Below, piece after piece: positions 1 through 64,000 of a stretch of DNA of 64,000 bases (positions are counted from its first letter, which is position 1; the number at the start of each line of letters is the position of its first letter). Source of the DNA: Branchiostoma floridae. Its lineage: Eukaryota > Chordata > Leptocardii > Amphioxiformes > Branchiostomatidae. Below the pieces are notes generated by a model. The model was not told the origin of the DNA and did no database searches. It was given only the letters and a program-made list of their open reading frames with translations. A program made the position numbers and the translations under genes. The stretch spans positions 21,028,187-21,092,186 of the forward strand of contig NC_049987.1 of NCBI RefSeq assembly GCF_000003815.2, read 5' to 3'.

Positions 1-4
1 TTAC

Positions 5-3000
5 CTGGACAGGGCACCCCCGTGTCACAATCTTGTGCCTCCTGATCTGGCCCAACACAGTCTGCCCCGCCGTGAGCTGGTGCAGGATTGGTGCAGCTTC
101 GGTCCCGAGTCTCTGTCCCGTTTCCACACGTCACGCTACAGCTGGACCATGGACTCCAGTCGGACCAACCGCCATCAACTACAGAAAACAGATACCAGGT
201 ATGTTTTAGCAAATTTCGGACGTACATTTTAAGAAGTATATTAAGGAAACATCTTAAGGGATATATTTGTTACATTTAATACAACGATGTGTCGTCGTGT
301 GTGTAGTAACTGGTAGATTGTTTGTTGGGCGGAATCATTATGTCCCAGGTCAGATACTCACCATACCAATGTCTAAATTTACGTGTCAACATTAGCGACT
401 TAGAACCGTAATTTATTCCATACAGCTATAATGTGATAATGTTCTGACTCTAAACTTAAGCATTGGATGTGTTATTTTTTCAAGCGAAGACGTTGCAGAA
501 TTTACTACAGGAAAGGAATAGAATTGACTTACCTGGACAGGGCACCCCCGTGTCACAATCTTGTACCTCCTCATCTGGTCCAACACAGTCTGCCCCGCCG
601 TGAGCTGGTGCAGGATTGGTGCAGCTTCGGTTCCGAGTCTCCGTCCCGCTTCCACACGTCACGCTACAGTCGGACCATGGGCCCCAGTCGGACCATTCGC
701 CGTCAACTGTATACAAAACAGATTCTAATTAGTCTAGACTCTAGATCAAAATTTGAATAAATATTGTAATGGGGGGAGGGGGCACTATCAAGGCCGTTTC
801 ACACTTGTTTCCTTGAGGACGAAAAGGACCCCAACGAGAGAAACTTTTAAAGTTTTGAGTAGCTAGATTGTTCCCTTTTGTGAAAAGAGTGTTTTAGAAT
901 CACAGGTGTGATTTAAGTACTGATACTTACCTGGACAGGGCACCGCCGTGTCACAATCTTGTGCCTCCTGATCTGGTCCAACACAGTCTGCCCCGCCGTG
1001 AGCTGGTGCAGGATTGGTGCAGCTTCGGTCCCGAGTCTCCGTCCCGTTTCCACACGTCACGCTACAGCCGGACCATGGACTCCAGTCGGACCATTCGCCG
1101 TCAACTACAGAAAACAGATTCCAGGTATGTTTTAGCAAATTTCGGACGTACATTTTAAGAAGACTACTGAAGAAACATGTAATACAACTACAAAGGGAAA
1201 CATTTGCCACCTCATACAACAATTATGTTCTCTCAACTAAAGGACTGGAGGTCTTATTTTTACAGGCAAAGACTTTGCAAAATTTAATACAGGTATAGCA
1301 ATTGAATTTAGAGTTACCTGGACAGGGCACCCCCGTGTCACAATCTTGTATCTCCTCATCTGGCCCAACACAGTCTGCCCCGCCGTGAGCTGGTGCAGGA
1401 TTAGTGCAGCTTCGGTCCCGAGTCTGCGTCCCGCTTCCACACGTCACGCTACAGCCGGACCATGGACTCCAGTCGGACCATTCACCGTCAACTACAGAAA
1501 ACAGATTCCCAGGTATGTTTCACCAAATTTCGGACGTAAATTTTAAGACTACTATAACTACTACTACTACTACCACTGCTATGCGGTTTAGCGTCCGTTG
1601 TTGCCTGTCTTCCAGGGGTTGGACGTTTCGTCAACGCATTTCGGTCTGATTGCAGCTCTCCTTTCGTCTCTGTCAAGGGCGTTGGCTTTTTGCAAGTGCG
1701 GTTTTCTAATATACTCATTGACACTGTCTACCCATCTTCTCTAGGGGCGCCCACGCGAGTTCTGGCCCACTACAGACAAGTTCATGACATTTCTTGGCCA
1801 GTTGTCGTGGGTCATTCTTTGCACGTGGTCATACAAGTGGAGTCGATTGTAGCGCAGGATGTTGTGAAGGCTGTGAGTACCTAGCCTACACCTAAGCTGT
1901 TCAGATTGCACTCTTTCTGCTAGTCTTCTAATGCATACCCATCTGATCATGGCATTGTCGCACATATCTAGCTTCATCAAGTCTTCGGCAGACATTGCCC
2001 AATTCCCCAAAGCGTATAGCATAACACTTCTGACGCAGGAGCTATAGACATGCCCCCAGTTTCTGAAGGGGATGTTGCGGTTTTAATAAGGGAACATCTA
2101 ATACAACTACAGAGGGACATATTTGTCACTTTCATACAACGATTATGTTCTCCCAACTGAAGGACTGAAGGTCTTATTTTTTTTAGGCAAAGACGTTGCA
2201 AAAGCTAATACAGGTATAGGAATAGAATTGTCTTACCTGGACAGGGCACCCCCGTGTCACAATCTTGTACCTCCTGATCTGGTCCAACACAGTCTGCCCC
2301 GCCGTGAGCTGGTGCAGGATTGGTGCAGCTTCGGTCCCGAGTCTCCGTCCCGCTTCCACACGTCACGCTACAGCCGGACCATGGGCCCCAGTCGGACCAT
2401 TCGCCGTCAACTACAGAAAACAGATTTCCAGGTACATGTATGTTTCAGCAAATTTAGGAAACTTCTAAAGGGATATGTTTGTCACTTTCATACAACAATT
2501 ATGTTCTCCCAACTGAAGGACTGGGGGTGTTATTTTTTCAGGCAAAGACATTACAAAATCTTATACAGGTATAGCAATATAATTTAGCCTTACCTGGACA
2601 GGGCACCAGCGTGTCACAATCTTGTACCTCCTGATCTGGCCCAACACAGTCTGCCCCGCCGTGAGCCGGTGCAGGATTGGTGCAGCTTCGGTCCCGAGTC
2701 TGCGTCCCGCTTCCACACGTCACGCTACAGCCGGACCATGGACTCCAGTCGGACCATTCGCCGTCAACTACAGTAAACAGATTCCAGTTAAGTTTCAGCA
2801 AATTTCGGGCCCACAGTTTACAAAGAGTACTAAGGAAACATTTAATACAATACAAATACATACTTATACGGACGTATTTGTCACTTTAAAAGAACGATTA
2901 TGTTCTCCTATCTGAAGGAATGGAGGTGTTACTTTTCTGGGGATGACTTTTCAAAACTTAATACAGGTATAGCATTAGACTTACCTGGACAGGACACCCC

Positions 3001-4312
3001 CGTGTCACAATCTTGTACCTCCTCATCTGGCCCAACACAGTCTGCCCCGCCGTGAGCTGGTGCAGGATTGGTGCAGCTTCGGTCCCGAGTCTGCGTCCCG
3101 CTTCCACACGTCACGCTACAGCCGGACCATGGACTCCAGTCGGACCATTCACCGTCAACTACAGAAAACAGATTCCAGATAGGTTTCAGCAAATTTCGGG
3201 CCTACATTTTAGGAGGACTACGAAGGAAACATCTAATACAACTACATAGGGACATATTTGACACTTTCATACAACGATTATGTTCTCTCAACTGAAGGAG
3301 TGGAGGTGTTATTTTTCTGGGGATGACTTTGCAAAAGATGATACAGGTATAGCAATATAATTTAGACTTACCTGGACAGGGCACCCCCGTGTCACAATCT
3401 TGTACCTCCTCATCTGGCCCAACACAGTCTGTCCCGCCGTGAGCTGGTGCAGGATTGGTGCAGCTTCGGTCCCGAGTCTCCGTCCCGTTTCCACACGTCA
3501 CGCTACAGCCGGACCATGGACTCCAGTCGGACCATTCACCGTCAACTACAGAAAACAGATTCCAGTTAAGTTTCAGCAAATTTCGGGCCCACAGTTTACA
3601 AAGAGTACTAAGGAAACATTTAATACAATGCAAATACATACTTATACGGACGTATTTGTCACTTTAAAAGAACGATTATGTTCTCCTATCTGAAGGAATG
3701 GAGGTGTTACTTTTCTGGGGATGACTTTTCAAAACTTAATACAGGTAGAGCATTAGACTTACCTGGACAGGGCACCCCCGTATCACAATCTTGTACCTCC
3801 TCATCTGGTCCAACACAGTCTGCCCCGCCGTGAGCTGGTGCAGGATTGGTACAGCTTCGGTCCCGAGTCTGCGTCCCGCTTCCACACGTCACGCTGCAGC
3901 CGGACCATGGGCCCCAGTCGGACCAACCGCCATCAACTGTATACAAAACAGACTCTACTTAGTCTAGATCACAATTTGAATAAATATTTTAATGGGGGGG
4001 AAAGCACTATCAGGGACATTTTACACTTGTTTCCTTGAAGACAAAAAAAACGGGAGAAACTTTGGAGTAGATTGTTTCTTTTTGATAAAGTATGTTTTAG
4101 AATCGCAGGTGTGACCAAAGACTGATACTTACCTGGACAGGGCACCCCCGTGTCACAATCTTGTACAAGTGCTTCCTGATCTGGTCCAACACAGTCTGCC
4201 CCGCCGTGAGCTGGTGCAGGATTGGTGCAGCTTCGGTCCCGAGTCTCCGTCCCGATTCCACACGTCACGCTACAGCCGGACCATGGGCCCCAGTCGGACC
4301 AACCGCCATCAA
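5..4312 (-). CDS. TSP1-repeat exon array of a secreted modular protein (partial)
   Basis: Ten working exons each encode one thrombospondin type 1 repeat. In reading order they are 4133-4312, 3763-3936, 3372-3545, 2985-3158, 2594-2767, 2237-2410, 1318-1491, 931-1104, 533-706 and 5-178. All are 174 bases except the first (180, two extra codons). Each starts after an AG and ends at a GTAA/GTAAG donor, in phase 1 at both ends, so any exon can be gained or lost without breaking the frame. Each carries the core [15 protein letters not shown] and six cysteines. TSP1 repeats act outside the cell and bind glycosaminoglycans or other matrix partners; the tryptophans are often C-mannosylated (family knowledge). 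The copies are nearly identical and even their introns are alike. The gene continues past the left edge, so its C-terminus and identity are unknown. Joining it to the Sushi exons at 6251-7732 is inference from strand, order and phase. Confidence 0.85.
1575..2065 (-). mobile_element. LINE 3' fragment in a TSP1 intron
   Basis: On the minus strand the intron between two TSP1 exons (1318-1491 and 2237-2410) encodes the tail of a non-LTR retrotransposon reverse transcriptase: a run like [20 protein letters not shown] followed by [26 protein letters not shown] and SRGRP, the usual order after the RT core in CR1/Jockey-type elements. The reading then shifts frame near 1730 and continues as [18 protein letters not shown]. 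Only the last few hundred bases are present, as expected for a 5'-truncated insertion. The clade is not certain. Confidence 0.6.
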
Positions 4313-4512
4313 CTGAATACAAAACAGGTTCTAGTTAGTCTAGATCAAAATTTGAATAAATCTTGTAATGGGAGGGGGGCACTATCAGGGACATTTTACA
4401 CTTGTTTCCTTGAGGACAAAAAGGAACAACGGGAGAAACGTTTGAGTAGATTGTTCCTTTTTGATGAAGTATGTTTTAGAATCACAGGTGTGACCAAAGG
4501 ACTGATACTTAC

Positions 4513-4686
4513 CTGGACAGGGCACCCCCGTGTCACAGACTTGTACCTCCTCATCTGGCCCAACACAGTCTGCCCCGCCGTGAGCTGGTGCAGGATTGGT
4601 GCAGCTTCGGTCCCGAGTCTCCGTCCCGATTCCACACGTCACGCTACAGCTGGACCATGGGCCCCAGTCGGACCAACCGCCATCAA
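4513..4686 (-). pseudogene. Eleventh TSP1 exon copy without an acceptor
   Basis: This copy has the full TSP1 coding sequence and a good donor (plus-strand CTTAC at 4508-4512). At its 5' edge the sequence departs from the family directly after the first codons: instead of the CTGTAG or similar acceptor there is GGAGAACATG, with an in-frame stop just beyond. As it stands splicing would have to skip it and join the Sushi exon to 4133-4312, which phase allows. It may be a duplication breakpoint, or an assembly join between collapsed repeats. Confidence 0.55.
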
Positions 4687-4934
4687 CATGTTCTCCTTAT
4701 GTATAGATAAAAGCATGGGAATTTTATTTATTGAACATCAGGCATGTGGTCTTTTTATAGGAACAGACTTAGAAGCTTGTAGTTTGGCAATAGCAATGAA
4801 ACTTGAAATGTTCTGATCGTTTGCATTTTCTTTGGTTTTATGAAACGTCTGGAAAGGTCTTATACAAAACATTATAATAAACCTCACTTCTATCTGTCGG
4901 GAAATTTTAGAATCTACTTATGTTAACTCCAAAT

Positions 4935-5095
4935 ATAGAGTGTATGGCCCAGATCGTTGAGGTCCTTGATTCGAATCTCCTATAACGTTGCCGTTGTGCC
5001 TTTTAGAAGTCACTTAACACAAGCTTCCTCACTCATTCACTCAGTAAATCACTTCCATACTCGTATGGGTGGTCTGTCAAGCTTCTACACGGGTA
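4935..5095 (+). mobile_element. tRNA-derived SINE fragment
   Basis: The stretch AGATCGTTGAGGTCCTTG followed by ATTCGAATCTCC resembles an RNA polymerase III B box, and the body that follows (CACTTAACACAAGCTTCC then CTCACTCATTCACTCAG) is the type of tail seen in invertebrate tRNA SINEs. It is incomplete at the 5' end. Confidence 0.4.
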
Positions 5096-6155
5096 AGCGA
5101 GTAACTAGTTGCGGTTTGGAACGTTTTTCTGATAAGAAGATAAATGGAGGTACCGTGTTTGAGCAGAGCCTCACCTTGCGCACCTGCAAGAACTCTTCAC
5201 TTCGAAAAAAGCAGTGGTGTTATGAAATTAGTGGATGAAACAAAGCTGTCCGGGTATGCAGCTTGCATATGCAATGAAATTGTTTGGTTTGCAATTCGCT
5301 TCTCCGCTTTTTGTCGTAACACTGATGAGGTTCGACAACCTTGCATGGTGCACAAACTCACAGATATACAACAGGAAGACCAGCCAAAGCAGTACTTCAC
5401 TTCCTTGGAGAACATGTAAATGATAAGTTGGAAGCAGCAAAAAGTGAAGAACAAGAGTTCGTAGACCTCATATCTCCACGAAATAGTCTGATTATGTAAA
5501 TGACTTCCACATTTGCATAATCTATGCTAAGTTATGTACACCTGTAAGTAACCTACGCTGGTTACTATGTTGATTGTCCATGCATTACCCACATCGATGA
5601 ATTATGGCACTTTTGCATTAATTATGCAAATTAAGGACTTATTTGCATATTAGGTATTTGATAATGTTCCACCTGCCCCAAACTACATATATTGCACGTA
5701 TCTGAGTTCTGTAAAGGAAACACTGCAAATACAGATTTTCCTCATTAAATATGCAAATTAAGTGCCAGTTTGCATAATTTGCATTTCATGATGTACATCT
5801 CTATCTAAGCTACCTACATACCAAATATCATGTAAATTTGTCATTCCCTTCTTCAGTTATCGTCCTTAGAAGATTTTGACAAAAATGCCCCTGCAGTTCC
5901 AGAGCAACCTGCTAGGGGAACCAAAGATAAACCAGATATCCCTTATGTCACAAGCTATCTGGTATCCAAAAATCAAGACCATAGCACATCCAGTTCAAAA
6001 GATAAAAAAAAAATGAATTTCTGCTGCAGTACCAAGGTCACATACCAGGGGGCCCAAAATTGACCTTGACCTTTGTCTTTCCAACACCTACCAACAAACC
6101 AAATATCATTTTAATCCATCCAGAGGTTCTTGAGTTATGTTCACTACAAAAGCCG

Positions 6156-6208
6156 GACACACAGACACACACACACACACACACACACAGGCAGACAGAC
6201 AGACAGAC
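6156..6208. repeat. CA / GACA microsatellite
   Basis: Simple repeat: about ten or more CA units followed by GACA units, read on the plus strand. Confidence 0.95.
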
Positions 6209-6250
6209 TCAAAACTATATCTCCATTTTTCATGGAGATAAAAAGCATAC

Positions 6251-7732
6251 TTTCACATTCTAGATCCGTCCCCACTGGCCAGGACACCCATTTGCCGTTC
6301 TCGCACAGCTTGTCAGGAGAACCTCCAGTATGGACGTATCCAGATGGGCATGTGAAGGTGCAGATTTGGCCGGCTGGGTAAATGGGTTGGTTAGCACAGT
6401 CGCTTGTGTAACCTTCGGGATGAATGGGTGGACTCGTGCATGGGTTGCCTAAACAGAAGCAAGATGGTTGATTAAATGTTCATCTCATCTCGTATCTCAG
6501 ACAAAGAGGTGGTTGAGACTTGAAAGTAAATCATATTAACATAATTCTATTTGAAGCCATAAGAAGCAACATAAAGAGAAATAATGTTGAAGGTGAAGCT
6601 GATAAGATTTCCATTTCTGCAAGGCTTATGATGAAGCACCTTGACAAACAAAATGTATCAAAATCCCAAATAAAATCGACCCCTTTAGTTAAGAATGCCA
6701 GGAGGCTAAAAGCTATACCACTTCTTCATTCGTCCAAGAACTGTCTACCTTTAAGGGATCAGGACCATAAAACTGTACAAAAAACGACGTATGAAAACCT
6801 TAAGTTCATCTGCACTACCACAGAAAGCCACAAGGCGGTCCATAAACTCTTTTGTTTTATTTTTTTTGAGACACCCACCCAGATACTAAATATCATAAAG
6901 ATCCATCCATATTTTCGCTAGGTATTCTGTTCACAAATAAACGCGCACACCAAACCAACCAACCAACCAACCAACCACCAAACAAATAAACAAACAAACA
7001 AACAAACCAAACAACAAACGCTGAAACACACTGCGAAAGTAAAGTAAGACTCACAATTGCACTTCAAACCGCGCCCTCCTCTCCACGGACGGGGTCCGCG
7101 TTTGCCCCTGCATTGCCTCTTTCTCCCTCCTCTGCCCTTCACACATCCCAGGATACAGCTTAGGGTGCAGATGGTGTTTTTAGGGTACCTCCCACGAGAA
7201 TTCGGGCTCCTGTTGCATGATGTTTCTACGTTTGGGAACGTCAGAGCCCTGCACGTGGCTGTAAGGTTAAGAAATTTATATCCTTAGTACATTACCTCTG
7301 TGTTTGATACAGATAAATGTTGCCTAGTATACAAGAAACAAAGAACTAAGAATGTACCGTTTGACGATAATGTACTGGAAGTCAGAGTTTTATACTATAA
7401 AGCTTAATGCTTCCAAAGCGCTTTGACAAGTGCTGTAACACGTACTGTGCAGAGCTTTCCCAATCTTAAAAGTATCCATTGTAAACATTCAAGACTCTAG
7501 AATTGTTTTGATATGCAATGCCCAGATGCATACACCAAGTCTGTTAGTCACTAGCATTTGCCAATGATACACTCGTATAAGTATGGACTTTTTTCTGAGA
7601 TCTTTTGCATTGTTATGTGGCAAATGTTACATGTATTTTACAAAAAAAGACAAGTTGCACGACGTACCTTTTCCGTAGACAGGAGACACGTTAAGTATCA
7701 AGACGAGAGGAACTAGGAAGCAAATGATGGCC
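6251..7732 (-). CDS. 5' exons: signal peptide plus two Sushi (CCP) domains
   Basis: Three short exons too small to show as long frames. Exon 7668-7732 encodes a hydrophobic run (IICFLVPLVLILNVSPVYG) that looks like the core of a signal peptide; its acceptor is TATAG and no in-frame ATG lies in it, so the start codon should be in an exon further right that I did not find. Exon 7055-7258 (68 codons) reads TCRALTFPNVETSC, then TICTLSC, a basic loop, W and a final C-N-C: a Sushi-like pattern, arginine-rich. Exon 6251-6448 (66 codons) reads DCANQPIYPAGQICTFTC, SGYVHTGG, CENGKW and a last C, a clear Sushi domain. All junctions are phase 1, matching the TSP1 exons downstream. Sushi modules mediate protein or carbohydrate recognition in complement-like and adhesion proteins. 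The Sushi call at 6251 is strong, the one at 7055 moderate, the signal exon weaker. Confidence 0.6.
6951..7015. repeat. AACC / AAAC microsatellite
   Basis: Simple repeat of AACC units that turns into AAAC units, in the intron between the two Sushi exons. Confidence 0.95.
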
Positions 7733-8154
7733 CTATACACGCAGATATGAAAAATATGGCATTCTTATTAAAATGGCAATATTTGTGTGTGGGGGGGGGG
7801 GGTGCGTGCAAGCGCATGTGCGTGTGTATTTGTATACGTGTATGTGCCCCCTCCGAGACATTGCTTTTAATTTGTGAATCCGAAATTGATCATGTTGATG
7901 GATTGCTATTATTGTTGGTAGTTTAGTTTGTACTGACCTACCAAATAAACCCATAGCAGCTTTTTTAGCAGCTTACATGTGTGTCAGCATTACAGACAGA
8001 CACTCATTACTAAAGGCATTGTCCATCTGGATGTTAGATGGTACGAATAGATCTATTGTGATATTAGCATGAAAGCTCATCTGTGTTGGTATAATCCATT
8101 TCTTAAGTTTTTCACTGTCAATCAACCCAAATTTTTTCTAACTTCGAATTTTCA

Positions 8155-8394
8155 GTCGCTCTTCCGTCGACCTTCGTCACCGGGACATTTCATTACCCTG
8201 GACAAAGCCCAAATATTGGACACCGAACCGGATTACTTCATGAGGGGGGTAAAGGAGGCCATCAGAGGCATACATAAGAGCACATCAGCCGACACTTAAC
8301 AGAGACGGGGGCCGATATCGCTTGCCAGGTATCTACGATTCTTTACTCGAGTCAAGTGTCCTTATACCCCCTTCACATTAGGCGCGATTCGATC
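8155..8394 (+). mobile_element. Degraded Penelope-like element, C-terminal endonuclease tail
   Basis: The plus strand encodes, in pieces, the motif series FITLDKAQILDTEPD, MRGVKEAIRGIH and LNRDGGRYRLPGIYDSLL. That order is known from the end of GIY-YIG endonuclease regions of Penelope-like retroelements. The copy is short and broken, and it runs into the assembly gap. Family assignment rests on motif memory alone. Confidence 0.5.
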
Positions 8395-9372
8395 NNNNNN
8401 NNNNNNNNNNNNNNNNNNNNNNNNNNNNNNNNNNNNNNNNNNNNNNNNNNNNNNNNNNNNNNNNNNNNNNNNNNNNNNNNNNNNNNNNNNNNNNNNNNNN
8501 NNNNNNNNNNNNNNNNNNNNNNNNNNNNNNNNNNNNNNNNNNNNNNNNNNNNNNNNNNNNNNNNNNNNNNNNNNNNNNNNNNNNNNNNNNNNNNNNNNNN
8601 NNNNNNNNNNNNNNNNNNNNNNNNNNNNNNNNNNNNNNNNNNNNNNNNNNNNNNNNNNNNNNNNNNNNNNNNNNNNNNNNNNNNNNNNNNNNNNNNNNNN
8701 NNNNNNNNNNNNNNNNNNNNNNNNNNNNNNNNNNNNNNNNNNNNNNNNNNNNNNNNNNNNNNNNNNNNNNNNNNNNNNNNNNNNNNNNNNNNNNNNNNNN
8801 NNNNNNNNNNNNNNNNNNNNNNNNNNNNNNNNNNNNNNNNNNNNNNNNNNNNNNNNNNNNNNNNNNNNNNNNNNNNNNNNNNNNNNNNNNNNNNNNNNNN
8901 NNNNNNNNNNNNNNNNNNNNNNNNNNNNNNNNNNNNNNNNNNNNNNNNNNNNNNNNNNNNNNNNNNNNNNNNNNNNNNNNNNNNNNNNNNNNNNNNNNNN
9001 NNNNNNNNNNNNNNNNNNNNNNNNNNNNNNNNNNNNNNNNNNNNNNNNNNNNNNNNNNNNNNNNNNNNNNNNNNNNNNNNNNNNNNNNNNNNNNNNNNNN
9101 NNNNNNNNNNNNNNNNNNNNNNNNNNNNNNNNNNNNNNNNNNNNNNNNNNNNNNNNNNNNNNNNNNNNNNNNNNNNNNNNNNNNNNNNNNNNNNNNNNNN
9201 NNNNNNNNNNNNNNNNNNNNNNNNNNNNNNNNNNNNNNNNNNNNNNNNNNNNNNNNNNNNNNNNNNNNNNNNNNNNNNNNNNNNNNNNNNNNNNNNNNNN
9301 NNNNNNNNNNNNNNNNNNNNNNNNNNNNNNNNNNNNNNNNNNNNNNNNNNNNNNNNNNNNNNNNNNNNNNNN
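8395..9372. other. Assembly gap (978 N)
   Basis: Run of N only. Nothing can be said of its content; open frames that cross it are artefacts. Confidence 1.
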
Positions 9373-9580
9373 GAAGAAATGGCTGAGTTCCCCCTTCCCG
9401 TCAGGGTCATGCCTCCTCGTAATTTAGAGCTCGCAGACTCATCGTCCGATCGAATCGCGCCTAATGTGAAGGGGGTATTAGGTCACGTGCTCAGAGTAAT
9501 TGAATCACCACTCCTGACGAAGGTCGACGGAAGAGCGACTGAAAATTCAAGGTGAGAAAAAATTTTGTGTTGATTGAAAA

Positions 9581-11800
9581 AGGTCTGTTGTGATGTAATC
9601 GCGGTTGGTGACTTCAATTTGGGATCTTCCGGCTCGAGACTTTGTAGGTTATCTTAATAAATATTCAATGGATTCATTATTTTGTGCTTGTGAAATTATG
9701 CAAATGATCACTTAATCTATATAAAAAAAATTCATAGACATAAAAGTTGTAACCTTAGGAAGACGACTAATCAAGTCGATGAGAACCTGATTTGAATTTG
9801 AATAAGAGGACATACTATTAAATTGTAATGGTAAATGATAGAACTTAGTAATATTGATTGTGTAATGCATGCAATGTTTAACGCCATAGGACAAACATTA
9901 TGCAAATTATGCATACTTAAAAGATAAATGTTATATAATGAGTGTTTCTTACATGAAAAGACGTGTAGGTTGGGTAAAACAATCATCAACACATATAAAT
10001 TATGCATATGAGGGAATGACAAACTGCCATTATATATTTATGGTAGTTAATTTAAATCCAATATTCATGGTATTTGTAAATTGAGTAGAGACAAACTTCA
10101 CGTGATAACCAATTTGTTGGAAAATTTCAAAAATTTTACTATGCCGTTTTGTTTTTCAAACCATTAAGTATTTCACGGTGGCTTGGGTTCTTTAAAGTTA
10201 AACGCTTGTGAAGTATTGTTTTTGTAATTTGTAAATTTGAGAGGTTACAGAAGAATTGTATTGGTTAATGGAGTATGGCGTCCACGTATACCAGCTTAAC
10301 TTAACACCACGCAAATAAAACAAGAAATGCCTGTAGAAATTATGCAAGTTGATGATCATATTTTTGCTATATGTCCTTGATATCTAAACCAACATAGGAA
10401 ATACTCTATGTGATATTTTGTAAAGAAATATCCAAACACAACGTTAAGAATAAGTTATAACTGCTTGCCAGCTGTACAGCTTTACTAAAAAACCAGACAA
10501 GCCAGTTTGCTAGGGCATAGGTCAAGGATAACATGTCAAACTGGTCGCAAACTCCTCGGCCAGCTAACTCGTTTGGCATGTTGTCTGTCTATATTTGTCA
10601 AATTTCTATTATTTTTCCAGCGACCTGTGGGGCCTGGTAGAGGCTTACTGACCTCACACTTGCTTGAGTATATAATATATATGAATGACGTATTTGGTCG
10701 CCAACTTAACCTTAACAAAAGATATAAGTACGGCACTCTTACTGACTTGAATATACTCACTCCTGTGGCCACTCCCTTGCGTCTATCTACTTAAAAAAAA
10801 TTGAAATTTTGAGAGTACGACCACGTATCGAAAATTTTTAATAAGGAAGTCATACGGACTTGACATACGCAAAGGAACAAGTGACAGGAGAGAATGCGAA
10901 GCACGTATGCGGATGCCTTTAGGGCAAACACCTAGACAAAGGTCTATCGGTAGGTTGCACTCGGTACCACATGGAGCCATCTCCAACTCATGTTGTCTAA
11001 TCAGCTATAAATAGCTAACTTCCTCTTCCTCCGTGGATGGAAATGAAGAATATCCCCCTAGCTTTAAGAACAGTCGAGTTCCAGTTTCTTCAAACTGTCT
11101 AGTTTCCGTATATTTTTTGAGAGAAAAGATTTTCAGGTAAAAAGACGATACACAAAATTGGGAATTTTCACGTGGAATTAAACCTATATTTTAGTCACGA
11201 AAATGACTGATATTGTCGAAAAGAGAATACTCTTAGGTGTAATCAAGCCAATAATATAGAAATTCTAGCACTGAGATTTTCACAATAACCCGACGCGCGA
11301 GGTATGACAACATGCGTGCGGCCTACAGAACGTATGGACCGGGTGAATCTGAGTAAACGGGGCGAATGACTTCCAACGCGTAGGCATACAAGGAGGTGAG
11401 GCCTGGGCCCAAAAACCAATTTTCACCCAAAACACATCACTTGTTACTTGTTTTTTAGCCACAGAAGACTTAGATAATATTTCGCAGTAGATCATGAGAA
11501 AAGTGAACTCAAACCCAAACCCTCGAGACCCCTTTTATGCCGCGCACTAATTGTCGCGGAAGAATTGGTGTGTGCAACGAGAAACCAACTGCTTGGTGGT
11601 AAATCTGGCCCGCCCCTTTTTTGGTTGCAACAATCTCCTCTGTCCGAATATCTCTTAATTTGGCGACGACAGTTGCAATTTAATCATGCTAGCTACAGAA
11701 AACAGACTCTATAGACGCTGTTGTCGTTGCGGGCGACCAGCTCGGTGCCAGGTATCGCCAGAATCATGTATAACTGCACTCTGGGTTCAGTTTCCTTCTT
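9581..11800. other. No gene recognised
   Basis: AT-rich sequence with scattered TTATGCAAAT-like words that recall the repeat at 5480-5900. The open frames are short, mutually overlapping and lack recognisable domains. I see no RNA gene. Confidence 0.5.
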
Positions 11801-11807
11801 GACTTAG

Positions 11808-12001
11808 GCTAGGGTCACATTTCCACAAAGGGATCCGGCCAAGTAGTTTTGAGGAACGAAAATCACGATATAACAGACAACAAAAATATAAAACGGATCA
11901 AAAATAATTCTACAGCATTCCTAGTGCATATTTATCGGCATGAACTTTAACTTTTCGTTTCCGCAAACAGCCCTGCCGAGCCCCGGGTACGAAATGTGAC
12001 A
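11808..12001. mobile_element. Foldback MITE-like element, first copy
   Basis: The left end TAGGCTAGGGTCACATTTCC and the right end GGTACGAAATGTGAC are imperfect inverted repeats. The interior has ACGAAAA on the left and TTTTCGTTTCCG on the right. The element at 17364-17576 has the same plan, so these look like two members of one non-autonomous DNA transposon family. Confidence 0.5.
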
Positions 12002-12519
12002 TACATGTACGCCTTACAGAATCTCGGGAATCATTGAACGACTACCCCATGAGAGTTGAATTGTAAAATATATGTCGCATTGGAGTTTGTTCTGCTCTTT
12101 ATACAAGTTTTTGTGTCAAAAGGCAATGCGTACATTTTAGTCGAAACAGGGAAAACCGAAATCGCACCGGCGTATTAATTCAAGTGCAAACTTTCTATAG
12201 CAGACATATAACAATAACTTCAGAATTTAAGGCGATACTTTCCATTGATAATCTTTGCTGACAGTTTGAGCCAGACACTTAGGATCGACATGTGTCACCA
12301 CTTGCCATACTTCTGAATCGAGATAAAAACTAGGCAAAACGATCAAACTTCTGCAAAATGTTTTCCAAAGGCTGTCGTATAACACTATCAATAACGCTTA
12401 TAACAGCAATGGAATATTCCTCAAGTTAACTCACCTCATGTTTGCAATTCTCCACAGAGCCGACGAACTCCCAACCTTCCTATCACTAGTCTGCAGGTAC
12501 TATTTAGCAATGACGTTAT

Positions 12520-13435
12520 TTCAGAACACGCAATGTCATTTCCCGGAGTCTCGTTAACAGGATTTTAGGTAACTGCAATGTTATATTTCAGTTGACAATA
12601 AAATCACTGTTTGATGATTGCTGCCTTGTTCAGTCATATACAAATAGTATGAAAACAGTAACAGCCAAACCCGCCAACAACAGAAACAGCGTTGAACTGA
12701 AAAAGCGGTACTTAAACGCTGCTCAGAGCCTGCATAGGAGGCTATGAAAACGATCCGAGTGGCAACTTATTTCGCTTCAATGACCCAGCTACACATGTAC
12801 AAAGGCGCATGCAGAGGGGTCAACCTATTTCACCTGCGGCCACATATGTGTACGTGCATGATCTTTCGATAATTGTACATTTCGGCAACATATTCCACAA
12901 TAGTGTGAATAAAGAAAGAAAATATATTTCACCACAATCCGCAACCTGAATTGCACCAACATGACTGCAACAGATCCCTTCCGAAGTTCAGCAGATGTAG
13001 GTGCAAGTCAGGACGTGCATTGCCATTTCCCGGTGTCTCGTTTTCAGGATTTTAGGTCGTTCTAATGTTAGCATTTTGTTGACTATTGAAGCACTGTTGG
13101 ATGGTTACTACATTGTCCAATCATAAACAAATAGTATGAAAACGGTAGCAACCAAACTATCCAGCAGAAAAGGTGTGTGACTGAAAACAAATGGGTACTT
13201 AAACGCTGCTCAGAGCCTGCTTTGGAGGCTATAAAAACTATAAGAACGGCAACTGTTCAACTACCCAGCTACACAAAGGCTCAGAGGGACCAACCCATTT
13301 CACCTGCGGCCACATGTGTATGTGACCTTTCGATAATTGTACATTTCGGCAACGCTGTTACACAGAATAGATGTATGGATAGAAATATATTCCACAAAAG
13401 TGTGAATGAATAAAGAAAAAGATATTTCACCACGA
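12520..13435. repeat. Tandem direct duplication, unit about 485 bases
   Basis: The sequence from about 12525 to 12950 returns from about 13012 to 13435. Shared blocks include CATTTCCCGG, AACAAATAGTATGAAAAC (one copy varies), TACTTAAACGCTGCTCAGAG, CATTTCACCTGCGGCCACAT and TTTCGATAATTGTACATTTC. Differences are frequent, so the duplication is not recent. Confidence 0.75.
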
Positions 13436-13546
13436 TTATGATATGTCGGTAAAGTTAGATTATGTTTTAAGGCGCTAACATGCTTAATAACAAATTATCC
13501 AATGAAATTGAGCGTGCATGCCAGCCAAAGGCGCACGTAGGTCATA

Positions 13547-13698
13547 CTCTCCAAGCAGAGGTTAGGCTTCGGCTTGCTTCTCCGGCTTTCTATGTGACAA
13601 AAAAGAAAACCTGATAAATAACAAATTATAAAGGCCAGTGAAAACGTCAGAAAAAAAAATGTGAAACACAAGCCGAAACCTAACTTCTGCTTGGAGAG
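13547..13698. mobile_element. Small MITE with 30-base terminal inverted repeats
   Basis: Left arm 13547-13576 starts CTCTCCAAGCAGAGGTTAGG; right arm 13669-13698 is its near-perfect reverse complement. The tip CTCCAAGCANAGGT is shared with the longer foldback at 16129-16344. Confidence 0.75.
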
Positions 13699-13709
13699 TG
13701 TCAAGTATG

Positions 13710-15754
13710 CCTGTTTGTGTCGGAGTTACAAAGATGTTGATGGCATTGCTGCCCCTACGGCCGGTGAGGCCATGGGACCAGTGAGGTGAAGTGAGTTACA
13801 GAGAAACGAACACATTCGCTTGATTATCAATTAGATAATTAATCAATTATCTAGGAAATCAAACATATATATCTTATTAAGGGCCACTGGCAATATGCCG
13901 ACAACGAAGCTGCGCGTTGTTCCTCGCGTCTGACAAAGCAACACTCTTTGATTTCTCACAGTCACAGGTAACAAAATTTACCCTGACAATTGACGACCTC
14001 ATGCCCTATAAATAAACAGTAGAAAAGTGGATGACGCATCTCTCCGTTACAATAGAAAATTGCCCATATATCATTGAGAGTCGACCACAAAAGATTTGCC
14101 TTCACTCAAAAAATTTCATCTCGTGTCAGAAGTTGATTTATACAGGGTGTGTGGTTGCGTCCGTTTGAAATGATAAGATCATCACCTCTAACTTCAGGCT
14201 ACCACGCCGCAACTTATCTTATCAAATCAAGTGCAAATAATAACCGGTGACGCCAGTCGAGACGTCACATGACAAATCGCCTGTCCATGGGCGCATTCTG
14301 GTCGTATACTTTGTCAGATAAAGGAGTTGTTTTAACCTCCTTGATCATATTCAACGAATGACAGCAACTGATGAGAGAACTGTCTACCAAATTGGGGGTG
14401 GGGGGTCCACACCGAAATGAGGTTACAGTCCGTGCTATTTACCTCCAGGTAGTTACCAATAGGGTTGTATTGTCAAGGCTTACAATATACTTCTCATGTA
14501 GGACGTATAATCACTTGGCTCTACATGCAGCTAGGTGTAACAAGGAAGTACTGTGTCGATGTTCTGACAAATGGGACCCCTATCGGCATTTTTTGAAGTG
14601 CAGAGGGCAATTTTTCTTACCTTTGGAAGGAAGCAACTAGAGCGGGGGTAGAAAAATTTAAATTGTTTTTGGCATTCAGGTCCCTTATGTGATGATTAAC
14701 ATAATGACATGTGCATTTATGCAAGTCTGGACTTCATTTCTACATAATTAAATAAACATGATGACCTTATGAATATCCGCTATGCGACTTGATTTAAAGA
14801 AAAGGTGTGCACTACAGTCTGAATAGATGGTGTGTTTTGTCATCAGTTTTGTCATATATACCACATATTACCCCATTCTTCTGTGCAACCCACACTGACT
14901 AGCTATAGAATAGATCAAAGTTCTCAGTTTCAGCAGATGTCAGTGCGTTCATCACTGGCAACGGAAGCACGTCAGAGAATCACTCTACGATAGTTCTGGG
15001 AAAATACGAGTTTTTGTACACATCAAAAATCATCAACACCTAGGTTGGTAACTGTGGTACTTGAAGGCATGGCTATTTCTAGTTCGTTTTTGAGTTGGTG
15101 TTAGATACTTAGCAGTCGGTACGTCCACCAGTTTATTGGTCACGACGAAGACATAACCCGTTTTCTTATTATAGTTACCGCGCGATGTGTCGAAAACATG
15201 TTTGAACTCTTGTACCAATGTAACACGTTTTGTGACACGCCCACCGCTTTTACTTCCTTTCCCTTTTAAGTTTATAGAGTTCTTTCAATACCCTTTCTAT
15301 CATTACGCTGATCAGTCATTGAGAATTTTTGCAATATCTAATTTACTTTCTGATAGGATCCCCACTGATGAATCGCGGCAAAGCAATATTCATAGTCTTA
15401 AAGCAATGATTAGTATAGACATGTGTAGGTTTTCAACAGCACTTGAGACATTACCAACTGTAGGTAAATATTTGTCAACGGTAGAGTACGACCTCGATAA
15501 CTGACAAGTTAGCAGTCATTACTTAGGCTTCTTAATAGAGGCATTGAAATTTTGTTGCTTATCAAAATGAACAAACACGACTTTTGCCACCGGCGGATGT
15601 TTTTGAGCATTGGCTGTGTGCACACATGCGTTGGAATATTCAAATATCCATCAATCAACCAATTAGAGAGTAGTAAATTCGAAAACATATGTTACGTCAT
15701 CCTGAATTTATATAACGAACAACCCAGGCACATATTCTGTGAAGTTTGTACAAG
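13710..15754. other. Upstream flank of the CILP-like gene, no gene recognised
   Basis: Mixed sequence without a convincing exon. It holds the 5' flank of the gene that starts at 15755. I could not identify a TATA box or a clear CpG promoter. Confidence 0.45.
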
Positions 15755-18700
15755 ATGTCTAGGAACAAGGTTGGTGACGTTGAGCTCTCTGAGGCGACCA
15801 ACGCTACGCAACAGGAGCGCTTTGAGAGTCGCAGCGACTTAACACCAGGAAAGACAAAGAAACCCTGCACGAGAAGCCCTGTCTTCATCTCGGTTGTGAC
15901 CGTCTTTTCTGTGCTCGCTGTAGGAGGAATAGTGGTGGGAGTGCTCGTGGCGACTGGCGTCATAAACACACAGGTGCGGTCTTACCTGTCGTTAACTGTT
16001 GTAGAGATGTACTAATAAACATCTTATGTTAACGAATACCTTAGACGTTTTCCTATGGACTTTTGTATGATTAGATCATATCGCATAATTCCTTCTTCGA
16101 GTCCTTGGTAGATGGAAACAATTGCGTTATTCCATTACGGACTCACTTGGTCCTGTTCACATCGAACATTTTTGTCCATTCTCCAAGCACAGGTTTCGGT
16201 TGGGGGATAGCAGAGGCCGGGATTTCTTACGGCTGCTTCCCTAACAAATCCCTGCCACTACTATCCTCCCGACCGAAACCTCTGCTTGGAGAATGGTGTA
16301 AAATATTAATGTTCGATGTGAACACGACGAGTCCGTAATGGAATAAAGTTTGTTCAAAGTATCACTTCTGCCACATTGCGCTGGAAACAAACATACGCAG
16401 TAAGTGGTACTTAATACTTGGACTTTCGACGTGATTATTCACACTTGACTTGACGCAACTTGAGTATATTGACGTGCTGGTAACTGCACGGTTTGAATTA
16501 TCTTTGATATTTTCGACAATTTCAATGGTGTGCAATAGAAAGAAAACAGGTGAAAGCTGTACATGCGCCGCCATTGGAAGTTATATTCGTATTGCATAGA
16601 TCACAATGACTTATGTGACGTGCGTCTGTTGTTGTTCTGTCCAACAGACATCTGGACCACCGTTGATTCTTACAACAGGTACTGTTTTTTCTACATCCTA
16701 AATGTTCGTGAGTAGGTCCCCTTTATCTTAGAGATGCCCTGTACATTTAAGCACTGTTGTTTCGATTAAAATACAGAGTACCTCTACAGCACGTTAACGG
16801 AAAGTCATTGTCAAAATATCAAAGTAATGCTCCTTATCTTAAAATCATATATAACTCTTAACTTCCATCCTCTTATTACTCATATCAACTCAATTGATCA
16901 CATTTTAGTGGTGGCGTTTCATCGTCAAGAAAGGGGCGTGTTGTTTACCACGTTTGCGGCAGTTTACAATATTAATCAAGCTGATATTGACAGTGTTGAT
17001 TTGGTCGTTTTGTTTGCCACGTTTGCGGTAGTTTACACTATCAATCATGCTGATCTTGACAGTCTTGATGTGGTCGTTAATTTCTGTAAACACGTTGCTT
17101 TGGAGTCACGGCAATGGCATTAACTAAGTGTTCAGAATTCAAATAGTTCCGGCACGCAGAACACCTGCACGTCATCAGGTCCAACTACTAGGTTATGATC
17201 TCTCACTGGCATAGATTAGTTCACTTTTCGGAACACCTAAAAATGATATAAATTAACTTTCATTGCCTTTTTGTAAGTAGGCCCAGCGGCATAGAGGTTA
17301 CAGTGCAGAGTTGAAACCAGGAAGTAAGGACTATTAGCCATTGAAAGATGGTTAAACACTGAGTAAGGCCTAGGTCCCATTTCCAAACCGGGCCCCGGCC
17401 GGGATGTTAGCGGAAACGAAAAAAGAAAAGTGTTAATTAAGTGTTAATACAAACATTAAGTTCATGACTATTTTCCTTGCGTTTTGTGTCTTTCGTTGAG
17501 TTTTATATCACATTTTTCGTTTCCGAAAGCTACTCGGCCGGGCCCGGGTTGGGAATTGGGACCTAAGCCTGAGGCAATCTACAAGAAATTATGTCTGCTA
17601 GCACAGAGTATGCCCCTCCCATCTCCATCATCAGCATCCAAGCATGCGCCCTTTCTGTTCTCCGTTTCTGTAATACAGATGGGGCTTGGACCACCTGGGC
17701 AGAATGGGGCGCTTGTGACGTCACATGTGGGGGCGGTGTGCAGCGCAGGACCAGGACCTGCTCCAACCCTGCCCCGGAGGGTGACGGGATGGACTGCGCC
17801 GGGAGAGACTCCCAGGTCCGGGCCTGCAGCGACTGGAACTGTCCTGGTACGTACAGAATCTGCTAGAGTAGCTAGACGTTCTCATGTTTTCATTTTTCGT
17901 TCGAAAGAGAAAATTGCTTTCCCTTCATCATCTTATTCTTCCATCAATGAGATTGCTTCGAAGCGAATCAACAGTGGTAGGAACTTTTGTACAATGGATT
18001 ACAAAGTAATTACGTGATATGAGCTAAGCATATTCAAGACAACTGGCAACAAAAAAGTGTCTTCTTTGGGCAGAAGCAAAGTTGTGAGTCATCGAAGAAA
18101 ACTCAAAGCACTGTTAACATTTAACGTTATATGGACTTATATTTGACCCCCAACTACCCTTGTAGATTGCGACCGTGACTGTGCCGTCGGCAGCCTAAAC
18201 GATGCCTGCGACACCTGCATCTGCGACAACAACGTGCTGAACGGCCGCGTGACGGACAGGAGAAACGTGCCCCTGAACAACGCCGAGGTCTTCTTCGCCG
18301 AGAAGCCGTGGGAGGCCGCCACCACGACCAACGCGACCGGCAGGTTCACCCTGGCCGGAGCCTGCTCGCAGGGTGTGGAAGTCATGGTGAAGAGAAGCGG
18401 CTACTTTGACGAGTACGCTAACTCTACACAAGTGGACAGTCTGACATCTTCCGTCATCGTGAAGATGAGGGTGAGAGGTGAGTCTTTGACTTCGTTTGCT
18501 TAGAATTTCCTATCTGCTGTGACCGGCGTTGCCGCACTGACTTTTCTTTTCTCGAATTTCAAAGATCATTCGGGCCAACTTCAGCCGCAAGCAATGTGCA
18601 TAATTTGTTTTTCGAAATTCCTAACATGGCACCACCATCGATGAAGAAGATTATTTTCACCCATCCAGTAACAGGTCGGGATTTTGTAACATTGGGTTTT

Positions 18701-21700
18701 CACACCTTCACTATCTCAATCTTAATGAATCGATATAACACAGCAACGTTTTAGAGATACGACATGGCTTCACATAACTGCACCAACAGGAGAATAGTCT
18801 GTTTTCTAAGAATATCGCATTCTCTGCTATACCCAGAACCGCCGATGATGGACGAGAATCCTGTAGGAAAAGTTCGGCATGTCGGACAAGACGTGACGTT
18901 TTGCTGCAAAGCTCACGGCACACCGATGCCCTCTTCATACGAATGGTACGGAATACTAATAATAAGTACAGTCACTGTTACAACATAATCATAATGTTTT
19001 CATTATTACAAGATATTCAACTTAAAAAGAACCATTCCGGTCTGTTTCAATTTACAAATGTTTAAACTTACTGTCTGCAATACACGTGCATATTAGAAAC
19101 GGCGTAACTGACAGAAGCTTTGTCATAAAACCATATCATGATTTGATTTGATTCATGCAAAAGTTGCCAATTTGTTTCAGGTTTAAGGATGACAGGGTGT
19201 TGGACGATGACGTGTACCAGTACAACGAGACCCTGACTCTGTACGACTTACAGACGGGAGACTCGGGAGTCTACAAGTGTCGGGCCAACGGTGACGCAGG
19301 CGCCAAGTACTCAACAGGAGCCCTTCTTACCGTGTATGGTAAGTTATACACGTCATTGCCATTACATTTTTCTTCTTATGATAGAATGTCAACTTGGTAT
19401 GAAGGTTTATCTGCGACGTAATCAACAGGATTTTATACATTATTTCCGTACACCATATAAAGCGTTCACCATGGCAGCAAGGTGCCTCTGACCGTTTCTG
19501 CCACCACGTGACTTCGGCTATCAATACAGGTTTTCGTTAAAAAAATGGCCAAAGTTATGAAGCTATTTCATTCTGAGTTCATGTGCATGCTCCACCCTTT
19601 GAAGCACTGCGATGTCCTGTTGCAATCACACCAATGTCTTCTGTCGCAGATACCGGCACGCCCATGTGTAACTCGACACCTACTACCAAGCTCATCGACC
19701 TTCCCGACGACTGTGTCCAGCCCGACACCAACACGAACAAGTACGACATCGGGGCCTGCAGCAGGGAGAAGTGTGCGGGAGATCTGGGAGAGGACGACAA
19801 GGGTTGTCTGGACACCAGGAAGTTCTGCTGTATGCCAACAGTGGTTAGTTCTCGTACAGTGCAGTGTAGTGGTTATACTTTAGATGTGATAGCGACAACT
19901 GAATGTGGGTGTGGGGCATGTGTAGAGCTAACTAGAAAGGTTAAGGGTCGAGCTTTTGGTCTCAAAAACGGCACAGAAATCGTGTTAAATGGAGGTGAAG
20001 TCGCCATGAGCGGGCAGATGCAGGGCCACACAACTGCATCAGGTGAATTTGAACTTGTCGTGCCTTCCACAGTCGATCATGTGACTCTGACATTTAAGGA
20101 TGGCTCAAAGAAATTGGTCACTACTACTAAAGTGTTGCCGATAGAAGAAGGCATTGAGCCGTACTTTAGAGTCAGGATGCAGGTACGGCCGCCAGCCGCC
20201 CCCCTTAACGCCTCCGAAACCAGTACAATCAATCTCGGCACCCTTCCAGACCAGCCCCCTCTCGCAGAGGTAGACATCCCTCCTAACTCTTTCTTCACCG
20301 AGAGCGGTGATCCCTACACAGGTACAGTTCAGGCTAGTGTGGGTTTTATAGACCCCAGAAACCCTGACGACTTTGACGACATTCAGAGCGATCTGACCAC
20401 AGTTGATGAGGAGGGGACCCAACAAGCTTTGCGCACATACGGCATGTTTTCTATGGACTTTGAAGATGATACAGGAAACCCTGTAGTTATGGGAGGGAAG
20501 ATGTCAATGCACATAGATCCGGCACAAATCAACATCAATCCAGATGATGTTGACGAAAACGGAAACCTTAACACTAAACTGTGGTCCATGAACCCCAGTT
20601 CTGGGGAGTGGGAGTTGGTGGGTAACCTGAGGACAGGGACGGCATCAAGGAGGGGGAAGCGGGCACAGACGTTTTTCATTGGCGAATTTGAATTTCGGGG
20701 AGAGCCAATCAACTGTGACAAACGGGAGACAACTACTAGGAGATGTTGGGTCAAAGTCAGGGTGTACAAAAATGAAGAGGCAGCTAAGAGTGTAAAGGGT
20801 AGTGACCAAGAAAGAGGGGCACAGGTAACCGTAGTCACCGTAGATACACCTGCATATACCTCAAGCTGGTGGGGGTCGAATCGGGGTTTAAGTCGATACC
20901 AGACCCTTACAGTGGGTTCTAACGGAGCGTGTGTTGAGACATTCTGTGAGCCTAGTGGGAGGGAGTTTAACGCATCCGTACTGGTTAGTCACGGAGGCAG
21001 CCAACTGAAAGCCTTGCATGTCAGCGATCAGCCTCATCCCACAAAGTGGCCCAGTAACCTCCATAACAGTGTTGAACATAACGATGATTTCAGGAGCATC
21101 TCGTTCGATGTCTTCAAACCAACCACAGCCGATGGTCCCATCTATAAGTATGAGCACCGGTCTTTGTGTAATGACGCACCAATTGAGCATAATCACATCG
21201 CTTTCTTCAACACAGAATACGAACCCTACATATTCCCTCCTTACGTGTTCGATGAGGCACAGTACAATGAGCCCATCAATGCACTATCCTGGTACAATAG
21301 GGAAGACACTAACAAGACTGTCTGCTTCATCAAAGTCAAAGTCCGCTTCAGCAACCCACACGGTAAAGTAGAAATCCGCATAAAAAGCGAAGGAGGGGGA
21401 GGTTATCCTGGAAATGCCGGTAAAGTGTACGGGATTCGGGATGATGAGATAGACTCCGGGGATAGCAGGGAGGGGTTTGGCTGTCTGGAGTTCAAATGTC
21501 CAGGTCCGGTTATGACAAGTCCAGGGGACGGTATGCCCTCCCGTCCTCTCCCTGGCAATCCAGAGGACACGGTACTGCTGGCGGTAGTGGCTAAAAACAC
21601 GAGGTGCTACTACCAGCGCAGTAACAATCTCTATAGAAATGCCCGTAGCTATCAGGACAGTAGAGCTGCAACATATTTTACAACATATCCCACCACAGAT

Positions 21701-22081
21701 ACTACTCCTGATTATACCCCTGATACTACTGAAACTCCCACCACTGAAACTACTCCCACGCCTGCTGCAGCTACAGCAGCCAGATATACCCCTGGGACAT
21801 GGCCATGGTGGATGACTGCCCCAGACCCTACAACAGATTACTCTAACGGAACAAGCCCTGCCACAGGCATACAGTTAGTCAGTTCATCAGGTCGCAACCA
21901 AGTGAAGTTAAGGCTTCCCACAGGGACCGACTTCAGCGGCGCACCAGGCATCTATATGAAACAGGGTGAGAAGCAGATTGGGTACAATGCAGCTCGCGAG
22001 TACTGCATGAAGGGTTCAGAATCCCCTGGTGCGCCAGACAGTGTGCTCAACTGGGGAGTAGAGTTCTACTGCTCTTTCTAG
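15755..22081 (+). CDS. CILP-like protein with N-terminal membrane anchor
   Basis: Seven exons: 15755-15973, 16648-16678, 17679-17846, 18166-18477, 18837-18945, 19181-19338 and 19650-22081; phases agree at every junction and give 1142 residues (human CILP is about 1180). Order: a 45-residue cytoplasmic-type start, a hydrophobic segment (residues about 46-71), a TSP1 domain (WTTWAEWGACDVTCGGG), a carboxypeptidase-regulatory-like domain with a CDTCICDN lead, an Ig-like C2 domain across two exons (FCCKAHGTP ... WFKDDR ... YKCRANGDAG), then the long CILP C-terminal region in one exon. A dibasic RRGKR near residue 666 falls where vertebrate CILP is cut by furin. Vertebrate CILP is a secreted cartilage and matrix protein; this one has no obvious cleavable signal peptide and looks like a type II anchor. 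The mucin-like WxxW domain of vertebrate CILP is not seen. A Thr/Pro-rich stretch is inserted near the C-terminus. The tiny second exon is the least certain part. Confidence 0.9.
16129..16344. mobile_element. Long foldback element in CILP-like intron 1
   Basis: The ends ATTCCATTACGGACTC and GAGTCCGTAATGGAAT are exact inverted repeats, followed inward by GTTCACATCGAACATT / AATGTTCGATGTGAAC and CATTCTCCAAGCACAGG / CCTCTGCTTGGAGAATG. Almost the whole 216 bases can pair with itself. Nothing is encoded. This is a non-autonomous palindromic element. Confidence 0.85.
16941..17078. repeat. Two tandem 69-base units in CILP-like intron 2
   Basis: The unit starting TTGTTTACCACGTTTGCGGC at 16941 recurs at 17010 with a few changes. 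The period is 69 bases, 23 codons, and one frame stays open through both units. No splice signals fit it as an exon of the CILP-like gene, so I treat it as an intronic repeat. Confidence 0.7.
17364..17576. mobile_element. Foldback MITE-like element, second copy
   Basis: The left end GGCCTAGGTCCCATTTCC and the right end GGGAATTGGGACCTAAGCC are inverted repeats; GGGCCCCGGCCGGG and CGGCCGGGCCCGGG pair inside them. It sits in CILP-like intron 2, about 100 bases before the TSP1 exon. It has the same design as 11808-12001. Confidence 0.65.
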
Positions 22082-23405
22082 ATGACATTTTGGAATGAAA
22101 AGATCTAGATCCATTGCAGGTTACTTAAAGTAGTTAAAGTCTTATACATGTAGCATCATACTAAGAGAATGATTTTGTAATGCAAATCTTTAAAATGTTG
22201 AAAGCCTGTTTTCTTCATGTTTAAATAGTCCGAGACTTCACATACTTTGGGTATTGCAAGTTTGCAGATATTTGATGTGGAGCTTATCCTTATAGTTGGT
22301 GCATAAAAAACAGATATCAAGTGTGGTCCACTCTTCAAGGCAGGCCATCTTTTGGCAGGTCTATATTGTCTTGAACTTCTACAAGTTTGCATGTCAACAT
22401 ATACCTATGACGTTAGCAGATGTGAACTGATCTAAGTTTGATACAAAGTGTTTTATGACATCATCTGTATGCTCCTTTGTGATCATGATCGTACCTGAGA
22501 GTTTTGCAAAGGCATTAGTTGGTCGACTCCTGCTTTGTGTTGTAACTTTACAAATGATGTTCAGATCTGCTGACAGATGATACTGTTGTCATCCACTATA
22601 AGAACAATGGGACCTTTTGATGCCAGAATGTTGTTTGCACAAGATGCACAAGAAAGTTGTTGTATGCAACCTGACTTCTTTTTTTCTTTTATTTTGTGCG
22701 TGGAATTTAATAAAGTTGCAACCGGCAAACACTTTCATGTTTTCTTGTTGGAATCAAGTGACATTTGATATACATTCGTAGATATAGTTCAGTAGTAACA
22801 ATTTAAGATTTGCTGCCAGCAATGGCAAATTTCCAGGATTGGAATGAAGATAACCATGTACTCATGATTAACCTGAGCTATCATATTGCTGTCTTTAACC
22901 CATCTGCATATGTGCTTTCCACACTTTTGATATTCTAGACTGATACAAAAGTTGGGAAGCATCGTGTATGGGAGTGCTTAATGTCAGTGAGTTAATAAAA
23001 GATGGCATTCAGCAATATGTTTTGAAGGGAAAGTATGATATCATAAACATTATCATGTCCTGTTTTCTTTGAATTATATGGCTTTACTGGCTATACTGAC
23101 TATACTGGCTTTATCCAGACCAACACTGACTGTTTTGGTCTTGACATTTGTGCAAACAAATGAACAAACAAACATTAACACAAATGTGTCATTCTAACAA
23201 AATAATTATCACATATTACAGCAGGCATGGCATCTTCTGTAAGTGATTTAGAAATAAAATGTGTCTTAATTGAGGGACCAAGACTACTGGCATCAAAATT
23301 AACAAGTGTTAATGTTAGTAATTGACCTCATACTGGACAGTTACACTTTCATTTCAACACAAGATAAACAATTAATTTGAGTGATGTAAAAAGATGAGAA
23401 GGACT
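22082..23405 (+). other. 3' UTR of the CILP-like gene and intergenic space
   Basis: AT-rich with no coding signal. AATAAA at 22709-22714, about 630 bases past the stop, is the first strong poly(A) signal; further AATAAA words follow near 22995 and 23254. The two genes that meet here are convergent. Confidence 0.45.
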
Positions 23406-26400
23406 TTAACTACTGTTGTCCATGTCAGACTGGAGTCTGGCCAGCCCTGTTAGCCGAGCGTCCCGCCACCTCCTCCGCTCCGTCAGGGCCTCGGGGGTTG
23501 AGGGGGTCTGATTGGTCATGGCGGCATCGACCGTTTCCAGCGCCGGGCCGCTGAAGTCTGGGATGGGGCCGAACGTGGAGAGCACCCTCTGCATGGTCTC
23601 ACCATAACGTTCTACATAGCTCTTCATCCCTGTTGGAGATAAACAGTCAAATGAGTGTACATTGAAAAAGACAAACAAAATTTACTGGGGAACAAACTCC
23701 AACATTGTCATGTAGAAATGTTACAGATCTCATCCTCTAAAGACTAGAATTGGATGATAGAACTCAGCTGTGTTTATGCTTATTGTTGTAATTTTTCGAC
23801 CTGTGCTTAGTTATCAACAATTTTGTGACAATGACTACACTAGAAGACACTGCAAGCTGACTTACGATGACTGCTGTGCATGCCCATTCTGCATCTTACA
23901 TGTTGATTTGCAGATGTTGAGAAGCAGATTTTTAAAAACCTGTTCTATGGAGTGATAACTGTCACGTATTGTTGCACAATTTTAGAACGAGTAAGACTTT
24001 GTGGGCTTGGAAACAGACATTACATCAAGTTGCATACACAGATGTCATCCACTAAACTAGGAATCTGTAGCTTTATCCCACCTTCAGCGTTCAGGTGCAT
24101 GACCTCCAGTGGCCCCATGAAGGCGTACCTCCGGCCCAAACCGGCCGACATCACGGTGTCCACATCCTCTGGGGACATCACACCATCCTGGGAAGCGGGA
24201 AAGGATGAATACTGTATATGAAACTGCCCTAAAAGACCACTCTGGTCTACTCTTAATGCTTTTGTTAAGTACATATATAAAAAAAATACCTAAGGGACAA
24301 CCAAAAAGTGGTCACATTGGCCAGGTGATCCTTATGTAAAGGTGGTCACATGTAAGTACAGGTTTGATTTTATTAACGTGCAAAACATTTCAAGACCCTA
24401 GTCATTTCTGAAACATCCACCTGGATATCTAGTTCCTATATCACACCAATCCAAAAGTTCTGGACATAACTTCATATTGTGTATTGTAAGTTTGTCCTGT
24501 ATGTTAGTTCTTAAAGCTAAAGGCACAACTCACCATACATGCAAATACGTGCTGTCTACGTGCCGAAAAGTGGGCAATCTTTTGGGATCCGTAAGTGGTA
24601 AGTACCGCGTCCGTACGAACGGATTTTGGAGTCGAACTTTACGTGCTGGCAAAACTTTGTGAGTGCCATCGGGCTGCGGATTCGCCCCACGTATGTGCCA
24701 GTACGGGCAACGCGCCTGCCTTTTACAGCCTGAACGTTTTCAGAAATACGTGGCGGATGTGGCCTCCCAAAAAAACGTACAAATTGCACGTATGGCAGGT
24801 TGTGCCCTTAGCTTTAAAAAATATCATATGTTCTGAGCTAAGATACAAACATTGTTCTAGGAAAAGATGATTTTTCAAATACCTGTATGAGTCTCCATGA
24901 CTCTGCAATAATGGCGTACTGTATCCTGTTCAGAGCGAACCCGTCCACCTCTTTCTTCAGGCTGACTGGTGATTGGCCGATCTCCTTCATCAGAGCGCGG
25001 GTACGGTCCATGATGCTCTGCTCCGTCTCGGGGTGGGGGATGAGCTCCACCAGGGGGACGTAGTACGGAGGGTTCACCTGGGTGGAGATGGAAGACAAGG
25101 TAAACATAACGTCAACCTCAGACTCAGGACAAAGCATGATGCAAATTGGGTTTGCTATTTTAAAGGCTGATCATCCAGACTCTTCTCAATAAGTGTGTCC
25201 AGATCTTTTACAGGCAGAGGTTTGACGCCTTGACCTCTCCTCTACATGGGGCTGCTCAGGATTTTCTTCCCTATCCAAAAGGTTGATGTGACTCTTATCC
25301 AGTCCTGCCCAAATCTGGACTTGACACCAGGCCTACCAAATTCAAAACAGTAGCAGAGAGTGCAGAAAACTACAAGTACAACAGGGCTATTTTTCTCTGT
25401 ACCATCCAGGCATGGTACATTTACATAGAATTAAATATACATGCACACAGAGCATGCCATGGTGTTATACCACATTTTTCTTTAGGCATTGACGCACTGA
25501 TATACAGATACAGTACACTCAAATACCAAGAACATAAACATAAAGGGCATGTGTGCCTGTTTTGCCAGTGTCTTACAATTGACAGGCAGCTGCAGAAACA
25601 GAGACACTTACCGGATGTGCCACGATGCACTGTTTGACATGTTTGAGCCCAGAGAAGATCTTGGAGGGCAGGATACAGGACGTGGAGCTCGACAGAACCA
25701 TGTTGTCATCGGCAACCGCATCCAGCTGGCTGAAAATCTTCTTCTTCAGCTCCAGGTTCTCTGGGACACACTCCTGATGGGGAAAAGGATGATGTATAGA
25801 AAATTAGTAGGCTGAAACAGAAACTGTTTCTCATTCAACATTTGAATGTATACAGGAACTTCATAGTAGCCTGGATGCAAGCCTGGATGCAAGCCTTGTT
25901 AGCTTTGGTCTCAAGGAGCAATCATAGACTTAAGCTACCAAAGCTAGCATCCAACCAGGCTTTCTTTAAATTTGTAGAACAAAGAAAATACTTCTGCACA
26001 ACTACAGGGTGTTTGGCCCAGAGCCCAGACAGAGGACATGGGTTCAAACCCTGTCATGCTAATGATCTTGTGCTCTTGGGAAATGCACTTTACACCACTT
26101 TCCTCACTTCACCCAGGTGTAAAAATGGGTACCTAACTTTGGTTGGGGAGGTAGAAGGCGCTGAGAGGGAAGGTCGGGCGCATCTCCCATGCAAATGTGA
26201 CCTAGGTACAGTGGATAACAACTCAATGCCCCTAAGGACTCAAAAGGCTATGGGACTACCTTCATCATTACCTTCTTACAGTGAGGGTAGTATGTATGAC
26301 AGTGAGTGAGAGCCTCTCACTGTGAGGGTGTTAAGTTTGGACCTTGATAAAACCCAGATTATGGTTCACCACATACCTGGACATGCAGCGCCCCCTGACA

Positions 26401-27720
26401 GGCCGCATTAAAATCGCTGCAGCCAGAAATCAGACCGAACTGCTCATCTGCCGTCAGGCTGCCACGCAGCAGGCCGGCTTTCTGGAATGAAAGTTCAGCA
26501 GACATCAACTGTTATATTCTATCATGAATCATGGATTTCTTTAGCCCTGGATTTTTCCATCATCTCTTTTCACATTAGCCTTTCTAATATAGTTCTGTCT
26601 GTGAAGATTTTATATAATTTTATTCCATCATTAGCAACAAGACTCTGGGAGAAGCCCTGTCCTGAATACTGTAAACGCATTTAAGTTTGCGGGGATTTAG
26701 TTCTACAGTAGCGGGGAAAAGGACTGTTTGCATGGTTTTAAGCTTGCGACAGCACCATGCACTGTAGTCTCTTACTGCCATGGACAAATGTTTGTGGTGG
26801 TTTTAAGTTCACTGTGAATTGGCAATGCGAAAACCACAGACATAAAACCACCGCAAAAATTTCTGCACTTTAAGCATTTACTGCATTTTGCATGGCTGTC
26901 CAGGATTATTTAACAGTTCAAGTGCTCCCCCTACCTGCAGGTCCTGGAGGCACATTTTGATGTTGTCCAGTGCCCCTGACACCTGTTCAGGCAGGATGTC
27001 GAACAGACAAACCTCGTACCCTGACGCCGCGAACAGCATCGCCCAGCCTCGGCCTATCAGGCCACTGGAGTAATAGATGAGGAACACTGGTTATGAAACA
27101 TCAAACAGATAGATAGCACACTGATGTCTGGTGACCAGCAATCCTTAGCTACAATGTAACAGTGGGGTTCAAGCGCCAGCAACTGACCAGTGCAGTCTAA
27201 CTCTGTACTTCTCTCTAGTATTCGGAGGGCAAAAGGTTGGTTGGTTGGTTGGTTGGCTGTCTGGTTGGTTGGTTGGCTGTCTGGTTGGTTGGTTGACTAG
27301 TTTATTGACCATTTATTTAGTTGTTCGTTTGTTTGCCTGAAGAGATCAAGCATGCAACTTTCAGTACAACAACAAAAAACAGAAAACATTGCGGTTCTTT
27401 GTTTCTTCATAAACTAACTAGAATGGTTATTGTTACCCTTAATAGACATATCTAAAAGTACAGCCTACTCGAGATCACAGGATATCATGATCGATTTCGC
27501 AGCTCAGGACAAAGTCCAGACCTGTCAAATTAAATCCGACCTTTCTACAGTCGGATTTGTCGTGTTTTAACGTCTACTATTGGAAACTAAAAATCTCTAG
27601 ACTGACAGAATACTCTCTAGCATACGTGGGACGATTTTCAAGTCCTCTTTTACGATATGTAGGGCAAACACGAGGTTTTTCTTACCTTCCGATAATTCCA
27701 ACTTTTCCCTTTGCCGCCAT
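23406..27720 (-). CDS. CRYL1: Lambda-crystallin / L-gulonate 3-dehydrogenase, copy A
   Basis: Seven exons in reading order: 27686-27720, 26935-27064, 26377-26481, 25612-25773, 24883-25077, 24082-24187, 23406-23629. They sum to 957 bases, 318 residues, against 319 in human CRYL1. The family oxidises L-gulonate to 3-dehydro-L-gulonate with NAD in the cytosol (uronate cycle) and belongs to the 3-hydroxyacyl-CoA dehydrogenase fold. Visible: the Rossmann glycine motif split over exons 1 and 2 ([16 protein letters not shown]), [12 protein letters not shown], the catalytic-type histidine in [19 protein letters not shown] and the asparagine in GFALNR. The C-terminal helical domain ends in [17 protein letters not shown]. 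Start is the only ATG in the short first exon, directly preceded by a GC-box/CCAAT promoter. It lies downstream of copy B in the same orientation, a tandem duplicate with identical exon sizes. Confidence 0.95.
24511..24817. mobile_element. MITE in CRYL1 copy A intron
   Basis: TTAAAGCTAAAGGCACAAC at the left and GTTGTGCCCTTAGCTTTAA at the right are inverted repeats with one or two mismatches, and inner blocks around ACGTAC/GTACGT also pair. 307 bases, no coding content, between exons 5 and 6. Confidence 0.8.
26005..26330 (+). mobile_element. tRNA-derived SINE in CRYL1 copy A intron
   Basis: It starts with a tRNA-like head containing GGTTCAAACCC (B box), followed by CTTGGGAAATGCACTTTACA, CCTCACTTCACCCAGGTG and AAAATGGGTACC, the body typical of deuterostome V-SINE/Deu-type elements. 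It ends in short GTGAG repeats near 26280-26330. The exact borders are approximate. Confidence 0.6.
26669..26886. mobile_element. Palindromic MITE-like repeat
   Basis: ACTGTAAACGCATTTAAGTT near the left and AAGCATTTACTGCA at the right form imperfect inverted ends; GTTTGCGGGG and CCGCAAAAAT pair inside. It ends about 50 bases before CRYL1 copy A exon 2. Confidence 0.5.
27236..27300. repeat. GGTT microsatellite
   Basis: GGTT units interrupted twice by GGCTGTCT, in intron 1 of CRYL1 copy A. Confidence 0.95.
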
Positions 27721-27735
27721 GTTGAACTTACTGTG

Positions 27736-27762
27736 CCGGAGGGGGCGTGGCCAATCAGCTGA
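27736..27762 (-). promoter_or_regulatory. GC box and CCAAT box just upstream of CRYL1 copy A
   Basis: GGGGGCGTGG (Sp/KLF type) is followed directly by CCAAT (plus-strand 27751-27755), 20 to 40 bases upstream of the copy A start codon. This is typical of a TATA-less housekeeping promoter. Copy B has no matching pair at the same place. Confidence 0.45.
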
Positions 27763-28694
27763 TGGAAGGTGAAAGGTCACGACAGACAAGCGGCGTTCTT
27801 GGCAACGTTTTGTGTCAACGCACGCAAGACTTCAATCAGAGTGTGTATTAAACGTTACGATATAAGTATCGGCATTGGGTCTATTTCATTCAACTTTTGA
27901 CTTACTGGGCTTGCGGCTGAGGTTGGTAACGTTAACGTTATAATGTTACAGTGAACGACTTTTTAAATTAATATCACACTTGAACCTGGATGTTCCGAGG
28001 CTATTGTATACAACCTCCTTGATCCTTGTATAAACCGCTATGCTATATTGCGCAAGTCTAAGGTATCTTAAATGTTGCGTGTAAATAAAGGGGCTATTTG
28101 GATTCCATCATCGTAAAGTTATCTGTTCAACTCAGAATTCTATTCATAGAGATTGATAGACGCAATGAACTTTGCTGAACCGCAAATTATCAAATTTCAT
28201 ATTTTTGCGAAGTCAAATTTCAAAATTCATGTGTTCTATCTGTCGGTTTGGAATAAGTTAGATAACTATCAAGTCAGTGTTGGGCAAATTATCAATTGCA
28301 TGAAAAAAACTTTATTTGCCATTGACGCTGAAGATTACTAACCCATATGACTTCAATGCAGTCTGCTAACAATAAGTGTTGGCTCCGGCAACCAACCAAA
28401 GGCCTTTTTCAAGACACACCATCTTTGCAGTCAGCTTTCCTGAAGACTGCCGTCATGCGAAAAGTAATGTTGTTCTTTTTATGTAATCTTGAGCAGAAGA
28501 CGTTTATAAGCTCAACATTGTGCTTTTTGTCTAATGCTCATTAAATGTATGTGAATAAAATAATTAAAATCAAATCTTGTAAACTTTTCCGATTGCAGTT
28601 GGTGCTGATGATCCTTTTGGTGGCCGGGCACCGCACTTCAGGCACCGTAGAGCTCCCGATGAGGTGGTTTAATAGTACTTGATAGGCTGGGACT
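27763..28694. other. Spacer between the two CRYL1 copies
   Basis: About 930 bases between the copy A promoter and the copy B stop codon. I see no gene or strong repeat. It should hold the 3' UTR of copy B and the upstream control region of copy A. Confidence 0.5.
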
Positions 28695-31600
28695 TCAGTT
28701 GTTTGAGTCCATTTCAGACCGGAGAGTTGCCAGTGCCGCCAGCCGTGCGTCCCTCCACCGCCTCCGCTCCGTCAGGGCTTCTGGAGTGGCGGGAGTCCGC
28801 CTGCACATGGCGGCATCGATGCCTGCCAGCGTCGGGCCGCCGAAGTCTGGGACGGGACCGAAAGTAGACAGGACACGCTGTATGCTCTCTCCATACCGAT
28901 CCACGGCGCTCTTCATACCTGGAACAACAAGTCAAGGATCAAAGATACCATACCGAAGCGAAATATTTAGAATTTCTTATTCTCATCATTAGCATCATCA
29001 TGCTTTTTTTTGGTGAATTTCTTATTCTAAAGGGGGTTTTACAGGACGTTAAATGCAGCTCCCAAGTTTGAGGAGAGAGACACTTCGGGAACATAAAAGA
29101 ACCCACCACGCTTATCATAAAGACTTTGGACCCGACCCAAGCCGACCCTACCGTCCTGCCAGTCTCCACTTACACAAATGCAAATCCCAACATACCTGCA
29201 TAGATTGTCATATCTCACCTTCAGAATTCAGCTGCATGACTTCTAATGGCCCCATGAAGGCGTACCTCCGACCCAGCCCTGCTGACATCAGCGTGTCCAC
29301 ATCTTCAGGAGACAACACTCCGTCCTGACAAAACAAAAAATCATCGTCCTCAGTTTATATGGTCACACTGTTAGCGACCTTCGGCCGAATTTGTAAATCA
29401 CTAGAAGTCGCTGACCTTCAAAGTCGCTAGATAATGGAGAGTATTTTTCGCATGAAAAAACACCAGGTCACATTGGACAATTGCAAGGTCCGGTGACTAG
29501 CTAACATCGGCTTATTCTTAAAGATCCTGAAATTATGTCCTTTTGAGTTCACAGACCCGTCGACCGAACTATTTTTTCTACTGTGTCGGATGATACGGTT
29601 TAAATGATACGAAAGTTGCCCAAACATAATGACGATGAGCACACAACCAACCATAGAACATACAAAAGACCAACAGCAAACTTACTGATCAAGTTTATGG
29701 GATAATTCAAAGACGAAGATAACAAGTAGAAGTTTCGGGTCCTTATGGTACCTGTATGAGTCTCCATGACTCTGCAATAATCGCAAACTGAATCCTGTTC
29801 AGAGCAAACCCGTCCACCTCTTTCTTCAGGCTGACTGGTGATTGGCCGATCTCCTTCATCAGAGTGCGGGTGCGGTCCATGATGCTCTGCTCCGTCTGGG
29901 GGTGGGGGATGAGCTCCACCAGCGGGACGTAGTACGGAGGGTTCACCTGGGGGTACAAATTATCTGATTGGGCAACAGTGTGGCTAAACTGGTGTCCAGT
30001 ATGTCGTGGATCGGGTTCGCTTTCGTCGGGAATTTCAGCGGCCCTGGTAAACTATAACACTCGGTAGTGATTTATCTCGATTGGAGCGGAGGACTTATTA
30101 ATTCCAACCGTGTAAAACTACTACCAATGATGTTATAGGGAAATATAACCTCCTTGTTAATTACTAGTGGCATAGTTTACCCGGGTGTCAAAGAACTCAT
30201 ATAGCCTCAAAAAGAGCCCATCCTATTCACGATAGGGTAGAATATGGCAAGGCTCGTAAAGGCAACCGCGTAAGGCAGAATACATTGCAGAAAGAGCTAA
30301 TGATGCGTTGGTTAGTTAACCGGTTCAGTTCGGTATTTTTGGTTGGTCAGTTAGTTGGTTGGTTAGTTGGTTTGCAATGGAACTCCAAATTCTCAATAGA
30401 TATCTTAGAATGACTTTCAAAGCATCAAACAAAACCAAAATATGCAAAACGAGACTGGCACCTACTGGATGTGCCACGATGCACTGTTTGACATGTTTGA
30501 GTCCAGAGAAGATCTTGGAGGGCAGGATACAGGAGGTGGAGCTGGACAGAATCATGTTGTCGTCGGCAACCGCATCCAGCTGGCTGAAAATCTTCTTCTT
30601 CAGCTCCAGGTTCTCGGGGACACACTCCTGTAAGGACGTTTATTTCGGTCATTCTAGTTTTTTTATAATAGAATAAAACTGGCCGGTCAACCAAATGGCG
30701 TAGCCAATCACCCCCAGTCACAACCCACATTAAAACAGGCCCGTCAGTAGTATAGTAGGGACAGGATGAGTCCCATTATTCAGGCGCAATCAGGCGCAGG
30801 TCAGAGGTTATAGTCCGATGGCAAAATCTAGGGAATTAGGTATTTTCTGAGCTCTGGGTAGGGGTGAAACAGGGGTCAAGTCGACCTGTTGACCCACCAA
30901 GGTAACAAGACAAGGCACCCCCCAAGACACCCCCCCCCCCAAGACCCCCCTCCAATCATGAGGGACATGCCCTTATTTGGTTGTAAGTCTCTACGCCGGT
31001 ATACCTTACATTTTTCTTCATTTTATCATTTTTTTTTGGTCAACTAAGGTTCAGGCTGACCTTCTTACCCACCAAGGTTATTCTTACATCCCCACCCCCC
31101 TACAGCGGGCCCACCCCCTCTTGTGAGACAAGCCCTTATTTGCCCTGGTCGCAAGGCTTACCTTACTTTTTCTTTATTTTTATCTATTTTGATCGTTAAG
31201 GTTAGTTTTACGTACGAACATGTACCATTTATATGTACATGCAGTGAATCATTGCTTTGGAGTAGCTATACGTGTTGCTCCGGAGTAAAAAAACAAACAA
31301 CTGCTCTGGAGTAAAAACACTGCTCCGGAGTAAGTGAGTAAGACAGTATATTTGTTGTAAGTAAGTATATTTGTTGTAAGTATGTATATTTGTCATGTAC
31401 GTACGAACATATACCGTCTATACGTACATGCAGTGAAACATTGCTTTGGAGTAGCGAAACGTGTTGCTCCGGAGTAAAAACACTGCTCCGGAGTAAAAAT
31501 ATTGCTCCGGAGTATGCTCCGGAGTAAATGAGTAAGTATATTTGTTGTAATAAGATAGACAGTATATTTGCCATGTACGTACGAACATATACCATCTATA

Positions 31601-34600
31601 TGTACATGCAGTGAATCATTGCTTTGGAGTAACTATACGTGTTGCTCCGGAGTAAAATAAACTGCTCCGGAGTAAAAAATAAACTGCTCCGGAGTAAAAT
31701 AAACTGCTCCGGAGTAAAATAAACTGCTCCGGAGTAAAATAAAACTGCTTCGGAGTATGCTCCGGAGTAAATGAGTAAGTATTTTTGTTGTAAGTAACTA
31801 TATTTATCATGTACGTACGAACATATACCATCTATATATACATGAAGTGAAACATTGCTTTGGAGTAGCTATACGTGTTGCTCCGGAGTAAAATAAAACT
31901 GCTCCGGAGTAAAATAAACTGCTCCGGAGTAAAATAAAACTGCTCCGGAGTAAAATAAACTGCTCCGGAGTAAAATAAAACTGCTCCGGAGTAAAATAAA
32001 ACTGCTCCGGAGTAAATGAGTAAGTATATTTGTTATAGGTAAGCATATTTGTCATGTACGTACGAACATATGCCATCTATTTGTACATGCAGGAAATCAT
32101 TGCTTTGTAGTAGCCTTGTACGTGCCTGTTATGTAGGCATATATCAACACAACACAAAAGACACTTGTGTACGGTGATCCTGTTTCTTAACACTTTACTA
32201 TCACTTGACGGCGATCACAATTGTATTAAGGAATTCATAAACAATGCATATGTCGTCTTATATGTCAGAAATAGTATCACATTAGGAAAGAAAAAATGTA
32301 CTGCAAGCGATATGGCGACCTCACATTACTTCAGGACGAGGTAACCATATTTTTTCATCAATGTCTGTTCTGGGACCCAGTTCTTGCTGTGTACAATCTC
32401 ATTACTGTAACGAGGCAACGCAGCGAACTCTATTAGATAAAACTTTTTGCCAGCGCGCCTCGTCTGTTTGATGACACGTTGAGGAACATCGCCTGGCTGG
32501 TGAGGTAGTGCGATGGACCAGTCTCGATAGAGTGTCCACTCCTCCTCGTCACCGCTGTGGTAGCCGCTGTCGTAGCCGGTACGGTCACTTTCATCAGATG
32601 AAACCGGCCCTGAGGACACATCTGTCCCTGTATCACTCTCGGAACCACTTTGGTCGCTGTCGGTTTCTTCTGTGGAGTCTCCCTGCTCGGAGCCCATCAC
32701 AGATTCGGCGTCTGAGACGCTTTCTTCATCTTGTGACACCATCGAATTCCCATCTTCGGAACCAACCGTGTCCGTATCGTGTTCAGACGACACGTCGGAG
32801 TCGTCGAAAACATCGCGCTCCCGGTAAGACCCCGTCTCGGCATCAACGACGACTTCTCCCGAGGCACCATCTGACTCGTCTCGGTGTTTTCTTTCCAGAT
32901 GACGCTCGAGGTTGAACGCACGATCAAATTCCCGATCACAAATCTCGCATACGTTTATCTCGTATACATCATGCATCTACGTATGCCATAACTGCATACG
33001 TGGTATTGAAATATTGTTGTCATGAATGAAACGTAGATGCATCCAGGGTGTATACGAGATAAACGTACGATCCCTTAAAAACTTTCATGGGCGACAAATA
33101 TATGTGTGCACATTAATACCTTATCATTTCCCTTCTGTCCACCGAACAAAAAGTATGCCTCATGTCTGCGAGATTTGTGATCGGGAATTTGATCGTGCGT
33201 TCAACCTCGAGCGTGGTGGGGATGTAAGAATAACCTTGGTGGGTAAGAAGGTCAGCCTGAACCTTAGTTGAACAAAAAAAAATGATAAAATGAAGAAAAA
33301 TGTAAGGTATACCGGCGTAGAGACTTACAACCAAATAAGGGCATGTCCCTCATGATTGGAGGGGGGTCTTGGGGGGGGGGGTGTCTTGGGGGGTGCCTTG
33401 TCTTGTTACCTTGGTGGGTCAACAGGTCGACTTGACCCCTGTTTCACCCCTACCCAGAGCTCAGAAAATACCTAATTCCCTAGATTTTGCCATCGGACTA
33501 TAACCTCTGACCTGCGCCTGATTGCGCCTGAATAAAGGGACTCATCCTGTCCCTACTATACTACTCCCGTCCATTGTGTGTATATATAAAGGTGCAGTGC
33601 CTTCTGATATTAGCCTGGGTACCATCCCCCGTAGAAATAGGATGGTACCCAGGCTATGCTGATATGCAAAGAATAATTACATATTTTGCGGTACGCTGGG
33701 CATTCAGACCCCACTAAACAACCAAAATTGATTATTAACTGTAGGCATTACTTATACATATATTTACTTACTTACTTTCCTAAGAACTAAGGTGTATATT
33801 CTGCAACTTTAATTCTATGGGTTCTTTATCCGATCAGCCAAACCATTTGGGGCGGCGTTTCCTACTAAGCAACCCCTCTTTTCACAGTCCAGGTTTGACA
33901 GTACATGTATCTGGTAACGAAATCAAAGTGACCAGTTTTATTAGCAGCATGGGACTTAATCTCCAACCAGATCCACGGTGCGTAATGTATAATATCAAAC
34001 TTATTATCGTGCCCGTTTGACTCCCTTAGCCGGCTACACTCCTTGGCCAGCTTTGATACTATCATATGGCACCGTAGGATCTGATTGGAGATTTCATGGG
34101 ACTATCACAGGCTAGCCCGTACCTGGACGTGCAGCGCCCCCTGACAGGCAGCTTTAAAATCGCTGCAGCCAGAAATCAGACCAAACTGCTCATCTGCCGT
34201 CAGGCTGCCACGCAGAAGGCCGGCTTTCTGGAAGACGAAACACATTTTTTTATGCAGGTTGCCACCAGTGGATTGGATATTGCTAGCCGTAGATTACAAT
34301 TGGCTGCAAAAAAAGTAAGATAATTTGCATCATTTATTGAGGTTGGAATCTCTTAAGCAGACACTACGTGTCGTTTTGTATATGTTTTTTTTCTATCATG
34401 TACATCAGTTCTCGGTACAGTACTTGGTTTGATTGTGGGATGTCCACTCCACAACTGACATGGTATCAAGAAAAAGTACATTATAACAACCCCCACCCCA
34501 CTGCAAAAAGACCGACTATTCAAGTTGCATGCGCACGTTTCGTTGATATCTGCTATCCCTCTGATTATTAAACTAAGTTAGCAGCTTTTCCCTTTTATCA

Positions 34601-35327
34601 TTGCCAATGATTTATACTGTATGATCGATATTTGACTCCACCTTGAGATCTTGTAGCTGCATCTTGATGTTGTCCAGCGCCCCTGACACCTGTTCCTGCA
34701 GGATGTCGAACAGACAAACCTCGTACCCTGATGCAGCGAACAGCATCGCCCAGCCTCGGCCTATCAAGCCACTGGAGAAATGTCAAACGGGCAAATCACT
34801 CGATAACAAAGTTCTTCATATTCACAGCCAAGGCACAGCATAACAATCTACATTTCGATGGCCGTCTGTCACCTTTTTCAGGACCCGTTAATAACGTTAA
34901 CTGGTTCACTGTTTCACTGCAGCTGTCACTACTAACACTCATGATCAGACACGGTTCCAGACGAGTGAACCAGTCAGTATTGCCCTGACGAAGGTGACAG
35001 ACAGTCACCGAAACGTTTATTTGTTTGTTTTGTTTGTGCCTTTACTTATACTCGAAACGTCGGCTGTTATGTTACTTCTTGGTTGTGAATAAAGAATTTT
35101 CTTATCCAGTCGCCAAAAAGCTGTTACTCAAGCAACTGCATATGATTTTGGAATCAACTGGATAAAATTTCCAAAATCATATCTAGTTGCTTGAGTAACT
35201 GCTTTTTGGCGCATCTTATCACATGGATTTCTAACCTTCATCGACGTTCTTATCCAGTCATTCACCTGAGCCTGAAGAATTATTTTCCTTACCTCCCTAT
35301 AATCCCGACTTTCCCCTTTGTATCCAT
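28695..35327 (-). CDS. CRYL1: Lambda-crystallin / L-gulonate 3-dehydrogenase, copy B
   Basis: Seven exons in reading order: 35293-35327, 34642-34771, 34123-34227, 30466-30627, 29752-29946, 29219-29324, 28695-28918. Each has exactly the length of its partner in copy A (35, 130, 105, 162, 195, 106 and 224 bases), giving 318 residues. The dinucleotide-binding and catalytic motifs are all kept ([50 protein letters not shown]). Coding identity to copy A is high in exons 2-5 and lower in the last exon ([19 protein letters not shown] against [19 protein letters not shown]). The gene is longer than copy A mainly because intron 3 carries a 2.8 kb Polinton-like insertion. It looks functional. Same reaction expected; any split of roles between the copies is unknown. 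Confidence 0.95.
31205..32115. repeat. Two-level tandem repeat with CTCCGGAG units
   Basis: Five higher-order units of roughly 180-245 bases begin with ACGTACGAACATNTNCC and TGTACATGCAGTGAA at about 31207, 31398, 31575, 31812 and 32058. Within each, short units of about 20 bases (GCTCCGGAGTAAAATAAACT) are repeated one to seven times. CTCCGGAG is itself a palindrome. The array fills the centre of the Polinton-like element. Confidence 0.85.
32326..32976 (-). CDS. Open frame with C2H2-like finger inside the Polinton-like element
   Basis: A 216-residue frame. The start holds one C2H2-type finger ([20 protein letters not shown] then KH), the middle is very acidic and serine-rich, and the end ([28 protein letters not shown]) recalls a chromodomain of the kind found in element integrases. 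A partial second copy of the finger lies on the other strand at 33158-33213. It belongs to the fossil element, not to a host gene as far as I can tell. Whether it is expressed is unknown. Confidence 0.4.
   Translation of the reverse strand: MHDVYEINVCEICDREFDRAFNLERHLERKHRDESDGASGEVVVDAETGSYRERDVFDDSDVSSEHDTDTVGSEDGNSMVSQDEESVSDAESVMGSEQGDSTEETDSDQSGSESDTGTDVSSGPVSSDESDRTGYDSGYHSGDEEEWTLYRDWSIALPHQPGDVPQRVIKQTRRAGKKFYLIEFAALPRYSNEIVHSKNWVPEQTLMKKYGYLVLK
33611..33656. repeat. Perfect short hairpin
   Basis: AGCCTGGGTACCATCC and GGATGGTACCCAGGCT are perfect inverted repeats around a 12-base loop, 45 bases beyond the Polinton-like element. It may be a tiny foldback repeat. Confidence 0.8.
34860..35095 (+). 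repeat. Dispersed retroelement-like tail
   Basis: The pattern CCCTGACGAAGGTGACAGAC, CACCGAAACGTTTATTTG and GTGAATAAAGAATTTTC has the GACGAAG...GAAACGT form seen at the ends of many Penelope-like copies; a comparable GACGAAG...GACTGAAAATT occurs at 9515-9550. It lies in intron 1 of CRYL1 copy B. Confidence 0.3.
35110..35212. mobile_element. Foldback element with 42-base arms
   Basis: Left arm 35110-35151 (CGCCAAAAAGCTGTTACTCA and on) and right arm 35171-35212 are reverse complements with about four mismatches, separated by 19 bases. It is in intron 1 of CRYL1 copy B, 80 bases from exon 1. Confidence 0.8.
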
Positions 35328-37327
35328 CTTGCCTAGTGTAAAGTCTGACATTATAACTGAGTCAACAAGATGGAGGCAGCCTCGAATCAAAGGTTATGAC
35401 AACACTGGGCAGCCCATGGCAGCGGGAACCGCCCCATTTAGGCTCAAGATCAGAACGATGAAAAGTTTTGAACCAGTCACAGTATAGTCAAACGTAAAGC
35501 ATGATAGAAGGTTGTACTACTACATCTAGTGAAGAATGTCAGGACAGTACAGGAGCCAAATGCTCCCCAAGTATCTGTTTTTGTTTTACAACCCCGACCC
35601 TGATCAAAATGTAACCTTTCTGTATTTTGTCATTTTCTTTGTTATTAGCAATGTAACAGTTCTGGGGAGGATTCTGTAATTGCCACGTCACTTCGCAGCT
35701 TAACCCTTGTCCTGCTCGCTTTCTATACCAAATAAGTGTGTCGCCAGCAACTCCACACATCTGCTTGGTGTGAACAGAAGGAGCGGTGGCCCGTGACGCC
35801 TATGGACAAAGTTCATCGTTCACTGGGTTGTTAGTTCCTCCTTTGCATATATGGTGTCTGTTTACGTTCCACCTATCATGAATTAGATGTGCTACATTTA
35901 TTAACGCCAAGTTATGAAAAACAATAGAATTATACCATTTCCTAATAAATTATGCAAATTAAATCCTCATGTGCATTGCATGGAATTCATTATGAACATA
36001 TTTGCCTAAGCTACCTGCATGCCTACACGATGGAAGCGCTTATGAAAATATAACCTCATGAATATTCATATAGGTAATGAATACTTCATAGGGGAACAAG
36101 GCAACCAATCGTACACAGCGTACAAAGGGAACCGCCCCCTCAAATCCGCTGACATGAGTGGAAGGTCCAAAGTTAACGTGCACCACACATACTAGAAGGT
36201 TCTACAGCTATAAATACTTTAACAAGACAGACGTACCTGAACTAAATTGTTCTTCATTTATTTGCTGTGTTCAGTATTAAAACCTCGCTCTTATGAGATT
36301 ATGAAAAACGGAACAGAAAGGTATGTCGCCTGTCCCCTGCAGTTTGGCCCATGTAACATTCCAGGGAGAATCCCCTTCCCAGGCGACCCCACATCAGGAT
36401 TTGGCACACCTGTGGACTTCCTCTTTTTGCTTTGCTAGTCATACGGAGGGACTGTTAGCTTTACTCGACGAGATTTTACCGGAACAAAGCTTCTTTTGGA
36501 AAATGGTGGGAAATCGCCGTTCACGGATACGGTTGACGTACATGATTGTGTTGTTTTGAAAGCGACTAGAAGGGCACGGCATACGACGGTGCGACCGGGT
36601 AGGTTTGTGTGCGTACAAGAGGTGAGCAATATGTTCTGGGTGGGCTCAGTTATTGATCACCCCTCGCAGACCCCGTAACTTGACTGTAGAGGCCGAAGGT
36701 TGAATATTTACAGGGTGATTGCACTGCACGGTAGTTAGATTGCATCATCCAACATAGCCCGTGGTACAATTCCAAAGTACAAGTAGCACAAATAGCATTG
36801 TGTTCTGTCAATGTCGAATGCTAATGCTTTTAAAGGTAAGTCAGAATACACGGCCATTCTGATCCGCATCTATCTTGTGTTTTCGTGCATAGGGAAGGTG
36901 TCCTATGAATGTTCGACGTCAACAATGCACATGTACGAGATTCTGTACAATGTTGAGGCCATTAGTTGCCATGTTTTTGATTGAACAACAAGGGCATTTC
37001 CCCATGATTGACAACTTAATGGCACATTTGCCATAGTAGGTTCTACAAGATCTTACATATACGAAGTCCTCAAACGGGCTACCAGCGGGACTTAAGCGGC
37101 ATATGTTCAGAGCTAGCTATAGGGAACGATGCTGTGTGTTATGGTCTCATTTGTCTTCAACTTGTACTTTAGGTATTCAGTGAAGTTAGAGTGGTAATTG
37201 CACATGAAATACCGTAACCTCAGACAATGCTGTAATTCGTATTCCTTTACTTTTTAGTGCAAGATTTTCGCCTGCAGTCTCAGAAGATAAATGACTCTAA
37301 CGTTTAGAAGATGAGCAATTGAGCTAT
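35328..37327. other. Intergenic stretch with dispersed repeats
   Basis: From 35755 to about 35840 lies a repeat (CACATCTGCTTGGTGTGAAC, GGCCCGTGACG, CATCGTTCACTGGGT) that recurs at 44085-44150. Around 35930-36090 there are AT-rich ATGCAAATTAA words as at 5480-5900. A possible exon is noted separately at 36439-36621. No gene recognised otherwise. Confidence 0.5.
36439..36621 (+). CDS. Possible orphan exon of an unknown gene
   Basis: A pyrimidine-rich acceptor (CTTCCTCTTTTTGCTTTGCTAG ends at 36438) and a GTGAGC donor after CAAGAG at 36621 frame 183 bases, exactly 61 open codons (SYGGTVSFTRRDFTG ... HTTVRPGRFVCVQE). I do not recognise the protein and found no partner exon. It could be chance or an old repeat. 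Confidence 0.2.
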
Positions 37328-37635
37328 GTCCAGTATCAGGGATATAACTTCGAACGGTGTCGTTTTTCAAAGTTAGATGACGTCATGGTTAGGGTGACGT
37401 CATAACTTTGGACAACTTCGTACAGCCCCCGGCTGACTGTTCAAAGTTAGGATGACGTCATGGTTAGCGTGACGTCATAACTTCGGACACCTTCGGACAA
37501 CTTCATACACCACCCGGCTGACTGTCCAAAGTTTAGATGACGTCATAACTTCGGACAAGTTCGTACAACTTTGGACAACTTCAGACATCTAACTTAACTT
37601 AGGACAACTTCGTGCATTTCACCCTGATACTGGAC
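37328..37635. promoter_or_regulatory. CRE-rich tandem repeat between inverted ends, upstream of the NTase-TPR gene
   Basis: Five exact TGACGTCA octamers (37378-37385, 37395-37402, 37453-37460, 37470-37477, 37538-37545), the full palindromic CREB/ATF site, lie in a degenerate 75-85-base tandem repeat with many GGACAACTTCGTAC words. The block is bounded by GTCCAGTATCAGGG and its exact complement CCCTGATACTGGAC, so it resembles a small foldback element. It ends 100 bases before the start codon of the next gene. Use as a promoter or enhancer is inference. Confidence 0.55.
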
Positions 37636-37735
37636 ATGGGTGGAGCAATTTGCATAAATTGAAATGTTCTGTAGGTCTACGAGACAATAGGCTCTTGTAC
37701 ATCGAGTTCGACACAAAGAGGAGGTCAAAGAGCAA

Positions 37736-40700
37736 ATGGCGACATCACAAGAGACAGATTCGTCATGGGAAGAAACAGGCATGCAACAGGTGACGACCAA
37801 GCTGTCAACAGTAGTGGACGAACTTCGTGAATTGGACTTAAAGTTTAAAGAGGGTTCCGACCTAGAAGCCGTAGAGAGGGGATTCGCACACAAGCTTATA
37901 CATGCCATTAGTAGTAAAAATGAGTTATTGGAATGTGAGGCGCTGAAAAGCCTAGGAGATTTGTACTTACAGAAGACGAAAATTAAGTACCATAAGGTAG
38001 AGAACTTTAGCAATGCGTGCGCGCTGTACAGGGAAGTCTTGCGACATCACACACTCGATGAGCAGAAGGGAGTCATTGAACATCGTATCAAATATGCAGA
38101 GAAAAGTACGAAGGTTGTACACGATCCAAAGCGTGCAGAATCAGAAAATGTTAGTTCAAGTAATATGACATTGGCTGTGTCGAGGACAAGAAGTAACGGA
38201 GAAGACCAAGATGAAAGGACAATATATGGGGCCTTTAATTTGGGCTTATACAAATTTCTTCGTAAAAGCAGTCATGAACAGAAATACGTGTCTAGGGATA
38301 GAATGTCTGAAGGGCCTTGGAGACCTGTACGTCGAGCTAGAGAAGGGACGGGTGGGCAAGCACGAGACAGCATTTACGAAAGCAGCTAACCTGTACCGAG
38401 CGGCGCTGGACCGCTGTGAAGATTCGAGTGGCAGAGAAACACTGGAACATCGAATAAAGTACACAGAGAAAATCAAGACAATAGCAATGAAGGTACGGAA
38501 GTGACAATCCATTTAATTCTTAATTTTTGTTTGATAACCCATTTTGATCAGAACTTGACATAAGCGTTAGGCCAGAGTTTTATTTAAATTGCTTTCTTTT
38601 TCCTATAACGCGGACGCCGTCAAAGCGTTTGGAAATTCGTGCTCGCTGTCGGCAATTTTATGGTGACTTCGGGCACCCGTTGCAGGTATGATTCCTTGGA
38701 ATCGAAAGCGGATAGGGCAGAGTGTGCACGATTCTCTGTAATTTTTCTGCCCGGATACACAATGTGTGTTAGAGTGGTCATCTTGTTACCGTAGGAATCA
38801 CAATGTACCAATATCATGTGTTATATCTTCAATGTTCTCGTGAAACGAAAAGGACGAGTGTGAGATTAATATCTTTAATACTTTCAGAAGAGACAAGACC
38901 CAGCACAAACCGGCAACAGGAAAGCTTGTAAGGAGAACGTGTTCACACCTCCTCTCATCTCACCTCAGCCACTCCACCCAAGGACGGCCAAGTTATTTCA
39001 AGACTTAGATACAAAAGTTACCAACCTAAGACTCGGGCACAGCGACAGCACAGAGGAAGACACTGACAGGTTAGAGTGACCTACGTTTCTTGCATAAGAA
39101 CGTTTGTTTGAACCATGCAAGGAAAGGTGTTTGAGAGACCTAAATGGTTGTTGTTTGACATTGGGACATATCAAATCAAATTTCTATCATTTGAAAATGT
39201 GAAATTCCTTGTACTTTGTCTTCATCGCGTTTTGAATATGTAAATAATCTCTCTATGGTGCTTTAATGCTTAACTACCAAGTGGACGTACCCTAAAATAA
39301 CGAGTTACATGAAGTGAAAATGTTGCTATATCTAAACCCTCCCCTCCTTTGCAGAACATACAAGAAAAACTTGCAAGAGGGCTGCAGGGCTCTACGGACA
39401 GGGGACCTGGACAAGGCAGAAGAAAACTTTGCAGCAGCGCTCAAGGCCGTCAGTAGTTATCAATTTCCAGAACTTACTACTTCCGCTCATGCCGAGGGTG
39501 AGTTTTGGACGTTTCGTCAACCAATTCAAAAGTAGCAAGTAGATATTAAAACATTTGTGCAGCAAATTGGAAATAGAAGTCACTAGATTCTGATCGACAT
39601 ACAATACCCTGTTTACAACGAGCATGGTCTTTGAAATATCATTATCTCATCCGTCAAGTAATAACTTTTTGTTAAAAGCTGCAATAATTCATACGCAAAA
39701 ACTATTGTCAACGGTATTGTCAATAAAACCTCAACGATACAAACGTCAAAAAATATTTTAGTTGAATATTGCTCTGAAAGTTCACTTATCGAAAACACCA
39801 AACACAACCTTGACTTTATTTTCATATTATACTACAGGTGAACACATCAAAGAGGCAGAACCCCTATACAAGTTGAGTGAAGTCTACCTAAAAAGGGGAA
39901 TACTGTCAAAAGACGGAAGTGATTTCACCAAGGCTGCAGCACTCTGTAATGCAGCACTGGTAAGATCAAGGAGGAAAGACATAAGTAAGGCAATCCACAA
40001 AATAACCCGATCATTTGTTAGGAACCTGCTGAATATCCAACACACGGCAGACATTGGTGATACAAAGAAAAACAAATTGATTTTGAAAGAACATCGAGAC
40101 TATGTAAAAGAAGAGATCACCAGAATCGAACAACAGATAGATCCATACACCCTTGATGATGACGACACAAACATAACCCAAGTAGAGAAGAAGCGAGCGG
40201 AAGCTATCAAAGTATTATTTCAGACAATTGGGAATCAGCGAATAATGTTTCTAACTGGCCTTGTAAATGAATGCATGGAAGTAATGGGCCCGCCTCCCTG
40301 TAAGTACGCCATGATAGGCTTGGGTTCACAGGCCACGGGATTGGTAACCCCGTACTCTGATCTGGAGTTTGCTATCTTGATAGAGAAGGAAACAGAAAAT
40401 AATGTCAGGTACTTCCGTAACCTCACTTACTATCTGCATATCAAAGTAATCAACCTGGGAGAGACCATTCTCCCGGCTATGGGGATAAAGTCTCTTAATG
40501 ATTTCCATTCTGACAGTCTACAGGGCAGCTGGTTCTATGACTCTGTAACACCGCGTGGTTTTTCGTTCGATGGAGCGATGCCGCATGCATGTAAGACTCC
40601 ACTAGGCAGAGGCAGAAACGATACGGCAAGAAGCGAGCTTATCCAAACGCCAAAGGAGATGAACAGCATTTTAACAAATGACCTTACTTTGCATCTAAAG

Positions 40701-43067
40701 AAAGGCTACCATCTTGCAAATGTGTTGGGCAATGTTTGTTTGATCACAGGAGATCAGGACTTGGTTGACGTGTATACCGATTTGTGGAATCAGCAACTTC
40801 AAGAGAACAATGGTGCAACTCCTTTGTTAATAGCCAAGACTGCACTTGGTGAGAATGCTTCGACATTTGGAATCCACGATCTTAAGACCACTCTTCTAAA
40901 CGTCAAGAAAGATATCTATCGATTCTCAAGCCTCGTGGTGTCTTGTCTAGCGTTACTTCATAACATACAGCCGACCACAATTTGGGAGACAATTCAGAAG
41001 CTGAATATGAATGGGGTCATCAACAGTGAGAACGCTCATCACCTAATGGTGATGGTCAGTATCTCTGCAGAACTGAGACTGAGGACATACATGAACAATC
41101 GTGGTCAGGTGGAAAACATGTCAGCCTTATCTTCAATGTTGACAGGTAGAGAAATAGGAGATGAAATGAAGAAAGTGTTCTACTATTCAAATACAAAACA
41201 GCTGATGAGATACTACAACACAGCAAGACCCTTAAAGCGCACCATTTCTGAGCTAACTGACAATGGGTCACTAGTCGATTCGCGAATTTTGTTTGACGAT
41301 TCTCCGAGACTAAAGGCAGAGGTATACAAAAGTCTGTGTGACTATGAAAATCACAAGTCATGGATGGAGAGAGCACTACAAAACGAGTTAGCCACACGTG
41401 GTAGGAGCAGCACACATCCTGACATTGCTGACTATCTTCAAGACATGGGTCTTGCCTGGAGAGACTTTGGCTGTCCTCAAGAAGCCGTAAGCAATCTCGA
41501 GCAGTCACTTGAAATGATGCGTATCAACTACAGTGAGGGCACTCCTCACATTGCTATGTGCCTTAACAACTTAGGTTTAGCATGGAAGGATCTTGGGGAT
41601 TATAGAAAAGCTGCTAGCTATCATGAACAGTCACTGAAGATGATGCGGCGTCTGTGGGGAGAAAGTTCCGTACATCCTGTTATTGCCATGGTAGTGAATA
41701 ACTTGGGCGTGGTCTTGAGGGAGCTTGGTTATTTCAAAGAGGCCCTTGAATCTCATGAACAGGCGCTACAGATGAGGCTAGATTATCATGCCATGAGTAG
41801 GACCATTGCACATGCTGACATTGCCATGTCATATACCAACCTCGGTACCGCCTGGAGTGACCTTGGGGATCACACGAAGGCCGTTTTCTATTACGAATGT
41901 TCACTACAGATAACGCGAAGTATATATGGTGAGACTTCTGCACATCCGGACGTTGCCAACACGTTGAATAGCTTAGGTGCCGCCTGGAGGGAGCTTGGTG
42001 ATCATAGGAAGGCCGCCAGTCATTATGATCACGCATTACGGATATTACGAAGAGTCCATGGGAAGAGCACTCCACATCCTGAGGTTGCGGGCACACTCGA
42101 CAACTTGGGTTCGATTTGGATGTGCCTTGGCGATCACCAAAAGGCCGTCAACTATCACGAACAGTCACTACAAATGAGACGTAGCATCTATGGTGAGGGC
42201 ACTAAACATCATGTCATTGCCGAGTCATTAAACAACTTAGGTCTTGTCTGGAGAGAGATTGGTGATCATAAAAAGGCCGCAGGCTATTTCCAGGAGTCAT
42301 TTGAGATGCTGAGAACTTTCTATGGTGAGGACAAAGCACACCGTAGAATTGCCAGCTCTCTCGAAAATCTGGCTATTACATTGGCAGACCTTGGTGATAA
42401 CAAAAAAGCTGTAAGCTATCTTGATCAGGCGCTTCATATGATGCGGAAGATCTATGGTGAGAGTACTGCACATCCTGAGATAACCAAAACACTTACCAAC
42501 TTGGGAAGCGTCTGGAGCAATCTTGGTGATTACAGTAAGGCAGCCAGCTACTTTAAGCATTCGATGCAGATGATGCGTAGTATTTATGGGGAGGATCGTG
42601 CACATCCGGACATTGCCCTAACACTTTACAACTTAGGTGGCACCTGTATGAGCCTTGGTGATAACACAACGGCCGTCAGCTATTATGAACAGTCACTGAT
42701 GATGTGGCGAAGCATCCATGGTAAAGATACTGCACACCCTGTCATTGCCAACATACTGTACAACTTGGGTGTCGTCTGGGGTGAGCTTGGTGACTATAGA
42801 AAGTCTGTCAGCTATCATGAACAATCACTACGGATGAGTCAGAGTATCTATGGTGAGGACGCTCCACATCCTGACATTACCTTGTCACTTTACAACTTAA
42901 GCAATGCTTGGAAGAACTTTGGTGATCACAGCAAGGCTGTCATCTGTCTTTCCCAGCTAATGGGACTGGATTGGACGGGCAGTTTTGACTGGCATGCGCA
43001 AATTTATGGCCATATATTCACGATCTTGGACAGTAAGCAATATCTGACAGAAAGCAAGGAGGTTTGA
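37736..43067 (+). CDS. Nucleotidyltransferase-TPR protein
   Basis: Four exons: 37736-38492, 38888-39069, 39355-39497 and 39838-43067, about 1436 residues. The N-terminal part has two related helical repeats ([32 protein letters not shown]). A linker leads to a pol-beta-type nucleotidyltransferase motif near 40310-40370 ([18 protein letters not shown], i.e. GS followed by D-x-E). The last third carries about twelve kinesin-light-chain-like TPRs of some 44 residues (consensus [31 protein letters not shown]). TPRs bind partner proteins; the NTase substrate is unknown. Oddity: exon 1 has 757 bases, one more than fits. The frame that starts at the ATG stays clear to about 38210-38240, after which the sensible repeat ([18 protein letters not shown]) continues in another frame. 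That is a one-base error in the assembly or a real frameshift. Confidence 0.75.
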
Positions 43068-44760
43068 GGGACCTCGTTGCAGAAAACATTATATTAATTA
43101 ACATATACGCCTTACAAAAGAACAACACTCCTGGCAGATGTCCTATACCTCTATGAGAATAACTTCTGGACAGCCTGAAGGGTTCTGTGTCCATTCTATT
43201 CTTAATTCTGCATAGTATTTTTTGTCTATTTTCATGATCTGATGTTATATGAGAGTGACCATCATGGATGTGATGATCGCAGTTTAATCTGGAATCAAGC
43301 TCAGTACTAGTATTCTAATATAGCATATAAATTGACAAATGGTGTATGTTTTATGAATATTCACCGGAGCGTTTACCTTGCGATTACTTTAAAATACTGT
43401 AACTTCCAGCCCAGGCATAATTATAGCATATAACATTAGAACTTACATGACCTATATACAAATGAAAAATGTTATAGATACATGTACGTATGCAGCAATT
43501 GCAAGTCATGGCCTTTTCTCGAGATTGATGAGAACCTTCGGCTTCAAAATGGGGGGTGATTTCATGATAATATGCTTGAACTTGCCATTTACCACCATCA
43601 AGTTATCACATTCAAATAATGATGATGAACAAATCTTTGGAGGCAGGTAGAGGGAGAGAGTCCTTGACCTTCGTTCAAGATGATGATGATGACATTATGG
43701 AGTAACATCACATGTACATGTAACGTTACATTTACTAGCATATTAAACGCTATTTGTATAATATTGTCACCTATTTCTTTTCAACGTTTCATGGTAGCTT
43801 TATGAAAACAAACCATGGCCCCATTTGTTTTATTTTTGTTTTAATAGCATAACAATGCCCTGTGACAGTGTAGTGGACAGACAGCCGCCAAGGGCCACTG
43901 AATTGGGTACTAGTAATATTGTATTATTAACGTTAATACAACCAGAAATAAACAAATAAATAAACATGATATGTGCAAGGACACCGTAACGTTTGATAAG
44001 GTACATTTGTAGTAGTCGGGATTAGTGAAAACGAGTCAAAAACGAGACGAGAAGGCGTACAATACCACCCTACCCCGCACATCTGCTTGATGTGAACAGA
44101 AGGAGGCGTGGCCCGTGACGTCTATGGTCAAAGGTCATCGTTCACTGGGTCAAAAATAGTTCACCGGCAAAAGGTAGGCGTACCGATCGCATGCACGGTT
44201 TAACGGTAAGGTAAAAAGAGTTGGAAATAGAAGGTCTTATGTCTGTCACATGTTGACACACGGCGCTGAACATGTAGCGATTTTGAACGCAAATCGTAAC
44301 GTTACATTTTTTTTTATAGAGAAGCGACGTGAACGTAAAGAGTGTCGATTTGAACGTAATTACTGCAGCCAAGGACGTTATAACGTCCATGCATGCATGT
44401 AGCTGGGGCAACGATCGCATGGAGAAAAACTTTCTCAAATTAGTTTACCCCAGTCTTATGTAGCATATTGTAGGGTTGGCGAAATGCATTGATATTATAT
44501 TAAACGGCACTAGACTAGAAAATAATGGTTGACTAATTCAGTAATTGATTGATTTATTGACCTCCATTTGTTGACCAGGTCTGCGCACGGGTCAACAATT
44601 TTTCCGGCAACGTTGAAGGTGTCGGTGACATTCTTCCTTGCGCTATCAATGCATTTGTAACGTTATATTACCTAGGTTTACAGAAAGTTTTTACTTTCAA
44701 TTAAGAAACCCAGAGACCATGAAGAGAACCTGGACTGACCTGGGCAGCTGAAGCCCTCCC
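43068..44760. other. Intergenic, 3' flank of NTase-TPR gene and 5' flank of PEX7
   Basis: Low-complexity and AT-rich sequence. AATAAA words occur near 43948. The segment 44085-44150 is a second copy of the dispersed repeat at 35755. I see no further gene. Confidence 0.5.
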
Positions 44761-47741
44761 ATGTCGTTCCGGACAGCCCAGCGCCATGGCTACGCAGTGG
44801 AGTTCTCCCCTTACTACCCCCAGCTGCTGGCCTGTGCCACCTGTCAGTACTACGGCATAGCAGGTACGGTGGGCTGTTAAGGTTACTTTTAACATTTATA
44901 AGAACATTCCAGCAAATCTACTGAAACATTAGCAGCGAGTAGAACAGTCTTTACCCCAAGCTCGCTCCTGAGATTCGAACACACGACCTATCAGTCGCTC
45001 AACCCGGCAGCCAAGCTCATAAAACCAAGCACGCAACCAATTTAGCCAAAAGCCTGACAAGCGATGGCATTGTCGGTTGGCGGTGCTTGAACCCCAATGT
45101 TACACTACTAATGTTATATACTGATACACTACTTGCTACTTGCTAGTCAAGTATTCAATATAACCTGGATGCCGGACTGTTTCCACTGGGCTGACACATG
45201 TCAGCACATTGGCTCCAAGGCCAACATGCCCTTAATGAAACCCAGAGTTAGACCCTCCCCTGAAAACAGTCTAGCATCCAGACTAAGTATCACAGAATAG
45301 AAATCTTGTTGTCACGATCATTTCATCATATGGCTGCTTTTTGTATCAGCCATTGACTTGATAAGAGTATAAGTTACAGTACATCAAGATATTTAAGAAT
45401 ATCCCTCTAACAAGTTTAGGTGTGACGGATCGTTCAGTGTAATATAACCAGCTGCTGCTGCACCACGTGCCTGCGAAGCTGGTGTGTTACGCCGAAGGGC
45501 GGTTATACCGGCTATATAGATACAGATACAGAAGTTCATGTAAATTACTCGAATGGGAAGTTAGGCCACAGCAAGTAAATTTTATGGATGACATCTTCTG
45601 CAGACTGCAAGAATAGTGCGATAGGGAAAAAAAAAACAAGATGGGTGAAAAAAAAACAAGATGGCTACATTTTCAAAAATAGGCACCATTAAGTTGCGAT
45701 GAATGTTGTAACAATAATCTAAGGGGCAAAACATGGTATCAGAGCCAACAAGGCATTCATTCCTGTATTCAAGACATGTACCGGTGTGGTAAAAGTGACA
45801 CTAGTGTGGTAGACTGGCATCACCAACAAAGTTGGTAACCACACTCGTGGCTTCCATATTGGTGTCACTTTTACAACTATCCAATACTGTAGCAAGTAAG
45901 TTTAATTATCTACAACAACAGTCCGGGGTACCTCGCATGTGCCACTTCTACAAGTACAATTATTAGGCTACAACATTAACACAATATATTTGCTCATTCA
46001 TTTTGGTACTTAATTGTCATGTTGACCATCCCTGCAGAAGAAAAAAAATCTTGTTTTTTTTCTGAAATGAGGCGAAAATTAATGAGTGCGCTGATGTCAT
46101 CCATAAAATTTACTTGCTGTGGCCTTACAGCAGCTTATGTATCTGTTTATCTGGTACATGTATAACCATACACTGAAGACTACTGGTATTAGATAGATAC
46201 AGAGCACATCTATGCTGTGTGATGAGTTCGCAGTGACAGCTAACTGCAAACATAAAAACCACAGCAAATATTTTACAATAAACTGTGTAATAATGTTCAT
46301 GTTGTTCATGTGTGTAAGGACATGTATGTTGATGTTGTTCATGTGTGTATGTTAAATATGTTGCTCCTCCCCCCATAGGAAGTGGTTCCCTGTTCCTACT
46401 GGAGTCCCTGCCCCAGGGGGTCCGGCCGGTGCAGAAGTTTGACTGGAATGACGGACTGTTCGACGTGACATGGAGCGAGAACAACGAACACGTTCTGGTA
46501 AGGATCTTTTTTTTGTTTTTGTTGTCTGTACCTGCTTGGCTGTCCAACAGTCATGTCTGTCCAACTACATGTAGCCAGTGGCTGATACATTAAGTCAAAG
46601 GCTAGCAAGCAAAAAGATTGAGCCAGCAGTTACCATGTATGATAATAATACCCAGGTTAACATTAGGCACTCCAACTAAATCTCTTTTGCATATCAATTC
46701 ACAGCTAGCATATAAAAACTCTCTCAAACAAGATCTCTCTAACACTTGTCACTGACGAAAGACACGGGATGGTTGTCTGAAATTGCTGACCATTTCCAAA
46801 ATCATATCCTGGATGTCTAACCTTTATCGACACTCCTGTTGTAATAAACAAGTTGAGATAAATTGTGCCTGGTTATGACATTCAGACATTTTGATTTATG
46901 CTTCTGTGATGGTTTGACAGGTGTCAGGCACTCCTGATGTAACTGACAAGTTGAAAAAAATTCTGCCTGGTCATGACATTCAGACATTTTGATTTCTCAT
47001 TCTGTGATTGATTGACAGGTGACAGCCTCCGGCGATGGCTCCATACAGATCTGGGACACAGCGCAGCCGCAGGGCCCAATCAAATCTCTCCGTGAGCACA
47101 CTAAGGAGGTGTACGGCGTGGATTGGAGCCTCACCCGCGGCGAGCAGTTCATTCTCAGCGCGTCGTGGGACCAGTCGGTGAAACTATGGGACCCCGCGGG
47201 GAACAAGTCAATAGCAACGTTTCTCGGCCACCAACACGTCGTGTACAGTGCCATTTGGTCGCCACATATCCCATGCTGCTTTGCTTCCACGTCAGGTGAC
47301 CACACGCTGCGCGTATGGGACACAAGGAACCCGCAGATCTCGAAACTGGTTCTTACCGCTCACGACGCGGAAGTCCTCAGCTGTGATTGGTGCAAATACG
47401 ACGACAATGTCGTTGTGAGCGGCAGCGTTGACAGTACCATTAGAGGGTGGGACATTCGCAGACCTCAAAGCCCCATCTTCCAGCTAGATGGCCACAAGTA
47501 TGCAGTCAAGAGAGTCAAATGTTACCCTTTTGAGAGGAACGTTGTCGGCTCGAGTTCCTACGATTTTTCTGTGAAGATTTGGGACTTCACCAGACCTCAG
47601 CCCTGTCTAGAAACAATAGAACATCACTCTGAGTTTGTGTATGGTTTTGACTTCAACCTGCATGTGCCAGGCCAGGTGGCCGACTGTTCGTGGGATGAGT
47701 GGGTCAGGGTGTACACGCCAAAGTGTCTGGCTCCCACATAA
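44761..47741 (+). CDS. PEX7: Peroxisomal targeting signal 2 receptor, PEX7
   Basis: Three exons: 44761-44863, 46379-46497 and 47019-47741, 314 residues (human PEX7 323). It binds the PTS2 nonapeptide of matrix enzymes in the cytosol and, with PEX5 long form, carries them to the peroxisome membrane. The start [20 protein letters not shown] is typical. WD40 repeats follow: [96 protein letters not shown] and FVYGFDFN, ending in [17 protein letters not shown]. Exons 3 onward of the usual vertebrate gene are fused into one. The last intron ends in a tandem duplication that repeats the acceptor. Confidence 0.95.
45561..46127. mobile_element. MITE with 35-base TIRs in PEX7 intron 1
   Basis: TTAGGCCACAGCAAGTAAAT at 45561 and the complementary ATTTACTTGCTGTGGCCTTA ending at 46127 are part of 35-base inverted ends with one mismatch. 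Inside, AAAAAACAAGATGG faces ATCTTGTTTTTTTT, and a nested palindrome at about 45783-45882 pairs GTGGTAAAAGTGACAC with GTGTCACTTTTACAAC. Confidence 0.85.
46830..47020. repeat. Tandem duplication of the PEX7 exon 3 acceptor region
   Basis: The stretch CACTCCTGTTGTAATAAACA ... GACATTCAGACATTTTGATT ... GGTTTGACAGGTGTCAG returns about 98 bases later as CACTCCTGATGTAACTGACA ... GACATTCAGACATTTTGATT ... GATTGACAGGTGACAG. The second copy holds the true acceptor at 47018; the first holds an equivalent AG near 46920. Confidence 0.75.
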
Positions 47742-49283
47742 TTGGAATGATTGTAATTGTTGCATATTGATCATTTCTATGCACCGCAAATTTCTTTGAA
47801 ATGAAATCACCTGCAGTGAAATGTCAGGTACTCATGATACGAAGAATAATTGCAATATATTGTTGCATTTTTACATTTCCTATATACATGTACTGCAAGT
47901 TCTTTTGTTACAATTACATGTATCATGAGTACTTGGTAAGAGTGATTGAGTTTGATCATTTTGATGCACCGCAAGTTTTTGTGTAACAGTTATATTATTG
48001 ATAAGACAGAATAATTGATAAATTATTTAATTGTTAGAGTGGAGAATATCTGAGTGCAAGCCACAATAAGTTAGGTGAAATATAGACTCATCACTCCCTC
48101 TCTCGGCTTGGCTTCGTGAACGAAGATCACTACAAAACAATGTAAAACACAATAACATGCTTTTATTACCAGTTTCTTCCATATGTACATGTACATCCTT
48201 CCAACCACAACATGTAGACAAATATATCCTACTTAGAATAATCCAGCAGTATAAAATAACGTAAAACTTTAGTAACCACTCCTCACAGCAACCACTTAGA
48301 GTACATCAACTGAACCTTCATCTCAAAAACCTTTGTCTTTGATTTTTTTTAAACACATGTATATCATTTGTACCAGCTGAATGATTGTTCTAGTTCAATT
48401 CTTATTTCATCACTAAGTACACAATTAAATGTAATGGTTGTATCCTAAAATAAAAGTGAAATTTTGCTATAATTAAGCCACAGAAAATTACTTAAAGATT
48501 TTGGTATATCGATTCTGCTATTACTATATTAGTGGACAGCTGAAAAAGCAGAGAGGATGATGATGATAATGTTGAAGTACAGACAAGAGGGACAAATGAA
48601 ATAAAAGTAGAGGAATATAATGTAAGAAGGCACAATTTCTGAAATGTGTACAGAGATGGTATGACAAATGTAATTTGTGGTCATGTTAGTCTTTACAAAA
48701 TATATACAAGATTTTCAACTGAGGAAATAGTCTGTTGTTTTTGAGTTGAGTGTGAGGTATGTTAGGTCAACCCAATTGATAACTGATAATAGAGAAATAG
48801 GGTTACAGTGTAGCTAGCTACTTATTTCTATAGTAGCCTCTATAAAAGTTCATATATTTGGCAAGACATTGTGAACAAGTTTCTGTAACTGATGTTTCCA
48901 CTTCATATAAAAAAAAACTTCCCTATTCTTTTGCTCTTGTCACTTCATGTTTATATCAAAAATAAAAGACTCACTTTCTTGCATGGTCACACTGATTCAC
49001 TCAAATGTTCTTTGGTTCCTGGACTTTGTGAAATTAGAAAAACAGTGCCTGAGGAAAAAGTTCAGCATGCACATAGTATAAAGAATGCACAAAGTAACAT
49101 CTCTATTTTGTCTCAGGACACTGTTCATTTTTGTCTATTTCCTTTCTATTTGTATCCAGAACCCCAAAGTGACCAAAATGGTGTGACCTAAAATACATTG
49201 ACATCAACTGTTTTCTATCAACTGTTTCATACACACCATCATATGTATCTTACATTGTAACGTGTCTAAAACTCTACCCAACA
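47742..49283. other. Convergent 3' ends of PEX7 and DLGAP5
   Basis: AT-rich, no exon seen. AATAAA words in the PEX7 direction lie near 48447, 48595 and 48963. There are short direct repeats of the TGCACCGCAA type at about 47780 and 47965. Confidence 0.5.
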
Positions 49284-52200
49284 TCAGAGCACGCTTTTGT
49301 TGGGCTGGTAACCGTAGTCCACGTCTTCAGGAAGATCGTGGAGGTTCCTTACGACAGTTTGCGGAGGGTTGACGGCACCAGCGGACTCCAGACGCATGGA
49401 CCTTCGTACTGGGGACATTACCACGTCAGTACCCATGTAGTCTCTGATAGAAGAGAGGACACACTTTAATAAGTACATGTTGACCTTTAGCAAAGACAGA
49501 AGCAATAACATTTAGTCTTATCGTTACTAAAGAGAAGATACAAAATTGTGATGTAAAAGAAAGTTGGTAATACCTCATCTTCTTGGAGGGAGTGATGGCA
49601 GCAAATCTAACAGCTGTGCCTGCTGTTTCCTCATCTTCACTGCTGCTTTGCTTCTTCACTAAGGAAAAAAAGGGAAATTATCAATCTAAATATGAACTTT
49701 GATCCACAATAAAACAAAAATCTGGCTTTCAAAAATTTACTCTCAAATTGTTTCATTCTTGTGACATAGCTTGATTGGTGGATGACATTGTTGTTTGATG
49801 ATCCCGGATTGGTGGATGTTAGTTCAAACGGACTATCTTCTGAATGGTGGACAATTCTGTAAATGATCCCTGATTGGTGGATCACTGCTCATACTGACCT
49901 TTGATTGGTGGATCAGGAGAGAAGCCCATGAGGTTGATGGTTGGATCCTCCTCCTCCTCATCTGAGCTGAGGCTGGACCGGTACGTCCTGACTCCCCCCT
50001 CTGTACCCCTGATGGGGTTCTGGTCAGGAGGGGTGAACCCAATATCCATGGTGTCCTTCACAGGAACAAACAACATAAATTAGATACAAATGTATCAGGA
50101 GACAATTTTCATAACTTTTGATATATAAAATGTCTGTCAGATCCTTAATTGAACATCAATACAAATTCATTTGTTATACCAGAATGCTGACACAATGACA
50201 TGATGTTAAAATTTGAATTGATTGTGTGGCATGCGGTGGTGTCAGCGATTTAAATACACTAGGTTCCATTTTGAGAAGAGCCACAGATTCAGCCCATTTT
50301 TATACAAGACACTAAATGTAACATCATCCTCAAATGTCTGAAGACTGAAGACCAAAGAGTTTCTTTTCTGCAGAATGTATCTACTGGCTCAACGTACAGA
50401 TCTGGTATTTAATACCATGTTGCAACATATGGGGTCATGACACTATTTTGAATACCAATACAGATTTCTCAGCTTGCTGCAGTAACTTGTTACCTCTTGT
50501 CTTGAGTGGTTCATGTTGAGACTGGCCAGCAGAGTGGCTGGGGTGGCGCAGGCTGGTTTGTCTGGTACTGTGGCAGTGAGAGGGGAGAACATTGGCAGCT
50601 CCTCTGTAGCTGGTCTGGACTTAAACAGGCTAGGAGCTGGGGGGAGAACAAGAAGATTTGTGTCAAGGCAAGTGTTTGAATATTACTTACAAGAAATATT
50701 AAGCTTGAGACATTTTCAAAGTCAAGTATCTCAGCAACTGTATATGTTTATATCTTGTAACACAAACCAAACAATATAGAGAAAACAATACTCTGTAAAA
50801 GATACAGCTAAACTCTGTTTCACAGCTAGTAACAAGATGAGGGTACCAAAGTGACCATGAAATTTAGAAATTGATTTCAAAATCAAATTGTCTGCTGTTA
50901 CCATGACAGTCAAGTAGAAGTCTTAGCAATACAAAAGAGCTTCCTTTGTTATGGCAATTAAATGAGCAGATGTGACTTGAGTATAGAAGACATACCTGGA
51001 GTCTTAGGAAGAGGTTTTGCAAGACAGCCTTCCTCCGGAGGAGACACAAAGTTGACCACGCTCCTCCTGGCCACTCTCCTGGCCGGAGTCTTGACCTTGG
51101 CATGACCTTCCTGGTCAAACATGGTGGTCAGGCTGCGCTTCATGGGGCTGTGCATCTCGGTGTCGGACGTGTTGGTCAGTTCTGTCTCCATGGGCTCGAG
51201 TGTGTTAGTGCCGCTGTCGTCAGCAGCAGAGGTGGTCGGCATCAGGAACATGCTGAACGACTGCTTCCTTTCCTACAGCAAGGAATGGGAGATAAACACA
51301 GCTTATTCTTGCTGACATACACATGTATACTTGTTCAACAAATGCACTAGGTACATTGTAGTTACCAGTATAAAAAATGTATTGCATCACCGCCATTTAA
51401 CAGTACTATCATGAAGATAGCTTCCCTAACATTCATGTTATGTGCGACTCATTCTATGCATGTACGTGACTTGTGTTAACTGGTGTATGTACCAACGACT
51501 AAGAATGTACAATGTCATGTAATACCAGCTCAGAAAGGAACAAGAAATTGTCCTTCAAGGATTGAGGTATTAAAAATATGTTGCTTTTTTAGAATCATTT
51601 TAGATTAGAGGGTTTTGCCACCAAGTGCAGTAGGACATCCTCTGTGGATAGCTATAGTGTTTTCTAGCTTACTAAAATGTAAAATGAAGACAAAATTGCT
51701 TGACAAACTAACCTCTCCTTGTTCGGGTATTTCCGTTGTTATGGGAACAGTCCCATCTTCCAAAAACTCTTCTGTGACACCATCCTCTGTGAACTCCGAC
51801 CCCTCCCCAATGGGGCTATGGAGTTTCACAGGTGTCCCTACCACTACCATTTCCGTTGTTATGGCAACAGTCCCATCTTCCAAACATTCTTCTGCGACGG
51901 CATCATCGGTGAACTCTGACCCCTCCCCAATCGGGCTATGGAGTTTCAGGGGTGTCCCAACCACTACAAGTTCCGTTGTTCCCATGGCAACAGGCGTGTC
52001 TTCAGGGATCAGCGCTGCCATTGGCTGAGGGGTTAGTCTGCCTGACCGGCGCAGACCTGCAGATGAGGGGGTCTTGTTCATGGTCTCCATGGCAACCGGA
52101 GACTGTTTGTTTCCTGTAAGAAATCCCAAATATGCAAATTACATTTTTCAGTCAAACGTGTCTATTGTGTTGTGTGTGTGGAAGGACAACTTCAAGCCAA

Positions 52201-55200
52201 CCGTTCACACTTACGCCACATCTTCAGAAAAGACACTGGAGCCGCATGTTGCCCATTTAGGAACTTTATTTGAACCGACACACAACAAACATGTTTCGCC
52301 GTGTGGCTTCCTCAGTGTTATGGGCTCGAATCATGCCTATTGTGTTGTGACTGCAAGAAAATAATCATAGTAGACAGGTTGCCCTTATAAACTATGCTAT
52401 TGGGATTCTCAATACTTGGGTTAAGGCCCGCAACAAAAAGACATGGTTGACTTTTTGTCAAATCTACCTCAGTACTGGATAAAGTAGAGATAACTTAACA
52501 AAACTCTTGTTAATTATGCAAGAGCCCTTAAATAAAAGACCATAGCAAGAAAACTAATATGAACCTAACTACCACACTCAGGGCTCAAAATACCACCTTC
52601 ATACTAGTATGCAGCTTAGTGCAGGTAATATTTGTCTGGTGCAGGTAATTTTCAATGTTACCTGCACCAGTGCAGGGATGCAGAAAAACTACATGTATGT
52701 CTGTTTGACCTGTCGTACCTGGTGTGTGCGTGAGAGCCTGGATCAGCTGACTGACAGGTTTAGGTGTGAGACGGTTTGACTTGCGGCGCATCTGGGGGTC
52801 CATGGTTCTGGACAGTCTCCTTTCCTCACTCATGGGGTTCAGGGCCTTCAGAGGGGTGCCAGCTGGGGAATAACAGAAAGCAGACACATCAAAACACTGT
52901 CAACTTGTGAAAGTTCACCTGTGTTGGTATAGTACTGAGTTAAAACTAGTCAAAATAATGAAAGCATCACATATTTAACTGTGTTGCTGCCATCTTCATC
53001 AGAATTCAAGTTGCCGACATGCTATATGTTGTAATTTCATGTAGAAACTTTGAGAGCTGTATCTCTATCTTCCTGGCCATATAGTGCTACAATTCAATAA
53101 CTAAAACTGGATGGGAGAAAATCCCACTATTGAAACATCATAACATAAGGCAAAGCTTTGTCCTATTTATTGGCCACATTCTTGTAACAATCTAGTTACA
53201 TGTTCAATTACAGAATAGCACAACACAAATATGCAGTGGAACATGGCAACTTTACAGTCTTTGGCAGAATTTGAATGACTTCTTTTGAATCTGGAATTTC
53301 TCATCTATTTCACATGACATTATATACCCTCTGACCTCTACAGTGGAACTGTGGTGTCTTGGCTGGGCTGTTGACCTTGAAGAACCCTCCATCGAAGGTC
53401 ACGGTGTCCTCTGTGACCTTTGTCTCCTCCTTCTGTTCCGCCTGCTCCTTGTTCGCCATCATGGCCGCCTTCATGGCTGCTTTAGCCTCCATCAGCCTCT
53501 TCCTGGCAGCTTCCCGGTCCTTACTGTCCTTACTGGCAGGCTTCTTGACTGGTTTCTAGATTGGCATAACAGACATGATACTTAAACATATCAGGGCTCG
53601 AAATACTTTTTTCTGCATGCCTGCACTGATGCAGGTAACATTTAAAATTACCTACACCAGACAAATTTTACCTGCACCACTCTGAATTTAGGATCATAAT
53701 AAATTGTTCAGGAACCATTGCTATTTTTCCTATACTTTATAGGTGGTAACCACGGCCATTACAAATATGCACTTCCGCATTCTTTGGTGTGCGCCTGCGC
53801 AGTAGCGACCACCAATCCAAGATGGCGGCGGGTCATGACGACGTAAATATTTACTCGCGTATCTAGGGAGGTCTTACGGCTTGTTGATTGGTAATAAAGC
53901 TGTCAATCATGCCCAAATAAGCTGTGTGCTTTGTTTTTAAGCCCCGCCCACTGCAATCACTAATTCCCGCCGGCAATTTCCCGCTCAAATTACATAAACA
54001 TTATCGTCCCGTCGTGACAGGGAATATTGCCGGCATTACTTCTCCACCTTGATTTACGGTATCTTTTAGTACAATTTGCACCTGTTTTCCCAATTAACCT
54101 GCTGTACACTTATTTTTATCTCCAAACTACATCAGTTTCTTGTTTCTTTCCAACTGTCTGTTGCTCGTATATCTTTTTTTCTCACAAATTACGACACCGG
54201 TATATCGACCAACTTCGAGTCCCATTTACGTCAATGTTGTGACATACGATACGGATATAGTCATCAGGATGCCATTTGTCTAGCTAACAGTTGATTTATA
54301 ACTGCCATCAGAAAGCTTCTTTATCCCCCCTTACCTTGTTTCAACTAATTAGATCATTTCTAGTAGTTATAATCAATAATAATTTGTATAGGAATACATG
54401 GGATAATGTCATCTGGGGGGGGCATTGACTCGCACATTGAAAACATCAATAGACTGTGTAGATTCTGTGGGGATTTAAACTTAACAAAGGCTGAAAAGGA
54501 TAAGAAGCTTTCTGCCCTAAATTGCGAACAGTACGCTCCAAAAATCAAAGACATTTGGGGAATCGAAATTGCTCGAGACAGACCATACCTGCATCCCAAG
54601 TTCTTCTGTCGAAAGTGCAGATCCCGGCTGTACAACCCACCCAAATTTGCCAGGGCAAAAAGAATCTCTTGGTACCCGCACACCTTTGGCAATGATTGTA
54701 TGCACTGTGAAAAAGTCCAATCACTTACCAGGGGGGGACGTCGTCCAATGAATAAGTCTTCTGGGAGACCAAAAAAGACTAAGACGACAGGTCAAACAGC
54801 TGGGATTTGTGAACCTTTAATGCACAGCACATCACAGCGCACAACAGCTACACAACAACTACACCTTTCTCCGGCATGTACCCCTGTCACGACTAGCTAC
54901 ACCACAGCAGTGGAACATCCAACACTGCAAATATATGGTCCTGCTGTCCCATGCAGTCTGGCAAGTGCTGCCACTGCTATACTCGCACCTCTTGCCAGCA
55001 CAGTGCACCCACGGTTTGGAGTTGTGTACTGTCCCGTACCCCCCGTCAGCACAGTGCAGCCACAGCCTGGAGTTGCGTACTGTCCCGTACCCCCCGTCAG
55101 CACAGTGCAGCCACAGCCTGGAGTTGCGTACTGTCCCGTACCTCCCGTCAGCACAGTGCAGCCACAGCCTGGAGTTGCGTACTGTCCCGTACCCCCCGTC

Positions 55201-58200
55201 AGCACAGTGCAGCCACAGCCTGGAGTTGCGTACTGTCCCGTACCTCCTGCCAGCACAGTGCAGCCACAGCCTGGAGTTGCATACTGTCCCGTACCTCCTG
55301 CCAGCACAGTGCAGCCACAGCCTGGAGTTGCGTACTGTCCCGTACCTCCCGTCAGCACAGTGCAGCCACAGCCTGGAGTTGCGTACTGTCCCGTACCTCC
55401 CGTCAGCACAGTGCAGCCACAGCCTGGAGTTGCGTACTGTCCCGTACCTCCCGCCAGCACAGTGCAGCCACAGTCTGGAGTTGCGTACTGTCCCGTACCT
55501 CCTGCCAGCACAGTACACCCTCAGTCTGGAGTCGCGTGCTGTCCTGTACCTCCTGCCAGCACAGTGCAGCCACAGCCTGGAGTCGCGTGCTGTCCCGTAC
55601 CTCCTGCTGGTAGCGGCTCCGTTACAGCAGACAAGGTGACCATTGGCCTAAAAGAAAAAGGCCCACTAAACGCAGACCAGCGACTCGCACTTTACGCCTT
55701 GGTCAAGCGCCAAACGGACAACAATACACTTCTTGTGCCAACTGGAGCCAAGGTAAGGTCACTAAGGAACTACATTTGTATTGATCTGTATTTTCCAACA
55801 TGGAACAACCCTGACTGTTCAGCAGACACAAGCCTTTGAATATAATGTATCAATCTTCTTGGTTTAGAGACAAAAATAGTTTAATAAGCTTGTTAAATAT
55901 GTAACATCCCAAGAGCATGTAATCTGGGCAACCAAAAATAACAATAGTAGACACACAGCCATGTCCAGTTCTCTCCATTATCCTGCATATATAAAACAGT
56001 ATTTCTTGTACTGCTTGTATTTCTAAAACAAGTAGTATATATTATTCATTAAACTTGTATGACCGGCCTTAAGCATAACACAGTAGTATGAAACGTCCTT
56101 CCTTTTTATTCTACAGCCACTCCACTTTGTTCAAGTTCCAACATGCCAAAAGAAGTCGTGTGATGCCGCAGCATCAACGGTACAAAAGAGGGCGAAGCTG
56201 GTGAGCAACATCAGGGAACAGATCAGCGGGGGTGCTGAAGAGCAGCAGATGGCGGCCGAGCTGCGCCGCCTACCCAGGAGTCAGCTGAGCCGGCTTCTGC
56301 AGGAGGGCCGCTTCGCACAGGTCCGCATCCCAGATGGCCACCTGCTGGGACTAAAAACAGGACTGAATCTTAACTGGAGCCAATGCAGAGACTTGAGGAG
56401 GTACTATTTTATTTCCTTGAGTAAAACTGTTTCCATCACACATGGCACAGATGTTAAGAATTAATCTGTATCTTTGCAGTTGGCACTAAGCATGGAGTCA
56501 TAACAGAGCCTGAGAAAAATTGCAAAAGGCCTTGGCAAACATAATGCAATAACTCTATACATAGACAACTACAAAGTATATATAGATGTATTAACGTGTA
56601 ACATTAGTATCGTGGGTTGTCCAAAATATTGACGTTTGCTCAATATACTTCCCGTTGTATAGCTGTACTAACACCTTTTACACCTTTCCCCTTGAACAGA
56701 GATTGGGAAAGAATTATTTACCACTATTTACCATTTTTTTCACAGATGGATGAAGGACTACAACATTGCTGTAGAGAGTGAAAGGACCTCAAGAAACATT
56801 GCCTCCGAGCTCCTCTCGGCAACGGACGTGATGGCTGAACAACTGCCGTTCACGACGAAGGACGAGGAGGGAGGCAAGAGGGTGGAGCCGAAACCCTGCG
56901 CTTACCTGGTCTCCCTGGTCTCAGCCATGCATGACTACCTGGAGAGGAGCAAACAAGCTGGGTAAGTTTGGTTCCGTTCACTAGGTATCATAGTGTAATA
57001 TGACAGGACCTTGTGTACCTTAATATACAAACATGGACAGCTATGTTCTACTCATATTAAAATTAAGGTTTACTCTGTTTCACAGGAAACTGACATGGCA
57101 CGGGGGGAATATCCCGGAGGACGAGATATGGGTAAAGATTGGAGGGGACCACGGTGGGCCATCGTTCAAGATGGCCTTCCAACCACTCAACGTGCTACAT
57201 CCCAACTCCAAGACAAATACCTCAGTCTTTTGCCTCTTTGAGTCAAAGGATAACAGGGAGAACATAACGACAGCGCTGGGGAGGTTTAAGGATGATGTGA
57301 AAACGCTGCAGGAGGAAATGTGGAGGTATGTTGATAATTTTTTCTCTTGAGACATAATAATCAATTGTACTTACTGTTGACATGATTGCCAAGAAAGGTC
57401 CTACTGTGGTACATCTCTCATGTTGAAGGTGCTAAGTGCAGACTCAAGCTGACTTGCTAAGGGTCCATTTCTGGGCATGAGTCATGCCTTTTGTTTCTCT
57501 GTATAAACAGATAATAGTGACTGTCAGTATATGTAACCCTATAACTACTGTATCACTCATTTCATTCCAGAAGTAAGGATGGACAGACATACAGGATAAA
57601 GCTGTTCATGGCCGGGGATTACGCCTTCCTGTCAACCATATATGGCATCTCAGGCGCAGCTGGTGAGTCTTGATCAAATTCTGTATTAATCAGCCTAAAT
57701 GAAACAAGCCATTTTTTCAGATAACACAAGAACAGTACACAGCCAAATGGATTAAGTATTCTTGTCTTTTCTATACCAGGTACTTTCCCATGTCTATGGT
57801 GCAAAGTCACCAAGGCTGGGATTGATGACATAGAGAACAGGCGGCTGAGGACCCCTGACAGGACACTGGCCAACATGGCGGAGAACCTGAGGGCCTTCCT
57901 GCAGGAAGGGAGAGGGAGTGTAAAGAAAGCCCAAGAGTACTTCAATGTCATTGCAGCCCCTCTGTTTGAGATCCCTCTTGAGCAGGTGAACAACATTAGC
58001 AAAAACAAAATACATAAATATTGCTGCATGCCTCAGCCTTCTAATACCCACATCAAATTTTAAACAATTGCAAATGTCCTATTAGTAACAGTTGAGACTG
58101 ATCTGTAAAAAGATTAATGAACTTCAAAATAAATACTTATTTGCCTACAATTTTTAATGATTCTTCCAGTTATAATTTCATTGATGGTAGTATGCAATCT

Positions 58201-61200
58201 TAGTCTGACAACACATACATTTGGAGCCTTTACATTGACAGGTCATGAGCCCAAGGGCTACCCACACCTCTTTATAAACAAGAAATGTCTTAATGTTTCT
58301 TATTCAAACTATATCATTTTCTACAATGCTTCTTACTAGTATGTAAACTATCACTTTCAGGCAATTGTGCCAGGGCTGCATATAAGCCTTGGCGTTTTCA
58401 AGCGGCTTTACGACGAGTTCGAGAGAGCGGTTCAAGAGTTAGACCTCAAGATCCAGGCCTACCTTCACAGTTTGGTCCTGGCACAGGAGGCTGACAGGGA
58501 AGACGTCAAGAAAGACCAGCACCTTAAGCCGTTTGAGCAATTCATCAACGTCATTGACGATGCTCAAGTGTTCCAGGTCCAGGCGGATGAGTTGGATGAC
58601 CTCGTTGAGGAACAGGAAAACCAGCTGGCCTTCCTAGCCTACGAAAACCAAGATGTGGACGACGAGTTAGCAGAAGCTGTGTTCAATGAAGCGACAGCTA
58701 TGGTTTCTGAGCTCGTCCAGAGAAGAGACACTCTGGTAAGTACACAACAACAACAAAACTTAACAGTATGTACATAAATGTGTGACTTTTCTCCATCAAT
58801 ATAATGTTACAATAACAAGGACAATGTAGATAAGAAAATATACTCCTAACATTATCTCCTTGTCTTTCAAACATAAGACCTTAAGAGTATTTCCTAGTAC
58901 AGTACAAAAACTCAAGTTTGTAATATGTCACTTTTCACTGGCTGGCTCCCAGATCATACCCCCAACCCAGGATCAATCCTAAAGTGGGTTTAGTTTTCTG
59001 TGACCTACTGACATCTACTACTATTCATTCATACAGAGAAAGAAAGCATCAGACATCCTGACCAAGGCCTCAGTGAAACCTGGAAAAGGGCCGTTGGCGA
59101 GCCAGTTGGAACCTGTCATGAAGAGCTTCAAAGTGCACCGGGAGGCATACCAAGGCAGGACTTTTGTTGGCAATCATGTCAACAAGATGCTAAATGTAAG
59201 TACATCTGTTTGTATACCTACCTACCTACCTTTTCCAGTGACCTCCAGGTCATTGTGGACAAGATAGACATGAAGATGTAGAGTTCAGACTTCTCTCCAG
59301 GCACTTCTTTGTCTGTGTTCAGTTCAGGCCCGTACCCGCAGAAGTCGCAGGGGCTTCACGACAGACAGCAGCAGTGATCCATGTCTATCATTCTCTCAGT
59401 CCCGTAGCTAGTGATAGCCGTCAGGGCAGTCTATCATGCACAAGAAATATAAAAACACATCAGCTACTGTATACTTTTCATTGTACCCTATATGACTTGT
59501 TTTCTGTGTGCATGTATGTTCTCAGGACAAACCAATTGAGCATCTTACATCCAGTGTGGTGAAGACCATGGGTGAAATCTGTGATGGGAACGACTTCCCC
59601 CTGTCCATTATCCGAATGGGGAAGGAGGTGGCTGAGAGACACGAGAAACGTCTGAAGATGTTTGCAAAATGCCACAAAGGATATGCACACGGCGGCAAGA
59701 AGGAGGACAAAGACCTAGACCAGCTAGGTAACATTTCCACCTTGTTCATACACAAAATTTTGGTACCAGTCAGTTGGGCCCCACTAGCTAAATAGAACAG
59801 AAACAATCAATCATGGCTGGATCTGACCCTGAGCAACACCTGCCTTACATGTATGTTTGATCACCTAGGGGGTATGATTATAGTTGGGAAATAATTTTAA
59901 AAAATATATAACTCTATACACAGTGACAAATGGAGGCTTTTAACACATATTTACAATCAAACAATCTATTTATGAATACTTTTTCCTTTCTGTTCTTTTA
60001 GACCTCGACATAAAGTCATTTATGTCAGAGTACAGGAAAGACTCAAGATGTGTAAGCCTGAAGATGCACTTACTTGAGGAGCATGTGGTCCCCTGTATTC
60101 GCCGCTGGGGCTTCGGCCTCGGCTTCCTGGCGGAACAGGGGATTGAAGAGGTCCATGCCCAGTTCAACAGACTTGCACAGTCAACCCGTTCCATTGCTGA
60201 CCCTGTCGCTCGACTCAAGTCTACCCTTAAGTCCCATCTCATCAAGGTCAGCCCGGACCACACGGGCAAGGTTCCTGCACCTGTTAAGAGAAAGAAGACT
60301 GTGTGACTTTGTTAAGCAAGTGAACTTAATAAGTCATTAGTTGTTTGTGCTGATATGTTGTTCAAATTTTTGACTTCAAACTGTTTTCATGATCTCCCAT
60401 ATGGACAGTTTGTCATTGCTGTAAAAGCAAATTCTAGACTCTACGATAGCATCATGCCTAACTATGAGATATGAAATAAACATGATGTAAAGTAGACTTA
60501 CTGGTATTATACAAGGCGTTCCTATATATAGCACTTGTATGATGTTATCCAGTTTAATTCTAAGGACTAATATTGAACTAGAGTAACTTATATAAAGTAT
60601 GTAGCTTGTACCTAAAATCACACAAGCCTGCAGGGTTCCAGTCATTCTTCCCCTTCATGTCTGTGGTAAAGGAGGACCAGCTACCTTGTAAGTTGTAGTT
60701 GTACCTGCAGAGAGATTTCACAGAAACAGACGTTTAGATCCAACATGTATCAGTACTCAAATTTACTGGTCTTTAAAAATGTCTAAGTTAACTTGTGAGC
60801 ATTTTGCTTCGCTGTCCTCCCACGTGTAAATGCAACTTGAAAGAAAATGTTATATATACTTATTTATTTATTTATTTATTATTAAAATGTTATATAAAAT
60901 CTAAAAGAACAAAGCTAGGCAATTCTTGCAATGTTCCATGAAACAGTAGGAAATCTATGTTGAGCCTTTTAAGGATAAAATAATTAGAATATCTTTGTGA
61001 TGTAAATATCAGTGCGCATGTAGTTCTTGTTGTCAATAAACAAGGTAACATAATGTTCATGATGTGTACGTCTGCCAACATTTCATCAAGACTAAACAGT
61101 TCAAGAGAGCTCATAGTCATACATGTACACTTGAGTACCATACTAGTAAGTTATACCTTATTATTTGGAAGACCTCAGGGTATTAAATCTAGCTATTCTA

Positions 61201-63786
61201 TGTGTCTGAAAAAAGTATACTGCTGTATTCTTACCGACCTGACACCATTGTCTCGAACAGAGAACCATCGTGTAGATCTAGAACTAGAACCTTCTACACA
61301 GTCTATACCGTTACCATTTTGATTATGATACAAACTACAGAAAATAGGGCGCCTGTCATGTAAACAAAAGTGTAAACAAAGGGCTTCCGCATACTCTGAT
61401 GTAGTATTTATAATAAAATCGTCAATTAATCCCCACGAAATTAAGATTACGTCACGTGGAGAGTTATACAAATTAGTAATTACGTAAAAAAAAAGCTTAG
61501 TTCGCACCTCTTTCCCAGTGATATCCAGCGTCGTAGAAAAAATGATAGACGAGGTTTTCTCTCTACCAAAACACGTGCAAACAGGTCGATTTCACGTTTC
61601 AGGAGGTCTCATTCGCCGGAAAATTTGGAAAAGGTAACCAAACACGCCTTGAACTTACCCTTCGTTCCCCGCTGCGCCAAAATCTCCGTTGTACGCTCCG
61701 TCGCTGCTGTCTGTCCACGGATTGCGATAATTTAGGCGGACTACCATGAACCACTCGCCACACAATGCCTACAAACATGGCTACCTTCCTCTCTAATCTT
61801 AGCCCGTCATGTGACCGGATTGGCGAGTTATGATTGGTGAAAGCTGGGGTGCGCGGAACTATGGCAGGCTGTGCTGCAGTACCGGCGTGGCCGCAGGGGG
61901 CGCACGGCGCCAAATTCAAATTAAACTAAACCGCTGATGCGAAACAGCCGTGTAACATTCAATGCAGCTAAAAACAATTCATACACACCTACATCATAGG
62001 GCATTTATGTATGAAACCCAGAACATGGACCAGTGCAGGTTAGGTGCAGGTAGACACCAAAAATACCTGCACAGCTCCAATTTTACCTGCACTAACCTGC
62101 ATATGCAGCTGGTATTTCAAGCCCTGCATATGGTCCAGATGGTGGTGAATTTTGGTTCAAAGTACAGGGGTTTGATTCCTGCTGGTCACTAGCTCATTCC
62201 CTTAAAAAAGGTTCAACTCATTCAACAATTGAATACTACATGTAATTCTTCGTAAGATTGGAAGACATTCCTGTTACCTTGACAATCTTCTTCTTGATCT
62301 TGACTGGTTTCTTGACCTCCTCTGGCTCCCAGTTCCTGGCCTTCAACTTCTCAAGGTCATCAAACTTCTTGTCAACATCCTCAACCTAAAAACATGGAAC
62401 ACTTGTTATAGAGACCACAGAAAAAGTTCTGTTCACTGGACTCTTTTCCATGTTAAACAAAACTAAAATTTACAATAGTACAAGTCTTTTTTAGGTTCAT
62501 TGTATATTCCAAAAATCAATTGAAACTTTACAGATTTGACTTGCTCAGATGAGTCTCTTTACACAGCCACTGCTTTATTCCCACCAATGTTTTGCTGACC
62601 GTCTGTCACCTGCCTCAGTGCAATTCTGACTGATTCACGTTTGTTGCCTTAAGCCTATCAGAGAAGTCTGCCTGTCGCTGTCAGAAAACTTAAAAATCTT
62701 CCACCCAACGTCTATTTGGAGATTACACAGCAGGTAAATTCAGTCCGATCGTCAAGTAAAGATTGTAAGTGACCCGGAAGTAGATCCAAACTGACCTGCA
62801 AGTAGACTATGACTGCCCTGGAAGTAGAACCTAACTGACCCCAAAGTACACCATCACTGGACTGCAAGTAGAGGTTGTAATTGACCCAGAAGTACATCCT
62901 GACTGACCGGCAAGTACAGGTTGTAACTGACCCGGAAGTAGACAGTGACTGACCTGGAAGTAGACCATGTCCCAGAATCCCTGCAGGTCCTGACAGGTTG
63001 TCTCCTTCTCGCCGGTGTTGAACTCACAGTTGTCCACCAGCCCGGAGAACTGTTTGAACCGCTGGTCCATCAGCAGCTGCGCCTGCCCGATCGTGGTCCG
63101 GATCTGACCTTGGACTAGAGATAATCACAGCAGAACAGTTAAACCCTCATCATCATTCATCCTCCTTCAGTCCTCTAACATCAAGAAACTGTAAGCTGTC
63201 AGTCCTTTAGAAATATAGCTTGATGTCCGGATCTGACCTTGGACCAGCTGCTAATAATCCACATTGTTGTGGGATAAGCAGTACTGGAGATGATGATGAT
63301 GATGATGGACTAAAGATAATCACAGCAGAACAGTCTTCTAACACCACAATAGTGTGCACTGAAACAGAGCTCTTTAGAAATATGCCTGATGTTGCTTCCC
63401 CTTAATATATTTCCAAAGCATATTTTGCATGTGTTGCAGTTTCATTGTGACAGTCACTGCTATCTATGAATACAAGTTACAACCTTGCAAAGTAATTTTG
63501 AAACTTTCCATACAAAAAGAATGCAGAAAAATTTGCAGAGAGAAATGTCTTTACAAATAGCTACTGACATTATTAAAAGAAGTTGACCATATGGTTTGTT
63601 AGTTGGAGTAATTGTTATCATAATGAGAGAAAATTGATTCAGACAACAGAGTCACAAAATCAGACCAACCTTCCTCTGAGAGTCCGTCCTGTGTGACTGT
63701 GTCCTCCCACTTGGTGCACAGCCCTGTCAGGTGTTCTGCCTGGGACACCAGCAGCCGCCGGAAGTACGGCACGTCATGTGCCTCTG
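49284..63786 (-). CDS. DLGAP5: DLGAP5 / HURP, C-terminal part (5' end outside window)
   Basis: Eleven exons in reading order: 63670-63786, 62954-63114, 62278-62385, 53336-53555, 52719-52862, 51713-52113, 50996-51272, 50494-50636, 49899-50055, 49574-49658, 49284-49443; all phases fit, about 657 residues. The first three carry the GKAP domain (PYFRRLLVSQAEHLTGLC, QRFKQFSGLVDNCEF, TTCQDLQGFWDMVYFQVEDV). Next come a coiled basic stretch (KRLMEAKAAMKAAMMANK) and TFDGGFFKVNSPAKTP, which matches FDAGFFRVESPVK of human DLGAP5. The tail is disordered, rich in TP/SP sites and ends with SPVRRSMRLESAG. The human protein is a spindle factor that binds microtubules near chromosomes and is regulated by Aurora A and Ran-importin. 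Its N-terminal microtubule-binding part lies off the right edge. Intron 53556-62277 hosts an opposite-strand RAG1-like gene. Confidence 0.9.
51727..51975 (-). repeat. 40-residue tandem repeat inside a DLGAP5 exon
   Basis: Two in-frame units of 120 bases encode VVVGTPLKLHSPIGEGSEFT ... LEDGTVAITTE and VVVGTPVKLHSPIGEGSEFT ... LEDGTVPITTE. Each carries a TP and an SP site. The units are similar at DNA level, so the duplication is young. Confidence 0.9.
52579..52690. repeat. CAGGGCTCRAAATAC repeat, copy 1
   Basis: It starts CAGGGCTCAAAATACC and holds several CCTGCAC / GTGCAGGTAA words. Related copies lie at about 53592-53690 (same direction) and 62030-62130 (opposite direction, ends GGTATTTCAAGCCCTGC). 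The terminus recalls hAT-type ends; it is probably a small non-autonomous DNA transposon. Confidence 0.5.
53592..53690. repeat. CAGGGCTCGAAATAC repeat, copy 2
   Basis: CAGGGCTCGAAATACTTTTT followed by GCATGCCTGCACTGATGCAG and TTACCTGCACCACTC. It lies just after DLGAP5 exon 53336-53555, at the left side of the intron that hosts the RAG1-like gene. Confidence 0.5.
53765..53850 (+). promoter_or_regulatory. Likely promoter of the RAG1-like gene
   Basis: GCGCCTGCGCAGT matches an NRF1-type site and CCAAGATGGCGGCGG a YY1-type initiator site, both common at TATA-less start sites. The block lies 560 bases before the coding start at 54406, on the same strand; a GACGAC-GTAAAT donor at about 53841 and a TATAG acceptor at about 54390 would allow a 5' non-coding exon. 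This is inference. Confidence 0.4.
54406..60306 (+). CDS. RAG1-like protein: RAG1 N-terminal zinc region fused to DDE transposase region
   Basis: Ten exons: 54406-55752, 56117-56400, 56746-56961, 57086-57325, 57571-57662, 57780-57985, 58361-58735, 59037-59195, 59526-59727 and 60002-60306; phases agree throughout, 1141 residues, no break. Residues 16-101 match the RAG1 N-terminal zinc region: C18-x2-C21, H63-P-x3-C68-x2-C71, W89-Y-P-H92-T and C98-x2-C101 (compare LCRICG, IHPTEFCHNC, WHPHTPSCDIC in vertebrate RAG1). Residues 197-400 are a 17-residue tandem repeat. The C-terminal half shows a RAG/Transib/CMC-type core: D637 in IGGDHGGPS, D712 in MAGDYAFLS, C731-x2-C734, H1063-x4-H1068 and E1089 (or E1085) in LAEQGIEEVH. 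Vertebrate RAG1 uses D600, D708, C727-x2-C730, H937-x4-H942 and E962. Molluscan N-RAG-TP and Chapaev-type transposases are the nearest known kin I can name. Residue assignments are by eye. Confidence 0.85.
54994..55605 (+). repeat. Coding minisatellite, 12 x 51 bases
   Basis: Twelve in-frame copies of a 17-residue unit (consensus VSTVQPQPGVAYCPVPP). The inner copies are almost identical at DNA level, the first and last two more diverged. Because 51 is divisible by three and the unit lacks stops, several other frames on both strands are open too; these are shadows. Confidence 0.95.
60475..60480 (+). terminator. Poly(A) signal of the RAG1-like gene
   Basis: AATAAA 169 bases after the stop codon at 60306, in the right orientation. 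Confidence 0.5.
60612..61747 (-). CDS. Possible short gene converging on the RAG1-like gene
   Basis: Exon 61659-61747 starts at an ATG (MVVRLNYRNPWTDSSDG, then NEG) and ends at a GGGTAAGT-type donor in phase 2. Exon 60612-60704 begins after CTCTCTGCAG and continues in frame: GYNYNLQGSWSSFTTDMKG, DWNPAGLCDFR. A further donor (TTTTAG-GTACAAG) is possible; if unused, the frame reads ten more codons to a TAG (about 71 residues in all). I do not recognise the protein. Two clean splice sites, an open frame through both exons and a promoter-like region just upstream speak for a real gene, but it is short and has no known domain. Confidence 0.35.
61740..61880 (-). promoter_or_regulatory. CpG-rich promoter-like region with CCAAT boxes
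   Basis: Two ATTGG words (CCAAT on the minus strand) at about 61820 and 61834, CATGTGACC (E-box type) at about 61808, and CATGGCTACC near 61779, with raised CpG. It lies directly upstream of the minus-strand ATG at 61747. Confidence 0.35.
62030..62130. repeat. CAGGGCTTGAAATAC repeat, copy 3, inverted
   Basis: Reverse complement of copies 1 and 2: many CCTGCAC words, ending GCTGGTATTTCAAGCCCTGC. It lies near the right side of the same DLGAP5 intron. Confidence 0.5.
62764..62965 (-). repeat. Minisatellite of exon-end plus 5' splice-site copies
   Basis: Directly after the donor of DLGAP5 exon 62954-63114 (CTACTTCCAG then GTCAGTC) come about eight units of 22-26 bases that repeat the same exon end and donor: CTACTTCCGG-GTCAGTT, GTACTTGCCG-GTCAGTC, GTACTTCTGG-GTCAATT, CTACTTGCAG-TCCAGTG, GTACTTTGGG-GTCAGTT, CTACTTCCAG-GGCAGTC, CTACTTGCAG-GTCAGTT and CTACTTCCGG-GTCACTT. 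Several could serve as donors. Confidence 0.85.
63224..63250 (-). repeat. Duplicate of the DLGAP5 exon start in the upstream intron
   Basis: TCCGGATCTGACCTTGGAC (plus strand, about 63228-63246) repeats the first bases of exon 62954-63114 (63096-63114). Nearby GATAATCACAGCAGAACAGT at 63120 returns at 63315, and TTTAGAAATAT at 63207 returns at 63373, so a larger segment was duplicated and then diverged. Confidence 0.6.
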
Positions 63787-64000
63787 CTGTTTAAACAAGT
63801 AAAGCAGTTTTTAGAAACTTCATATATTCACAAGGTTTTATCATGAAGTGTGCTCTTTCTGTAAAATACTGCATCAAGTCAATTAGTTAGTATGAGTGCT
63901 GTAAGTGTAGGAACAAAGACTCTAGATCTTAAAACACAGAAAGCAACAGTTTCAGAAAGCAAAACTGAAAAGGCTTGAAAATTGCTGCAAATATTCTGAT

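Follow-up and report, generated by a model that had tools for sequence, protein, structure and literature searches.

The window analyzed here, a 64-kb stretch of the Branchiostoma floridae genome (G000:C9:21028187-21092186; genome size, 513 Mb), contains LOC118422598, a gene whose ten exons (54406-60306) join in phase to encode 1141 aa followed by one terminal stop and whose introns all have GT donors and AG acceptors. The matching NCBI protein (P0001, B. floridae, 1141 aa; 100% identity over residues 410-1110 and 1-135 in the protein search) and the splice sites bear out the ten-exon, in-phase gene of 1141 residues proposed in a preliminary description of this DNA, and the residues named there (D637, D712, C731, C734, H1063, H1068, and glutamates) lie at the correct positions. 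The record names the protein only as "uncharacterized." The gene lies within a complete Chapaev-type element (Table 1) that is itself situated, in antisense orientation, inside an intron of a GKAP/DLGAP-family gene: minus-strand exons on either side of the element match Pfam GKAP (E 2.1e-27), and the intron measures 516 bp once the element and one copy of its target-site duplication (TSD) are removed.

Table 1 Features of the element and its surroundings (window coordinates)
Feature	Position	Strand	Remarks
Complete Chapaev-type DNA transposon, 8,202 bp	53751..61952	+	Alignment with the C10 copy ends exactly there
Left TSD, TAAC	53747..53750		
Right TSD, TAAC	61953..61956		
Left terminus, 5'-CACGGC	53751..53770	+	Inverted match to right end: 6 bp exact, 13/20 bp
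Right terminus, GCCGTG-3'	61933..61952	-	
Exact ProtoRAG TR5 copy (GCCATCTTG)	53818..53826	- (reverse complement)	Element bases 68-76, inside AAGATGGCGGC
Transposase exon 1	54406..55752	+	Chapa/RAG1-N domain and tandem repeat
Chapa (RAG1-N-like, ZAD-like) zinc domain, residues 1-120	54406..54765	+	PF12560, RAG1 profile, ZAD comparison
In-frame tandem repeat, 51-bp unit (17 aa), 11.9 copies	54996..55604	+	Exon 1
Transposase exon 2	56117..56400	+	
Transposase exon 3	56746..56961	+	
Transposase exon 4	57086..57325	+	Holds D637
Transposase exon 5	57571..57662	+	Holds D712
Transposase exon 6	57780..57985	+	Holds C731, C734
Transposase exon 7	58361..58735	+	L801-H802 motif
Transposase exon 8	59037..59195	+	
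Transposase exon 9	59526..59727	+	
Transposase exon 10	60002..60306	+	Holds H1063, H1068, E1085, E1089
Host intron (GKAP/DLGAP-family gene) enclosing element	53556..62277	-	GT...AG borders

When the window is compared with 30 kb of contig C10, a single long match pairs the whole element with C10 19199794-19208040, and the remaining matches at E ≤ 1e-10, offset tandem-repeat matches aside, amount to 121 and 65 bp (window 26030-26179). The TSD differs between the two insertions (TAAC in the window, GTTA on C10). The array of 51-bp tandem repeats has 51 bp more on C10; elsewhere, over 7,578 bp, 4 substitutions and 3 indels of 1 to 3 bp separate the two insertions, whose left 120 bp are identical. 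Both proteins are open: residue 124 (K/E) is the sole difference outside the repeat, with no change anywhere in the last 787 residues. From this copy identity, we read the window element as a recent insertion.

Additional traces of the element are present elsewhere in the genome. Its left 176 bp matches six places: both full copies, a C3 copy (98.5% match over element bases 28-1864, with N runs [assembly gaps] on its borders), a 240-bp derivative on C17 (TSD CCTA), a 130-bp derivative on C9 (TSD CATC) that retains 42 bp at the left and about 83 bp at the right, and one further C9 match, which is weak. No empty target site was observed. A second Chapaev family is represented by two copies that are 98% identical over 5.9 kb, with TSDs TTTT and AGCT. 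At the exon level, residues 402-840 have 66 matches at E ≤ 0.001 in the B. floridae genome. The N-terminal domain is likewise found beside core exons in the second-family copies and at loci L014 and L015, so the combination of a RAG1-N domain with the core is no exception in this genome.

All six insertions with both ends located have a 4-bp TSD; the termini are CACGGC...GCCGTG in four insertions, all of the same family, and CACGTC...GACGTG in the two insertions of the second. These short terminal repeats and target duplications contradict the earlier view that the locus has no evident terminal repeats. In a de novo scan for inverted ends plus TSDs, 53751/61952 ranked first of six candidates with 4-bp TSDs, tied with one other (13/20), but the scan alone is no proof, because 7 of 20 shuffles also gave a 13/20 inverted match with a 4-bp TSD. 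The termini are not among the 25 longest of the 56 inverted-repeat pairs returned by a general inverted-repeat search.

The protein search, which scored the 7,993 candidates with the most shared words, yielded 27 proteins (including the query) at E ≤ 0.001, with lancelets, a sea star, a feather star, and Hydra among their sources. Across the alignment of these 27 rows, the Chapaev motifs C(2)C, LH, and H(4)H are kept: D637, D712, C731, and C734 are identical in every row, H802 and H1063 each occur in 26 (1 gap), H1068 in 25 (2 gaps), and E1085 and E1089 each in 24 (3 gaps). In a tree of these 27 rows, the 12 lancelet rows constitute one supported group, and a B. belcheri protein is the sister of the B. 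floridae transposase. Pfam assigns residues 528-691 to DUF1280 (PF06918; E 1.2e-12, 48.4 bits versus a cut-off of 25), which, as described in PMC3985635, corresponds to Chapaev transposases and forms one clade with RAG1. The RAG1 core family (PF12940) is not among the four families listed for the transposase at E ≤ 10, nor does Pfam match a RING in it; a RING (PF00097) is present in the relatives P0013 and P0016. The modelled core adopts the RAG1/Transib fold, with RAG1 as the closest structure and BbRAGL the next, in agreement with the RAG-type DDE core suggested earlier; certainty is lower around the last acidic residue, where the block 1081-1090 has a mean pLDDT of 79.

Taken together, the mapped boundaries, CAC...GTG ends, 4-bp TSDs, two near-identical full copies, short derivatives, open ten-exon gene, and modelled RAG1/Transib-type core fold indicate that LOC118422598 very probably encodes the transposase of an intact, autonomous-looking Chapaev cut-and-paste transposon of 8.2 kb that recently inserted into a DLGAP/GKAP-type intron. 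Of the two alternatives offered by the preliminary description, an active transposase gene of the lineage related to RAG1, the enzyme that carries out antibody-gene rearrangement, comes close as a putative assignment, whereas its lean toward domestication conflicts with a complete element that has CAC...GTG ends, a 4-bp TSD, a second insertion, and short derivatives. An exapted transposase serving as a RAG1-like host gene, its mobility lost, could account for the uninterrupted ten-exon frame, and location in a host intron allows passive retention; but the ends and TSD are intact, a second near-identical insertion lies elsewhere alongside the short derivatives, the coding repeat varies between copies, and the closest protein found in another lancelet, that of B. 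belcheri, is merely 65% identical. We consider domestication highly improbable and reject it on the ends, TSDs, and copies. Nor is it credible, except at the smallest probability, that the two long copies reflect a segmental duplication or an assembly artifact instead of separate insertions: as few as 4 substitutions separate them outside the repeat, but the alignment breaks off at the last base of the element at either end, the 4-bp duplication is a different one for each copy, and what else the window shares with the C10 segment at E ≤ 1e-10, offset repeat matches aside, is limited to the two short matches given above.

Assignment to a true RAG-like element of the ProtoRAG/TransibSU kind draws on the core fold (nearest to RAG1, then BbRAGL), on the N-terminal domain in common with RAG1, and on a 9-mer near the left end that is identical to TR5 of ProtoRAG. 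Against this, TSDs are 4 bp in six of six insertions, compared with 5 bp in Transib (PMC4411706) and ProtoRAG (PMC7481187); the ends begin CACGGC (CACGGCC over seven bases), compared with the RAG-like heptamers CACTATG and CACAGTG given in PMC7481187; and the Pfam matches include DUF1280 but, at E ≤ 10, not the RAG1 core family. The search for a RAG2-like partner covered all six frames of 60307-61952 plus a single antisense frame along the full element, and in these parts nothing in Pfam matched at E ≤ 0.01. The RAG-like (Transib) assignment, rejected on the ends, TSDs, and copies, retains only a minimal probability.

Placement in the Chapaev superfamily (CMC/CMCT group) agrees with the hallmarks listed in PMC4079192 (a 3- to 4-bp TSD, CAC and GTG termini, and three motifs): the ends are likewise CAC...GTG, the TSD measures 4 bp, and the transposase joins a Chapa domain to a DDE core in which the motifs C(2)C, LH, and H(4)H are all present. 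As set out in PMC4411706, Chapaev is treated as a clade within the Transib superfamily, its transposons are known from lancelet and sea anemone, its transposases combine a RAG1-N domain with a DDE core, and a RING finger follows the Chapa domain in two subgroups. Since the Chapa domain and the Chapaev hallmarks are already described in these sources, the element adds a member to Chapaev and not a new kind. Its transposase differs from the relatives P0013 and P0016 in giving no RING match and having the 51-bp coding repeat instead. The canonical Transib transposase consists of the core only, with no further domain (PMC4411706); the B. floridae protein has an extra N-terminal domain, and its element is flanked by 4-bp, not 5-bp, TSDs. 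From ProtoRAG, TransibSU, and RAG1-RAG2 the element departs in its TSD and ends, in the absence of a PF12940 match at E ≤ 10, and, in the parts scanned, in that of a RAG2-like match. N-RAG-TP of Aplysia, by its description in PMC8355894, consists entirely of a RAG1-N-like part, whereas here (the contrast being one of description only) such a region is fused to a full DDE core.

In the mechanism that we envisage, the transposase would dimerize and bind the two unlike ends of the element, cleavage would adjoin 5'-CAC with catalysis by D637, D712, and most likely E1089, and C731, C734, H1063, and H1068 would be the ligands of a structural zinc. RAG1 and Transib cut via hairpins on flanking DNA; by analogy, hairpins would probably form on the flanking DNA here as well, and the ends would be joined to the target strands with a 4-bp stagger. 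The element is complete and apparently undamaged, its ends are mapped, and it comes from a lancelet, the animal group that also yielded ProtoRAG. With two open copies, as well as natural derivatives whose ends are reduced to as little as 42 bp (left) and about 83 bp (right), a test of mechanism is feasible, both of hairpin cutting by a RAG-fold transposase that has a RAG1 N-terminal domain and no RAG2 found and of the role of that domain.

The N-terminal zinc domain corresponds to the N-terminal part of RAG1, which Kapitonov and Koonin named Chapa for the Chapaev transposons (PMC4411706). Pfam RAG1_imp_bd (PF12560) matches residues 8-133 (E 2.2e-5) at 24.6 bits, barely over the cut-off of 23.3, and a Chapa profile of 12 rows matches RAG1 chains at E 7.7e-9, bearing out the homology of a terminus that had been called RAG1-like at the outset. 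The link is weak by single sequence and becomes clear once profiles are used: a sequence-only PDB search with residues 1-130 placed MBT proteins at the top (E 0.00095) and RAG1 at E 0.065, and in the protein search residues 1-135 retrieved, at E ≤ 1 among 65 candidates, nothing but the query itself.

The Chapa domain also has the C-x2-C...C-x2-C layout of the ZAD (zf-AD) of insect zinc-finger proteins, although ZADs are without the W...C-x2-C segment that in Chapa comes after the ZAD-like part. Aligned with two ZADs in hhalign, the Chapa profile scored 33.0, a value reached by none of 150 cysteine-fixed shuffles (mean, 12.5; maximum, 20.9); as judged from the profiles, the similarity exceeds what the shared cysteines provide. 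RAG1 alone scored 16.2 against two ZADs, matched by 13 of 150 cysteine-fixed shuffles, a test that has little power because even a pair of true ZADs gives a low score (16.4 one to one, with no match between them by phmmer). Against PF07776 (ZAD; cut-off, 28 bits), 7 of the 11 Chapa proteins scanned (the profile rows without P0024) match at E ≤ 1, all below the cut-off (best, 21.4), and RAG1 101-215 reaches 17.8 bits, also under it. Searching the PDB with the two-ZAD profile brings up no RAG1 chain at E ≤ 10, a single ZAD used as query against proteins retrieved two short ones and nothing more, and a fold comparison of Chapa with ZAD gave weak similarity. The Chapa domain is probably a protein-protein or dimerization module. 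We tentatively propose, with a confidence slightly short of even, that RAG1 carries a ZAD-type dimerization/chromatin-docking module N-terminal to its core, one spread among animals by Chapaev-like transposons; the ZAD link, if true, would place the N-terminal region of RAG1 in a fold family and provide it with a function open to testing.

The 5' region, previously thought to hold a GC-rich promoter, has merely 42 to 48% G+C and 4 to 8 CpG per bin (100-bp bins, about 53700-54100). Its TR5 copy lies inside AAGATGGCGGC, which we take to be a YY1-type motif. In ProtoRAG, TR5 shares bases with a YY1-binding motif and influences both transcription and recombination (PMC7481187). Both full copies and the 240-bp derivative contain the 9-mer, whereas the 130-bp derivative lacks it, and an exact match is also missing from both second-family copies (which have an 8-base match some 3 kb into the element); none occurs in the 10-kb stretches L014, L015, and L018. 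The 9-mer is not supported as a common requirement of lancelet RAG-fold transposons. With three occurrences in the 64-kb window, it may be there by chance or as an ordinary promoter site, and its absence from the second family and one derivative leaves it as a possible promoter site of the CACGGC-ended Chapaev family only.

Two insertions of a second Chapaev family (L016 and L017), with termini CACGTC...GACGTG and target site duplications TTTT and AGCT, have both the core exons and the N-terminal domain; L016 lies on the same contig as the window, ~0.13 Mb from its end. For the further Chapaev-type gene on contig C19 (L014), none of 10 tblastn segments contains a stop, and this gene is therefore perhaps intact. 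Each of the two C165 loci holds a single 414-bp piece that matches bases 2390-2803 of the window Chapaev element at 93% DNA identity, and these pieces sit inside a longer stretch that is repeated between the two loci.

Features of the window and related loci elsewhere in the B. floridae genome
Feature	Location	Remark
Second Chapaev family, L016	C9:21217740-21224702	ends and TSD
Second Chapaev family, L017	C6:27504476-27511736	ends and TSD
Chapaev-type gene, L014	C19:7395001-7405000	Chapa domain
L012	C165:77001-87000	DNA match to window Chapaev element
L013	C165:175001-185000	DNA match to window Chapaev element
51-bp coding repeat	54996-55604	in transposase gene of window Chapaev element
2.8-kb element	30746-33565	inverted repeats, flanking duplication
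Short repeat (tgcaggtaa...)	52608-52688, 53608-53687, 62043-62103	both orientations
Large tandem array	2113-4687	units ~357-391 bp

Within the transposase gene, the 51-bp coding repeat differs in length between the window and C10 copies and, unlike the rest of the element, accounts for most of the substitutions between them; some relatives have a RING finger at about this position.

The 2.8-kb element is bounded by 351-bp inverted repeats (99.4% alike) with termini AGTAGTATAG...CTATACTACT and is flanked on both sides by a 6-bp duplication, CCCGTC. We take this duplication and the AGT...ACT ends to be reminiscent of Polinton/Maverick elements. A minus-strand open frame (216 residues) gave one C2H2 zinc-finger match (E 0.00017, below the cut-off), and a Pfam scan of three other frames yielded no match at E <= 0.001. 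The short repeat surrounds the Chapaev insertion within the host gene.
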